Below are positions 1 through 55,731 of a DNA stretch of 55,731 nucleotides, in pieces. The stretch is from positions 1 through 55,731 of the forward strand of contig JAAWDZ010000064.1 in assembly GCA_022794015.1 (NCBI GenBank), read 5' to 3'. How positions within the stretch are numbered: position 1 is the stretch's first letter; each line of letters starts with the position of its first letter. The stretch comes from Eubacterium sp. (lineage in GTDB: Bacteria; Bacillota; Clostridia; Lachnospirales; Lachnospiraceae). A program made the position numbers and the translations under genes. The notes below the pieces were generated by a model. That model had not been told where the DNA came from, made no database searches, and worked only from the letters and a program-made list of their open reading frames with translations.

Positions 1-50
1 ATTATTATAACATTGGAGGTTTTTTACTGTAAGCTAAAGCAATTCTGACT

Positions 51-78
51 CACCTGCATAGCAGGTGGTTTATTTGTT
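51..78 (+). terminator. Possible rightward intrinsic terminator
   Basis: A 7-bp perfect stem (CACCTGC at 51-57, GCAGGTG at 61-67) with a 3-base loop is followed by a T-rich stretch. It would end a transcript entering from the left; no gene for it is visible. A second small hairpin (GTTTCTC/GAGAAAC, 91-108) follows. Confidence 0.4.
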
Positions 79-143
79 TCCCAAAGTTTCGTTTCTCTGT
101 TGAGAAACTCCACAATGCGAAACAGGCTAAAGCCTGACAAAGA

Positions 144-174
144 GAGCAAGGGAATCCTTTTCCTTCCCTTGCTC
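144..174 (-). terminator. Terminator-like hairpin downstream of eno
   Basis: A perfect 11-bp stem (144-154 with 164-174, arm GAGCAAGGGAA) lies just past the enolase stop codon on the minus strand. The T-run after it is weak (TCTTTGTC). A second 6-bp hairpin (CAGGCT/AGCCTG, 123-136) lies immediately beyond. Confidence 0.65.
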
Positions 175-187
175 TGGTGTTTTACTA

Positions 188-1627
<1,440 letters not shown>

Positions 1628-1657
1628 TCAAAAATATGCATCATGGATTCTGATTTA

Positions 1658-2278
1658 CTATGAATCTTCCCACTCCTCATGGTTGATTTCTCTGTCTTTA
1701 AAATAGTATTTTCGGTCACGCTCCCCTACTTCGCGCATAACCCTGCAGGGATTTCCTGCCGCAACTACGTTGGATGGAATATCTTTGGTCACAATACTTC
1801 CCGCTCCAATCACAACATTATCGCCGATGGTTACGCCCGGTACAATAACAGCTCCCGCTCCAATCCAGCAATTCCTGCCAATATGAACCTGCATATTATA
1901 CTGAAGCCCTTTCTGGCGAAGCTCCGGCAAAATCGGATGCCCCGCTGTTGCGATTGTTACATTGGGACCTAACATGGTATAATCGCCAATATAAATATGG
2001 GTATCATCTACGCACGTCAAATGATAGTTCGCGTACACCAGCTTACCAAAATGGCAGTGGCGTCCGCCAAAATTGGCATAAAAAGGCGCTTCAATATATA
2101 CCCCCTCACCGCAGTCTCCCAACATTTTTTTCAGCAGTTTCTCCCTTTTTTCTGTCTCTGAGGGTTTCGTCAGGTTATACTCACACAGCAAATCCTGATA
2201 TACCATCTGTTCCTTCCTGATTTCTTCATCCTCCGGGAAATAAAGTTCTCCTGTATGAATTCTTTCTTTCATATTCAT
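1658..2278 (-). CDS. Hexapeptide-repeat sugar O-acetyltransferase (maltose/galactoside type)
   Basis: Left-handed beta-helix acetyltransferase of the LacA/Maa family, which moves an acetyl group from acetyl-CoA to a sugar hydroxyl. The N-terminal Mac-type segment (MKERIHTGELYFPEDEEI) is followed by hexapeptide repeats. The catalytic histidine is in TIATAGHP, and the C-terminal coil contains IGAGAVIVPGVTIGDNVVIG and VVAAGNPCRV. About 206 residues, the usual family length. The ATG at 2278 overlaps the stop of the upstream exonuclease-like gene as ATGA, so the two are probably translationally coupled; a second ATG two codons on is possible. The true acceptor sugar cannot be read from sequence. 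Confidence 0.88.
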   Translation of the reverse strand: MNMKERIHTGELYFPEDEEIRKEQMVYQDLLCEYNLTKPSETEKREKLLKKMLGDCGEGVYIEAPFYANFGGRHCHFGKLVYANYHLTCVDDTHIYIGDYTMLGPNVTIATAGHPILPELRQKGLQYNMQVHIGRNCWIGAGAVIVPGVTIGDNVVIGAGSIVTKDIPSNVVAAGNPCRVMREVGERDRKYYFKDREINHEEWEDS

Positions 2279-3027
2279 ATTGCACCCCCGCACTCCAAAT
2301 ACTTATATCTGTTTTCTTCCAGATAAGTCTCATACTCTTTCATCTTCTCTCTCTGCCCTGGTGTCAGGCTTTCAAGCCCCAGCAAATAAGCATAAGCCTG
2401 CTGCTTATTCTTATACTGAGACACAAACATCCTTTTATCGTACTCTGCTTCCACTTCCCGCCTGCGCCCTTCGTCCGCCTTGCCGCGCAGCACTCCATAA
2501 ACAATATCTCCGAGCGCTCTGGCATCCGCCAGAGGCTCAAATGCATGCACAAAATCAATTCCGCAAATATAGGCATATCTCTCCAGGCTAATATCGTACT
2601 TCATCGAAATTCTGCCCGGCAAAAACCGCAATGCATCATAAAATTCCAGCTTATCCAGACTTTTTGTCGCAAACCGCATCAGCAGATCCTCATCCTGTCT
2701 GCCAAACGAAATATAAACTTCCGGCCCATATACTTTATGCGCCTCCAAAAGCTCCTCCGTTACCTCTTCCATAGGTTTTCCACAATCCCGAAGCGTTTTT
2801 TCATCATATCCGATGCGGGTAAGCTGTTCTTCCCAAAGCTCATACTCGTCTCCGCACCAGATTAAACTGCTGTAGCTGCCAATTTCTCTGCTGCCACTGC
2901 GATAGCTTACACCAATCGCAATCGGAACATTGTGACGGCTGGTATTCTCATTGCAGAATTCCAGATCCAGATAAGCCGATACCACTCCTTCCTTTGCTAC
3001 ATCTGCTATATTAATTTGATCTACCAT
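2275..3027 (-). CDS. DEDDh-like 3'-5' exonuclease domain protein
   Basis: A 250-residue protein with the outline of the RNase T/DnaQ exonuclease fold. A DxE-like motif I sits near the N-terminus (YLDLEF, about residues 19-24). An acidic motif II-like segment lies in YISFGRQDEDLL. An HxxxxxDAR stretch (HAFEPLADAR, about 160-170) matches motif III. These are the metal-binding positions of DEDDh nucleases. The substrate (RNA or DNA) is unknown and the match is distant, so the nuclease role is an inference. The C-terminal 70 residues are charged and helical. It is co-transcribed with the acetyltransferase (ATGA overlap), with no obvious functional link. Confidence 0.6.
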   Translation of the reverse strand: MVDQINIADVAKEGVVSAYLDLEFCNENTSRHNVPIAIGVSYRSGSREIGSYSSLIWCGDEYELWEEQLTRIGYDEKTLRDCGKPMEEVTEELLEAHKVYGPEVYISFGRQDEDLLMRFATKSLDKLEFYDALRFLPGRISMKYDISLERYAYICGIDFVHAFEPLADARALGDIVYGVLRGKADEGRRREVEAEYDKRMFVSQYKNKQQAYAYLLGLESLTPGQREKMKEYETYLEENRYKYLECGGAI

Positions 3028-3064
3028 ATTACCAAACCTTTCTTCTGCCGCTTTTTACTGCAAC

Positions 3065-3105
3065 CGTTCAGACAGCTGCCATTCTAAGGGCAGCTTGTCT
3101 GAACG
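3065..3105. terminator. Long intergenic hairpin, terminator-like
   Basis: Arms 3065-3080 and 3089-3105 pair over 16 bases with one bulge (outer CGTTCAGACA/TGTCTGAACG, inner GCTGCC/GGCAGC). It sits between the stop of the 3114-4754 gene and the next gene on the same strand. No T-run follows on the minus strand, so it may be an mRNA-end stabiliser rather than a simple terminator. Confidence 0.5.
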
Positions 3106-3113
3106 ATTCCGTT

Positions 3114-4754
3114 TTATTCTATATTCACTACGGTAAAAATTCCGTTTTCCGCCATTTCATATTCAAATGAAACCATATCGCCGACAGTATATTTTACAAT
3201 TTTCACCAATGTCGTATCCGCTACGTTTACATCAAATATATCCTCTGACTGTTCCAGACAGATATAATAATGGGTATTTCCGTCTACTACAACAGGAGCA
3301 ATTGATGCGATTTTGCCTTTCTTTTTTTCATAAACGCCGGACACTTGGCTCTTTGTAATCCCGTTTGTCGTCAGAAGCTTCATATAAGCCCTCTCACATT
3401 CCTGTACTGTATCCCCAATAGCAACCCACTGGTATTTCTGGACATTTACCATCGCATATTTTTTGACCAGGCCCGCGCCGTCCTTTAAAGCCATAAAATA
3501 GGTCGGCTCATTTGTTATATTAAGTAAAAGCGGAAACGTCGCCCGATATCCCAGGTTCTGTACCTGCCCTTCCGCAGAAGACATGGCGGAATCCTCTATT
3601 GCACCCTCAATCCGGTAAAACTTAGTTTCCATCGTACGCTGGTTCATCAGTACAAAGCCTACGTTGGACTGATCTCCACTCACACTTGTCACACCGGTAT
3701 ACACCCATACGTCATCGTTCAATGCAATATAATTGTATCCATTTGTCGTCTGCAGGCAATCCTTCTGCCCTAATATACTGTTAAAATATCCGTGTTTTAA
3801 AATACCGTAATAGTTGTAAAGTCCGGTCAAAAGCTCTGCGGAATACACCTTATCCACCCAGGTCGGTACATCCTCTACGTCATACTCTTCACATTCCCCT
3901 GTAATAGCATTACAGAGTATGGCCTTGCCCACCGTCTGTCCGCCGAAAAGGCCAATATTGAACTTCTTAACCGGACATACCCAGTACGGCGTTCCTTCAT
4001 CGTTGATTTCAAAAAAAATCTGATCGCCAAAAATATAGGTCGGATAGTGAAAACGCAGATGCCGGTATATATTACGGTTAAAAAGTTCCGACTCCGAATA
4101 ACGAATCCCTGCCTGCAGCTTCACACATTCCGTATTCTGTGTCGCCATATCGATCCGGATATAGGCGGGAATTCCCTGTTTCTGGTTGGTCAGCCATTTA
4201 ATCGGGCTGGCATAAACAAGCGGCGCAACACGCACCGGCGTATTCTGATAATTGATCTGGGTGTATTCGGTGCTGACCTCAAACTGAGATACCATGTCCA
4301 CCATGCTCCCCATCTTGCGGTTTCCCAAAAGCTCAGCAGAGCTTTTATCCAAAAGCGGAATCGTATTGAAGCTGACCTCCTTGATATCTCTGACAAAATC
4401 ACTTTCCTCTACGGTAAGCAGCTTCTGGTATTTCGCCGCATTTACAATCGGGGAAGAAAGAATTGCCCCCACTGCATACACCGCGCCAATCAGAATAAAT
4501 GCCACGACTCCGATTTTCACCAGTTTAAATTCCTGCATAAGACTTTTCAGCTCCGGCCTGCTGTTTTGTTCTTTATAAACCCGTCCCGCTTTTGTCATCA
4601 CATAAACAGCCGTGAGCAATGCCGTCAGAAACAGCAGGCATTGCCAAAATCCGCCGGAGTGTATGTTAATGGCCGGAATGGTAATGTAATAATAAATTCC
4701 AAAAAACAACACCAGTATAATAGCAATCACAATTTTTTTTACCGCTTTTTTCAT
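3114..4754 (-). CDS. Multi-spanning membrane protein of unknown function
   Basis: A 546-residue protein with three hydrophobic segments near the N-terminus: about 6-27, 35-55 and 80-105 (KIGVVAFILIGAVYAVG). About 440 residues follow, rich in beta-forming sequence and aromatic residues, without a motif I recognise. The topology suggests a membrane anchor with a large extracytoplasmic or membrane-associated domain. Its ATG overlaps the stop of the GTPase-nuclease gene upstream as ATGA, so the two proteins are probably made together. I cannot assign a family with confidence; a CvpA-like or lineage-specific label would be a guess. Confidence 0.75.
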   Translation of the reverse strand: MKKAVKKIVIAIILVLFFGIYYYITIPAINIHSGGFWQCLLFLTALLTAVYVMTKAGRVYKEQNSRPELKSLMQEFKLVKIGVVAFILIGAVYAVGAILSSPIVNAAKYQKLLTVEESDFVRDIKEVSFNTIPLLDKSSAELLGNRKMGSMVDMVSQFEVSTEYTQINYQNTPVRVAPLVYASPIKWLTNQKQGIPAYIRIDMATQNTECVKLQAGIRYSESELFNRNIYRHLRFHYPTYIFGDQIFFEINDEGTPYWVCPVKKFNIGLFGGQTVGKAILCNAITGECEEYDVEDVPTWVDKVYSAELLTGLYNYYGILKHGYFNSILGQKDCLQTTNGYNYIALNDDVWVYTGVTSVSGDQSNVGFVLMNQRTMETKFYRIEGAIEDSAMSSAEGQVQNLGYRATFPLLLNITNEPTYFMALKDGAGLVKKYAMVNVQKYQWVAIGDTVQECERAYMKLLTTNGITKSQVSGVYEKKKGKIASIAPVVVDGNTHYYICLEQSEDIFDVNVADTTLVKIVKYTVGDMVSFEYEMAENGIFTVVNIE

Positions 4755-7480
4755 ATTATTTCCTCGCTTTCCTGGCCGATTGTCCTTAAGCTTTCAGCCA
4801 CTTCCTGTTTTATCCCATCCAGCAGATAATTCCGGCTTCCTTTCGGCCTCACCAAATGTTCTTCCCGGATCTGCTGTTTCATGCGCATAATCTCCTGCAG
4901 GAGATCCTTTGCAGATAACAGCAGACAGCCCGCACCGCGGATAATTATCTGCTCCAGCCCATCGGAAGTTGCCACGGTCACATGGTATTTCTTTCTGTTT
5001 TCGTGGGCAAACCTCTCAATATAGGCATCTGCGGTTTCCGCTTCTTTTGTATATACCACATGGATGTTGTGATAGTCGAAAAATTCTGTCCTGTGGCCTG
5101 CTACCCGGTATGCGTCAAATACCACAATCACCTGGCATCCTCTGATTCCCTGATAATTGCACATCATATCTAAGAGTCTCCCTTTCGCCCCATCCATATT
5201 GTTTTCGGACAGCTCTCTTAATTCTGACCACGCATATATGATATTATATCCGTCTACCAGAAGGTATTCTTCTTTTGGCTCTTCTTTTTTCATCCCGCGG
5301 TAAGGTGTCTGTCCAGTATCTGCCTTTACAACACGCCGGCTGGTTTTATAGCCTCTTTTGGGTATCTGTTTTTTGCGCCGGTTGGCATACAGGGTCTTTT
5401 CTATAATTGCGTCTACTTCCTCTGTGGCAAGCCACTTTTCTTCCTGATATACACTCTGCGCCATTACAGTGGGTCTGTTCTCATCGCCTTTGTCTTTTGG
5501 AGACAGGACGCTTTCTATATGCATAAATTCCGGTACTTTGTCCCATTCCACCAAATATCCTGCGCCATGGGCACAGAATACCGAACCGGACGGGTTGGCC
5601 AGATCCGCCTGCGGATCGTATCCAATCGCCTCCGCCACCTCCTCCTGATTGTGACAGATATCATACCCGCCATAGCTTAAAAACAGCCTGCCGTCCCCTC
5701 TGGTATAAGCCGCCACCTCCTTAACATACTCCTGCAAAAGCACCACCGGCGCCATTCCCGTCAGCACGGCAAACCCATCTTTCAGATGCGGTCCGTGTAT
5801 GCTGCCATGCCGCTGCTTGATATCTGTCATAGCGCGTCCAATCCACGCTTGTGGTACTTCCAGACGATATTCATAATATGGTTCCAGCAAAACCGTTTTT
5901 GCCTGCATCAGTCCCTGTCTGACGGCGCGGTACGTGGCCTGCCTGAAATCGCCGCCCTCCGTATGTTTTTGGTGCGCCCTTCCTGCTGCTAACGTAATGC
6001 GGACATCGGTAACAGCAGAACCTGTCAGCACGCCTATATGCTCTTTTTCCTGCAAATGCGTCAGCACCAGACGCTGCCAGTTCCGATCCAGAACATCCTC
6101 GCTGCAGTCTGTCACACACTCCACACCGCTGCCCCGCTCTCCCGGCGCAAGCAAAAGATGCACTTCCGCATAATGGCGCAGCGGCTCAAAATGTCCCACC
6201 CCCTCCACCATATCTGCAATCGTTTCTTTATATACAATATGCCCGGTATCAAATCCGATTTCCACTCCGAACCGATCCGTTACCTGCCTTTTTAAAATCT
6301 CAGTCTGCACCTCTCCCATTACCTGTACCAGAATTTCCTGATGCACCTCGTTCCAAATCACATGCAGCATCGGATCCTCTTCTTCCAGCTCTTTTAGCTT
6401 CGGCAGCATCTGTACCGCGTCGCATCCCTCCGGCAGCAGAATACGGTAAGTCAGTATCGGCTCCAGTATCGGATCCAAAAAAGCCTGCTCCACGCCCAGC
6501 CCCTGCCCCGGATACGTCCTGCTAAGCCCGGTCACGGCACAAATTTCTCCGGCAGACACCTCGTTTACCGCCTCATACTTTTCCCCTGAATAAATCCGGA
6601 TCTGGTTCACCTTTTCCTCCCAGATCTCATCTGCTCCCTGCGTTTGTCCATTGCTCAGAAGATCCCGGACTCTAAGGCCGCCTCCTGTCACCTTCAGGCA
6701 GGTCAGACGGCTTCCTGCATCGTCGCGCATGATCTTAAATACCCTGGCTCCAAATTCTTTGGGATAATCCCGTTCCAGTGTATATGATGTAATCCCCTGC
6801 AAAAGCTCCCCGATTCCTTCCGCCTTCAGCGCTGAACCAAAATAGCAGAGAAACAGCTTGCGTTCCGCGATCATCTCACAAAGCAGGTCATGTGTAATGC
6901 TACCTGTTTCCAAAAAATCATTCAGCGCTTCTTCATCGCACATTGCCGCTTCTTCTAAAAATACATCCCTTTCCGGTTCTGTATCCCTGAAAGCCACACA
7001 ACTATCTGAAAGCTGCTGCTTTATCTCTGCCATCAGCAAATCCTCGTCTGTCCCCTCCTGATCCATCTTGTTGATAAATAAAAAAACCGGAATTCCATAT
7101 TCCTTTAACAGCCTCCACAGCGTCTTCGTATGGCCCTGCACGCCGTCTGCCCCGCTTACGACCAAAACGGCATAATCCAGTACCTGCAAGGTACGCTCCA
7201 TTTCTGTTGAAAAATCCACATGCCCCGGCGTATCCAATAACGTAACGGTAAGCTGCGCCAGCCGCAGAATGGCCTGCTTGGAAAATATGGTAATTCCCCG
7301 TTCCCGCTCCATATCATCTGTATCCAGATAGGCACTCTGCTTGTCCACTCTGCCCATCTCGCGTATCGCGCCGCCGGTGTAAAGCAGAGCTTCCGAAAGT
7401 GTTGTCTTGCCTGCGTCTACATGGGCAACAAGACCGATACATATATGTTTTCCGGGTGGATTTTCAGATGCCTGATTCAT
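4751..7480 (-). CDS. Tet(M)-like translational GTPase fused to a C-terminal NYN (YacP/Rae1-like) nuclease domain
   Basis: A 909-residue two-part protein. Residues about 12-640 form an EF-G/ribosomal-protection GTPase: G1 AHVDAGKTT (19-27), RGIT (61-64), DTPGH (83-87), NKMD (137-140), then domains resembling the Tet(M) core and its C-terminal EF-G-like part. After a basic linker (about 690-735), residues 737-880 form an NYN/DUF901 domain. Its conserved acidic positions are in LLVDGYN (D743), VVFDAY (D789), ETADAYIE (D818) and ATSDGLEQ (D840). In Bacillus, YacP/Rae1 cleaves mRNA in the ribosomal A site; Tet(M)-type GTPases bind the same region. I infer a ribosome-directed factor that may cut mRNA, not necessarily tetracycline resistance. 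No frameshift separates the parts. The downstream membrane protein is coupled by ATGA. Confidence 0.88.
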   Translation of the reverse strand: MNQASENPPGKHICIGLVAHVDAGKTTLSEALLYTGGAIREMGRVDKQSAYLDTDDMERERGITIFSKQAILRLAQLTVTLLDTPGHVDFSTEMERTLQVLDYAVLVVSGADGVQGHTKTLWRLLKEYGIPVFLFINKMDQEGTDEDLLMAEIKQQLSDSCVAFRDTEPERDVFLEEAAMCDEEALNDFLETGSITHDLLCEMIAERKLFLCYFGSALKAEGIGELLQGITSYTLERDYPKEFGARVFKIMRDDAGSRLTCLKVTGGGLRVRDLLSNGQTQGADEIWEEKVNQIRIYSGEKYEAVNEVSAGEICAVTGLSRTYPGQGLGVEQAFLDPILEPILTYRILLPEGCDAVQMLPKLKELEEEDPMLHVIWNEVHQEILVQVMGEVQTEILKRQVTDRFGVEIGFDTGHIVYKETIADMVEGVGHFEPLRHYAEVHLLLAPGERGSGVECVTDCSEDVLDRNWQRLVLTHLQEKEHIGVLTGSAVTDVRITLAAGRAHQKHTEGGDFRQATYRAVRQGLMQAKTVLLEPYYEYRLEVPQAWIGRAMTDIKQRHGSIHGPHLKDGFAVLTGMAPVVLLQEYVKEVAAYTRGDGRLFLSYGGYDICHNQEEVAEAIGYDPQADLANPSGSVFCAHGAGYLVEWDKVPEFMHIESVLSPKDKGDENRPTVMAQSVYQEEKWLATEEVDAIIEKTLYANRRKKQIPKRGYKTSRRVVKADTGQTPYRGMKKEEPKEEYLLVDGYNIIYAWSELRELSENNMDGAKGRLLDMMCNYQGIRGCQVIVVFDAYRVAGHRTEFFDYHNIHVVYTKEAETADAYIERFAHENRKKYHVTVATSDGLEQIIIRGAGCLLLSAKDLLQEIMRMKQQIREEHLVRPKGSRNYLLDGIKQEVAESLRTIGQESEEII

Positions 7481-7515
7481 CGAAAATGCCCCTTTCTATC
7501 CTCTATAATTCAATC

Positions 7516-7521
7516 ATTATA
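7516..7521 (-). promoter_or_regulatory. Probable -10 box of the GTPase-nuclease operon
   Basis: A consensus TATAAT reads on the minus strand about 35 bases upstream of the 7480 start codon. No good -35 hexamer is visible at 16-18 bases, so this is a partial promoter call. Confidence 0.4.
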
Positions 7522-7582
7522 GCACAGAAAGGAGCATAAGGCGTATGTTTTTATAAAATTTTTCTAAAAAGACGCAGCAGAC

Positions 7583-7610
7583 GGCCGCGGGAAACGGATT
7601 TCCCGCGGCC
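7583..7610 (-). terminator. GC-rich hairpin downstream of the lectin/LRR gene
   Basis: A perfect 12-bp stem (GGCCGCGGGAAA, 7583-7594 with 7599-7610) and a 4-base loop lie 9 bases after the stop codon of the minus-strand gene ending at 7619. A T-run (CTTTTTAG) comes about 11 bases after the stem. Confidence 0.7.
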
Positions 7611-7618
7611 TCGAACCA

Positions 7619-10600
7619 TTACTTTTTAATTTTAATATTTTTTCCGATTTTAGCTTTTCGCAGCATTTTTTTATAGACAGTAAATTTCTTTTTTGGAACG
7701 GTTATTTTTGCATTTTTCTGTATTTTCGTAAATGCGCCATTTCCAACTTTTTTGAGTTTTACAGATTTTATCTGCACCTTTTTTAAATTGCTGCAGCCAT
7801 AAAATGCCTGCTTTCCAATCTTAATTATATTTTTTCCTATAATTACCTGTGTAAGCTTTTTATGATTACGAAAAGCTTTACTGCCAATTGACGTTACCTG
7901 ATAGGTATATCCGTTTATTTTTATGGTATCCGGAATCTTAATTTTTTTATCAGATTTTTTTACAGGTTTTACTGCCTCTGCTGTTTGGCTGCCCTTTTTG
8001 GAGGAAAGTATTTTATACCATATTTTTCCTGATTTTTTCAGGCTTCCGGCTTTTGGAGGATTTTTCGTCTGCAGCTTTTCTTCCCCGGTAAGCTGCGCAT
8101 CCGTTTTAATTGCATCTATTGTTCTTTTCGCAGATGCCAGGGCCGCTTCTACTCCTGACACGTCACTGGCCGCTTTTATTGCTTCTATACCCGCTGCAAC
8201 AGCAGATGACAGTTCCCCCTTCTGAGCCGGACGGTATAAGTCCTCTGATTTGTATTTCAAAAGCTCCTGTATGGCATCCTCCCGTGCTTTTGCAAGTAAG
8301 GAAGAATCATTTGATTTATATTCTGCTTCGATTTTAACATCTTCATCTGGCATTACAAAAACTGCCGTATCCGCACTCTGATCCAAAAAGATTATATTTC
8401 CGGAAACAGCTTTCCAGCCCGCAAAATCCCTGCCAGCTATACCTGCTGTATAAACACGGATTATTTCACCGGGGAAACATTCCGCTGATTTTACAATACC
8501 TTCTGCTTCATTATAAATAAAATATCCATTCGTAACCGTCAAATTCCGTTTTTGCTTAGTTGGTGACGCCGTATCTATATCCGGCTCTATAAAATTCCAT
8601 TTATCCGCTTCGTCTGTCAGGCTGTAGGAACCGTCCTGACTGTTTAAATCTTCTTCAGAAGTATAAACTTTGCCTTCTGTAAGAGGTACGCGATTGTATT
8701 GGACCTTCTGCGCCGGATTCCCTTCGGAATCGTATTTTTGAATTGTAATATCCATGCTGCCGGTATCCGTACCTGTATAGCGTATATTATAATAATCCTC
8801 GTTTCCATAAAACCATATCTCAGCCCCATCGCCGGCTGCCGCTGCCACAAGCCCGCTTTTCCCATCCCAGTATGCTTTATGATCTGTGACAGAAGCCGCA
8901 AGTTCCCCCGACGCATAATATACCTCTACATCTACCGGACACTGTACCTGATAAACCGCCGTTGCTTTTTCTTTTTCCTCTATAATCTTTTTATAGTTCT
9001 TATATTCTTTCGGATAATCAACCTCAAGCTGGTAAATCCAGCCTGTCGCAATCTGTTCTCTTTTGGTTGCAACACTGTATCCAATACTTTTAATTGATTT
9101 TTTCAGTTCTTCAGCGTCGTTTGCCCCCACGAATCCTAAAAGCTTTGAAAACCATGCCGAATTAACCGCATCGCAAAAGCTTTCCGCATATTTACAATCC
9201 ACAGTCAATGTATAAAAAAACATTTCTGTCGCCGCCAGATAAACCGCCGCATCTTTGATATCCCCTGAATTTTTATACCTTGTCTTTTTAGAATAATATA
9301 TATTCTTTAATATCTGATTAATTTCCGTGACAGCATTCAGCCTTACAAATGCTTCCGCTGTTTTATCCGCTCCAGTAAGCTGATCCATCACGAATTTGTC
9401 TGCTTTATAAAGGGCAAGATATCCGTTCACAACAGGACCTGCCCCGGCCCTTACTTCTTTCCATAGCATATCAATACTACTCTTTACCATGTATTTGCCT
9501 GAAACATATCCCGTACGCGCCACTACTGCCGCCACACCATCTATCATACTTGAAAGCTCTCTCAATGCAGCTCTTAAACTGGTATTGGAACCAGACGCTT
9601 TGTACATTTCTTCTAACACTTCCTGCATTTCATCCGTCATTTCAGCAATCTGGTTTGCTATTGTAACATATTCCATATACTCTGCCGCCAGTTTAAACAG
9701 CTCCGCCCCTGTAGCAGCCTTATCCGCCCATTTCAAAATTTCGTCCGCATTATCTACTTTTACATTTTTAAAACATTTCCATTTTTTCAGATGCTTAAAC
9801 GCCTCGTTTATCACACCGGCCAAATCTGTTTCCTTATAGCCTTCTTTGTCCACAAAATGGAAAAAATGATTATCTATACGTAACATATCCTCCGGAACAT
9901 CCGTAACCATCTTTAAAGCAGCATCCACCTTCTGAGAGATTTCGCCCGCAGTTGAAACAAACCGGTTTTCCATAGCTTCCTGTAAAATATCAATGAGAAT
10001 TGCCTCATACATCTCTTTTTCACGAAACGGAAGATCGAGTATGGCGGAAGCATCATTCAAAGCGTCGCCTGCAGCAGTCAGCGTCCTCCAGCAGTCAACT
10101 TTATTTCCAAGCCCGTGCTCCTGACTGTTTTTCACAAGAATCTCACCTGGACTTTCCATCGTAATAAATGCTTCCATTGACTCTAACTGATTCTTATTAT
10201 TCAGCAGATAATCTGCCTGGTAGCGCTTTATCTCAAATACCGGGCGCAGCGACACATTTTTCTTTTGTACCTTCTGCCCGGCCTTACTTGAAACAACAGC
10301 GTTTATCTTGGTATTTTCCTTTCCCGTCAAAGATGCCTTCCAGACCGCGCTTTTCCCATCATCTGCAATTACAAATCCAGAGGATTCACTGTCGCATTTA
10401 TCTGCATCATCTTCCGACAAATCCAAAAAAAGCCCCGATATAAAATGTTCCAGATACTCCTTATCCTCCATTGGAAGCTCTGATGTTTTACAGCAAACCG
10501 TCGTAACCTCCCCTGTATCCGTCACAGAAAGCGTTAACTTTGGCTCTACCGAAAATGTTACCTCCGTATTTCCTTTAAACCTTCCTGTTCCAGCAATCGA

Positions 10601-11389
10601 AACCGTTGCTGTCCCGACATTGAGGTTATTCAGATATTCATAGGTATAATCATAACCGTCTTCCAATATAATACCGTTGTATTTTACAGTGAGCGTTGGG
10701 CGTTTTGCTGTACCATCGTAGGTCACATAATAGTCCGACAGGGTACATTCTGCCTCTGCAATATCAATCTGTTCGCCCCATTCGCAGACAAAGCCATAGG
10801 TAGTGTCTGTGTAATTTCTGGCAATCGGATCCCAATAATATCCTGCAGGACGCCAGTTTGGACTGTTATAATAAACCTGATAATATCCAAAAATTCGATA
10901 GGCGCTATCCATTTTTTCACACCAGTTAAAATTATGGCTTCTTTGCCATAAATTTATGACATCCTTTTCTCCTGTATCCCAAAGAGCTCCTGTATTTACA
11001 TAGGTTCCATCTTTATAACCGGAAGGATTATCCTCATCAAAATTACCTGTCCTTCCTCCAATCACATGCTTTAAATCCCGGTTGTTTACACTGATATTAT
11101 TAATCAATCCCCCAATCAGAGCCCTCTCACCCTCAGATGTAATAGTAGCCAGATATCCGCCCAGGCTTTTACAGTAATTATCTGCCTCTGCAGCTGTCAT
11201 CTTCGTTGAATACACTTTATAATAGTGACCGCTCCACAATGTAGCATCCGCTGGAATGGATTCTGCTGCTGATTTCCGCACCAAATCCTGTTCCTTCGCC
11301 GACACCTGCATCCATGATATCGGTAATGAAGCTGCCATCATCACAAATGCCATCCATAAACAAACTGCTTTTTTTCTTATTGATTTCAT
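7619..11389 (-). CDS. Large secreted protein with C-type lectin-like, Ig-like and BspA-type leucine-rich repeat domains
   Basis: About 1256 residues. I chose the ATG at 11389, with GGAAAGGGG just upstream and a signal peptide (KSIRKKAVCLWMAFVMMAAS, cleavage near VSA-KE). Residues about 52-206 look like a C-type lectin fold (YYKVYSTKMTAAEADNYCKS at the start, YGFVCEWG at the end). An Ig/MBG-like beta domain follows (about 210-290), then a long mostly helical region of about 500 residues, a bacterial repeat-like segment ending MPDEDVKIEAEY, and a C-terminal BspA/TpLRR block (IGSKAF, IGKQAFYGCSNLKKV). No LPXTG or S-layer anchor is visible, so it may be secreted or held non-covalently. I infer adhesion or glycan binding. 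The very lysine-rich, AT-rich 3' end may follow recent domain shuffling. Confidence 0.85.
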   Translation of the reverse strand: MKSIRKKAVCLWMAFVMMAASLPISWMQVSAKEQDLVRKSAAESIPADATLWSGHYYKVYSTKMTAAEADNYCKSLGGYLATITSEGERALIGGLINNISVNNRDLKHVIGGRTGNFDEDNPSGYKDGTYVNTGALWDTGEKDVINLWQRSHNFNWCEKMDSAYRIFGYYQVYYNSPNWRPAGYYWDPIARNYTDTTYGFVCEWGEQIDIAEAECTLSDYYVTYDGTAKRPTLTVKYNGIILEDGYDYTYEYLNNLNVGTATVSIAGTGRFKGNTEVTFSVEPKLTLSVTDTGEVTTVCCKTSELPMEDKEYLEHFISGLFLDLSEDDADKCDSESSGFVIADDGKSAVWKASLTGKENTKINAVVSSKAGQKVQKKNVSLRPVFEIKRYQADYLLNNKNQLESMEAFITMESPGEILVKNSQEHGLGNKVDCWRTLTAAGDALNDASAILDLPFREKEMYEAILIDILQEAMENRFVSTAGEISQKVDAALKMVTDVPEDMLRIDNHFFHFVDKEGYKETDLAGVINEAFKHLKKWKCFKNVKVDNADEILKWADKAATGAELFKLAAEYMEYVTIANQIAEMTDEMQEVLEEMYKASGSNTSLRAALRELSSMIDGVAAVVARTGYVSGKYMVKSSIDMLWKEVRAGAGPVVNGYLALYKADKFVMDQLTGADKTAEAFVRLNAVTEINQILKNIYYSKKTRYKNSGDIKDAAVYLAATEMFFYTLTVDCKYAESFCDAVNSAWFSKLLGFVGANDAEELKKSIKSIGYSVATKREQIATGWIYQLEVDYPKEYKNYKKIIEEKEKATAVYQVQCPVDVEVYYASGELAASVTDHKAYWDGKSGLVAAAAGDGAEIWFYGNEDYYNIRYTGTDTGSMDITIQKYDSEGNPAQKVQYNRVPLTEGKVYTSEEDLNSQDGSYSLTDEADKWNFIEPDIDTASPTKQKRNLTVTNGYFIYNEAEGIVKSAECFPGEIIRVYTAGIAGRDFAGWKAVSGNIIFLDQSADTAVFVMPDEDVKIEAEYKSNDSSLLAKAREDAIQELLKYKSEDLYRPAQKGELSSAVAAGIEAIKAASDVSGVEAALASAKRTIDAIKTDAQLTGEEKLQTKNPPKAGSLKKSGKIWYKILSSKKGSQTAEAVKPVKKSDKKIKIPDTIKINGYTYQVTSIGSKAFRNHKKLTQVIIGKNIIKIGKQAFYGCSNLKKVQIKSVKLKKVGNGAFTKIQKNAKITVPKKKFTVYKKMLRKAKIGKNIKIKK

Positions 11390-11450
11390 AACATTCCCCT
11401 TTCCTTTCAATTGAAAATATACGATTTTATTCTAATACTTTCCATCTTAA

Positions 11451-12244
11451 TTAGTCAACACTAATCTGTTTGCTTCTTACAGGCTCTACTGTAACGCCAA
11501 GCGCAACTTTTTTGCCTTTCTTTACAGAATAGCTCTTCTTGTCAGGTGTAATCGTTGTCTTTGCCGGTGCGACAGACGCCTGATTCTGCAGCTGTGCCAG
11601 CAATTGCTGCGCAGCCTGGGCTTCCATCCTTAGCTGCTCCGTTTCAGTTCTTGCCGTCAGCGCGTCCTGCTCCGCTTTGCCCAAAGCGGCGCCTGTATTG
11701 GTTACTTTTACAGATATGTCCATGCTTTCGTCTGTCGCTGCAAAAGAGCTTTTGCTTAACTGTAAGTCACTGAATTCGAAATCGGTATAGATTAATCCAT
11801 ACCCAAATGGATAGGCCACGCGGTCATTTCGCCCAAATGTATCAAAGTAACGGTATCCTACATATACGCCGTCGAAAAATACAGGATCTGTCCCCAGATC
11901 TGTCCTTCATGCCCCACTTTTTCATTAAATTGCTGTACATTTACTGCCGCTCCCGCATTAATGAGCACGATTACATTTTTGTTTTCTGCTTAAAAAGCGT
12001 CTGCGTAAGCTTCAAATACCCTGCTCTCTGTTTCTGAAAGTCCAAATGCGCTGGCATCACCGTCTACGCCCTCGCTTGAGATACGGGAAAGAATAAAAAT
12101 CCCATATTCTGCGGAGCTTGCCGCTGTCCTTTCTTCGTTCTGCAGGTTCTCAGACATCTCGCTGTCTATGGACGGATGTCCCAGGGCGTTTACAGGCTGC
12201 ATAACCAGCATCATGGTCTGTGGCAGGAAAAATATCCCGGACAT
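11451..12244 (-). pseudogene. Decayed GH3 beta-glucosidase fragment with chimeric 3' end
   Basis: Pieces of a glycoside hydrolase family 3 protein appear in order on the minus strand but in broken frames. ISSEGVDGDASAFGLSETE ends at a stop near 11990. NVIVLINAGAAVNVQQFNEK continues through the stop. DPVFFDGVYVGYRYFDTFGR is in a different frame, then YPFGYGLIYTDFE begins the fibronectin-III-like region. That domain stops abruptly at VKVTNTG and is joined to an unrelated Gln/Ala-rich helix and an Ig-like end (KKSYSVKKGKKVALGVTV). At least one stop and one frameshift are present, and the N-terminal catalytic barrel is missing. It lies 62 bp upstream of the lectin/LRR gene. Confidence 0.8.
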
Positions 12245-12902
12245 ATTTTCCCGCCTGCTAAAACATACATTTTACTTTTATTGAAAAAAGCAAATCAAAA
12301 ATACCTCCTGCTTCCATGAAAATGACATACTAATCAATGACAGGATGTTCCTGTCATGAGAAATGACCAACTATTTAAAGATAGAACACAGGGTAGACAT
12401 TTACATTCCTGCCAGGGAGAACATGACAGTCTATCAGGATACCGTAAAACTGGCCACCACCAGCGGAAAATGCCAGAAGCATCCCAACCAAAAAAGAAAG
12501 GACCAGGAAATCCAGCTGGTAACAGACCCAGATCCGTTATGGGAAAGCGACGAGCCGGAAAAGGATGTCCCAATCAATGCCTTTGTTGTGCATGACAAAA
12601 GACAGGCAAATATTTTGTATTCATGACAACAGACACCGGAAAGACTGCACGGCGGATCATAAATACCTGCCTGTCGTAGTGAAGAACTACAAGGAGACAG
12701 GGCCTAAATCAGTCATTATTTATATCGGACCGTATTTTGGCATTTTTCCTTTCCTCGAATTCCTACAACTCTATGCAGAATGCACTTTAGAAGTACGACG
12801 ACTTCTTGATTCTATCCTGACTAAAGTATAGCAGGCTTTTGGGGGAATTCCCAAAAACCTAATTGAAGTTGATTTACAGCCGCTTTCTGCTCCAAATGAA
12901 AA
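12245..12902. other. Gene-poor decayed segment with a perfect palindrome
   Basis: No gene here can be supported. At 12338-12356 there is an 8-bp perfect inverted repeat (TGACAGGA-TGT-TCCTGTCA). Just right of it are overlapping short plus-strand frames: 12363-12626 (87 codons, containing YIPARENMTVYQDTVKLATT) and 12565-12831 (88 codons, containing HKYLPVVVKNYKETGPKSV). Both read like pieces of one frameshifted protein, but I do not recognise it. A TTTTGGG/CCCAAAA dyad lies at 12837-12856. Confidence 0.4.
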
Positions 12903-12939
12903 GGTGCAAAGCTCTCAAATCCAGGAAAAGCTTTACACC
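12903..12939 (-). terminator. spoIVA terminator
   Basis: The stem 12903-12913 with 12929-12939 (GGTGTAAAGCT/AGCTTTGCACC on the minus strand, one G-U type pair) is followed on the minus strand by TTTTC. It lies 28 bases beyond the spoIVA stop codon. Confidence 0.8.
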
Positions 12940-12967
12940 ATGTTTATGATACTTATTTTGTTTACCG

Positions 12968-14458
12968 TCAGATAATGATGCACACCAGTCCGCCGTTGCT
13001 GTCGTTGACAATCTTTTGCATTGTATCCTGCAATTTCATCTGGCATTCGTCGTCCATCATGGAAATCTTGCTGCGGATACCATCCTCCATCAGCTCGCCC
13101 ACCGATTTTCCGAAAATATTCGTGTCCCAAACGCCGCTTGGCGTATTCTGCCCTTCTTTGATATAAGCAATCAAATCCTTGGCCTGCTCTTCACTGCCGA
13201 CAATCGGCGCAATCTCCGTTTCGATATTTGCCCGGATTAAATGTACCGACGGAGAGGTGGCCCTAAGCTTCACCCCAAATTTATTGCCATGGCGGATAAG
13301 CTCCGGCTCTTCCAGTGAAATATCGCTAAGCTGCGGATGAATTACGCCGTATCCCTTCATCTGAACTGCATTTACCGCATCCGCGACCTTTTCAAACGAG
13401 TTTTTCTGAGCCGACAATTCTTTAATCAGAGAAATCAGCTGGTATTCTCCCTGAATCGGCACGCCGGTCAGTTCACTGATATTCTCATAATAATATTTGT
13501 CTTCTATTTCAATTTTAATCTTTAAAAGTCCCTGCGCCAGATCAATTTTATCCAGATGGATATCCGCTATGTAATCGGAATCTTCCTGCTTTTTAATTTC
13601 CCGGATATCCTTCGCCTTGGTCACCGAATTTAAAATTTCCCGCGCATTTTCAATAATATTTTCTTTCATCCGGTTTGTACACGGCAGCATCTCCGCCCAT
13701 TTTGGAATATAAAATTCCATTCTTACAATCGGAAATTCATACAGAATACTTTCCAAAATTTTGTTAATATCATCCTTCCGCAGCTGTTCACAGCTGACCG
13801 GAATCACCGGCATCTGATATTTTTCCGTCATCTGCTCTGCCAGCTTTACCGTTTCATCACTATACGGCCGCTCAGAATTCAGCACAATGACAAAAGGCTT
13901 GCCCAATGTTTTTAACTCACTGATGGTCTTTTCTTCTCCTGCAACATAATTTTCCCGTTTCAATTCCCCGAACGAGCCGTCCGTTGTCACTACAATGCCG
14001 ATAGTAGAATGATCTTTGATCACCTTCTGCGTCCCAATCGAAGCCGCGTCCACAAACGGAATCTCATAATCAAACCAGGGCGTCTTGACCATACGCTTAT
14101 TGCTGCCCTCCATATGGCCTGCAGCGCCGTCTACCATATATCCCACACAGTCAATCAGACGCACCTTTACCTCGGTATCTCCGTCCAGATGGATGGTTGC
14201 GGCATCCTTTGGAATAAATTTCGGCTCAGTCGTCATAATGGTTTTGCCCTGCGCCGACTGCGGCAGCTCATCAACCGTCCTCGCCCTGCTGTTTTCATCC
14301 TCCATATTGGGAATCACCATCAAATCCATAAAACGCTTGATAAAAGTAGATTTACCTGTACGCACCGGGCCTACAATCCCGATATAAATTTCGCCGCCGG
14401 TTCTTTGCTGTATGTCTTTATAAAGATTAAATTCTTTACTGCCGGATGATACTTCCAT
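12968..14458 (-). CDS. spoIVA: Stage IV sporulation protein A, spore-coat morphogenetic ATPase
   Basis: SpoIVA polymerises on the forespore surface with ATP hydrolysis and forms the coat basement layer. The 496-residue product has the Walker A motif GPVRTGKST (about 30-38), a switch-like LIDCVGYMVDGA, NSERPYSDE in the nucleotide-binding part, and the conserved C-terminal end GGLVCIII that anchors it through SpoVM. I placed the start at the ATG at 14458 (AAGGAG 8-9 bases upstream). The 28 codons upstream lie in the leader. A near-consensus sigma-E promoter at 14596-14624 fits mother-cell expression, and the sigE gene lies elsewhere in this window. Confidence 0.97.
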   Translation of the reverse strand: MEVSSGSKEFNLYKDIQQRTGGEIYIGIVGPVRTGKSTFIKRFMDLMVIPNMEDENSRARTVDELPQSAQGKTIMTTEPKFIPKDAATIHLDGDTEVKVRLIDCVGYMVDGAAGHMEGSNKRMVKTPWFDYEIPFVDAASIGTQKVIKDHSTIGIVVTTDGSFGELKRENYVAGEEKTISELKTLGKPFVIVLNSERPYSDETVKLAEQMTEKYQMPVIPVSCEQLRKDDINKILESILYEFPIVRMEFYIPKWAEMLPCTNRMKENIIENAREILNSVTKAKDIREIKKQEDSDYIADIHLDKIDLAQGLLKIKIEIEDKYYYENISELTGVPIQGEYQLISLIKELSAQKNSFEKVADAVNAVQMKGYGVIHPQLSDISLEEPELIRHGNKFGVKLRATSPSVHLIRANIETEIAPIVGSEEQAKDLIAYIKEGQNTPSGVWDTNIFGKSVGELMEDGIRSKISMMDDECQMKLQDTMQKIVNDSNGGLVCIII

Positions 14459-14477
14459 AAAAATAACTCCTTTCCTG

Positions 14478-14570
14478 CCCAGTATTTCATCCAGCTGGAA
14501 ATTGTAGTTTAAAACCGCATGATACGAATCATGCAGTCCCAAACTATAATTCCCGTCCGGATGGAGTACC
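14478..14570. repeat. Inverted pair of a short dispersed repeat forming a leader hairpin in front of spoIVA
   Basis: AAACTACAATTTCCAG reads leftward from 14510, and a diverged copy (AAACTATAATTCCCG) reads rightward from 14541. Between them is a perfect GCATGAT-ACGA-ATCATGC hairpin. A third related copy reads leftward from 38908 in front of mraY. The whole unit lies in the presumed 5' untranslated region of spoIVA. Confidence 0.55.
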
Positions 14571-14595
14571 AGTTCAATTCAAAAATACTTTATAC

Positions 14596-14624
14596 ATTGT
14601 ATGAATGAGGCATTAAAATATGAT
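14596..14624 (-). promoter_or_regulatory. Sigma-E-type promoter of spoIVA
   Basis: Minus-strand ATCATATT (14617-14624) and CATACAAT (14596-14603) are separated by 13 bases. This matches the known sigma-E pattern of about TCATATT-N13/14-CATACAnT almost perfectly. Predicted transcription start near 14588, giving a leader of about 130 bases. Confidence 0.75.
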
Positions 14625-14649
14625 ATGATTTTTTGGGGATACAGGATAA

Positions 14650-14763
14650 AGAATACTTAAATCAGAAGAGAGCCGGGCAAAACATGCGGATATTGCCATT
14701 TTGGACGGAAATCTCATCATCATTGACGGGAAAATGATATATCAGCTGTCGGACGGAGATTAA
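14650..14763 (+). pseudogene. Short orphan coding remnant
   Basis: An open frame without a plausible start codon or ribosome site reads ...AKHADIAILDGNLIIIDGK and ends LSDGD before TAA at 14761. The pattern resembles the C-terminal end of a FabA/hot-dog-like or similar domain, but it is too short to identify. It probably is a leftover of an eroded gene. Confidence 0.25.
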
Positions 14764-14776
14764 CACATTTATTTTC

Positions 14777-14805
14777 TTGCCGCTTCTTGCGGTTCATAGT
14801 ATAAT
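14777..14805 (+). promoter_or_regulatory. Sigma-A promoter for the amidase gene
   Basis: TTGCCG (14777-14782), a 17-base spacer and TATAAT (14800-14805). The predicted start near 14812 lies within the hairpin at 14805-14852. Confidence 0.65.
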
Positions 14806-14852
14806 ACCCTCAGCGGACAAAGGGACACACGCCCCCCTGTCCACTGAGGGTA
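14805..14852 (+). terminator. Leader hairpin or upstream terminator before the amidase gene
   Basis: Arms 14805-14819 and 14838-14852 pair with one mismatch (TACCCTCAG/CTGAGGGTA and GGACA/TGTCC), followed by CTTTTATTC. It overlaps the predicted transcription start, so it is more likely to block read-through from the left than to act as an attenuator. Confidence 0.45.
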
Positions 14853-14890
14853 CTTTTATTCGATAAAAATAAAATGAAAGAAGGAACAAT

Positions 14891-16030
14891 ATGAACAGAA
14901 CAAATGGCAAACCACATTTATACCTGATTCTGCTGCTTTTGTCCGCACTTTTCCTGTGCGCATGCGGCAATTTCCAGGAACCTGCCGCCAATTCCTTAGA
15001 ATCGACAAAATCAGACACGCTGCCCAAAGACGCTGCCCCAAAAGCAGATATGCTTCAAACGGAAACGCCTGATTCCACTGCAGAACCTGCCACAGAAGCG
15101 CTTCTGCCTTCAGATACGCAAACAACAGCAGACATGACTTCTAAAGAACCGGCAGGCTACACAGTTGAAACAATAGAAAATGCAGCGGACATTCCCGTCA
15201 CGGAAATTATCACAACATCTTCCGTCAATATCCGTATTGCTCCGGCCTTAGATGCCGATGTTTTTAAAGTTGCATCCCGCAGAGAGGTTTTAAACCGGGT
15301 TTCCGAAGAAGGAGACTGGACGAAAATCCTGATCGACAATGCTTTTTATTATGTCAGCAGCGAATATGTAAAAGAGAAACCCCTGCCAGGTGAAAAAACA
15401 GGACTTTTGGTGGCCATTGATGCCGGACACCAGGCAAAGGGCAACAGTGAAACAGAACCGGTAGGCCCCGGCGCTTCCGAACAGAAGGCCAAAGTTGCAA
15501 GCGGCACAAGCGGCAGCACCTCCGGGCTTGCGGAATACGAGCTGACGCTGCAGGTTTCATTAAAGCTTCGGGAAGAGTTGGAAGCCAGAGGCTATGAGGT
15601 TCTTATGATTCGGGAAAGCAATGATGTAAATATCAGCAATGCCGAACGCGCAGAAATTGCAAATCAGGCAGGTGCAGACGCCTTTATCCGCGTTCACGCC
15701 AACGGTTCAGAAAACAGCAGTGTAAGCGGCGCGATGACCATTTGCCAGACGCCGTCAAATCCTTATAATGCATCCCTTTACCAGGAAAGCAAACGTCTTT
15801 CTTCTCATGTACTGGATGAACTTTCTGCCGCTACAGGCTGCAATAAGCAATATGTCTGGGAAACAGACACGATGACCGGGATCAACTGGTGTCAGACACC
15901 GGTTACAATTGTAGAAATGGGCTATATGACAAATCCTACGGAAGACAGCAATATGGCGAATGCAGATTACCAGTATAAAATTGCCGCAGGTATTGCAAAC
16001 GGCGTTGACGCTTATTTTGAGGCAGAGTAA
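14891..16030 (+). CDS. Lipoprotein N-acetylmuramoyl-L-alanine amidase with SH3b domain
   Basis: Extracytoplasmic peptidoglycan hydrolase that cuts the bond between muramic acid and the stem peptide. The 379 residues start with a lipoprotein signal ([13 protein letters not shown], lipid-carrying Cys at about 25) and a Thr/Glu/Ala-rich linker. A bacterial SH3 domain follows (about 108-160, [18 protein letters not shown]), then an Amidase_3 domain from about 173. The zinc ligands fit H180 (IDAGH), E215 (GLAEYEL) and H269 (RVHAN), with catalytic E342 in [17 protein letters not shown] precedes the ATG by 6 bases. Its stop codon is adjacent to the first arm of an intrinsic terminator, and it is convergent with the cysteine desulfurase gene. 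It is like sporulation or vegetative CwlD/CwlC-type amidases; the exact role is open. Confidence 0.92.
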
Positions 16031-16050
16031 ACCACACTCTGCCCTTTTTT
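16021..16050 (+). terminator. Amidase gene terminator
   Basis: The 8-bp perfect stem GGCAGAGT (16021-16028) with ACTCTGCC (16036-16043) is followed by CTTTTTTC. The TAA stop codon overlaps the end of the first arm and the loop. Confidence 0.88.
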
Positions 16051-16051
16051 C

Positions 16052-17215
16052 TTATCTGGCATTTCCCCGCATATCTTTTATCACCATCTTTACTTTTTCC
16101 ACCGTATACGCCATCTCTTCCTTTGTATTTTCCGCTCCCAGCGTAAAACGCAGCGCCCCCTGCGCCCATTCGCTTTCTATTCCGATTGCCTTAAGCACAT
16201 GAGAATCCTCCATACTTCCCGTAGAACAGGCAGAACCAGACGAAACGCAGATTCCCTGTGTATCTAAAAGAATTGCCGCCGCCTCTCCGGTAATCCCCTT
16301 AAAGCAAAAGCTGGCGTTGTTGGAAAGCCTGTATTTACGGTTTCCTGTCATGATGACATCTGGTATTTCCTGCAAAATGCGGTATGCCAGATAATCCCGC
16401 AGATACTTTATTTTACGCCGCTCCATATGCATCCGCCGATGTGCCAACTCTGCGGCTTTACCCATGCCGACAATGCCCGGCACATTTTCCGTCCCCGCCC
16501 TGCGGCTGCTCTCCTGACCCCCGCCATGAATAAATGCCGGCAGATTAATTCCGCTTCTGATATATAAAAATCCCACGCCCTTTGGTCCGCCAAATTTGTG
16601 CGCGCTTGCACTCAGCATATCAATATTGTCCCGCTGTACGTGAATCGGCAGATGGCCGTATGCCTGCACGGCGTCTGTATGAAAAATCAACCCGTGTTTT
16701 TTCGCCATCCTTCCCAGCTCGTCAATCGGCTCCATTGTCCCAATTTCATTGTTGGCATACATGACGGACACCACACAGGTATTTTCCTGCATCACACTCT
16801 CTACTTCATGCAGAGCTACACGACCGCTTTCATCTACCTTCAGGAAAGATACGCCGCATCCCATCTGCTCTAATTCATTGCAGGTATGCAAAATAGCATG
16901 ATGCTCCACCGGGGTTGTGAGAATATGTCCTTTTTCTCCATTATGCGTCCTCCCGTACAAATGAACGGCTTCCTTAAGCGCCCAGTTGTCTGATTCCGTC
17001 CCTCCCGATGTAAAATATATTTCCTCCGGCCTCGCATGGATTGATCTTGCAATCAGCTCCCTTGCCTGCTCCATTGCTTCCCTGCTTTTTTCCCCAAATT
17101 CATAAATAGTAGACGGATTCCCATAATAAATCTCCTGGTAAGGCTCCATTGCCTTTGCTGCCTCCGGCAATAGCTTTGTCGTAGCCGCATGATCCAAATA
17201 AATCATCTTACTCAT
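16052..17215 (-). CDS. Cysteine desulfurase (NifS/IscS family)
   Basis: PLP enzyme that takes sulfur from L-cysteine as a persulfide for iron-sulfur clusters, tRNA thiolation or cofactors. The 387 residues have the N-terminal YLDHAATT, the PLP-contact histidine in VEHHAILH, the Schiff-base lysine K207 in SASAHKFGGPKG, and the persulfide cysteine C330 in the loop SSGSACSTGS. This long-loop pattern is class I (NifS/IscS). GAGGAG stands 12 bases before the ATG. No scaffold gene (iscU/nifU) or mnmA is adjacent, so the acceptor is unknown. It is divergent from the spoVB-like gene, whose sigma-E-like promoter overlaps this gene's start region. Confidence 0.95.
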   Translation of the reverse strand: MSKMIYLDHAATTKLLPEAAKAMEPYQEIYYGNPSTIYEFGEKSREAMEQARELIARSIHARPEEIYFTSGGTESDNWALKEAVHLYGRTHNGEKGHILTTPVEHHAILHTCNELEQMGCGVSFLKVDESGRVALHEVESVMQENTCVVSVMYANNEIGTMEPIDELGRMAKKHGLIFHTDAVQAYGHLPIHVQRDNIDMLSASAHKFGGPKGVGFLYIRSGINLPAFIHGGGQESSRRAGTENVPGIVGMGKAAELAHRRMHMERRKIKYLRDYLAYRILQEIPDVIMTGNRKYRLSNNASFCFKGITGEAAAILLDTQGICVSSGSACSTGSMEDSHVLKAIGIESEWAQGALRFTLGAENTKEEMAYTVEKVKMVIKDMRGNAR

Positions 17216-17240
17216 TTTTACACTTCACTCCTCATATAAT
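17211..17240 (+). promoter_or_regulatory. Sigma-E-like promoter of the spoVB-like gene
   Basis: CTCATTTT (17211-17218), a 14-base spacer and CATATAAT (17233-17240) resemble the sigma-E pattern. If used, the transcript starts near 17247. It would then lack the ATG at 17239, and a later start codon would be needed. Confidence 0.5.
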
Positions 17241-17268
17241 GCATAAATTAAATTTCGATGGTGATTTC

Positions 17269-18600
17269 GTGCAAATCCTTAAAAAACTTAAAAACCCTGT
17301 CATTTCCGGCACATTGCTTTTAACGGCTGCCGGTGTGCTCGGCAAAGTAATAGGTTTCTTTTATAGGATATTCTTATCCAGAACAATTGGTGCAGAAGGA
17401 CTTGGTATTTACCAGCTTATTTTTCCAATTTCTACTATATGCTTTGCCATTACCGTTTCCGGCTTTAGTACCGCGCTGTCCAAATTTATTGCGGAATACC
17501 ATGAAAAAGATTCGTCCTCACCAAAACGTTTCCTGCGCACCTGCCTGCTCTATTCCGGCATGCTTTCTTTTTGCGCAATGCTGATATTGACGCGCTATGC
17601 TTCTTTTATTGCGAGAAATATCCTGTTAGAGCCGCGCTGCGAGCACTTAATTCCCATTTTAGCCTGCTCCATTCCATTTGCATCGATCCACGCCTGTATA
17701 CACGGCTATTATTACGGCAAAAAAAAAGCAGGCGTACCTGCTGTTTCTTCTTTTATCGAACAATTCGTCCGTGTTCTTTTTGTATTTACCATCTACCAGG
17801 TTCATCTGGAACAGGGTAAATCCATAGATGCTTCCGCCGCCGTATGGGGACTGGTCTTCGGGGAAGCAGGAGCCTTTCTTTTCTGCATTACCGCCCTGCT
17901 TTTATCTCAGGAAAAACCGGCAAAAAAAACCGGATTTAGAGTAAGGTCCATTGGCAGAAAACTTATTTCCTATTCCGTACCTCTGAGCATGAACCGCCTG
18001 GCATTAACCCTATTTGCCAGCTTTGAATCTATCCTGATCCCATCCAGGCTTGGCCTGTTTGGCTATTCCCAGTCGGATGCTTTAAGCGTATATGGCATAT
18101 TGACCGGTATGGCGTTATCCATCATTATGTTTCCGACCGTATTGACAAATTCTGTTTCCGTTATGATACTTCCGGTTATTTCAGAAGCAGACAGCAGAAA
18201 TAATTCTGCAAAAATCAGCCGCACAATTTATCAGACCATTTTTGGATGCCTGCTGTTTGGCTCCATCTGTACAGCGGGGTTTCTTGTAACAGGACAATGG
18301 ATTGGAGACTTTTTGTTTGGAAACGCGCTTGCGGGAAAATTTATCCGTATGTTAAGCTTTATCTGCCCGTTTTTGTTTTTGTCCAGTGTTTTGTCAAGTA
18401 TTCTGCATGGGCTTGGGATGCCGGGATATCCGTTTGTGCTGAATCTAACCGGGAGTCTGATTCGGATCTTTTTCGTATTTTTTCTGATTCCAGTGTATGG
18501 ACTGAAAGCCTATCTGATGGGCATGCTGGCAAGCCAGATGATGACAGCGGTATGTTTTGTCGGGATTTTGTGGAAAAAGCAGCTGAGAAAACGCGAATGA
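17269..18600 (+). CDS. Stage V sporulation protein B-like polysaccharide/lipid flippase (MOP superfamily)
   Basis: Polytopic membrane protein of about 443 residues with about 12-14 hydrophobic helices. It belongs to the SpoVB/MurJ/RfbX group that moves lipid-linked glycans across the membrane. The first helix reads GTLLLTAAGVLGKVIGFFYR, followed by IGAEGLGIYQLIFP, the usual SpoVB beginning; the end is strongly basic. I prefer the GTG at 17269. GGTGAT lies just before it, the N-terminus then has the family length, and the ATG at 17239 has no ribosome site and overlaps the -10 box. SpoVB is needed for spore cortex formation in Bacillus. The sigma-E-like promoter supports that role here but does not prove it. 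Confidence 0.88.
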   Translation: MQILKKLKNPVISGTLLLTAAGVLGKVIGFFYRIFLSRTIGAEGLGIYQLIFPISTICFAITVSGFSTALSKFIAEYHEKDSSSPKRFLRTCLLYSGMLSFCAMLILTRYASFIARNILLEPRCEHLIPILACSIPFASIHACIHGYYYGKKKAGVPAVSSFIEQFVRVLFVFTIYQVHLEQGKSIDASAAVWGLVFGEAGAFLFCITALLLSQEKPAKKTGFRVRSIGRKLISYSVPLSMNRLALTLFASFESILIPSRLGLFGYSQSDALSVYGILTGMALSIIMFPTVLTNSVSVMILPVISEADSRNNSAKISRTIYQTIFGCLLFGSICTAGFLVTGQWIGDFLFGNALAGKFIRMLSFICPFLFLSSVLSSILHGLGMPGYPFVLNLTGSLIRIFFVFFLIPVYGLKAYLMGMLASQMMTAVCFVGILWKKQLRKRE

Positions 18601-18631
18601 CAGGCATGAATACCGCCAATTGCGTCCGTTT

Positions 18632-21214
18632 TTAATCTGCAGAATCAAAAGGCAGATCGTATCTTTTAATCTCACTATCATAATCCTGAGCATATAAAAT
18701 ACGACATCCCGACACTGCTTCGTCCGGAAATTCTCCTGCCACAGGCTGCTCTCTTACCCAGAAAAATCGAATATCCTCTGCGGCGATTCCCCACTTGTCA
18801 TAAATTTGCTCTTCCCCAGTCGCAAGATTTCGCTTCCATATCCCGGCATTTTTTTCTTTCCCCGCCAGATAATACACATAACCGTCCTTAACTGTGCACA
18901 AATATCCGGGAATTTCCTCCACAAGCTGCGCTCCGCTGCTAAAATCCGGGGATATACGACACAGCGGTTTGGGGAGCAGCGAATCATTGGTCCAGCCCGA
19001 ATAATAAATCCAGCCGTCGTCCTCGCAGATTCCGTCAAATACGCGGTACATAATCGTATCCGCTGTTTTCCTGTCACTGCCGTCCATGGCAATACTTATA
19101 AGCGTCGCATCCTTTACTCCGACAATATCTGCTGTCTGCGCTGCTTTGTAAACGATACGCCCGCCTGCAAACAGTACCGGACATTCCCGCCAGGCTTCCT
19201 GATAGATCAAATCCTCCAGAACCTGCCGCTCTTCTCCATGATACCGCGTCAGAAGCAGCGGCTCCAATATGTCTGTAATTTCCCACAGTGCGCTTGTCCT
19301 TTCTGTATCCTCTTCCAGATAATACATCCAGCCGTTTTCATCTGAATACAGATATTCCTTTCCCACGATTCTTCCGAAATCTTTCAATCCCAGACAGGAA
19401 AAAACTTCGCTTTCCTGCTTCTCATTATCATCCAAAAACAACGGATAAATCTCGCTATTGCCCCACCTGGCGCTGGATACAACCAGAGAAAGTCCCCGCA
19501 TATCTTTCTCGTGCCAGAGAGCACCGTTTTTATCCCGCAGAGAATCTGCAGACAAATACGCCGCCTTTTTGGTATCCGTCAAAGCACAGATCGAATCTCC
19601 CTGCTCATAAAGCCCGTCATAGCGCCTCTCTTCAAAGGAATCCAGTTCGGAATACGTAAGCCGCCTGTCATCAATATTGTAGACGAACCGTTCCTTTGTA
19701 TCTGGTTCATTGTAAAGCAGAATCTGTTTCCCATCTGTTGATACCTCAATGTGTGTCGTCTGTTCTCCCTGTATATGGTTTAAATCTGCCGATTTTAAGT
19801 CCAGCAGCTGCTCTATCCCGCGGTGTTTCAGATCATAAATCAAAAGCCCCCAGTAATCATAGAGAACCGCCCTCTCTTCCGAAGCGTAAACCAGCCTGGG
19901 AAATACTGCGCCGTAAATTGCGTTGGCCGCCTCCTCTTTGGAAAGCTCTTTGAGTACAGGAACCTCCTTTTCCGACGCCCCTTCATCAGACGCTGTTTTT
20001 GTATCCGCACGCTTTTCTGCCGTGACAGTGTTTTCCTGTCCTTTAGGCGCTTTTACGCGATCCTTTGTGGAAACGCCGAATACGACAAACAGGCTGACCG
20101 AACACAACAGGCATATACCGAGGAAAATAACTAAAATACCTTTTGTTTTCCCTTCTGCGGAAAAAATATTGGCAAACCGTTCTTTTAATGTTTTCACGTC
20201 CCTGGAAAATTCACTGGTGCACAAAACAGTCATCCCCCTGCCAGAGGCGGCGCTGCTTAACAATGTTTCGCTGTACTGCTTCTTTTCCTCTCTGGAAAAA
20301 TGCCTCACGACATGACTGTCGCATAAGAGCTCCATATCCCGTATGGCCCGCCTCTCCATCCAAAGTACCAACGGATTGAACCAGTGAAGCGTCCTTGCAA
20401 ACGCTAACAAAAGCTTTATCCACAGGTCTTTTCTTCTGTAATGGATAAATTCATGTTCTAAGATAAAGGTAAGCTGCTCTTTCTTATATTCCCTGCCAGG
20501 AAGTACAATCTGCGGCTTTCGGATACCTGTAAGCGTCGGGGAGGAAACAGCGGACGATACATAAACCGAAATTTTCTCTTTTTTGCACAAAAACATTTTT
20601 GTCTTTTTGATCCTGTTCGAAAAAACAGTATAACAGCCTGCCTGCCAGATCAAAAGAATCATTACTCCCGCCGCCCATATATCGGCTGCACAGCGGAGAA
20701 TTGAAATTGTATGCCTGTTTGCTTCTTTGTCTACAAGTGCAATATTCTTTTTTTCATTTTGCGCAGTTCTATTATTTTCAGAATCACTTTTCCCCGTATT
20801 CGTTTCATTATTTTCTGTTCTTCTAAAATCAGAACTACGGTTTTCTCTTTGGTTGTTCCTGATTTCATCATGGTCATTTTCATAGCTGTCTGTTTCTTTG
20901 AGCGGGTTTGTCCGATTATTCTCCTGCAGACTGCTTTCTATTGGCAAACTGCCGTTCTCCTGCCCGCTTCCTGATGTAACTGCAGATTTTGTCTGCTGTT
21001 TTTGCATATGAATCGGAAACGGTATCACAACGGCCTGTCCGGAAAGGGAAAAATCAAACGGCAGAATGAGGCGGACGGCAAGTAGCACCCACAGACAATA
21101 CCGCCAGAATACTGTATGCCTTTTCCGAAGCATCGGAGATACCGCAAATACCAATAGAATTCCCACACTGCAAAGCGCCGATATTTTCAAAATCTCTAAA
21201 AATAAACGCTCCAT
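18632..21214 (-). CDS. BlaR1/MecR1-family M56 membrane metalloprotease with a beta-propeller-like sensor domain
   Basis: About 860 residues, start chosen at the ATG at 21214 (AAGGAGG 6-7 bases upstream). Helices at about 3-25 and 37-57 are followed by an unusual Asn/Glu/Ser-rich linker (70-165), another helix (175-195), the M56 zinc site HEFIH (254-258) with a downstream glutamate in RDMELLCDS (about 295), and a helix at about 385-405. The outside part (about 430-860) is not a penicillin-binding domain: no SxxK or KTG is seen. It is a run of short WIYYSGW-, YVYYLAGK- and WMYYLEED-type beta units like a DUF5050/propeller. It lies 16 bp after the BlaI-type repressor gene and presumably inactivates that repressor on sensing a signal. 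The ligand is unknown; beta-lactam sensing is not supported. Confidence 0.85.
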   Translation of the reverse strand: MERLFLEILKISALCSVGILLVFAVSPMLRKRHTVFWRYCLWVLLAVRLILPFDFSLSGQAVVIPFPIHMQKQQTKSAVTSGSGQENGSLPIESSLQENNRTNPLKETDSYENDHDEIRNNQRENRSSDFRRTENNETNTGKSDSENNRTAQNEKKNIALVDKEANRHTISILRCAADIWAAGVMILLIWQAGCYTVFSNRIKKTKMFLCKKEKISVYVSSAVSSPTLTGIRKPQIVLPGREYKKEQLTFILEHEFIHYRRKDLWIKLLLAFARTLHWFNPLVLWMERRAIRDMELLCDSHVVRHFSREEKKQYSETLLSSAASGRGMTVLCTSEFSRDVKTLKERFANIFSAEGKTKGILVIFLGICLLCSVSLFVVFGVSTKDRVKAPKGQENTVTAEKRADTKTASDEGASEKEVPVLKELSKEEAANAIYGAVFPRLVYASEERAVLYDYWGLLIYDLKHRGIEQLLDLKSADLNHIQGEQTTHIEVSTDGKQILLYNEPDTKERFVYNIDDRRLTYSELDSFEERRYDGLYEQGDSICALTDTKKAAYLSADSLRDKNGALWHEKDMRGLSLVVSSARWGNSEIYPLFLDDNEKQESEVFSCLGLKDFGRIVGKEYLYSDENGWMYYLEEDTERTSALWEITDILEPLLLTRYHGEERQVLEDLIYQEAWRECPVLFAGGRIVYKAAQTADIVGVKDATLISIAMDGSDRKTADTIMYRVFDGICEDDGWIYYSGWTNDSLLPKPLCRISPDFSSGAQLVEEIPGYLCTVKDGYVYYLAGKEKNAGIWKRNLATGEEQIYDKWGIAAEDIRFFWVREQPVAGEFPDEAVSGCRILYAQDYDSEIKRYDLPFDSAD

Positions 21215-21230
21215 ATACGCCTCCTTTCCA

Positions 21231-21599
21231 TTACAGGCTGTCCAGATAATCTTTAAGCTCTGCAATCTGATCTTCGGAAATATTTTCTCCATCATACAGG
21301 GCCGCCACAAATTTTTTCACAGAGCTTCCATAAAGCCTTTTTAGAATCGAACTGCTCTCCTGCTGCAGATAATCCTCTTCCTTAACCAGCGGAATATAAC
21401 GATTGCTGCGGCCTTCCTTCTCAACCCGAACAAAACCCTTTTCCTCTAACCGCGACAGGAAAGACAGCACAGTTGTTTTGGAGAGCTGCCGCTTCTTCGG
21501 CAAATGCTCTTCAATTTCTGTTCTGGTTAATGGTCTGGCTGCCTTCCAGAGAATCATCATCAGCTCCAGCTCTGAATTTGGTAATGTTCTGTATTCCAT
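21231..21599 (-). CDS. BlaI/MecI/CopY-family transcriptional repressor
   Basis: A 122-residue winged-helix repressor. The N-terminus MEYRTLPNSELELMMILWKA is typical, followed by the recognition region LSKTTVLSFLSRLEEKGFV and wing (VEKEGRSNRYIPLV). The C-terminal helices allow dimerisation and hold the site cut by the partner protease. The start is the ATG at 21599, with AAGGAG 7 bases upstream; the eight codons before it are leader. It forms a two-gene operon with the M56 protease. The promoter carries a dyad that I take to be its own operator (21622-21678). Confidence 0.92.
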   Translation of the reverse strand: MEYRTLPNSELELMMILWKAARPLTRTEIEEHLPKKRQLSKTTVLSFLSRLEEKGFVRVEKEGRSNRYIPLVKEEDYLQQESSSILKRLYGSSVKKFVAALYDGENISEDQIAELKDYLDSL

Positions 21600-21621
21600 C
21601 TTTTTCTCCTTCCAAAAATAC

Positions 21622-21678
21622 ATTCGGCATTTGCCGTATATCTGATTATATTCTACACTTGCCGAATATAAAAGTCAA
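21622..21678 (-). promoter_or_regulatory. blaI-type operon promoter with dyad operator
   Basis: On the minus strand TTGACT (21673-21678), a 17-base spacer and TAGAAT (21650-21655) form a strong sigma-A promoter. A palindrome ATTCGGCA-TT-TGCCGTAT (21622-21639) covers the predicted start of transcription and beyond. A second half-site, TTGCCGAAT (21659-21667), lies in the spacer. This arrangement fits autorepression. The sequence differs from the classical TACA/TGTA BlaI-MecI operators. Confidence 0.7.
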
Positions 21679-21769
21679 GCACTTTTTCTGAGGTTCGGTA
21701 GTGGAACCTGCGGAAACTATCATTTTCTTTGATATCTCCAAAATGTCCTTCTGTCTGTATGGATCGAAT

Positions 21770-21997
21770 CTAACGGTTTAAGATTCCTTTCTCACTCTGT
21801 ATGTTTGCATGGGATTCCTCTTTGAGTGTTTCCCATTGTTCGTTGATCTTCATGACTTTATTTTTCCCGGCGTCTTTTTCAGCATTATATTTATAAAGAC
21901 ACTTGGCTTTGTGTTCACAGCCACTGCAGTCTGCACATAAAAGGGATTTCAATGTGACCAGCCCTTCTTTTTGCAGGCGGCGCAGGAACTGGTAAAC
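21770..21997 (-). pseudogene. IS1182-like transposase remnant, late part
   Basis: An open stretch without a start codon reads VYQFLRRLQKEGLVTLKSLL, then CADCSGCEHKAKC and INEQWETLKEES, and ends SEKGILNR. The Cys-rich CxxCxxCxxKxxC segment followed by K-INxxWExLKExA-SExGI is characteristic of the zone before the last catalytic part of IS1182-family DDE transposases. It is truncated at both ends. A small N-terminal transposase-like piece in the same orientation lies at 22930-23003, on the other side of the toxin-antitoxin operon. Confidence 0.55.
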
Positions 21998-22028
21998 TCA
22001 ATTTGAAGAAACTAAAGTTCATTTTCTG

Positions 22029-22135
22029 TTGCCCTATATCAAAAAATTCGTTATAATATTTATTGTTTATCATAGTTACATTATAACATGTAACGGAGAA
22101 AGATGGTTGTCGTTAGCAATCTTTTTCTCTTTTTA
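22029..22135 (+). ncRNA. Candidate small RNA with its own promoter and terminator
   Basis: TTGCCC (22029-22034), a 17-base spacer and TATAAT (22052-22057) give a predicted start near 22064. The transcript would hold a GTTACA/TGTAAC hairpin (22075-22094) and end at an imperfect hairpin (22096-22129) followed by a T-run (22130-22134), about 70 bases in all. No open reading frame of note lies inside. It could equally be a relic of a mobile-element promoter. Confidence 0.35.
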
Positions 22136-22151
22136 TGTAAAAGTTTCAGAA

Positions 22152-22181
22152 GCAGGTGTGATTCGCATGAATCACACCTGC
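22152..22181 (-). terminator. Terminator-like hairpin of the relB-yoeB operon
   Basis: A perfect 13-bp stem, GCAGGTGTGATTC (22152-22164) with GAATCACACCTGC (22169-22181), and a 4-base loop, followed on the minus strand by TTCTGAAACTTTT. A weaker GGGACT/AGTCCC dyad (22190-22215) directly follows the toxin stop. Confidence 0.75.
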
Positions 22182-22215
22182 CTCTGTTTGGGACTACCTA
22201 TTTCCCGACAGTCCC

Positions 22216-22473
22216 TTAATCATAATGCCCCCGGCATGAAACAACATAGACAATACCGCCCTTCTCAAAATAGACAATACGGTTCGTTTCATCAATGCGC
22301 CTGCTCCAATACCCGCTAAGTTCATGCTTTAACGGCTCCGGCTTCCCTATGCCCTCAAAAGGACTACGCTTTATATCCGCAATCAGCGCATTTATGCGTT
22401 TCAGCATTTTCTTATCCTGCGTCTGCCAAAATAGATAATCTTCCCATGCCCTATCTTCCCATAACAGCCGCAT
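22216..22473 (-). CDS. yoeB: Txe/YoeB family toxin (ribosome-dependent mRNA interferase)
   Basis: An 85-residue RelE-fold toxin. YoeB binds the ribosomal A site and cuts mRNA. Family marks are WEDRAWEDYLFWQTQDKKML at the N-terminus, INALIADIKRSPFEGIGKPE in the middle, and the C-terminal RRIDETNRIVY and SCRGHYD, which carries the catalytic His-Tyr end. It is full length. The ATG shares its first base with the last base of the antitoxin stop codon (TAATG), the usual coupling for these operons. The GC-rich codon use differs from neighbouring genes, which suggests recent transfer. Confidence 0.93.
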   Translation of the reverse strand: MRLLWEDRAWEDYLFWQTQDKKMLKRINALIADIKRSPFEGIGKPEPLKHELSGYWSRRIDETNRIVYFEKGGIVYVVSCRGHYD

Positions 22474-22739
22474 TATTCCACCTCTGTCAACTCATGCTCG
22501 GCAAAGTGCGCCCGCCCCTCGGAAACGTCACGGGCTATCTGCTTCAGATACTCCATATTGGTTTCAGAATAGAACGGGTCAACGCTCACGTCAAAGGGAA
22601 TACGCCGCTCCCGGCTTACTTTCTTTGCGAAGATAGTAAATGCCGTTGTCATATTCATTCCCAACTCGGAACACGCTTCTTCCATGCTCCGCTTCAAATC
22701 TGCGTCCATACGGAAATTTACATTTACAGCCTGTGCCAC
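22473..22739 (-). CDS. RelB/DinJ family antitoxin
   Basis: An 88-residue ribbon-helix-helix antitoxin that represses its own operon and neutralises the YoeB-type toxin. The N-terminal VNVNFRMDADLKRSMEEAC and GMNMTTAFTIFAKK form the DNA-binding fold, and the acidic C-terminal tail ending HELTEVE wraps the toxin. I chose GTG at 22739 because AAAGGAG lies 8 bases upstream; a TTG two codons earlier is less likely. The next gene is the toxin with a one-base overlap. Confidence 0.88.
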   Translation of the reverse strand: MAQAVNVNFRMDADLKRSMEEACSELGMNMTTAFTIFAKKVSRERRIPFDVSVDPFYSETNMEYLKQIARDVSEGRAHFAEHELTEVE

Positions 22740-22767
22740 GGTCAACACTCCTTTCTGCTCACTCCAT

Positions 22768-22796
22768 AGTATACACCACCACGCCCCAAATTGCAA
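22768..22796 (-). promoter_or_regulatory. Promoter of the relB-yoeB operon
   Basis: Minus-strand TTGCAA (22791-22796), a 17-base spacer and TATACT (22768-22773), about 30 bases upstream of the antitoxin start. Confidence 0.65.
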
Positions 22797-22835
22797 CGGT
22801 ATTTCATTACAATATCATTACAAAAAGCCGCCATT

Positions 22836-23003
22836 TTATACTTCCTCACCGTGAGGACAAGACGGCACTCCGGCGGTCTTGCCGCCGATCAGCACCGCCG
22901 CGTCCTGCTTCGCGGCTTCACTTATCTGAACAATTAGCTGACAAGCCAGAAAAATCTAATTCCTCCATCACTTTTTTCAGGGTATAGACTGGATCGTCGT
23001 CAG
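22836..23003 (-). pseudogene. Two fused gene-end remnants (transposase N-terminal piece and a mobile-element C-terminal piece)
   Basis: At 22924-23003 the frame reads LPDDDPVYTLKKVMEELDFS and then GLSANCSDK before a stop, similar in style to the start of IS1182-like transposases. In another frame, 22836-22925 reads SEAAKQDAAVLIGGKTAGVP and ends CPHGEEV, a GC-rich tail that looks like the C-terminal end of a conjugative-element gene. Neither has a start. They mark the right edge of the inserted toxin-antitoxin segment. Confidence 0.4.
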
Positions 23004-23013
23004 GTAACCGTTA

Positions 23014-24663
23014 CTACTCATCAGCCAGACCGCTCATCAACGAAAGAGATATAAGAAACATCAACACCGACGTTGCGATAAGACAAAAACTGTCAGAAAT
23101 CCCTATTAATTTACTAAAAAATGCATAGATCAAAAATAAAATCGGGCACGAACCCAAAGTAATCCCCATATTATAAAAATAGGAACCGCAAGACCACTTT
23201 TCTTCCTTTCCTTCAAATACACCAACGATACCTCCACATACAAGCAATACAATGATTGAAAAAATAATATAATGATCCATGGATGTAACCGTTCTGCAGT
23301 ACTGTACATATAAGACGGGTAATCCAATTCCGGTTCCAATACCGCAAAGTTTTCCAACATTAGATTTTCCAAACTTCCCAATGAGCATCATCACAGATGC
23401 GCAAATTACAGTCCATATGGCTATTTTATTTGCTGTAAACGCATTCAGGAATAAAAATTTGTTGTAATCATTTGACACCAAAAGCGCAATATTTCCAGAA
23501 ACTGCATTGGCAAGAATTACACCAAACACAAACGCAAAGACCTTTCTCGCCCCGTTCAATACGCTTGTCCCTGATGATGAGTCTGCATGAGAGCTTGATG
23601 ATTCTACAGTCTTTACTTTCACAGGTTTTACATGATAATCAATACTTTTCACGTCTTCGAAGGATTGACTATAAACCGGCAGCATATCTACCGTTTGTTC
23701 ATATGCTTCTTCTGATTCGTATGAAATGTTACCGTCTTTCGAAAGAATAGGCGTATCTATTACTGATTTAACAGCTTTAGCAAGTGCTCCTGTTACTGCC
23801 ATCAGCTTCATTTCTTCTTCTGTAAAATCTTCATTTTTCAGTTTTTTCTTAAACACCCTGCCTTCTTTTTTTCGAATTAAACCTGCCATCAGACTCGAAC
23901 ATTCAGAAAACATTCCATTTAAATCAACCAGTAAATCATGAAACATATCTGACCTCTCAGAAATCGCATCACACAATAATTCCGAAACTTTCATCTGTTC
24001 CGAAGCAGCCTCTGCCTGTGCATACATTGTATTCGCTTTTTCCAGATTTTCTTCCGCTTTCATACTTGCCGAAATACCGGTAAAAAGAATAACCGGAGCT
24101 GCAATTGCAGCCAAAGGCGTCATAGCCGCCCCAAACGATAATGCAGAACCTGCAATACCTGCCGCAGCGCTGACTTCTCCTGCCATCAATAAACTTCCCG
24201 CTGTTGTCAATCCTCCTGTCACAACAGTAAGCGAACCGCTGGCAGCCAAAGCAACTAACGCTCCTGCAGCCGCCCCCGCAGCGCCGCTGGCAGCCGTAGA
24301 TGAATAGATATCTGTCATTTTTCTTAATTCAATCGCTTCCTGCTGATCAATTGTGAATTTTGATATCTCATTTATCCCCGTTGATTCTATAAATTGAATA
24401 TCCTTAACTTTCTCAAATGCATTCAGAAATTGGTTCATCGACGTATCCAGCGTATGCTTTTTGACAGTTCCCAATTTCAGAAGCTCTTTTTCCGTTTTAT
24501 TTTGTGCCTGCTCAAGCGACTCCTTTGCATTATTGTATAAGTCCTGGGCCTCCTGAGAAATCCTCTGTGCATTTTCGTTCGTTTCCTTTGCGCTTCAATG
24601 GCCTCCGGCGCCCAGTACCCCGGCCGCAACGCCTAATCCTGCCAGTAAAAATGGTATTGGCAT
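23014..24663 (-). CDS. Glycine-zipper membrane protein of unknown function, interrupted by an in-frame TGA
   Basis: From the ATG at 24663 (GGAGG 8 bases upstream) the frame reads MPIPFLLAGLGVAAGVLGAG and GH, meets TGA at 24597-24595, then continues in the same frame with SAKETNENAQRISQEAQDLY for another 527 codons. Without the first exon-like piece, translation would need a weak TTG near 24474. The rest holds a helical segment, a Gly/Ala-rich zipper block (about SGAAGAAAGALVALAASGS and on), a cytoplasmic helical stretch, and five or six hydrophobic helices at the C-terminus. The block resembles pore-forming or membrane-inserting proteins, but no function is known to me. It is probably in an operon with the next two upstream genes (WYL regulator and 24682-25713). 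The TGA may be a true nonsense mutation or a sequencing error. Confidence 0.6.
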
Positions 24664-24681
24664 AACGTTTTCCTCCTTCCT

Positions 24682-25713
24682 CTACAAAACAAATGGCACA
24701 TCATCATCCAGAAAACTTTTAAACTCTTCGACAGTTTCATACTGTACACTGCCGCCTAACTTTCTGGTAATTTCATTTGCACCTGCAATCATTCCATCCG
24801 CATCTCCTGTTTCATACGCAAAGCGCATAGATGAAATTGCCATATCAAAGCATTCTCTATATTCAGCAAAATAAGAATCCAGATATGCTTCCAGCTCTTT
24901 CCGAAATGCTTTCGCCTGCTCTGCTGCTGCATGGCACTCTTCAATAATCCTCATTCTTTCCTGATGTTCCAGTTCCCGCGTCTGCAGTGTATTGATTAAA
25001 TCATTGTACAATGTACTGGTTAACATAGAACCCACCAAAGCGCCTACAGCTCCCCCTACAATCGGAATCGGAATCAGAGCCTGTCCGACAGCCATCGAAT
25101 AGCCCATGGATGCCATATTGAGTCCTTTATCCCCAAGTTCTATCAAACATTCCTGCGTAGTAATATCTCCGTCTCCCCATCTTTTCAATGTATCTCCAGT
25201 AGTCATAACTGCGGTGATTACTTTTCCCGGCACATTGGATTTTGCCAATCCCTGAATAAATTTAGAAGAAGAACCCGACAGAGAATGAGAAATAACTGTC
25301 ATCCCGCCTCCCATTGCATACCCTGAAACTGCGGCTCTTCCGCCATCCCTTATGGTATCTGTCACTGCATCCTCTCCGCTTTTTTCTCCTTTGATAACAG
25401 AAACCAGATTCGTAATTCCCGATATGGTCAGTGATGTAATGCCTGCGTTCTTCGCGCCGGCCTTTCCGGCTTCATGCCCGGTTTTTACGACATTTTTGAC
25501 AGCTGCTTTCTTTAACTGCCTGTTAATTGACCGCTCTGCCAATTCACCATCTTCTATCGCACGCCGCTTTCCCTGTTCTGTCAGCTCAACCCCTTTGCTT
25601 TTTAGATACTCCTCATCCTCAACGTATTCTTTATTTGTACGGCTTCTCTTAGGATTATTAAATTTTCTGGAAGCAACCTGGATATTATCTTCACTGTTTG
25701 CCGCAGCAATCAC
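24682..25713 (-). CDS. Glycine-zipper protein of unknown function, partner of the neighbouring membrane protein
   Basis: A 343-residue protein. Residues about 1-75 are charged (KRSRTNKEYVEDEEYLKSKG). Then come Gly/Ala/Ser-rich hydrophobic segments (about 85-230, including GGGMTVISHSL and PIPIVGGAVGALVGSMLTS). The C-terminal helical part is rich in E and R (ELEHQERMRIIEECHAAAEQ), and the end VQYETVEEFKSFLDDDVPF is compact. I know no assigned function. The GTG at 25713 follows the WYL gene stop by 17 bases with AGGAG 14 bases upstream; an out-of-frame ATG pair lies between, so the exact start is unsure. Its tight spacing with the WYL gene and the 23014-24663 gene suggests one operon. Confidence 0.72.
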   Translation of the reverse strand: MIAAANSEDNIQVASRKFNNPKRSRTNKEYVEDEEYLKSKGVELTEQGKRRAIEDGELAERSINRQLKKAAVKNVVKTGHEAGKAGAKNAGITSLTISGITNLVSVIKGEKSGEDAVTDTIRDGGRAAVSGYAMGGGMTVISHSLSGSSSKFIQGLAKSNVPGKVITAVMTTGDTLKRWGDGDITTQECLIELGDKGLNMASMGYSMAVGQALIPIPIVGGAVGALVGSMLTSTLYNDLINTLQTRELEHQERMRIIEECHAAAEQAKAFRKELEAYLDSYFAEYRECFDMAISSMRFAYETGDADGMIAGANEITRKLGGSVQYETVEEFKSFLDDDVPFVL

Positions 25714-25730
25714 ATTGAAACATCATTCTC

Positions 25731-26675
25731 CTATTCAATCACCTCCACATAATCCCCCTGGCTTTTCAGCCACATATCGATCCCTTTTCCAAACACTTCC
25801 ACACCAACCATATAAACCCCAGATTCTTCACTTAAAATCTGCGCAGTCGGAAGCCTGTCCAAAATTGCGTCAATGTCCGTCCCTGTATACCGGAATTTCA
25901 GCCTCTGCAGCCTGCCGCCATACATAAACTGCACTCTTTTCCGAAATTCTCCTTCTTCAAACCTGCTGCTGTATGGTATATGAAACCGTTCGTCCAGAAC
26001 TTTCAGTTTTTTAATCCGATCCATTCGATAAATTGTCGGAAAAGCATCGTCGATCACTTCAAAGTTTGCCCTCACTTTCTCATCATCAATAAATGCCGTA
26101 AGATAAAAATAATACTCAGAAAACATAATCGCCACCGGCTTTACTTTCCTTCTGACAACAGCCCTGTCTTTCGTCCGCATATAGTCCATTTCGATATATC
26201 GGCAGTTTCTGACAGCCTGCCCGATTTCCCACATGGTATCCAAAAACTGCGTCCTGTGCCGCGGCTCAATATAATGAAAAGCTTCGTTTCGGATCAAATC
26301 TTTCACCAGTTTCCTGCTGACTTCCGGAACACAGCAGGAAATCAGACGATCCAATATATCCAGCATATCTTCTTTCGTAAATGCCCTGCTGTCCAGTAAA
26401 ATTTTGCACAAAGCCAAAATTTCACTGTTTGTAAGTCTGATCTTATATATTTGCTCCAGACAATACCCTTTTTTCATATGATCGTAGACAACCGCATTTA
26501 TATATCCTTTACTATCTGTATCTATTTCCAGGAAATTACGGATATCGTCAATATCTCTCTGGATACTACGCATATCGACTCCAAAACGCGCTGCTTCTTC
26601 TGCTTTTCGTATAAGACAGCCGTCCATAAGTTTCGTATAGATTGCAAGCACCCGTTCCACCTTGCTGTAAGACAT
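25731..26675 (-). CDS. WYL-domain transcriptional regulator
   Basis: A 314-residue protein. An N-terminal helix-turn-helix (RKAEEAARFGVDMRSIQRDI) is followed by a helical linker, a WYL domain (about 150-235, with the KVKPVAIMFSEYYFYLTAF strand pair) and a C-terminal WCX-like extension ending in GKGIDMWLKSQGDYVEVIE. WYL proteins sense nucleic acids or small ligands and often sit beside phage-defence or stress genes. GGGAGG lies 5 bases before the ATG. It heads the probable operon with two glycine-zipper genes and presumably regulates it; the signal is unknown. Confidence 0.9.
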   Translation of the reverse strand: MSYSKVERVLAIYTKLMDGCLIRKAEEAARFGVDMRSIQRDIDDIRNFLEIDTDSKGYINAVVYDHMKKGYCLEQIYKIRLTNSEILALCKILLDSRAFTKEDMLDILDRLISCCVPEVSRKLVKDLIRNEAFHYIEPRHRTQFLDTMWEIGQAVRNCRYIEMDYMRTKDRAVVRRKVKPVAIMFSEYYFYLTAFIDDEKVRANFEVIDDAFPTIYRMDRIKKLKVLDERFHIPYSSRFEEGEFRKRVQFMYGGRLQRLKFRYTGTDIDAILDRLPTAQILSEESGVYMVGVEVFGKGIDMWLKSQGDYVEVIE

Positions 26676-26710
26676 ATTCCCTCCCGATTTTCTGTTTGGT
26701 TTTTGTAAAT

Positions 26711-26716
26711 ATTATA
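26711..26716 (-). promoter_or_regulatory. Probable -10 box of the WYL operon
   Basis: A TATAAT on the minus strand about 35 bases upstream of the WYL start codon. No convincing -35 is seen, which would fit an activator-dependent promoter. Confidence 0.4.
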
Positions 26717-26825
26717 TCACAAAGCATGGACAGTATCTGTCTTTCCTCTGCAAGACTTTTCTTTTTTCTACAAAAAAAAATGTATTCTCTTATTATTCTC
26801 CAAATTTTTCATATACCTATTTTCA

Positions 26826-26848
26826 TTTTAACGTTTATTCCGTTAAAA
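26826..26848. promoter_or_regulatory. Inverted repeat, possible operator between the WYL and XRE genes
   Basis: TTTTAACG (26826-26833) and CGTTAAAA (26841-26848) form a perfect 8-bp dyad with a 7-base spacer. It lies in the AT-rich divergent intergenic region, 85 bases upstream of the XRE gene. This size and symmetry suit a dimeric regulator. Confidence 0.4.
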
Positions 26849-26931
26849 CGCAACGCAAAAATTCTCTGTTATGTAAAATTCTAATATATATAGACAGAAT
26901 CTGACTATTTGATCGATACGAGGTAAATACA

Positions 26932-27156
26932 ATGACATGCCATGAACGCATACGGAATTTAAGACAAGACAATGACTATAATCAGACTTTCGTAGCCAAT
27001 ACGATTCACGTCGCCCAGACCACCTATTCTGACTATGAAAATGGCAAAGTGCGCATTCCGCTGGAATGCTTAATAGAATTGGCCAGGCTCTATGATGTAG
27101 ATTTAAATTATATTGCAGGTATCAGCAACTGTAAAAACAGATATCCGCAAAAATAA
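26932..27156 (+). CDS. Small XRE-family helix-turn-helix regulator
   Basis: A 74-residue Cro/C1-type DNA-binding protein with almost no extra domain: RIRNLRQDNDYNQTFVANTI and VAQTTYSDYENGKVRIPLEC cover the five-helix fold. AGGT stands about 8 bases before the ATG. A terminator-like hairpin follows (27164-27192), so it is a single-gene unit. It is divergent from the WYL operon and may act on the shared intergenic region, which holds a dyad. No target can be named. Confidence 0.88.
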   Translation: MTCHERIRNLRQDNDYNQTFVANTIHVAQTTYSDYENGKVRIPLECLIELARLYDVDLNYIAGISNCKNRYPQK

Positions 27157-27163
27157 TACAAAA

Positions 27164-27192
27164 AACGGCCATATATCTATACGGCCGTTCCT
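27164..27192 (+). terminator. Terminator-like hairpin after the XRE gene
   Basis: The 7-bp stem AACGGCC (27164-27170) with GGCCGTT (27183-27189) is followed by CCTCTTTAAT. The T-run is modest. Confidence 0.55.
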
Positions 27193-27231
27193 CTTTAATC
27201 TGCTCTGGCAGGATTTTGTCAGAACCCCACA

Positions 27232-27260
27232 TTGACGCTCATTAAAAAAATAGATATAAT
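27232..27260 (+). promoter_or_regulatory. Sigma-A promoter of the yfhO-like gene
   Basis: TTGACG (27232-27237), a 17-base spacer and TATAAT (27255-27260), with predicted start near 27267 and a leader of about 63 bases. Confidence 0.75.
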
Positions 27261-27329
27261 CGGCTTAAAGTATGTTTAAAAATTGCCATCCGGCAATGTG
27301 AATGAAATTCTAAAGAAAGGACCCCTCCC

Positions 27330-29918
27330 ATGAAACCATTTCGAAAATACAAAAAACTCTCCTACTTCATAACCTACACCCTGCTGTTTCTTGTGATGGA
27401 AGTCTTAGTCCTGCTCCCCTTTATCATACAGCATAAAAGTCTGATCTGGGAGCTGGACGGAATGGAACAGCATTTTACCGCACTTGTCTACATTGGCCGT
27501 TGGGGACGCGGCATTTTAAAGGAACTGTTCCAGAATTTCAACCTGCAGATCCCTCTGTGGGACTTTTGTATCGGATACGGATCCGATATCATTACCACGC
27601 TGCATTATTACGTACTCGGCGATCCTTTAAACCTGCTCAGTATCTTCGTACCCTCCCGTTACACAGAATACCTCTATAACGCGCTGATTCTGCTGCGTAT
27701 GTACCTCGCGGGCATATGCTTCAGTCAGTACTGTTTCTATATGAAAAAGGGACGCGTATCGACACTTGCCGGGACATTCAGCTATCTGTTTTGCGGGTAT
27801 ATGCTGTTTGCTGCCGTCCGCCATCCGTTTTTTATCAATCCCATGATTTATCTGCCTCTGCTGCTCATCGGCGCAGAACGCATTTTCCGCGGCAAAAGCC
27901 CTGTATTTTTTATCGGAGCAGTCTTTTTGTCTGCTGTCAGCAATTTTTATTTCTTCTATATGCTCGCTTTCGCAGTCTGCTTTTATGTAGGCGTACGTTT
28001 TTTCACGCTTCCGCACAAACACCTGCCAAAAGAGCTTATCCTGACTGTATTTCGTTTTGCAGGCTATGCCCTGACCGGCGTCTGTATGTCCGCCTTCATT
28101 CTGCTTCCGGTCTTAATGCAGTTTTTTGGCACCAACAGAACCGATACAGTGCAATCCTGCCCGCTATTATACGATCCTGACTATTACCTGCACTGTCTGA
28201 TGTCTTTTATCACCTCCAACCGTATTGGAGAATGGACTTGTCTGGGCTTTACGCTGCCCGCACTGATTGCTCTTGTTTTGCTGTTTTTCAAACGAAAGAA
28301 ATACCTGTATTTAAAAATCCCGTTCCTTATTATGACGGGCATGCTCTGTTTCCCGATTTTCGGCAAAATATTAAACGGCTTTTCCTATGTCAGCAACCGT
28401 TGGAGCTTTATTTATGCAGCAAATGTTTCCTATATTCTCGTGTGCATCTGGCCGGATATGACGGCTGCTTTTCGCCGGCTTAAAATACAGCTTCCGGCGC
28501 GCATTGGCCGGATGCCTGGTAACAGAACAGCGTGCAGCTTCCGCTACCCGGCATCTGTCTTTTTGTTTGCCGTTTTACTTTTACATATTGTTTTAAACAG
28601 CTGTACCATATATTCGGCTGTCGGACAGGATTATGCCGCCGATTTTATCCGTTCCGGCACAGCCATAGAAACGGTCATGGCTTCGCCGGCCGCTGCCGTG
28701 TCAAATTCTGCACCGAAGGACGACACCTTTTTCCGCCTGGAAACCAACGAGGCAGAAGCTGCTAATACGGCCACATTGCTCGGAATGAACGGAACGCAGT
28801 ATTATTGGAGCCTGGAAAATCCCAATGTCTCTGATTATCTGATGGAAATGGCGCTCAACCGATTCCGTATGTTCAAATACAGCGGCTTGGATTGCCGGAC
28901 ATTTTTGAATGCGCCGGCATGTATCCGGTATTTTGCCGGCCAAAATCCTGACCGTATTCCCTATGGCTATGAAGCAACATCTTCTGTTTATTCAGACCAA
29001 CCCAATGCCTGCAGCGTTTACGAAAACAAATATGCCCTTCCTATCGGCTATACTTATACTTCGGTAATCCCCGACAGTACATATCAGTCGCTTACGCCTG
29101 TGCAGCGACAGGAAGCCTTGCTGCAAGGCGTCGTATTAGAAGACAGCGCAAAAGATAAAACAGCAGAACAGCTGCCCAAAACCAGCCTGTCCTTTACATC
29201 CAAACCGATCGCACATACTGCTCTCTGCGGCGAGGGAGTCACTATGGAAAATGACGCAAGCTTTCAGGTCACAAAAGCCAATGCTTCTGTCAGCCTGCAA
29301 TTTTCGGGAGAAGAAAACTGCGAAACATATCTGGCGTTAAAAATTGCCGATATACAGGGCAAATCTGCCAAACATGATGAATTTGCATTAAAAATCTCCT
29401 CCGAGTTTTCGAAAAACAGACTGCATTATATGGCATCCACCCACAAATACTATACCGGCCAGCACGACTTTCTCGTCAATTTAGGCTACCACGCTCCTGC
29501 TCTTTCCTGTATTACCATTACCTTCCCCACAGAAGGCACTTACCGTTTTCAGGAAATCGACGTAATTTGCCAGCCCATGAAATCTTTCTGCGGCCAGATT
29601 GCGGCTTTAAAGGAAAACACATTAGAAGATATTAAAATCGGCACCAACATCGTCAAAGGCTCCATACAGCTTTCCAAAGACAAAATTCTCTGCCTTTCCA
29701 TTCCTTACAGCAAAGGCTGGCAAGCCTATGTAGACGGTATAAAAAAACCGCTGTTAAAGGCAAATACCATGTACATGGCACTTGCTTTAACAGCGGGAAA
29801 ACATACCATAACGCTGTATTACAAAACACCGGGACTAGATACAGGCATCCTGGTAAGCTGTATAGGCTCTTTGCTGCTGATCGGAATCTTATTAAGACAG
29901 CGAAAAGCCAGACTCTGA
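27330..29918 (+). CDS. YfhO-family polytopic membrane protein (GT-C-type glycosyltransferase-like)
   Basis: An 862-residue protein. The N-terminal half has about eleven to twelve hydrophobic helices (YFITYTLLFLVMEVLVLLPF first). The early loop WELDGMEQHFTALVYIGRWG, with an acidic residue between helices 1 and 2, is the place where GT-C enzymes carry their catalytic acid. A long extracytoplasmic domain (about 440-830) and a last helix (GILVSCIGSLLLIGILL) with a basic tail follow. In Bacillus, YfhO-type proteins glycosylate lipoteichoic acid; here the acceptor and sugar are unknown. It has its own promoter and AAAGGA before the ATG. It is convergent with the small gene at 29921. Confidence 0.85.
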   Translation: MKPFRKYKKLSYFITYTLLFLVMEVLVLLPFIIQHKSLIWELDGMEQHFTALVYIGRWGRGILKELFQNFNLQIPLWDFCIGYGSDIITTLHYYVLGDPLNLLSIFVPSRYTEYLYNALILLRMYLAGICFSQYCFYMKKGRVSTLAGTFSYLFCGYMLFAAVRHPFFINPMIYLPLLLIGAERIFRGKSPVFFIGAVFLSAVSNFYFFYMLAFAVCFYVGVRFFTLPHKHLPKELILTVFRFAGYALTGVCMSAFILLPVLMQFFGTNRTDTVQSCPLLYDPDYYLHCLMSFITSNRIGEWTCLGFTLPALIALVLLFFKRKKYLYLKIPFLIMTGMLCFPIFGKILNGFSYVSNRWSFIYAANVSYILVCIWPDMTAAFRRLKIQLPARIGRMPGNRTACSFRYPASVFLFAVLLLHIVLNSCTIYSAVGQDYAADFIRSGTAIETVMASPAAAVSNSAPKDDTFFRLETNEAEAANTATLLGMNGTQYYWSLENPNVSDYLMEMALNRFRMFKYSGLDCRTFLNAPACIRYFAGQNPDRIPYGYEATSSVYSDQPNACSVYENKYALPIGYTYTSVIPDSTYQSLTPVQRQEALLQGVVLEDSAKDKTAEQLPKTSLSFTSKPIAHTALCGEGVTMENDASFQVTKANASVSLQFSGEENCETYLALKIADIQGKSAKHDEFALKISSEFSKNRLHYMASTHKYYTGQHDFLVNLGYHAPALSCITITFPTEGTYRFQEIDVICQPMKSFCGQIAALKENTLEDIKIGTNIVKGSIQLSKDKILCLSIPYSKGWQAYVDGIKKPLLKANTMYMALALTAGKHTITLYYKTPGLDTGILVSCIGSLLLIGILLRQRKARL

Positions 29919-29920
29919 CG

Positions 29921-30241
29921 TTACTCCGTTACCTTTTCTCCGTTCTCGTCCAAAAGCTCCTCAAACGAGCTGTTCTTTTGCTGCCCTAAAATCTGCCGAA
30001 TCTGTTCCTGCGTCACCGGATCGTTGTCCTTCATCTTTCCATACCCCGCTGACGGAATATGCGCCCATCGGCTCTCATCATCCAACACCCCTTTGGAAGT
30101 GGGATCTGCCTGTACCTCTTCTTCTGCTTCCGCAGGCTTTTCGGCTGTTTCTTCCGGCACGGTATAACGCACATTATACCATTTTACTATACTCTTTGCG
30201 CATTTTTCCCTGAAATTTCTTTCATCAATCATGTCTTTCAT
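29921..30241 (-). CDS. Small conserved-looking acidic protein of unknown function
   Basis: A 106-residue protein with start ATG at 30241 (GAGGTGATC just upstream). The N-terminal half is mixed-charge helix (MKDMIDERNFREKCAKSIVK), the middle is rich in Glu/Pro/Ala, and the C-terminal part reads DPVTQEQIRQILGQQKN. There is no membrane segment and no motif I know. It is convergent with the YfhO-like gene (2 bp between stops) and divergent from sigG. The ribosome site and the lack of any overlapping gene support it as real. Confidence 0.6.
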   Translation of the reverse strand: MKDMIDERNFREKCAKSIVKWYNVRYTVPEETAEKPAEAEEEVQADPTSKGVLDDESRWAHIPSAGYGKMKDNDPVTQEQIRQILGQQKNSSFEELLDENGEKVTE

Positions 30242-30350
30242 CCTGATCACCTCATTTGTATCTTATTGCAAACGTTCTTTTCCCATGAATAAAAAAAGCC
30301 AAAAGTGAGAATGATTTTACCATACTACTTTAAGAAACTGGAGGTCTTCC

Positions 30351-31130
30351 ATGGCTGGCTACAAAGTTGAAATCTGCGGTGTTAATACATCCAAACTCCC
30401 CATCCTCAAAGAAGAGGAAAAGCAAGAACTGTTTAAAAAAATCAAGGCTGGCGACACTGCCGCCAGAGAAACTTATATCAAGGGTAACTTAAGGCTCGTT
30501 CTAAGTGTAATCAAACGTTTCTCCGGCAACAATGAAAATGTAGACGATCTGTTCCAGATCGGCTGTATCGGCTTAATCAAATCCATCGATAACTTCGACG
30601 ATACGATAGGCGTCAAATTCTCCACCTATGCCGTACCGATGATTATCGGTGAAATTCGCCGTTACCTGCGCGATAACGCTTCTTCCATCCGTGTCAGCCG
30701 TTCCCTTCGCGATACTGCCTACAAAGCAATTCACGCCAAGGAACAGCTTTCCAAAACCTCTTTCAAGGAACCTACCATACAGGATATTTCCGAATGTACC
30801 GGAATCCCAAAGGAGGAGCTGGTATTTGCTTTAGATGCAATCCAAAGTCCCCTTTCTCTCTACGATCCGGTCTACACGGACGGCGGAGATACTCTCTACG
30901 TCATGGATCAGGTCAAAGACAAAAAAAACAAAGAGGAGAATTGGATTGAATCACTTTCCATAGGCGATGCCATGAAGCATTTAAATCAACGGGAAAACTA
31001 CATCATAAAGCTCCGCTTCTTTGAAGGCAAAACACAAATGGAAGTGGCTGAAGAAATCCACATCTCACAGGCCCAGGTCAGCCGCCTGGAAAAATCCGCC
31101 CTAAAGAGCATGCGCAACTATCTTTCTTAA
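30351..31130 (+). CDS. sigG: RNA polymerase sporulation sigma factor G
   Basis: Forespore-specific late sigma factor of 259 residues. The N-terminal YKVEICGVNTSKLPILKEEE, which includes the SpoIIAB/CsfB-binding zone, is typical of sigma-G. Region 2 reads DDLFQIGCIGLIKSIDNFDD and VKFSTYAVPMIIGEIRRYLR; region 4 ends QMEVAEEIHISQAQVSRLEK. GGAGG stands 6-7 bases before the ATG. In most relatives sigG follows sigE in the same direction; here it faces sigE, separated by a structured repeat. I could not find a clear sigma-F/G promoter in the 100 bases upstream. Confidence 0.96.
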   Translation: MAGYKVEICGVNTSKLPILKEEEKQELFKKIKAGDTAARETYIKGNLRLVLSVIKRFSGNNENVDDLFQIGCIGLIKSIDNFDDTIGVKFSTYAVPMIIGEIRRYLRDNASSIRVSRSLRDTAYKAIHAKEQLSKTSFKEPTIQDISECTGIPKEELVFALDAIQSPLSLYDPVYTDGGDTLYVMDQVKDKKNKEENWIESLSIGDAMKHLNQRENYIIKLRFFEGKTQMEVAEEIHISQAQVSRLEKSALKSMRNYLS

Positions 31131-31139
31131 AAACAGCTC

Positions 31140-31187
31140 CCTTTGCAGCTGCTGACCGCGGCGTCTGCCGCGTCCGGCTGCCAAAGG
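31140..31187. terminator. Strong hairpin after sigG
   Basis: Outer stem CCTTTG/CAAAGG (31140-31145, 31182-31187), CAGC/GCTG next, and an inner CGCGGC-GTCT-GCCGCG (31157-31172). T-runs are better on the minus-strand side (TGTTTTTAAG), so it may serve both convergent genes. Confidence 0.55.
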
Positions 31188-31250
31188 CCTCATTACATAA
31201 AATTATAGCATACCAGACGGGACTTGCACACTGTTTTTTACTGTTATTTT

Positions 31251-31398
31251 GTAACAGTTCAGTCCAGGACTTTGCACCTGTTGCAAAGTCCGTGAGAATG
31301 TGTAAAGGCTGGAATGGAATCCGCCCCTTTGCCGTATGGCAAACTTTAATTGGGCGGATTCCGTACGTAACAGTGAAGCCGGAAGGCTGAACTGTTAC
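31251..31398 (+). repeat. 148-bp structured intergenic repeat, copy 1
   Basis: Bounded by GTAACAGTTCAG and its inverse CTGAACTGTTAC. Inside are three hairpins: GGACTTTGCA/TGCAAAGTCC (31267-31291); GGAATCCGCCC/GGGCGGATTCC with an inner TTTGCC/GGCAAA (31316-31362); and GTAACAGT/ACTGTTAC with an inner AGCC/GGCT (31367-31398). A copy of roughly 90 percent identity lies in the opposite orientation at 51658-51801. It has no coding capacity and looks like a MITE or a multi-hairpin RNA element. Confidence 0.85.
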
Positions 31399-31426
31399 GT
31401 TATTTTTATAACACACAATATGAGCA

Positions 31427-32167
31427 TTATTCGAGGCGTATCATCTCTTTTTTCAGCCTGCGCATAATCTTTTTCTCCAGCCTTGATATGTAAGACTGCG
31501 AAATGCCCAGCCGATCTGCCACTTCCTTCTGCGTCAGTTCTCTGCCGCCTCCCCTGCCAAGTCCATAACGCAGCTCCACGATCAACCGTTCTCTTCCGGA
31601 CAGCTTATCAATTGCTTTTCCCAAAAGATGATGTTCTACCTCAGCTTCAATGTCACGGTAAATCACGTCCTCGTCTGTTCCCAGGATATCCGAAAGCAAA
31701 AGTTCGTTGCCGTCCCAATCTACGTTTAAAGGCTCATCAATGCTGACTTCCATCCTTGTTTTGCTGTTTCTCCTCAAATACATCAAAATCTCATTTTCGA
31801 TACATCTTGACGCATACGTAGCCAACTTGATATTTTTCTGCGGATTGAACGTATTGATGGATTTAATTAACCCAATCGTGCCAATTGAAATCAAATCCTC
31901 CACACCAATCCCGGTATTGTCAAATTTTTTGGCAATATAGACGACCAGACGCAGATTATGCTCGATCAGTCTGCTCTTTGCCGTATCCTCCCCATGTTCT
32001 CCAAGACATCTGATGCAGGCCGCCTCTTCCTCTGCTTCTAACGGCGGCGGCAGCACCTCCGCACCACCGATATAAAAAACATCCTCTTTTTGCCCAAATA
32101 TCATATGGCAGACCGACGACATCCATTTAAACTGAATTTGTCTTGGAATATTAATTTTTATGTACAT
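31427..32167 (-). CDS. sigE: RNA polymerase sporulation sigma factor E (pro-form)
   Basis: Mother-cell early sigma factor of 246 residues. The first about 30 residues form the pro-sequence ([15 protein letters not shown]), which holds it inactive until SpoIIGA cuts it. Region 2 includes [20 protein letters not shown] and [18 protein letters not shown]; region 4 ends [20 protein letters not shown]. It follows spoIIGA by 15 bases with GAGGAAA before the ATG. A sigma-E promoter is visible at spoIVA and a likely one at the spoVB-like gene, consistent with this being the active sigma-E of the cell. Confidence 0.97.
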
Positions 32168-32182
32168 AGCATTTCCTCTTTT

Positions 32183-33025
32183 CTATTCTTTACTGAAGCA
32201 CCGCTCTTTCGATCGTGCCCCCTGAAATGCCTCTAAAGGCATATTATCGCTTATGCAGCAATGCAGAATCATCTGGTATGCCCGGTTTCCAAACAACGCA
32301 GCGTCCGCTGCTGCCAATACAGCAGGAGATATGGAAATTTCTTCATCCCCTTCCCCTATTTTCAGGCTTTCCACTGTAAACGCCTCTAACATTCCTTCTT
32401 TGCAGCCGACAGACGAAAACGGAATCAGACGTGTCAGAAAAGCTTCTTTTCCGCCCAGCGCCTCAAATATATCCTTTGAAACAATATGTACCGCCTGCTT
32501 TACATACGGGTCATGCAGCGTATTTCCCGTATCGTACAACGCCCGTGCCGCTGCCATTTTACCGTTGTGCACAATCCGTACCGGATAAAAACGATGCACA
32601 TTTTTCCGTTTTTTGCGTAAGATAAAGCAAAACACCATTACGGGAACCGCCGTAAGCAGCAGGCAAAGTTCATAGCAGTGTCCCTTTGCAACCGTTCCGT
32701 ACATCCATTCTACGCTTCCGCCAAGCAGTAAAACCATAAAATACATCAGACCATATCCTTTTGCATATATTTTCTTTCCTGACGGAAAAAATGCGCATAC
32801 CATCATACCAGGGTTAACCAGAAAATGAATACAAATCAGATAAAAATCATAGTTGGAAACCACCAGAAATAAAACACACCCAATCAGACTGCCCAACGCA
32901 CAGCAAATCACATAACGCAACAGTCGTTTCTTCTGCTGCAGCACCTCACTGACCGCATATACAGCCAGAAAATCCAGATAAAAATTTGTAAGGAAAAATA
33001 CGTCTGCATAAAATTCATAAGTCAC
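32183..33025 (-). CDS. spoIIGA: Sigma-E processing aspartic peptidase
   Basis: A 280-residue membrane protein in the asymmetric septum that removes the pro-sequence of sigma-E when triggered by forespore SpoIIR. The N-terminal half has five hydrophobic helices (from YADVFFLTNFYLDFLAVYAV). The C-terminal half carries the catalytic ALYDTGNTLHDP aspartate motif, and the enzyme acts as a dimer. The start is GTG at 33025, with GGAGG 6 bases upstream; an ATG two codons on is out of frame. It is first gene of the spoIIGA-sigE operon, with a Spo0A-type promoter upstream. Confidence 0.95.
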   Translation of the reverse strand: MTYEFYADVFFLTNFYLDFLAVYAVSEVLQQKKRLLRYVICCALGSLIGCVLFLVVSNYDFYLICIHFLVNPGMMVCAFFPSGKKIYAKGYGLMYFMVLLLGGSVEWMYGTVAKGHCYELCLLLTAVPVMVFCFILRKKRKNVHRFYPVRIVHNGKMAAARALYDTGNTLHDPYVKQAVHIVSKDIFEALGGKEAFLTRLIPFSSVGCKEGMLEAFTVESLKIGEGDEEISISPAVLAAADAALFGNRAYQMILHCCISDNMPLEAFQGARSKERCFSKE

Positions 33026-33055
33026 TTTTCACCTCCAGTTTTCTCTGCTGAATGT

Positions 33056-33089
33056 ATTATAAAAGAACTCTCTTTTAAAATTTGTCAAA
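33056..33089 (-). promoter_or_regulatory. Spo0A-dependent spoIIG promoter with a long spacer
   Basis: On the minus strand TTGACA (33083-33088) and TATAAT (33056-33061) are 21 bases apart, too far for ordinary sigma-A use but like the 22-base spacing of Bacillus spoIIG. A perfect 0A box TTTGTCAAA (33081-33089, plus-strand sense) covers the -35. A weaker box (TTTGTCGTT, minus strand) lies about 40 bases upstream. Confidence 0.75.
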
Positions 33090-33129
33090 CGAGGTACTTT
33101 TTTCCAAAATTCTATCTCAAAAAAACGAC

Positions 33130-33163
33130 AAAAAAAGACCTTAAGATCGATTGTCTTAAAGTC
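33130..33163 (-). terminator. ftsZ / dcw cluster terminator
   Basis: The 10-bp stem (33137-33146 with 33154-33163; GACTTTAAGA/TCTTAAGGTC in minus sense, one G-T type pair) is followed by seven T in the minus-strand direction (33130-33136). It lies 20 bases past the ftsZ stop and separates the division cluster from spoIIGA-sigE. Confidence 0.9.
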
Positions 33164-33182
33164 TCTGTTTTGTCTTTAATCT

Positions 33183-34433
33183 TTATCTTTTGTTATTTTT
33201 CAAAAAACTCGGTATTTCAATGCTCTTTGGCTGCACGGAACCTTCCGGTTTCTGCGGTTTCTTTAACCCACCGTAATTGAATGGCATTGCGGTCGGCTGC
33301 TGTGTTGGAGATGTTCCCACATTCGACGTATTGTTATACGCCCCTCCTGAGCCAGAAGATGCGGGCCTGGGCGTATACGATGCAGGACGGATAGTTCCGG
33401 ATGAAGTCCTTGCACCTGTCTGTGAGTTCCGATTGTCTGCAAATGTATTGTGCACCTTGCCCTGCGGCTTTACAACAGGCTCCTGATTGTCAAGCCCGGT
33501 TGCAATAACCGTAATCTGTACTTCATCTGTCATCGTTTCATCATATTTCGCACCAAAGATAATATTCACATTGTCCCCGGCCAGATCCTGTACATGGCTT
33601 GCGGCATCACTGGCATCCATTAACGATACATCACCGGAAATATTGATAATCACATGACTCGCTCCATCAATCCTCGTTTCAAGCAACGGGCTTCCGACAG
33701 CCATCTGTACTGCTTCCAGCGCCTTATCGTCGCCTTTTGCAGAACCAATACCAATATGGGCCAGTCCTTTGTCCTTCATAACGGTCTGAACGTCCGCAAA
33801 ATCCAGATTGATCAAAGCCGGTATGTTAATCAGGTCGGTAATACCCTGAACCGCCTGCTGCAATACTTCGTCCGCCTTCTTTAAAGCGTCCGGCATGGAC
33901 GTTCTTCTGTCCACAATCTCTAACAGCTTGTCATTGGGAATCACAATCAAGGTATCCACACACTCTTTTAAGCGGTCAATACCGGCAACGGCATTCACCA
34001 TACGGGCCTTTGCCTCAAATTTAAACGGTTTTGTGACAACGCCAACCGTCAGGATTCCCTGTTCCTTGGCAATTTGTGCTACAACTGGGGCCGCTCCGGT
34101 CCCGGTGCCGCCTCCCATTCCACAGGTAACAAATATCATGTCCGCACCCTTTACGGCTGCAGCCAGCTCCTCGGCACTTTCTTCTGCAGCCTTCTGGCCA
34201 ATCTCTGGCTTGGCTCCTGCACCTAATCCCTTTGTCAGTTTTTCACCAATCTGAATCAGCTTCGGCGCTTTACAGCGCATTAGTATCTGCTTGTCCGTAT
34301 TGACTCCGACAAATTCTACTCCTTCGATACATTCATCAATCATTCTATTAACGGCATTGTTTCCAGCCCCACCTACTCCGATTACAATGATCTTTGCGCT
34401 GGAATCTACATCTGGTGTCTTAATTTCAAGCAA
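33183..34433 (-). CDS. ftsZ: Cell division protein FtsZ
   Basis: Tubulin-like GTPase that forms the division ring. The GTP-binding [13 protein letters not shown] is near the N-terminus, the tubulin signature is [12 protein letters not shown], and the T7 loop is [11 protein letters not shown]. After a variable Ser/Pro/Gln linker, the C-terminal peptide [12 protein letters not shown] binds membrane tethers. I place the start at TTG 34433 ([12 protein letters not shown]) because GGAGG lies 7 bases before it. The ATG at 34457 would put that ribosome site inside the gene. 416 residues. No ftsA lies nearby, so another tether such as SepF is expected elsewhere. It is last gene of the cluster. Confidence 0.97.
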
Positions 34434-34579
34434 GACAGTTCCTCCTCTTTTACCCATTATTTATCTGAAATAGTTACCTCATAACCTATATGTAATGTAA
34501 TCCTATCCATAATACGGTTTACTCTAACATATATAATATATTTTTTCAGCTCATTTAGCAACAAAAAATTTGAAAAAAT

Positions 34580-35338
34580 TTATTTATCTTCCTGGAAAAT
34601 AATATCTTTGGTATTTTCTGACCAGTTTTCCACATGCAGCGTACCGGTTTTTCCGGATAACTGCGGCAGGATATATGGCAGACGCAGAATTTTCTGTGTG
34701 AGATTCTGCGAATCTCCGAGCACAACCTGTATACCGCCATATCTTAAACTGATATCTTTATGCTCATCAAAATATATTTTTTCCGGAACCACCTCGTTTT
34801 TCTTTAATGCCTGTGTCGCAGCCAGAAGACTTTTCAGCACCTTTTCATCCTCAATTGGGAGTTTTTCATATAAAACTACCTTATCGCACTCTATTCCTTC
34901 GACCTGAGGAATATTTTCTATCTTCTCCGTGGATGTCTCTACGACAAATCCATCTGAATCAAAATACGCATTTTGCCCGATTGCGGAAATAAAGATGTAT
35001 CCAAGCACTCCCTTCTCATATACGTGAACCTTTAATGTACGAGGATTCTGCAAAGAAACTTCTATACTGTCCACAAACGGAACCTCCTCCACGTCCAAAA
35101 AACGATATTTCAAAAGAACATACAGAGAATTCCAGGAATTTTCATCCTCTCCGATAATCTGCTCTATTTGTTTATCAGAGTAGTGTTCATTGCCTTCTAC
35201 AATGATATCCTTTACAACAAACACTTTCCAGACAATCAGCGCAGACAGACCAATCAGCAGCAATACACCAAAAAACACCTTCCTTCTCTTCTTCCTGCGT
35301 CTTTTTTTACGGGCTATTTCTTCTCTGTTCCGGCTCAT
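34580..35338 (-). CDS. ftsQ: Cell division protein FtsQ/DivIB
   Basis: Bitopic division protein of 252 residues. It has a very basic cytoplasmic tail (RKKRRRKKRRK), one membrane helix (VFFGVLLLIGLSALIVWKVF), a POTRA domain (VKDIIVEGNEHYSDKQIEQI), and a beta domain ending in an acidic tail. It links with FtsL and FtsB-like proteins and the septal transpeptidase. Its ATG overlaps the ftsW stop as ATGA. In most relatives murG lies between ftsW and this gene; here the overlap leaves no space. Confidence 0.92.
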   Translation of the reverse strand: MSRNREEIARKKRRRKKRRKVFFGVLLLIGLSALIVWKVFVVKDIIVEGNEHYSDKQIEQIIGEDENSWNSLYVLLKYRFLDVEEVPFVDSIEVSLQNPRTLKVHVYEKGVLGYIFISAIGQNAYFDSDGFVVETSTEKIENIPQVEGIECDKVVLYEKLPIEDEKVLKSLLAATQALKKNEVVPEKIYFDEHKDISLRYGGIQVVLGDSQNLTQKILRLPYILPQLSGKTGTLHVENWSENTKDIIFQEDK

Positions 35339-36459
35339 ATTACCCTCTCCATTCTGATACTGCGCGATACGCTAAGCGCCAGTCCCATCTCCGTCAAAAG
35401 AATTGCCACCGAAGTACCTCCGTAGCTGATAAACGGAAGCGTAACCCCCGTATTGGGGATCGAATTCGTTACAACCGCAATATTTAATATAACCTGAATC
35501 GCAATATGCGCCATAATCCCGACCACAATCAATGCACCGGACAAATCCTTTGCATTGTTAGCGATCACCATAAATCTCCAAATCATCAGCATAAACAGCA
35601 AAATCACGCAAACTGCACCAAACAGTCCCAGTTCTTCGCAAATAATAGAAAAAATCATATCATTCTGTGCTTCCGGCAAAAAGCCAAGCTTTTGCATGCT
35701 TTCTCCAAGCCCTTTCCCGAACAGCCCTCCAGAGCCAATCGCATAAAGCCCCTGCAGGGTCTGGTAACCCTTCTCATACTGTTCCGGATGAAACCATATC
35801 TGAAGCCGCTGCCTCCGGTATGGTACTGCCATTATGTATAAAAACCCGGTAGCAGCTATCAGTACACCAGGCACAATAAACTGCAGGTATTTGGGGCTTG
35901 CCACAAATACCAGACAGACAAAAATCCCAAGAATAATTATTGCGGTACTTAAGTTGCTGAAAGCAACCAGGCCTATTAACGGCGCCGCAATAAACAGCAG
36001 TTTCGCAAGAGTCCGAAAATTCCCCATTTTTTTGGATGCAATACTGATTGTCGCTGAAAAAAACAGAATAACTGCCAATTTTGCTAATTCTGACGGCTGA
36101 AAGGACAACGGCCCCAGTTTCAGCCATCTGGCAGAACCGTTTAATTCGGCTCCGACAAAAATTACTGCCAGACAAAGCGTCAGTGAGATCAAATACAAAA
36201 GCCAGCTCAGCTTTAGCCAGATATGGTAGTCTGTTCCCGCCATGACAAACATACCCGCAAAACCCAAAAGTGATGCAAAAAACTGTTTTTTTACATAATA
36301 AGCAGGATCCCCTATTTTCAGCTGTGCATTGTAGTAGCTTGTGCTGTATAACATCACCAGCCCAAATCCCACCAAAAATATAATTACAAACAGTAACGTA
36401 TAGTCAAAATATCTTTTTTCTTTCTTCCCGCTTCCTGATCCCCTGGATTTTCGGGTCAT
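35335..36459 (-). CDS. ftsW: SEDS peptidoglycan polymerase FtsW/SpoVE
   Basis: Polytopic glycosyltransferase of 374 residues that polymerises lipid II together with a class B transpeptidase. About ten helices are seen, with the family sequences LNGSARWLKLGPLSFQPSEL, LQGLYAIGSGGLFGKGLGES and NTGVTLPFISYGGTSVAILL. AAAGGAG precedes the ATG by 8 bases and overlaps the murD stop zone. Whether it serves vegetative division (FtsW) or the spore cortex (SpoVE) cannot be told from sequence; only one copy is in this window. Confidence 0.94.
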   Translation of the reverse strand: MTRKSRGSGSGKKEKRYFDYTLLFVIIFLVGFGLVMLYSTSYYNAQLKIGDPAYYVKKQFFASLLGFAGMFVMAGTDYHIWLKLSWLLYLISLTLCLAVIFVGAELNGSARWLKLGPLSFQPSELAKLAVILFFSATISIASKKMGNFRTLAKLLFIAAPLIGLVAFSNLSTAIIILGIFVCLVFVASPKYLQFIVPGVLIAATGFLYIMAVPYRRQRLQIWFHPEQYEKGYQTLQGLYAIGSGGLFGKGLGESMQKLGFLPEAQNDMIFSIICEELGLFGAVCVILLFMLMIWRFMVIANNAKDLSGALIVVGIMAHIAIQVILNIAVVTNSIPNTGVTLPFISYGGTSVAILLTEMGLALSVSRSIRMERVI

Positions 36460-36463
36460 AGAG

Positions 36464-37825
36464 TCACTCCTTTAACTGATTTACAATTTCTTTAAACTTT
36501 CTGCCCCGCTCTTCATAATCAACAAACATCCCCCAGCTTGCACATGCAGGCGAGAGCAGCACCGCATCGCCGGATACTGCCTGCCTGTAACAGATATCAA
36601 CTGCTTCTTCCAGAGAATCTGCCAGAGTAACCGCGGTAAAACCGCAGGCAATAGCCGCTTCTCTGATTTTTTCCCTGGTCTGGCCAATCAGCACAAGCTC
36701 TTTGACCTTTCCTCCAAATGCCTGAATCCATGTATCATAAGATGCATTTTTATCGTAACCGCCTCCGATCAGATAAGTAGGCCGAGTCATGGCACAGATA
36801 CCTTTCACTGCTGCGTCCGGATTGGTTCCTTTGGAATCATTATAGAACCTGACGCCTCTTTTTTCGGTCACATATTCAATCCTGTGCTCTACTGCCTGAA
36901 AATGCAGCAGAACCTCCCTTATCTTCGCAAGTGGTACGCCAAAGCCATCTGCCATAGCGGCGGCAGCCATGACATTTTCATAATTATGCAACCCTAACAG
37001 ATTTAATTCCTCTGTTTTCACCAGCTCCTTTTGTTCATTGTTTCGGGAAACAAAGATTACACCGTCCTTAAAAAAGAAACCGTCCTTTAACTCTCTCATG
37101 CCAGAAAACCAGGTCACCTTTGTCTTAAGCCCTTCCCCGAAACGCCGAAGCGCTTCATCCTCATAATTCAGCACACACAAATCATCCTCCCTCTGATTTT
37201 TGGTGATGCTCTCTTTTACGGCAATATAGTTTTCCATTGTATGATGCCGATCCAGATGATCCGGCGTAATATTTAATATCGCCGTAACTTCGGGTGCAAA
37301 CGTATGGGCCGTTTCCAGCTGAAAGCTGCTGATTTCCGCTACGGTCACTGTTCCGTCGGTTGTCTGATCGGCTATACTGGTATAAGGGATACCAATATTT
37401 CCTACTACCTTTACATCTGAATAATAATGCTCCAGGATCTCTCCCAAAAGTGCCGTAGTGGTCGTCTTTCCATTGGTCCCGGTTATGGCAAGCAGCTTGC
37501 CTTTGGAAAACACATAGGCAAGCTCTATTTCACCCCAGATTTCAATCCCTGCATCCCTCATTTTTTGGACCACAGGAAGATCTGGCGGCACTCCTGGGCT
37601 TAACACCAGAATATCAGTGCCATCTATTACATTCTCCGGCAATGTACCGCAGATCAGAGTCACTTCTTTTAAAGCCGGATTTTTGCCATAAAATACTTCT
37701 TTATCCAGTCCGTCGTTGCCGTCATACAGCGTTACCGCAATATGCTGACCCACCAGAAGCCCCGCCGCAGCGATTCCGCTTTTTCCCGTTCCCATCACAA
37801 GAAATCTTTTGTCTCTCATATCCAT
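36464..37825 (-). CDS. murD: UDP-N-acetylmuramoyl-L-alanine--D-glutamate ligase
   Basis: Cytoplasmic ATP-dependent ligase that adds D-glutamate to UDP-MurNAc-L-Ala. It has 453 residues, the usual length: the N-terminal Rossmann domain (LVMGTGKSGIAAAGLLVGQH), P-loop AITGTNGKTTTTALLGEIL, central NITPDHLDRH and C-terminal YNDSKGTNPDA. AGGAGG stands 8 bases before the first ATG; a second ATG two codons later is less favoured. Tight spacing to mraY (15 bases) and ftsW (4 bases) shows it is in the dcw operon. Confidence 0.96.
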   Translation of the reverse strand: MDMRDKRFLVMGTGKSGIAAAGLLVGQHIAVTLYDGNDGLDKEVFYGKNPALKEVTLICGTLPENVIDGTDILVLSPGVPPDLPVVQKMRDAGIEIWGEIELAYVFSKGKLLAITGTNGKTTTTALLGEILEHYYSDVKVVGNIGIPYTSIADQTTDGTVTVAEISSFQLETAHTFAPEVTAILNITPDHLDRHHTMENYIAVKESITKNQREDDLCVLNYEDEALRRFGEGLKTKVTWFSGMRELKDGFFFKDGVIFVSRNNEQKELVKTEELNLLGLHNYENVMAAAAMADGFGVPLAKIREVLLHFQAVEHRIEYVTEKRGVRFYNDSKGTNPDAAVKGICAMTRPTYLIGGGYDKNASYDTWIQAFGGKVKELVLIGQTREKIREAAIACGFTAVTLADSLEEAVDICYRQAVSGDAVLLSPACASWGMFVDYEERGRKFKEIVNQLKE

Positions 37826-37840
37826 TTTTTCATCCTCCTG

Positions 37841-38794
37841 TTACATTGCCATCAAAGCTAACAGACAAAGCAATGCTGTTACAATGGAAAATACCGCTAC
37901 TGTTCTGGTTTCAGACCAACCGCCCAGCTCAAAATGGTGGTGGATCGGCGCCATACGGAAAAACCGCTTTCCATGAGTCGCTTTAAAATACGTAATCTGT
38001 ATTATGACAGAAATGACTTCAACCATATAAATAAATCCCACAATCGGAATAAATAACGGCATCTGCAGCATATAAGCGGCAGCAGCCACAAATCCGCCAA
38101 GCGCCAGAGAACCGGTGTCTCCCATAAATACCTTGGCCGGATAGACATTAAACAGCAGAAATCCCAGCAATGCGCCTACTACAGCACAGGTAATCGGCTC
38201 TATCCCGCTTTCCGTTCCAACTGCAACTACGCTGAAAAATGTGGCAACAAGCACCGTTACACTTGACGCCAAACCATCCAGTCCGTCCGTAAAATTCACA
38301 CCGTTTACCGTGCCGATAACAGCCACAAATAAAAAAGGAACCGCCATTACACCCAAATCCAGATATTTCCCTCCTGAGAATGGTATCAGCATTGTGAGTG
38401 AAATATTTGTAAAGTTTTGCAGATAAAATGTAAAAATTCCTGTTACGATAATCTGCAGCAGCATTTTCTGCCATGCAAGCAGCCCGTCGGAGCGCCTTAA
38501 CACCACCTTTAAATAATCATCCAGAAACCCGATTGCACCAAATCCCACCGTCAAAAACAAAATAGGAATAATCTTCGGATATTCATCCAGAAACAAAAGG
38601 CTTGTAACAAGTACGCCGGCCAGTATCATAAGTCCGCCCATTGTAGGCGTCCCAGCCTTTTTCAAATGGGATTTCAGCTCTTCGCGTTCTGTCTGCCCTA
38701 CTTTTAATCTTCGTAAAAACGGGATAACAACCGGCCCTAATACTGCGCTGATTGCAAACGCAATTAAGACCGGCGCTGCTACATGATAAATCAT
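37841..38794 (-). CDS. mraY: Phospho-N-acetylmuramoyl-pentapeptide transferase
   Basis: Membrane enzyme that makes lipid I from UDP-MurNAc-pentapeptide and undecaprenyl phosphate. Ten helices; signatures KKAGTPTMGG, FLDDYLKV, NGVNFTDGLDGLASSV (catalytic Asp), FNVYPAKVFMGDTGSLALGG, and the HHH-type loop MAPIHHHFELGG. I chose the ATG at 38794, with GAGGTAAGGTT directly upstream; the open frame runs ten codons further. 317 residues. It follows spoVD after 225 bases, where murE and murF would often be. Confidence 0.96.
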   Translation of the reverse strand: MIYHVAAPVLIAFAISAVLGPVVIPFLRRLKVGQTEREELKSHLKKAGTPTMGGLMILAGVLVTSLLFLDEYPKIIPILFLTVGFGAIGFLDDYLKVVLRRSDGLLAWQKMLLQIIVTGIFTFYLQNFTNISLTMLIPFSGGKYLDLGVMAVPFLFVAVIGTVNGVNFTDGLDGLASSVTVLVATFFSVVAVGTESGIEPITCAVVGALLGFLLFNVYPAKVFMGDTGSLALGGFVAAAAYMLQMPLFIPIVGFIYMVEVISVIIQITYFKATHGKRFFRMAPIHHHFELGGWSETRTVAVFSIVTALLCLLALMAM

Positions 38795-39019
38795 AACCTT
38801 ACCTCTTTCATTTTCGCGGCGCATGCCGCCTGTTGTACTTTATCGTTACTGTTCCTTCCAATCTATGTCTTCTTACCCCGTACTCCATCCGACTGGAAAT
38901 TGTAGTTTCTAACTGCCTGTTTCGCATCATTGCGTCGATAAAAAGTCCGGACGACGCCACCGCATCGCCGTCGAAATTTTGCCTGGCACTGGCACGAGCC
39001 ATACAGCATAAAACCACAT
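38795..39019. other. Gene-free gap between spoVD and mraY with dispersed short repeats
   Basis: No supported gene. A 69-codon minus-strand frame exists (38808-39017) without ribosome site or known match. It contains the short repeat AAACTACAATTTCCAG (leftward from 38908, also present in front of spoIVA) and a 13-base ATGCGAAACAGGC (38915-38927, minus) also found at 115-127. This is foreign to the tightly packed operon and looks like an inserted repeat. Confidence 0.45.
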
Positions 39020-40798
39020 CTAATCTGCATGCTGTGTATCTGCTTCGGCAGCCGCCTCCTTATCAAAAGGAATATCCAGATATGGAAGAATATCTTCAAA
39101 AATTTCTTTTGCCACTGGCGCTGCAATTGTCCCTCCATAATAAACTCCCTGCGGATTATTGATAATCACAAGCACCATTACCTTCGGATCGTCAATGGGC
39201 GCAAAGCCCAGAAAAGACGAGATATATTTATTTGCGCTTCTTGGCAGAGTCTGCGAAGTCGCCGTTTTGCCGCCAATATCATAGCCGGCTATTTTTGCAT
39301 TTTTTCCGCCGCCTACTGATACAACCTGCCCTAACAGATAGCGGACTTTATCAGATGTTTCTTTACTTACGATTCCTTCCTGTGTTTCATAGGAAAATTT
39401 CTTCACTACATTTCCGTCATTATCCTGCACGGCCACTCCAAAATGCGGGGTAATCCGCCTTCCCCCGTTGATAATTGACGAAACAGTCGTTACGAGCTGA
39501 ATGGGGGTAATCTGAAACGACTGGCCAAAAGACATGGTAGCCAGCTCTACCAGACCAATATTCTCTTTGGAATGCATGATCGTAGCTGCTTCTCCGGGCA
39601 AATCGATCCCGGTTTTTTTTAACAGCCCCAGACTGCCGAAATAATCGTAAAAACGCTCCGGCCCAACACGCAGACCCACATCTATAAATACCGGATTGCA
39701 GGAATTCATAATCCCATGGACAAAATCCTCCGACCCGTGCCCGGTACGCTTGTGGCAGTGTATCCTTCGATCTTCCACCGTAATATAGCCAGGACAGAAA
39801 AACTGATCTGACAGACTCACTACCCCTTCTTCCAGAGCCGCTGTTGTCGTAATAATCTTAAATGTAGAACCGGGCTCATATGTGTCGTTGATACACTGGT
39901 TTCTCCACATATTATTCAACAGATTCTGTTTTTCTTCATCGGTTAGAGCCCCCTGCGGTTCATAATTTAACGTAAAAGGGTCGTTTAAATCAAATTCCGG
40001 TACATTTACCATGGCCATCAGTTCCCCATTGGACGGATTCATTACAATAATGGATACGCTGTCCGCCTGCTTTTGTTCCAATGCCTTGCCTGCTGCCTGT
40101 TCCGCATACATCTGGATATTATAATCCAGGCTGATATGCAGGTTATTACCGTCAGTCGGCTCCATTCTTGATTCTCCGGCATTTGCAATTTCCACACCCC
40201 TGGCATCCGTCAGTGTCAGGATTTTGCCGTTTGTACCCTGCATATATTCGTCATATCTGACCTCCAGGCCGACAATTCCCTGATTATCGCCTCCGGTAAA
40301 ACCCAAAACCTTAGAACCCAGCGTATCATATGGATAATACCGTTTATAATCCTCATCGACTTTAACACCCGAAAGCCCGTATGCACGGATACGCTCTCCG
40401 GTATCTTTATCCACATTGGATTTGATACGCTCAATAGAACTCACCTTTTCCACCCGTGCACGTACCTTTTCCTCAGAAATTTCAAGTTCCTTCGTCAAAG
40501 CCGCAATGACAGCTTCCGGATCGTCTATCTGATTGTGAATGACAGATATCGTACAGACCGTTTTATTTGCGGCCAGCACAACGCCTGTCGCATCTATAAT
40601 TTTTCCTCTCGCTGCCTTGATATCACGCTCCCTCTCATGCAAATTCTCTGCCTTCTGCCCATAATATTCAGAGCAGAATACCATCAGATAAACCAGACGC
40701 CCCATTAGAAACATCATCATGAACAAAATACATGTAAATACAATCATCGCCTTCCGACGGTTATACGTTTTATAGCGAAACATAAAGCAAAGCCTCAT
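39020..40798 (-). CDS. spoVD: SpoVD/FtsI-like class B penicillin-binding protein
   Basis: Bitopic transpeptidase of 592 residues that crosslinks peptidoglycan. Helix at about 18-40, a dimerisation domain (KAARGKIIDATGVVLAANKT), then the transpeptidase fold: SxxK at 311-314 (EPGSTFKI), SxN at 366-368 (MNSCNP), and the third motif reads KTA at 511-513 (GGKTATSQ) instead of KTG. No PASTA domains follow, so it is shorter at the end than Bacillus SpoVD. Neighbour of another class B PBP; one probably serves division and the other the spore cortex. Which is which is inferred only from position. The start codon lies in a 12-bp inverted repeat. Confidence 0.85.
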   Translation of the reverse strand: MRLCFMFRYKTYNRRKAMIVFTCILFMMMFLMGRLVYLMVFCSEYYGQKAENLHERERDIKAARGKIIDATGVVLAANKTVCTISVIHNQIDDPEAVIAALTKELEISEEKVRARVEKVSSIERIKSNVDKDTGERIRAYGLSGVKVDEDYKRYYPYDTLGSKVLGFTGGDNQGIVGLEVRYDEYMQGTNGKILTLTDARGVEIANAGESRMEPTDGNNLHISLDYNIQMYAEQAAGKALEQKQADSVSIIVMNPSNGELMAMVNVPEFDLNDPFTLNYEPQGALTDEEKQNLLNNMWRNQCINDTYEPGSTFKIITTTAALEEGVVSLSDQFFCPGYITVEDRRIHCHKRTGHGSEDFVHGIMNSCNPVFIDVGLRVGPERFYDYFGSLGLLKKTGIDLPGEAATIMHSKENIGLVELATMSFGQSFQITPIQLVTTVSSIINGGRRITPHFGVAVQDNDGNVVKKFSYETQEGIVSKETSDKVRYLLGQVVSVGGGKNAKIAGYDIGGKTATSQTLPRSANKYISSFLGFAPIDDPKVMVLVIINNPQGVYYGGTIAAPVAKEIFEDILPYLDIPFDKEAAAEADTQHAD

Positions 40799-40838
40799 AA
40801 AAGCACCTTTCTTTCATTCTATTACGGCTTTTATGAGG
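40793..40838 (-). promoter_or_regulatory. Inverted repeat enclosing the spoVD ribosome site and start codon
   Basis: CCTCATAAAAGC (minus strand, 40838-40827) and GCTTTTATGAGG (40804-40793) are perfect 12-bp arms. The 22-base loop holds the AAAGGT ribosome site, and the ATG lies in the second arm. Folding of the mRNA would cover the start codon. Confidence 0.6.
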
Positions 40839-40863
40839 TTATGATTTCTTCTGTACTTAAAAA

Positions 40864-43053
40864 TTATTCCTCAAATATATCTCCGCCCTCTGCCGGGGGC
40901 TCCTGTCTCTCCGGTGTGTCCGGGCTTTCCGGTGTACCGCCCTCTGCCGGTGGTTCTGCCCCCTCCGGTGTGTCCGGGCTTTCCGGTGTACTCCCCTCTT
41001 CCGGAGAGCCCTGGCCCTCTGGTGCATTTCCACCTTCCGGTATACTGCTGCCATCTGGCGGCTCCTGACCATCTTCCTGTGTCTGTGTCTTTTCTTCGTC
41101 CGGATATATATTTAAATAAGGAAGAATTTCTTCTAAAATCTCTTTGGCAACTCCCTGCGCATATGAACTGTGCGCCTGCTCTTTTACATTGGGTTCGTCA
41201 ATAATTACATATAAAACAAGCTGCGGATCCTCCTGCGGCACATAACCGATAAAGGAAACCAGGTATTTTCCATTGCCCCTCGGCAGCTTCTGGGCTGTTC
41301 CCGTCTTACCACCCATAGAATAACCGTCTACTTTGGCTTCATTTCCGGTACCTTCCGATACTGTAGCGTATAAATAAGATTTCACCTGCTCAGAAGTCTC
41401 TTTTGAAACCGTTTCCTTTAATAAAACCGGTTTTATGTTTTCCACTACATTGCCGTCTTCATCCAGAATACGCTTTACTACATGGGGCTGATAATACTTA
41501 CCGCCATTGATCAGGGAAGAAAAGGCGCTCGCCAGCTGAATCATGGTACAGTTAAAATTCTGCCCAAATGAATTGGTTGCCAGTCCAATCAACTGCATAT
41601 CATCCTGAAGCAGGCCGCGTTCTTCTCCTGGAAGGTCAATCCCCGTCTTCTGCCCAAATCCAAAAAGCTTCTGGTATTCTGTAAAATCTTCTTTGCCTAT
41701 GGCATAAGACATCTGCATGAGCGCATCATTGCAGGAATCCATCAATGACTTCTGTACGGTTTCTGTTCCATGCCCTGAACGGTTCACACAATGTACTTCT
41801 TCTCCGTTAATCACCTCAACTCCATCGCAGATGTATGATTCATCGCCGTTTAATTTCCCGGTTTCCAGACCGCATGCCACAGTCAGAGGCTTAATGGTAG
41901 ATCCGGGTTCATACGTATAGTTGATACAAAAATTCTGCCACAGTTCATTCAAAAGATCTCCTTCATGCTTCTCTGCCGAAAGCTGTTCTTCTGTAAACTG
42001 CGACATATCCCGTGGATTGTTCAAGTCAAAGGTAGGACGCTCCGCCATGCCAAGCACTTCCCCGTTTCTGGGATCCATAGCAATTGCCGCAATGCGCAGG
42101 CTGCCGTTTCCCTGTACATATCCGTTTGTATTCTCCTCGTTGTATTTTGCCAGCGCCTTCTCTATCACTGACTGTATCTGTTCATGTATTGTAGAAACAA
42201 CCGTATAACCGTTTCTTGCTTTTCGAATGGTTCTTTCAAAATTATTGTCAGAATTTAAGTATCCATATTCCCTTCCATTGATTCCGTTTAACGTACTGTT
42301 ATAATAGTGTTCCAGACCAATGGTTCCGACATTGCCGGCGGATACAAAGCCAATCAGAGAAGCTGCCAGGGAATTATACGGATATGTACGCAGATATTCT
42401 GTTTCAAACCAGACTCCCTCCGAGCTTATCTTTCCCACCTTCTCGACTTTTTTATCTTTATCCTTGCTCTTTTTTGCTTCTTCGTTCCGTTTTTTCTGTT
42501 CTTCCTTAGCTTCCTCAATTGATTTTTCCCGCATTTTCTCAAATTGCTGCTTATTTTCTTTGGAACAGCGCTTTGCCAATACGATATAACGGCTTACGTC
42601 TTCCGAACTCTTTTTTACCTTTTTGAGGGTTTCATCCTCTTCTTTATCTACCTTCTTCTCTTCTTTGCGAATAATTTCGTAAACTTCTTCTTCCTCTATT
42701 TCCGGAAAACATTCCACTAAGGCAGCTACTGTTAAATCAATATCTTCCGTAGACTCGAACAAAACATGGCAATCCAGTATTACATTATAAACTTCTATAC
42801 TGGTGGCAAGAACCGTGCCTTTGGCATCTACAATATCTCCTCGCCGGAACGGAAGAGTCTTACTGTCATACACCTGCTGCGCTAATACAATCTTCTCGTA
42901 TTTCTCTCCGCTGGTCTGCTCAATGTATGTCAATCTGACAATCAATGCGATTAAACATCCTGTTATTACAAGAAATATAAATAACAGTTTCTTCTGCATT
43001 CTCCTAAGAAACTTATATTTAGATAATACTTTTGTTATTTTGTCTTTCTGCAA
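40864..43053 (-). CDS. Class B penicillin-binding protein (FtsI/PBP2-like) with charged insert and Pro/Glu-rich tail
   Basis: Septal transpeptidase of 729 residues, longer than usual. The helix is at about 20-42 (KKLLFIFLVITGCLIALIVR). The N-terminal domain carries an unusual Lys/Glu-rich insert (about 125-210, EEEVYEIIRKEEKKVDKEED). The catalytic motifs are intact: EPGSTIKP, SCND and GGKTGTAQ. After the transpeptidase fold, about 70 residues of Pro/Glu/Gly/Ser repeats end the protein, with a unit TPESPDTPEGAEPPAEGG present twice. The start is TTG at 43053 (GAGGGAT upstream); the later ATG at 42999 would lose 18 residues. It follows ftsL by 23 bases. Confidence 0.92.
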   Translation of the reverse strand: MQKDKITKVLSKYKFLRRMQKKLLFIFLVITGCLIALIVRLTYIEQTSGEKYEKIVLAQQVYDSKTLPFRRGDIVDAKGTVLATSIEVYNVILDCHVLFESTEDIDLTVAALVECFPEIEEEEVYEIIRKEEKKVDKEEDETLKKVKKSSEDVSRYIVLAKRCSKENKQQFEKMREKSIEEAKEEQKKRNEEAKKSKDKDKKVEKVGKISSEGVWFETEYLRTYPYNSLAASLIGFVSAGNVGTIGLEHYYNSTLNGINGREYGYLNSDNNFERTIRKARNGYTVVSTIHEQIQSVIEKALAKYNEENTNGYVQGNGSLRIAAIAMDPRNGEVLGMAERPTFDLNNPRDMSQFTEEQLSAEKHEGDLLNELWQNFCINYTYEPGSTIKPLTVACGLETGKLNGDESYICDGVEVINGEEVHCVNRSGHGTETVQKSLMDSCNDALMQMSYAIGKEDFTEYQKLFGFGQKTGIDLPGEERGLLQDDMQLIGLATNSFGQNFNCTMIQLASAFSSLINGGKYYQPHVVKRILDEDGNVVENIKPVLLKETVSKETSEQVKSYLYATVSEGTGNEAKVDGYSMGGKTGTAQKLPRGNGKYLVSFIGYVPQEDPQLVLYVIIDEPNVKEQAHSSYAQGVAKEILEEILPYLNIYPDEEKTQTQEDGQEPPDGSSIPEGGNAPEGQGSPEEGSTPESPDTPEGAEPPAEGGTPESPDTPERQEPPAEGGDIFEE
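40888..40995. repeat. 54-bp tandem repeat inside the PBP tail
   Basis: Two copies of a 54-base unit (about 40888-40941 and 40942-40995, in frame, 18 residues each), sharing the core CTCCGGTGTGTCCGGGCTTT. Copy number is likely to vary between strains. Confidence 0.7.
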
Positions 43054-43076
43054 TTCTATCCCTCGATATCTCTCTG

Positions 43077-43598
43077 CTATTTCTCCGGTATGTCAGAATA
43101 CTGCTCCATGTAGTCTTCTGCCTCTATGCTATAGTAAAAAATCTGTTCCTTCCCGGCATATTTCATACCGTATTCGAGCGCCTTTTCTTTTATGGCATTC
43201 AGATCTGTCATCAGCTGCATCTGCCTGACGGCCGCGTCATTTTCCGCGCGCAGGCCTTCAATACCGGCTTCTAATTTTGAGATTCTCTTAACTCTTACCG
43301 TAATATCAGACTGAACCTTGATATAAAAGAAACATGCGGCACAAAGTACAGTTAATGCCATTGTACAAAACAGGACATAGCCAAAATTCAAACGCTGCGC
43401 TTTTTCCTGATTTCGCTTTGCGATATGGCGGTGTTTTTGCTTTTGCAGCTCCCGTTCTTCCTCCAGCTGGCGCTGCCTGCGTTCTTCTGGTTCTCCTTCC
43501 AGCCGACGCACGGTATTGCCATCTACATAGTAATTCGATTTAATCTCTTTTCTTCTGGTTTCATTATGAGCTGCATTTCTTCCCATATTCTGTCCCAT
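43077..43598 (-). CDS. ftsL: FtsL-like bitopic division protein
   Basis: 173 residues: a highly charged cytoplasmic part with an Arg/Glu/Gln-rich stretch (RRQRQLEEERELQKQKHRHI), one membrane helix (GYVLFCTMALTVLCAACFFY) and a short coiled coil outside (ISKLEAGIEGLRAENDAAVR). Size, layout and position between mraW and the PBP gene fit FtsL, although FtsL proteins share little sequence. I chose the ATG at 43598 (AGGAAAGTGAG upstream), 22 bases after the mraW stop; the open frame reaches back into mraW. Confidence 0.8.
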   Translation of the reverse strand: MGQNMGRNAAHNETRRKEIKSNYYVDGNTVRRLEGEPEERRQRQLEEERELQKQKHRHIAKRNQEKAQRLNFGYVLFCTMALTVLCAACFFYIKVQSDITVRVKRISKLEAGIEGLRAENDAAVRQMQLMTDLNAIKEKALEYGMKYAGKEQIFYYSIEAEDYMEQYSDIPEK

Positions 43599-43620
43599 CT
43601 CACTTTCCTGGCTTAGATTT

Positions 43621-44559
43621 CTAATACTTCTCAAATACCCGAAGCTTTGCGCTTTTGGCTCTGCTGTTCTCTTCACACTCCTCTTTTCCCGGAAAAATGG
43701 CTTTTCGCGTTATACATTTTCCCTTCGGTACTTTACCGCATATACATATCGGAAAATCTTTCGGACATGTACACGGATTCTCATTTTTTCTGAAATTTAA
43801 TTTGACAATCCTGTCTTCGAGCGAATGAAAGGTAATAATACACAGCCTTCCGCCAGGATTCAACAAATCGATCATGCGATCGATGGATTGCTCCAGGACT
43901 TCTAGTTCGTGGTTTAGCTCTATGCGAATCGCCTGATAGGTCCGCTTGGCCGGATGTCCTCCGGTCAACTGTACTTTCTTTGGGATTGCCGCCCGGATGA
44001 TGTCCGTAAGCTCTCCCGACGTACGAATGGGCTTTTTCCTGCGTGCTTCTACAATGTGCTTTGCAATATTCTTAGCAAAACGGTCTTCCCCATAATCGCG
44101 GATAATGCGAAACAGCTCCTGTTCACTGTATTCATTGACAATGTTCTCCGCCGTAAGCGTCTGTCTGTTGTCCATGCGCATATCCAACGGCGCGTCCGCC
44201 TGCCGATAGGTAAATCCGCGTTCCGGTGCGTCTAACTGAAAGGAAGAAACCCCAAGATCCAGTAAGATCCCGTCTGCTCCGCTGACTCCAAGTTCTGCCA
44301 GCACATCTTCTATATTACAGTAATTACTGCGAACTATGGTGACAAAGTCTGAAAACCCTGACAAGCGCTCTTTGGCGGCAATGATGGCGTCCTCATCCTG
44401 ATCTATCCCAATCAGTTTTCCACCTGACGCAAGCCGCGCTGCAATCTCGTACGAATGACCGCCTCCGCCAAGTGTCCCGTCCACATAAGTCCCATCCGAC
44501 TTAATACGTAAATATTCGATTACCTCATCCAGCAGTACCGACCTGTGGTAAAACTCCAT
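43621..44559 (-). CDS. rsmH: 16S rRNA (cytosine-N4)-methyltransferase RsmH/MraW
   Basis: SAM-dependent enzyme that methylates N4 of C1402 in 16S rRNA. 312 residues starting [23 protein letters not shown] motif [11 protein letters not shown], second motif [16 protein letters not shown], and the family sequence [15 protein letters not shown]. The Cys-containing segment [20 protein letters not shown] is typical of clostridial members. I chose the ATG at 44559 (GGAGGAGGG directly upstream). It lies 14 bases after mraZ. Confidence 0.96.
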
Positions 44560-44573
44560 TGCCCTCCTCCATA

Positions 44574-45005
44574 TCAAATGCCAAGCCCCAGCTGTGCCAT
44601 ATGCTCCGCAATCTCGTCCATGTCATCATATGTATTTGCATCCTGCCATCTGTCCCTGTTCCAAATCTCAATTCGGCTAAGGACTCCTGCCAACACCACC
44701 TCTTTCTGTAAATCGGCGTATTCCCGCAACACCTGTGGGAGTAAAATCCTTCCCTGCCTGTCCACTTCGCAGCTTGTCGCACCGGCAAAGAAAAATCGGG
44801 AAAATTTGCGTGCATCCTTCGTGGTCAGCGGAATACTTTTAAACTTCTCTTCTATCGTTACCCATTCTTCATTCGGATATACAAACAAACAGCCGTCCAG
44901 TCCCTTGGTCACGACAAATTCGCTTCCCAACAGCTCTCTGAACTTAGACGGGACAATCAGCCTTCCCTTGGCATCAATTGTATGATTGTACTCCCCTATG
45001 AACAT
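44574..45005 (-). CDS. mraZ: MraZ, transcriptional regulator of the dcw cluster
   Basis: A 143-residue protein with two AbrB-like SpoVT half-domains. [20 protein letters not shown] and the second [16 protein letters not shown] each hold the DxxGRxxxP signature. It forms rings and represses the mra/dcw operon. First gene of the operon. Upstream at 45056-45092 are four CCACTTT-type boxes (AAAGTGG on the coding strand) spaced exactly 10 bases, the expected binding site. Confidence 0.96.
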
Positions 45006-45055
45006 AACAGATACCTTCTACTTCATTATTATAATAATTCCATGATACCACGATT

Positions 45056-45092
45056 TCACTTTCAGCCACTTTGTCCCACTTTCTTCCACATA
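45056..45092 (-). promoter_or_regulatory. MraZ-box array in the dcw promoter region
   Basis: In minus-strand sense: GTGG (45089-45086), AAAGTGG (45082-45076), AAAGTGG (45072-45066) and AAAGTGA (45062-45056). The phase is exactly 10 bases. AAAGTG-type and TGGG-type tandem boxes are the known MraZ operators in Mollicutes and Enterobacteria. Confidence 0.75.
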
Positions 45093-45267
45093 AGTAACAT
45101 TCTATCGTAACCATTAAGAAAATGCAATACAAAGTTCAAAAATAAAACCATCTTCCACACTGGATCTTTTCTGCAAAAAGTAGTACAATATCACATATTA
45201 TTGACATTATTGTTCACCGGCACACGAACAAACAGCAATTTATCGAACAATTTAAGGAGGAAAACCT

Positions 45268-46872
45268 ATGCCCGTAAAATATGTTTTTGTCACCGGAGGC
45301 GTTGTATCCGGCCTTGGGAAAGGCATCACAGCCGCATCCCTTGGCAGGTTGTTAAAAGCGCGCGGATACAAAGTTACCATGCAAAAATTTGACCCATATA
45401 TCAACATCGATCCCGGAACGATGAATCCCATCCAGCACGGTGAAGTCTTCGTTACCGACGACGGCGCCGAAACAGACCTGGACTTAGGCCATTACGAACG
45501 TTTTATTGATGAAAGCCTGACCAAAAATTCCAATGTCACCACCGGAAAAATTTACTGGTCTGTCCTGCAAAAGGAGCGGAGAGGAGATTTCGGCGGCGGT
45601 ACCGTACAGGTCATCCCGCACATCACCAATGAGATTAAGAACCGTTTCTACCGGAATTTTACGACGGATGAAACGCACATTGCTATTATTGAAGTCGGCG
45701 GGACAGTCGGGGATATTGAGAGTCAGCCGTTTTTAGAAGCGATACGCCAGTTCCAGCATGAAATCGGACATGAAAACGCCATCTTAATCCATGTCACCTT
45801 AATTCCGTACATCAAGGCCTCCGGTGAACTTAAGACCAAACCGACGCAGGCCAGTGTAAAAGACCTGCAGGGGATGGGCATCCAGCCGGATATCATTGTA
45901 TGCCGTTCCGAACATCCGTTAGATCAAAGCCTAAAGGACAAAATTGCCCTCTTCTGCAATGTACCGAGCCGCCATGTGCTCCAGAATCTAGATGTCGAAT
46001 ACCTCTACGAAGCCCCGCTCGCCATGGAGAAAGAGGATCTGGCCAAAGTGGCCTGTGACTGCTTAAAGCTCGACTGCCCCAAACCTGATCTGGCTGATTG
46101 GGAAGATATGGTAGATTCCCTGCGCCATCCGGATAAAGAAGTCAATATTGCACTGGTTGGTAAATACACACAGCTCCACGACGCTTATATTTCGGTAGTA
46201 GAAGCATTAAAACACGGCGGGATTGCCAGCCGCGCCACCGTCAATTTGAGCTGGATAGATTCTGAACAATTAACCGCAGACAATGTAGGGGAAACCCTTT
46301 CCGGCGCCCAGGGAATTATCGTTCCTGGCGGCTTCGGCGACCGCGGCGTAGAAGGGATGATTGTTGCTGCAAATTACGCACGGACAAACCGTATTCCTTA
46401 TCTTGGGCTGTGCCTTGGCATGCAGGTAGCAATTATCGAATTTACCAGAAATATCTGCATGATGCATGACGCACACAGTATAGAATTGAATCCTCATACC
46501 ACACATCCGGTTATTTCCCTGATGCCGGATCAGGACGGCATCGAAGATATCGGCGGCACCTTGCGTCTTGGCTCCTATCCATGCGTACTGGACAAGTCCT
46601 CCAAAGCCTACACCCTCTATGGTACCGAAACCATACACGAAAGGCACCGGCACCGTTATGAAGTCAACAATGATTTTCGGACTGTCCTTACAGAAAACGG
46701 TATGAAACTCTGCGGTATTTCTCCAGACGGACGAATTATCGAGATGATTGAAATTCCAGATCACCCCTGGTTTCTTGCCACACAGGCGCATCCGGAATTA
46801 AAATCCCGGCCCAACCGTCCCCACCCGTTGTTTAAAGGCTTTGTAGAAGCAGCGATTTCTACTTCCAGATAG
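45268..46872 (+). CDS. pyrG: CTP synthase
   Basis: Makes CTP from UTP, ATP and glutamine. 534 residues: N-terminal synthase domain ([20 protein letters not shown], with [16 protein letters not shown]) and C-terminal glutamine amidotransferase with the nucleophile in LGLCLGMQ and the His-Glu pair in [17 protein letters not shown] precedes the ATG. It is divergent from mraZ. I looked for the pyrimidine-sensing terminator known from Bacillus pyrG leaders and did not see one. A TACAAT at 45184-45189 may be the -10. The gene ends at a strong shared terminator. Confidence 0.97.
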
Positions 46873-46926
46873 AGCAGAGAATACACCTCAACTTTATCTG
46901 GAAAGTCAAAATACATTTAAAAGCAG

Positions 46927-46979
46927 GCACCCGCAATTGTGTCCGGATACTTCATATCCGCAGACACAATCACGGGTGC
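46927..46979. terminator. Bidirectional terminator between pyrG and the NYN-LOTUS gene
   Basis: Nested stems GCACCCG/CGGGTGC (46927-46933, 46973-46979), ATTGTGTC/GACACAAT (46936-46943, 46963-46970) and CGGATA/TATCCG form a long hairpin. It sits between two convergent genes; a short T-run follows on the minus side. Confidence 0.8.
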
Positions 46980-47017
46980 ATACTTATAAAAACCAACAAG
47001 CAGCAACGTACCGTTGT

Positions 47018-47965
47018 TTATTTGTTTTTCCGTATTTTGCCCGATGCACGCGGTGCTTCCATCAGACGTTTTACTGTTTCATTTTCTGTCTTAATTTCCA
47101 CGCCTGAAATCTGAGACACGAATTTCTGGAATGTGGAATACCCGTACTCTTTTACTTTAAAATCCGGATACTTCTTGTGTACTTTCTGTCCCATAGCCGC
47201 CAGATCCACGCCTTCTCCTTTTGACTGCCATACACACTCCCGGATATATTCCTCTAATTCCTCCCGCTTTACACTGTCATTCTGCAATCCGACCAAAACG
47301 ACACTGTCCTTTTTGTGAAGCTTGAACGTATCTGCCATCTCCTCCACAAATTTGGAAAGAGAGCTGTATCCATAATTGCGGACGTCAAAATCCGAATATT
47401 TCTTAAGGAGGGAATTTCCAAGAGCGCCCAATCCCGTCTTCCTGCCGTTATTTTCATTCTCCGTAATAATTTCCACAATCGCGCCTTTAATCGTTTCCTG
47501 TGAAATACTCTCTTTTGTCTTATCCTCATCCTGTTCCAACAGAATCTCCAGATTCGTAAACACTGTACATGCCGCCTTAAATGACTTGGGCGTCTTATTC
47601 TCTCCCATTCCGATGACTTCCATGCCTGATTCCCGCAGCCTGCTTGCCAGCTTGGTAAAATCACCGTCACTTGAAACAATGCAGAATCCATCGACCTTTC
47701 CGGTATAAAGAATATCCATTGCATCAATAATGAGAGCCGAATCCGTGGCATTCTTGCCGGCCGTATTGCAGAACTGCTGAATCGGCGTAATTGAATTTGC
47801 CAAAAGCTCCTCCCGCCATTTAGACGCCTGGTTGTTCGTCCAGTCCCCATAAATCCTCTTATACGTAATAATCCCGTACTTCGTCATTTCATCTAAAATC
47901 GCTGTAATATATTTTGCAGAAATATTGTCCGCATCAATTAAAACCGCAAAACGTTTGTCTTCCAT
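47018..47965 (-). CDS. NYN-domain RNase with two LOTUS/OST-HTH domains
   Basis: A 315-residue cytoplasmic protein. Residues about 5-145 are a LabA/DUF88-type NYN nuclease with the acidic positions in VLIDADNIS, ATDSALIIDAMD and IVSSDGDF. Two OST-HTH/LOTUS domains follow (about 155-230 and 235-300), each ending in a similar FDVRNYGYSSLSKFVEE or FKVKEYGYSTFQKFVSQ stretch. LOTUS domains bind RNA, including G-quadruplexes, so a targeted RNase is likely; the target is unknown. I chose the ATG at 47965 (GGGAG 8 bases upstream). It is divergent from the TraX-like gene. Confidence 0.9.
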   Translation of the reverse strand: MEDKRFAVLIDADNISAKYITAILDEMTKYGIITYKRIYGDWTNNQASKWREELLANSITPIQQFCNTAGKNATDSALIIDAMDILYTGKVDGFCIVSSDGDFTKLASRLRESGMEVIGMGENKTPKSFKAACTVFTNLEILLEQDEDKTKESISQETIKGAIVEIITENENNGRKTGLGALGNSLLKKYSDFDVRNYGYSSLSKFVEEMADTFKLHKKDSVVLVGLQNDSVKREELEEYIRECVWQSKGEGVDLAAMGQKVHKKYPDFKVKEYGYSTFQKFVSQISGVEIKTENETVKRLMEAPRASGKIRKNK

Positions 47966-47993
47966 CTGGCCCACTCCCACTCTTCTTAATATG

Positions 47994-48022
47994 TTGTATT
48001 ATTCCTTTAAAAACAGTATAAT
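47994..48022 (+). promoter_or_regulatory. Sigma-A promoter of the traX-like gene
   Basis: TTGTAT (47994-47999), a 17-base spacer and TATAAT (48017-48022), 35 bases upstream of the start codon. Confidence 0.7.
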
Positions 48023-48056
48023 AAATACCATCAGAAAAGTAAAGGAGAATCCTATT

Positions 48057-48881
48057 ATGAAAAACCTCAAAACATCTCCCACAATACAGTTTAACGGCAA
48101 ACCTGCCAGTCGCAATACGACTTCCTTTCGCGGCATCTCCGGGAGCACATTAAAAATTATCGCAATTGTCACAATGCTTTTGGACCACATCGGCGCCAGT
48201 CTGCTGCAGCCGATTTTAACCGATGCCGCACGCTCCCTGGGCGTTACCTCATGGTCTGCCGGCAGTTTAATCTCTGCCTGTCCCGATATTGCAATCCCCT
48301 ACTATATTCTGCGCTACATCGGACGCATTGCATTTCCAATCTTCTGCTTTCTTTTAGTTGAAGGTTTCCTGCATACCAGAAACCTGCAAAAATATTGCCT
48401 GCGACTGGCCATATTTGCACTGATTTCCGAGATTCCCTTTGATCTTGCTTTCCATTATACCCCTTTTTACCCAGAGTCACAGAACGTATTTTTTACCCTG
48501 CTTATCGGCCTTCTTGTTATCTCTTTTGACCGTTGGTGCCATGAGAGCCTTACGGCGTATCCATTTAGCAATATTCTCCCCATCCTCGTTTTTCTCGCCG
48601 GTATGGGCCTCGCTGAATATCTTCAGACCGATTACGGCTGTATTGGCGTAATCGCCATTGACGTTTTATACCAGCTGCGCCGTCATCGTATCACCTCATG
48701 TATTCTCGCTGCGGCCTTCCTCTGCCTCTCCTCTTTGCTTGAAGTGACAGCTTTTCTGTTTGCGCCGTTAGTCGGTTTTTATAATGAAGAAAGAGGGCTT
48801 TCTTTAAAATATGTGTTTTATGTTTTTTATCCGGTACATCTTTTCATCCTTTATATTATAGGAATAGCAGGGGCACGATAA
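48057..48881 (+). CDS. TraX-family membrane protein
   Basis: A 274-residue protein with about eight hydrophobic helices. The TraX family start is clear: STLKIIAIVTMLLDHIGA, RYIGRIAFPIFCFLLVEGFL and LLIGLLVISFDRW. TraX in F-type plasmids acetylates pilin; chromosomal Firmicute members are of unknown role and may acetylate a surface molecule. I chose the ATG at 48057 with AAAGGAG upstream; the frame upstream of it overlaps the NYN-LOTUS gene. No conjugation genes are near. It ends 10 bp from the clpB stop on the other strand. Confidence 0.85.
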   Translation: MKNLKTSPTIQFNGKPASRNTTSFRGISGSTLKIIAIVTMLLDHIGASLLQPILTDAARSLGVTSWSAGSLISACPDIAIPYYILRYIGRIAFPIFCFLLVEGFLHTRNLQKYCLRLAIFALISEIPFDLAFHYTPFYPESQNVFFTLLIGLLVISFDRWCHESLTAYPFSNILPILVFLAGMGLAEYLQTDYGCIGVIAIDVLYQLRRHRITSCILAAAFLCLSSLLEVTAFLFAPLVGFYNEERGLSLKYVFYVFYPVHLFILYIIGIAGAR

Positions 48882-48891
48882 CCTGCATTTT

Positions 48892-51489
48892 TTACTTACT
48901 GTCCTCTGCCGCCACTTTGGCAAAGAGCCCTCGTTCATCCACATCGATCCGGATAATATCGCCTCCGCTTACTTTATCTGCCAAAATGAGTTTTGCCGAC
49001 AGCGTTTCCACATGTTTCTGCAAAAATCTTTTTAACGGCCTTGCACCAAATACCGGATCATATCCGTGCTCCACTACATATTTTTCAGCCGCATCCGACA
49101 GCTCTACTTTTATTTCGCGGTCTTTTAAACGTCCGTTCAGCTCTGCTATCAGAAGATGGATAATATTTCCAATATTTTCCCTGGTCAGCGGTCGGAACAG
49201 AATGATTTCATCCAGGCGGTTTAAAAATTCCGGACGGAAGTTTGCGCGCAGCTCTCCCATGACAGCCTCCTCTGTTTCAGGGCTTATCTGCCCGTTTGAT
49301 GAGATATTTTCCAGAAGCTGCGCAGAGCCTAAATTCGACGTCATAATGATAATCGTATTTTTAAAGTCTACGGTACGTCCCTGGGAATCGGTAATTCTGC
49401 CGTCGTCAAGTACCTGCAGCAGTACGTTAAATACGTCCGGATGCGCTTTTTCTATTTCGTCAAAAAGAACAACGGAATACGGCTTTCTGCGCACGGCTTC
49501 CGTAAGCTGGCCGCCCTCGTCATAGCCTACATATCCCGGAGGCGCTCCTATCAGGCGTGATACGGAATATTTCTCCATGTATTCGGACATATCCAAACGC
49601 ACCATATTACTTTCGTCGTCAAAAAGGCTCTGGGCCAATGCCTTTGCAAGCTCTGTTTTTCCTACGCCCGTAGGGCCTAAAAACAGGAACGATCCAATCG
49701 GTTTGGTCGGATCTTTGATCCCCGCTTTGGAACGAATGATAGCTTCCGTAACCTTTGTTACACCGTCGTCCTGTCCGATCACGCGTTTGTGCAGCTCTTC
49801 GTCCAGATGCAGCGTTTTATTGCGCTCGCTTTCGGTCAGTTTGGCAACCGGAATTCCTGTCCAGCGTGAAATGATACGTGCAATTTCCTCTTCACTGACG
49901 TTTTCGTGTACCAGGGCATAACCTTCGCTTTTACTCTTTGCTTCTTCTGTTTCCAGCTCTTTTTGTACCTGCGGAAGTTTACCGTACTGCAATTCTGCCG
50001 CTTTTTCCAAATCATAATTCTGCTGCGCCTGTTTGATTTCATTTTTCAGGCTTTCCAGCTGTTCCCGTAATTTCTGTACATGCTCAATGCCTTTCTTCTC
50101 ATTGTCCCATTGTGCTTTTTTTACAGAAAAATCATCTTTTAACTCCGCCAGCTCTTTTTGCAGATTTCCCAGACGTTCCTGACTCAAACGGTCTTCTTCT
50201 TTTTTCAGAGCCGTTTCTTCGATTTCCATCTGCATAATACGGCGGTTTAACTCATCAAGCTCCCCTGGCATGGAATCCAACTCCGTTTTGATCAGTGCGC
50301 ATGCTTCATCTACTAAATCAATTGCTTTATCCGGCAGAAAACGGTCAGAGATATAACGATTGGAGAGCACTGCGGCAGATACCAGCGCTGCATCTGCAAT
50401 TTTGACGCCATGAAAAACCTCATATCGCTCTTTTAAGCCGCGGAGAATGGAAATCGTATCCTCTACGGTCGGCTCGTCTACCATAACCGGCTGAAAACGC
50501 CGCTCTAAGGCCGCATCTTTTTCAATATACAGACGATATTCGTCCAGAGTGGTAGCGCCAATACAGTGCAGCTCGCCTCTGGCCAGCATAGGCTTTAACA
50601 TATTTCCTGCGTCCATCGCCCCGTCTGTCTTGCCTGCGCCTACAATAGTATGCAGCTCGTCAATAAAGAGAATAATCTGACCGCCGGATTTTTTCACCTC
50701 GTCCAGTACGGCTTTCAAACGCTCTTCAAATTCACCCCGATATTTTGCACCGGCTACCAATGCGCCCATATCCAGTGCAAACAGCTTCTTTTCCTTTAAT
50801 CCTTCCGGCACGTCGCCCCGGACAATCCGCTGGGCCAGTCCCTCTACAACAGCGGTTTTACCAACGCCTGGTTCTCCGATTAAGACCGGATTGTTTTTGG
50901 TTTTACGGGATAAAATCCGGATCACATTGCGGATTTCAGAATCTCGGCCAATGACCGGATCCAGCTTTTGATCCTTTGCTCTTGCAACCAGATCCACTGC
51001 GTACTTTTGCAGAGTATCATAAGTGGCTTCCGGATTGTCAGAGGTTACTCTCTGATTGCCCCGTACGGTAGAAAGCGCTTTTAAGAAACGATCTCTGGTA
51101 ATGCCGTATTCACCTAAAATCTCCCGTATTGCCGGATTGGGATATTTTAACAATGCTAAAAACAGATGCTCGACCGATACATATTCGTCGCCCATCTGCT
51201 TTGCTTCATCTTCTGCACTGATCAGAACTTTATTCAACGCCTGCCCGATATATACCTGGCCGCCGGATACCTTGACGCGTCTTTCCAGGTGACGGATGGC
51301 ATTGTCCATAAAATGAGCCGTATTGATTTCCATTTTTTCAATCATTTTTCGAATCAGGCCGTCCTCCTGGCGCATAAGAGCTACCAGCAGATGCTCCTGT
51401 TCAATCTCCTGATTGCCATATTCGTACGCTAATTTCTCGCAAGCCTGGATGGCTTCGACTGACTTTTGCGTGAATTTCTGTATGTTCAT
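48892..51489 (-). CDS. clpB: ATP-dependent disaggregase ClpB
   Basis: Hexameric AAA+ chaperone that pulls aggregated proteins apart with DnaK. 865 residues: N-terminal double Clp repeat ([20 protein letters not shown]), first AAA with Walker [16 protein letters not shown] and Walker B LFIDELH, the long coiled-coil M domain (about 400-530), and second AAA with [15 protein letters not shown] and [14 protein letters not shown]. The M domain distinguishes it from ClpC. The ATG at 51489 follows AGGAGG. The promoter overlaps a CIRCE element, so HrcA control is expected. Confidence 0.97.
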
Positions 51490-51570
51490 AACAACACCTC
51501 CTGAGAGAAACCTGTGCATATTTTGCACTGTATCATGTAAAATATGCAAATTTATTTTTGTACTGTATGA

Positions 51571-51613
51571 AATATAACACGCGTTATTAGCACTGTCAAG
51601 AGGTGAGTGCTAA
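51571..51613 (-). promoter_or_regulatory. clpB promoter with CIRCE (HrcA) operator
   Basis: TTAGCACTG-N9-GAGTGCTAA (51587-51613) differs from the CIRCE consensus at one position. On the minus strand TTGACA (51594-51599), a 17-base spacer and TATATT (51571-51576) form a strong sigma-A promoter whose -35 lies inside the operator. Confidence 0.88.
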
Positions 51614-51657
51614 TATTTTCTGAAAATTTTATAAAATGTGATTTTTTGCGATTTTAC

Positions 51658-51801
51658 GTAACAGTTCAGCCTTCCGGCTTCACTGTTACGGAATCCGCCC
51701 ATTTAAAGTTTGCCCTACGGCAAAGGGGCGGATTCCACTCCAGCCTTTACGTATTCTCACGGACTTTGCAGCAAGTGCAAAGTCCTGGGCTGAACTGTTA
51801 C
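51658..51801 (-). repeat. 144-bp structured intergenic repeat, copy 2
   Basis: Same element as at 31251-31398 but in opposite orientation, with the same ends (GTAACAGTTCAG and CTGAACTGTTAC) and the same three hairpins. A few compensating differences are seen in loops. It lies upstream of the clpB promoter, next to an integrase remnant. Confidence 0.85.
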
Positions 51802-51869
51802 GATTTTACCCCATTTGCGAATTTGTGGGGTACAGAGCGCTGTCTGCCGTTATCAAATGGTATCAACAA

Positions 51870-52274
51870 TCACATTGCCATCAGGTCTTCCATTTTTATA
51901 ATTTCTTTTTCAATTCTTTCGTGTTCCGTTATAGGGTTGTACACTTCCATCGTCACCGCAATATTGGCATGCCCCATGATATACTGCAAAACCTTCACGT
52001 CCATCCCCCGTTCCGCTATCCTGGTACAGCCGGTATGCCTTAAGGTATGAGCCGACACGGTTGGGAGAAACTCCGGCTTGCGGTGTTCTTTAGAAGCCCT
52101 TTCTTTTTCTTTCTTATTAAATGCATCCACCATGTTATACAGGGCATTGTTGACTGCGCCGGGCTGTAACGGCCTGCCGCTTTTACTCGTGAATATGCCC
52201 ATTTCTCCATGATAATTCCTCCATAATACAGCAATGGCAGAAAACATCAGTTTTATACCTATGCTTCCTGCCAT
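51870..52274 (-). pseudogene. C-terminal remnant of a tyrosine recombinase/integrase
   Basis: About 134 codons of the catalytic half: FTSKSGRPLQPGAVNNALYN, then HTLRHTGCTRIAERGMDVKV (the HxxR pair), MGHANIAVT and the catalytic tyrosine in VYNPITE. The N-terminal DNA-binding part and the first catalytic arginine are missing, and no ribosome site is present. This is a relic of an integrated element. Genes of the paralogue array start about 200 bases to its right. Confidence 0.8.
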
Positions 52275-52477
52275 ATGCCTTTCCTCTGCACATATCCCGC
52301 TATATGCCGGCAGCCCTGCAAAACACCCGGCTGTGTTTTTAACTGGCTTTCATTAAGTATGCCTTCATCAGTTCCAATTTTCCGTTATTATTCTTCTATG
52401 TCCCAATGACGGCTCCTTTCCATTCAGGAAGCCTGCCCGCTCTGCGTGTCTTATTGGTGATATGGGAACCGGGCAAT

Positions 52478-53288
52478 TTACTTATCCAGAAATCCTGCGA
52501 ATTTCTTCCACTCCATGTAGCTCTTCAAATCTCCATAACTGTACTCTGACTGCATGATTTCATTTACAATTTTCACCCAATCCGTCTTTTCCGAAAGGCT
52601 CCATGTAGCGGAACTTCTCTGCTCTGCATTTTTCACGGCTTTTGCAACTGCAGCTTTCAGCACTGTATCTTCAAAACTGCCTTTTCCGCTTTCTTTCAGG
52701 CTTGCTGCAGCGAATCCCATCTTTATCGACCGCAATCAAATACATGTCTTCCTTACGGTTGCCTTCTTCGTCCAATTCCTCCCGTGGGAATCTTGCCTGT
52801 ACTGTTTATGACAAAAGCATATTTACCTGCATATCGGTTATGCTGTCCGCTTCCTGTGTTTCATCTGCCGCTTCTGTCTGATATGCCTTAGCTCTTTCTG
52901 TTTCTTTGGCTGCCGGGCATTTAAGCGCATCTTCTGCAGAATCAGATTTCTCAGGGACATTGTACTTTGAACGCCTGTCAAGCTCTTTTATGTATTCATG
53001 AAACGTGTATATTTTATCCTCTCCTGCAAACCGGAATTTTGCCCTTGTGCCCTCCATACAGGTTGCTTTTATCATATTGGAAACGGATATTTTCTTGCTC
53101 TGGTTGCTCTGTATCTGCCTGTCAACTGACTGCATCAGTTCCTCTTTCGTCCAGACCTTTCCCACAAAAGAGTGCGGTGTCTGTGATCCCATTTCCCGTT
53201 CAAACCTCTGTGTGCCGTCCTGAGCCTGACGCGCCATCGCTCTTCCTGCGGCCAGATAACCTGCAGCTCCTGTTCCATTTATATTCAT
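52478..53288 (-). pseudogene. 'MNxxGIG' family paralogue, broken by a stop and a frameshift
   Basis: The intact start is MNINGTGAAGYLAAGRAMAR, with a middle part SVDRQIQSNQSKKISVSNMI and KATCMEGTRAKFRFAGEDKI. A TAA at 52806-52808 interrupts it, but the same frame continues with QARFPREELDEEGNRKEDMY and LIAVDKDGIRCSKPE. Near 52700 the frame shifts, and the C-terminal end TDWVKIVNEIMQSEYSYGDL...WKKFAGFLDK follows to 52478. The C-terminal pattern is shared with the other array members. GGGGGATGAAAGAAA precedes the ATG. Function unknown; I believe it belongs to an uncharacterised Lachnospiraceae DUF family. Confidence 0.7.
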
Positions 53289-53368
53289 TTTCTTTCATCC
53301 CCCATTGATATAATTTCTCTGTCATTGTGCTTTATTTATTGCTATGCGGTTGTGAATCTCCGGCTTAA

Positions 53369-54075
53369 CTATGACTTGACTTTGCAAAAAGCCAGAATAT
53401 CATTAATCCATTTGCCATACCGCAGGTACCCATCCCAATTTCCAAGTGTTTTCATATCATCCATGAGTGCATATGCCGCCGAGAGATAATCGGCCTTATC
53501 CTGATAGGAAGCTGTGCCCGCTTTATCTTTCATGATAGCCATGCTAAGGAAATTGCTGTCTGATTGATTCCTAGTACAGCGTAAAATAAATAGCTGATAT
53601 ATTCGCGCAGGATATTTTTCTGAGAGTATGTGCCAAAAAACGTAGGCGTAGCGGGCTACGCTGAGGATTTTTGGCATATGCTATCGGGAAAATAGACAAG
53701 CGAAGATGTCAGTTATTTATTGGACGATGTACTGGTATGCGCATTTAACGCAAGCATCTCCGTGTAAGAGCAGCTATTCGGATTCACCTTGCTTACATCT
53801 ACTGTCTGCTCATATCCATTTCCGTTTTTGTCCATGCCTTTTACAAGATAAACCGGATTATCCTCTGAATATTCATCTGCCTTATATACATTTGCGCTTT
53901 CCCCTGTCTTCGCATCATAGATAGAAAATAATGCGTCCGGGGTGATATGCACTATATTTTTTGCGCCTGACACTCCTTTCACATTTGTCCCGAAATCTCC
54001 CTTCGTACTGCTTTCTGCCCTTCCTGCTCCTTGCCATACCAGATGTCCTGCTATCCCTATTCCATTTACATTCAT
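53369..54075 (-). pseudogene. 'MNxxGIG' family paralogue split by a fold-back element
   Basis: The first half starts MNVNGIGIAGHLVWQGAGRA, continues ITPDALFSIYDAKTGESANV and YKADEYSEDNPVYLVKGMDK, and reaches SYTEMLALNAH. The last seven codons and the stop (53713-53735) come from the inserted element at 53570-53735. The second half resumes with NQSDSNFLSMAIMKDKAGTA and ends GNWDGYLRYGKWINDILAFC. Joined, the halves give a protein of about 175 residues, the same size as its neighbour. GGAGGACTTGAGAA precedes the ATG. Function unknown. Confidence 0.75.
53570..53735. mobile_element. 166-bp fold-back element (MITE-like) inserted in a gene
   Basis: The two ends match each other in reverse over about 75 bases each with scattered differences: left CCTAGTACAGCG..., right (reversed) CCAGTACATCG.... 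Both arms then carry AATAAATAnCTGA, a TTCGC block, TATTTT and TGCCAAAAA. They meet in a central GCGTAGC/GCTACGC (53646-53661). It codes for nothing of note. No clear target duplication is seen. Confidence 0.75.
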
Positions 54076-54148
54076 TTCTCAAGTCCTCCATTATTTTTAA
54101 TACAGCCCTTCTGTGGCTTATTGGCAATATGCATCTGGAAATGATAGC

Positions 54149-54727
54149 CTAATTACGTCCATCTGCCATATAGTCATAGAATTTTTTGAAGGACAGATAC
54201 CCTGTCAGATTATTGCTGTCATACTGCATCTGCATAAATTCCTTTACCATGTTCATAAAGTCCTTTTTCAGATTAACACTGTCCCCGTCATAGGTGATAT
54301 CGCCATTCACGCCACCCGCTGCCGACATGAAATGTCCAAATGCGTCAGAGGTACAGCCCTGTACGTCACTGTATGTAGCATAAGCAAGCATTTCCAGATA
54401 GCTGGCGTTTTCAGGGTCAACATCATTGATTTTCACATTGGTATCCGTATAATTCCCCGATTTGTCCCAATGCCTTACTCTGTATTCCGGATCAGCGTCA
54501 TTATAGTTATCTGCCTTATAAACCGATGCGCTGATGCCGTCCGGGAATCCAACTGCTGTCAATACCTTATGTCCATTCTCCCCTGTATAGTGGAGCGTGA
54601 TATTGGAAGTCTGGGTGTTGCCTACATTTCCCATCGCGGGCTTTTGTCTGTTCCTCATCTGCGCTGCCTTGTTCATTCCGACATAATTGCTTGCATAGTT
54701 ATAGTTTCCTATTCCATTTACGCTCAT
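54149..54727 (-). CDS. 'MNxxGIG' family protein of unknown function, intact copy
   Basis: 192 residues with no signal peptide or membrane helix. The N-terminal MSVNGIGNYNYASNYVGMNK is the shared leader-like motif. The central beta-rich domain has ASVYKADNYNDADPEYRVRH and KINDVDPENASYLEMLAYAT. The C-terminal helix pair is DFMNMVKEFMQMQYDSNNLT, GYLSFKKFYDYM. GGAGGACTATAAAA stands before the ATG and matches the leaders of the sister genes. The C-terminal pattern hhxxMxQMQYxxGNLxGYLxxKKF is shared across the array. No function is known to me. Confidence 0.8.
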   Translation of the reverse strand: MSVNGIGNYNYASNYVGMNKAAQMRNRQKPAMGNVGNTQTSNITLHYTGENGHKVLTAVGFPDGISASVYKADNYNDADPEYRVRHWDKSGNYTDTNVKINDVDPENASYLEMLAYATYSDVQGCTSDAFGHFMSAAGGVNGDITYDGDSVNLKKDFMNMVKEFMQMQYDSNNLTGYLSFKKFYDYMADGRN

Positions 54728-54909
54728 TTTTATAGTCCTCCATTGAGATTAAATATTTTAATGGCAGCTCATCTGTCGTTCAGAGCCGCCTCTGCTCTCT
54801 CATAATAAGTCCGAGCAGTTTATTACTTCATAAATAGCAAACTCATATTATCTAACTTCCCCTGTCAGACTTCATGACAAACACCTCCGCTGGTCCCCAA
54901 ATATGAATC

Positions 54910-55407
54910 CTATAACCTCTCCAGCTTCTCCAAAAATGAAACATAAAACTCCCTTTCTTTGATACGGGCTTGCTCCGCCTCTATGCTTCTATACGCAGGT
55001 GCCAGAGGATGATCCAAATCATACAGTGCCTGCTTCGTTGCCCGAATTGCTGATCCAACTGTGCTCCCCAGAACATCCGAATAATCTGTTTCTCCCCTGA
55101 GCATTTTGTTACATCTCTGTACCATCATCTGCGATATATGGCTCATCATGCCGTTTTTCTTGAGTCCCGCACCGTTCGCATATACTTCTTTCGCAGCTTC
55201 CATCCATGCATCCTTTACCTCCTGCGGGGCATGCGGGCCAACCATCTCAAAAGCTTTTTCATCATAATCTGCCGTTTTATCCTGTTCCGCTTTTTCCGCT
55301 ACTATTTCCATAAATCCCACACCGCCGGATTCCGTACTTCTCTCTGCTTTCCTTGTCAGATGCCCTGTCACCGGGTAACCTGCTACTCCTATTCCACTAA
55401 TACCCAT
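54910..55407 (-). CDS. 'MNxxGIG' family-related protein of unknown function
   Basis: 165 residues. The N-terminus MGISGIGVAGYPVTGHLTRK shares the family start. The remainder is a different, helical domain (FEMVGPHAPQEVKDAWMEAA, then QMMVQRCNKMLRGE) ending in a charged coiled coil (EAEQARIKEREFYVSFLEKL). GGAGGAATGGAAAA precedes the ATG and overlaps the end of the next small frame. It shows that one start sequence is joined to different bodies. Function unknown. Confidence 0.75.
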   Translation of the reverse strand: MGISGIGVAGYPVTGHLTRKAERSTESGGVGFMEIVAEKAEQDKTADYDEKAFEMVGPHAPQEVKDAWMEAAKEVYANGAGLKKNGMMSHISQMMVQRCNKMLRGETDYSDVLGSTVGSAIRATKQALYDLDHPLAPAYRSIEAEQARIKEREFYVSFLEKLERL

Positions 55408-55422
55408 TTTTCCATTCCTCCA

Positions 55423-55605
55423 TTATTGCTGTTGATAAAACTTTCCTGAACTAATCTTCCCTATAATATCCACCAGTGCATCCTTCATCCGTTCTATCTT
55501 AGCATTGTCCTTTGTTTTACTAAGCAGATTATCTGCCTTATTCGGCAATACTCCGCTCTTCCCATCGGGCGTCATAATTTTTATTTCATTACTCAAACTT
55601 CTCAC
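55423..55605 (-). CDS. Small gene or C-terminal fragment at the array's right end
   Basis: About 60 codons (IKIMTPDGKSGVLPNKADNL, then KIERMKDALVDIIGKISSGK) ending 15 bases before the start of the 54910-55407 gene, so the two are probably co-translated. No ribosome site precedes the GTG at 55605, and the N-terminal family motif is absent, so it may be a truncated gene cut by the insertion to its right. Confidence 0.4.
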   Translation of the reverse strand: MRSLSNEIKIMTPDGKSGVLPNKADNLLSKTKDNAKIERMKDALVDIIGKISSGKFYQQQ

Positions 55606-55731
55606 TTGAATAAGTGCCTATGCACCTTGAAAATTCAATAATAACTGGCATAAAAATAGCATGAAACCGTCTGGTTTTGATATAATTGAGTTGTTCAGAA
55701 ACAATCATATATCCGGAGGCTCATGCTATGA
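55606..55731 (+). other. Leader of a gene running off the right edge, probably mobile
   Basis: A TATAAT (55680-55685) is followed by CCGGAGG and an ATG at 55728 just before the window ends. The arrangement (promoter, short leader, strong ribosome site, facing away from the array) looks like the left end of an insertion sequence, but its product is outside the window. Confidence 0.35.

Follow-up and report, generated by a model that had tools for sequence, protein, structure and literature searches.

Why should a Tet/EF-G-like translational GTPase be continuous, in a single reading frame, with a nuclease of the Rae1/YacP type? The question is raised by one gene in a 55,731-nucleotide stretch of Eubacterium sp. 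DNA (contig JAAWDZ010000064.1), the whole of which is called the window below. The fusion is already in print: Atkinson 2015 (PMC4342817; this and the other papers cited by PMC number are drawn on in part) described in one sentence Tet proteins of ten clostridial species that acquired a YacP-like NYN domain, and suggested a resistance role for them. A targeted literature search for the fusion, which covered the Rae1 literature in part, gave no other paper on it among the matches listed. What is new here is the genome context, which we set out together with the layout of the protein and a reading of what it may do.

Layout of the fused gene

The gene occupies positions 4751-7480 on the reverse strand and, by ORF, Pfam and alignment evidence, encodes a translational GTPase, a linker and a Rae1/YacP NYN nuclease in 909 aa. 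The first-pass annotation had joined the two enzymes in one frame, and that frame is indeed single and unbroken. Pfam matches to GTP_EFTU (aa 11-233), EF-G_D2, EFG_III, EFG_IV (aa 414-528) and EFG_C (aa 530-612) cover an EF-G-type GTPase part in full, from aa 11 to aa 612. Within the G domain region (aa 11-244, 6749-7450, placed by Pfam and alignment), the motifs that had been described as intact are so: the seven aligned GTP-binding residues D22, K25, T26, D83, N137, K138 and D140 are kept in 34 of 34 fused rows and in 22 of 22 unfused rows, a group that leaves out L130, L132 and the L. salivarius plasmid protein discussed below. In a wider set of fused loci, N137 is replaced by T in 3 of 73 rows. 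With its GTP-binding motifs and EF-G-type domains II-V, the protein belongs to the translational GTPase superfamily. The GTPase closes with a C-terminal extension, delimited by alignment at aa 607-658 (5507-5662).

The nuclease domain and its tail follow at aa 739-909 (4754-5266; Pfam and alignment), with NYN_YacP matched at aa 740-901 (E 3.1e-51; 174.1 bits against a gathering score of 24.6). The four acidic residues previously claimed as conserved, D743, D789, D818 and D840, proved invariant in all 21 fused proteins compared, the window's own included, and the same positions are invariant in 20 of 20 stand-alone relatives. D789, D818 and D840 also recur in each of 72 further fused proteins, for which D743 is present by construction. 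The nuclease matches a solved YacP chain (PDB 5mq8/5mq9), which we take to be B. subtilis Rae1, at 2.6e-26, and the four acidic residues align with its D7, D53, D81 and D104, as numbered from printed chain positions.

Between the two lies a variable and mostly disordered linker, placed by model and alignment at aa 659-738 (5267-5506) and predicted to be flexible. An AlphaFold2 model built on 58 sequences, including the window's own, has two confident bodies at about aa 10-660 and 738-878, with linker segments 663-685 and 697-732 at a pLDDT below 50; mean pLDDT is 83.8 and pTM 0.63, and the placement of the NYN domain relative to the GTPase is not fixed. Counted from aa 655, the linker runs to 62-151 aa (median 81) in 106 fused proteins. 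Inside this otherwise disordered region, a helix at aa 686-700 (5381-5425) is conserved and specific to the fusion, lying between the point where unfused GTPases end and the point where stand-alone Rae1 begins. Its residues E688, I692 and T696 are found in 102, 105 and 98 of the 106 proteins, respectively, and all three are present in 21 of 21 proteins found through NYN. This helix may act as a control of the nuclease. Of 23 rows of unfused GTPase members, 21 stop at aa 652-660 when numbered as in the window's protein, so the fusion added little beyond linker and nuclease.

Identity of the GTPase and its relatives

The first-pass annotation had named the GTPase Tet(M)/EF-G-like, and in the strict sense the Tet(M) label failed. 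The best full-length NCBIfam match is tet_protect, at 411.6 bits against a cut-off of 775; all six further proteins scored (four in the subfamily, two outside it) likewise fall short, at 373.7-702.6 bits, and the NCBIfam EF-G score is 281.1 against a cut-off of 659.4. Among solved structures, Tet(M) comes closest in sequence (1.2e-70), ahead of Tet(O) and EF-G; by fold, the best Foldseek match is EF-G (E 2e-52, TM 0.55 by target), and a Tet(M) chain is absent among the 50 Foldseek matches listed. A GTPase tree of 63 rows was made with IQ-TREE, with a rough bootstrap and, as in the other trees, with the partial rows L111, L133, L136 and L143 left out. In it the subfamily splits from Tet(M/O/S), from EF-G and from a Tet-like paralogue at 100/99, and does not group with Tet(M/O/S). 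On the evidence of sequence, the GTPase is Tet/EF-G-like yet outside the Tet(M) group, in a subfamily of its own. Separately, we observed a 656-aa Tet-like protein (L130:8153-10123) in genome G174, which scores 702.6 bits with tet_protect, below the cut-off, and the same genome also carries an unfused member of the GTPase subfamily.

Domain IV (aa 414-528, 5897-6241; Pfam and alignment) carries the tip motif H503-x-K505-H506-T-E-G-G-D-F-R513. The tip loop reads HxKHTEGGDFR in the subfamily versus YYSPVSTPADFR in Tet(M/O/S), and at the position aligned to Tet(M) proline 509 all 34 fused rows have lysine or arginine. H503 and H506 are kept in all 34 fused and all 22 unfused rows, and K505 in 33 and 22 of them, respectively; outside that unfused group, the L. 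salivarius protein has S and V at the H503 and K505 positions and L132 carries E in place of K505. In the alignment, the EF-G counterpart of H503 is also a histidine at the tip of domain IV, presumably H573 in Thermus numbering; since the alignment of the EF-G row is faulty in the G domain, its tip alone was used. Domain IV is the best conserved folded part, at 0.82 versus 0.64-0.70 for the others among 106 fused proteins, with the qualification that in the set of 80 loci found by domain IV patterns its conservation, and that of the tip, partly reflects how the loci were selected. The ranking is the same among the 21 proteins found through NYN (0.83 versus 0.65-0.73). With conservation at this level, what domain IV contacts matters.

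These comparisons bear on the proposal of Atkinson 2015 (PMC4342817) that the protein is an antibiotic-resistance factor, that is, a Tet-type ribosomal protection protein in which the RNase domain provides a new tolerance route. The best full-length family match and the nearest structure by sequence both point towards Tet proteins, whereas the score lies far under the cut-off, as do those of the six further proteins, and the branch is separate from Tet(M/O/S). The domain IV tip loop of Tet(M) is held to displace tetracycline (PMC8161019, PMC4750697), and the triple mutant S508A P509A V510A was reported to be active (PMC4750697), so a different tip by itself is compatible with resistance. Elements with tet(W) and tet(O/32/O) have been introduced into Butyrivibrio and Roseburia, tet(W) serving as a selectable marker (PMC10696588), which suggests that the hosts are otherwise sensitive and would speak against the proposal if those strains carry the fusion.

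In the GTPase tree, the fused proteins form one group: all 34 fused rows, together with one unfused L. salivarius plasmid protein, fall on one side at 100/99. A fused-only grouping without the L. salivarius protein is not rejected (p 0.30). That protein either lost its nuclease or branched off just before the fusion, and its grouping with the fused proteins makes loss likely, though not proven given the p-value. It is encoded at L149:7527-9917 on plasmid pR1, next to rpsN and a gene putatively for metal homeostasis, and its annotation is that of a TetM-type resistance protein; a tetracycline-resistance label is thus attached to at least one unfused member of the subfamily, and it may mislead. 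Two independent fusions were considered and set aside; the NYN tree needs two changes, yet a single split is not rejected (p-AU 0.486). In a quick tree, the fused genes of families f2, f8, f17, f21, f22 and f24 are interspersed with f1 genes, a mixture from which we conclude that the fusion has probably been transferred between lineages.

Distribution of the fusion and the emptied rae1 slot

We surveyed 294 genomes of the window's order with a GTPase profile made from domain IV, domain V and the extension of the fused protein, at a threshold of 1e-40. The profile matches 169 genomes and NYN is found in 268. Sorted by frame lengths and the places of NYN matches, the 169 comprise 138 genomes with the fusion, 30 with an unfused GTPase and a separate NYN gene, and one (G104) counted neither way, as its GTPase match runs into a contig end. 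In all 138 fused genomes, the NYN match falls within the GTPase frame or beside it (63 and 75 rows, in two rounds), and four of the 138 fused genes (in G122, G136, G242 and G302) are interrupted by a contig end or a frame break. The domain pair, sought in other genomes on the strength of the first-pass annotation, is therefore no assembly accident. We would like to note that in G122 (L136) the fused gene, on a contig of 3.9 kb, consists of two overlapping frames, through a natural or an assembly break, and that G288 has two GTPase matches.

The 125 genomes negative for the GTPase divide into 100 with NYN only and 25 with neither. NYN thus occurs in 168 of 169 GTPase-positive versus 100 of 125 GTPase-negative genomes (Fisher p 1.9e-9, kinship ignored), and for unfused GTPases alone in 30 of 30 versus 100 of 125 (p = 0.004, kinship again ignored). 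Nevertheless, with 100 of the 294 genomes having NYN and no GTPase at 1e-40, Rae1 does not need the GTPase. In the window's family, f1, which from its named loci is probably Lachnospiraceae, 104 of the 121 genomes sampled have the linked form in place of free Rae1. A phylum-wide draw yielded the GTPase in 21 of 299 genomes, and the 17 of these that lie outside the order have one NYN match each, 14 in a fused frame and 3 separate from an unfused GTPase. A second collection, ranked by likeness to the fused form and with genomes that may overlap with the first, gave 72 fused loci out of 80; the eight uncounted loci are four with an ORF lacking NYN and four lacking a closed ORF by the pattern used. 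Among 1333 plasmid records with any match, two cover at least 80% of the query, and one of these, a fused protein, is encoded on a Monoglobus replicon of 518 kb.

Stand-alone rae1 usually sits in a cluster cysS-mrnC-rlmB-rae1-sigH: around 20 stand-alone loci, the rlmB family is near in 14 and the sigH family near in 14. The gene names are our reading of the sequences, as are the rRNA roles that go with them. The window's Rae1 domain, in contrast to this setting, does not lie next to rlmB. In its own genome (86% complete), NYN_YacP occurs once, in the fused frame, on a different contig from rlmB, and the rlmB-sigH gap is 9 bp; the slot is closed. Across 21 fused genomes, sigH directly follows rlmB in 13, with a gap of 9-222 bp that is too short for rae1, seven have neither sigH nor rae1 in the 1.5-kb rlmB flank, and one (G072) has a rae1 pseudogene with stop codons after rlmB. 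The fused genome G045 keeps a relic between rlmB and sigH that matches 26 profile positions, and G136 and G154 have an open rae1 copy still in the slot alongside the fusion. These four account, with G165, for the five genomes with two NYN matches; G165 is not fused, and there one NYN gene was matched in two pieces. A second open rae1 is thus found in G136 and G154 only, of the 138 fused genomes, and in the window's own genome there is none, in agreement with the earlier expectation that stand-alone yacP would be absent. Taken together, the closed slots, the pseudogene, the relic and the kept copies look like a replacement of stand-alone rae1 by the fusion, caught at several stages.

The replacement also weighs on the resistance proposal. 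A gene found in 138 of 294 genomes of an order, with only 2 of 1333 plasmid matches covering most of the query, that stands in for rae1 is not what a resistance factor would lead one to expect, and we regard that explanation as improbable. The welded form in place of free Rae1 in so many relatives argues instead for a standing device and not a drug-resistance gene.

Alternatively, the two halves could act separately: the GTPase would serve in rescue, in recycling or as an aid to translocation, and the fusion would do no more than secure its co-expression with Rae1. The unfused GTPase with a separate NYN gene persists in 30 of 30 genomes, each with its own rae1, the linker is long and variable, and GTPase and NYN each keep their own conserved sites, all of which suits this explanation. 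The fused genomes, however, are largely without a separate rae1, and the fusion-only linker helix is conserved, and for these reasons we find separate action rather unlikely. A further alternative takes up the usual position of stand-alone rae1 beside rlmB and mrnC: the nuclease might mature rRNA or tRNA, the earliest role put forward for NYN/YacP (given in PMC4342817), with the GTPase guiding it to ribosomes or assembly intermediates. We give this very little credence, as ribosome-dependent mRNA cleavage has been described for Rae1 (PMC6613710, PMC10100781, PMC12320835) and domain IV would be suited to the A site of whole ribosomes.

The genes around the fusion offered no partner. The fused gene overlaps by ATGA with a 546-aa ORF at 3114-4754 on the same reverse strand, for which no Pfam or NCBIfam match was found at the limits used. 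The first-pass annotation had proposed coupling of the fusion to this membrane protein; the overlap is real, and a functional pairing fell away because the gene is not conserved beside the fusion. No neighbour family holds a fixed place around 21 fused loci: the commonest occurs at 8 of the 21 in varying positions and the next at 3, with the window's neighbours in neither, and around 22 unfused loci no neighbour family occurs at more than 4. Upstream of the fused gene and on the same strand, positions 7619-11410 encode a protein of 1263 aa that contains BspA-type leucine-rich repeats and weakly matches a C-type lectin. Genes like spoIVA, FtsW-type and PBP genes lie at 12968-14542 and 35335-43053, and to judge by such genes the window is ordinary chromosome of what is probably a spore former. 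A defence reading was rejected as well, as ten scanned ORFs (spoIVA, FtsW-type, PBP, Clp and others) look like ordinary chromosome. A search for an RNA leader gave no Rfam match in the window, and promoter and terminator scans of the window were near chance.

Proposed mechanism and comparison with known systems

To our knowledge, how Rae1 chooses the ribosomes on which it acts is an open question. The explanation towards which we lean, with some reserve, is that the GTPase is a tether: a standing factor by which Rae1 would be delivered to the A site when a ribosome is vacant or stalled. Tet-type GTPases bind over or overlap the A site (PMC8161019), and A-site action of Rae1 has been reported or proposed (PMC6613710, PMC10100781, PMC12320835); because Rae1 would act where such GTPases bind, the self-delivered, GTP-driven A-site cleavage suggested in the first-pass annotation is the best mechanism we can offer. 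The GTPase would dock in the factor site of a ribosome with an empty or stalled A site, the tip of domain IV would enter the decoding centre, and the NYN domain would hang from the C-terminal end of the GTPase by its long flexible linker. The C-terminal extension of Tet(M) matters to its function (PMC4750697). At 62-151 aa, the linker should be long enough to reach the mRNA. GTP hydrolysis and withdrawal of domain IV would probably come next, and the tethered nuclease would then cut the mRNA within the A site or adjacent to it. We place the cut after the withdrawal because domain IV and NYN cannot both fill the A site; as the two would compete for it, the timing is conjectural. Degradation of the cut message would follow, and rescue systems would free the ribosome.

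A more elaborate form of tethering would make the protein a GTP-gated cutter, in which the H503/K505/H506 tip tests whether the A site is vacant, hydrolysis serves as a timer, the tethered nuclease then takes the A site, and the helix at aa 686-700 holds or releases the NYN domain. This elaboration is tentative, and we would sooner expect it to fail than to hold in full. If true, it would represent translation-factor-driven no-go decay, a standing quality control on which a large part of the window's family (probably Lachnospiraceae) relies in place of free Rae1. With Rae1 physically linked to an A-site-type GTPase, recruitment and timing of mRNA cleavage on stalled ribosomes by a translational GTPase become directly testable.

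Several known systems resemble parts of this protein. Similar to Tet(M) and Tet(O), the fused protein has the G-II-III-IV-V layout, at about 30% identity, and it differs from them in a longer C-terminal extension and in the nuclease. With EF-G it shares the fold and the tip histidine that aligns with H503, and a separate frame that we took as EF-G is present in the window's own genome. The NYN_YacP domain and its four acidic residues are common to Rae1 and the fused protein; Rae1, however, normally stands alone with about 170 aa, whereas in the fused protein it forms the C-terminal domain of a translational GTPase encoded at a different locus. The RelE fold is not known to be related to that of the fused protein. 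RelE-type cleavage of mRNA in the A site would be similar in its working, provided that the proposed mechanism holds, with the GTPase partner as a property of the fused protein; RelE and Rae1 are named together in PMC12320835. The Tet-NYN family of Atkinson 2015 (PMC4342817) is, by its description, the same as the window's fusion. There it is treated as Tet with a possible resistance role, and the portion of that account drawn on here contains neither the unfused partner nor the replacement of rae1.
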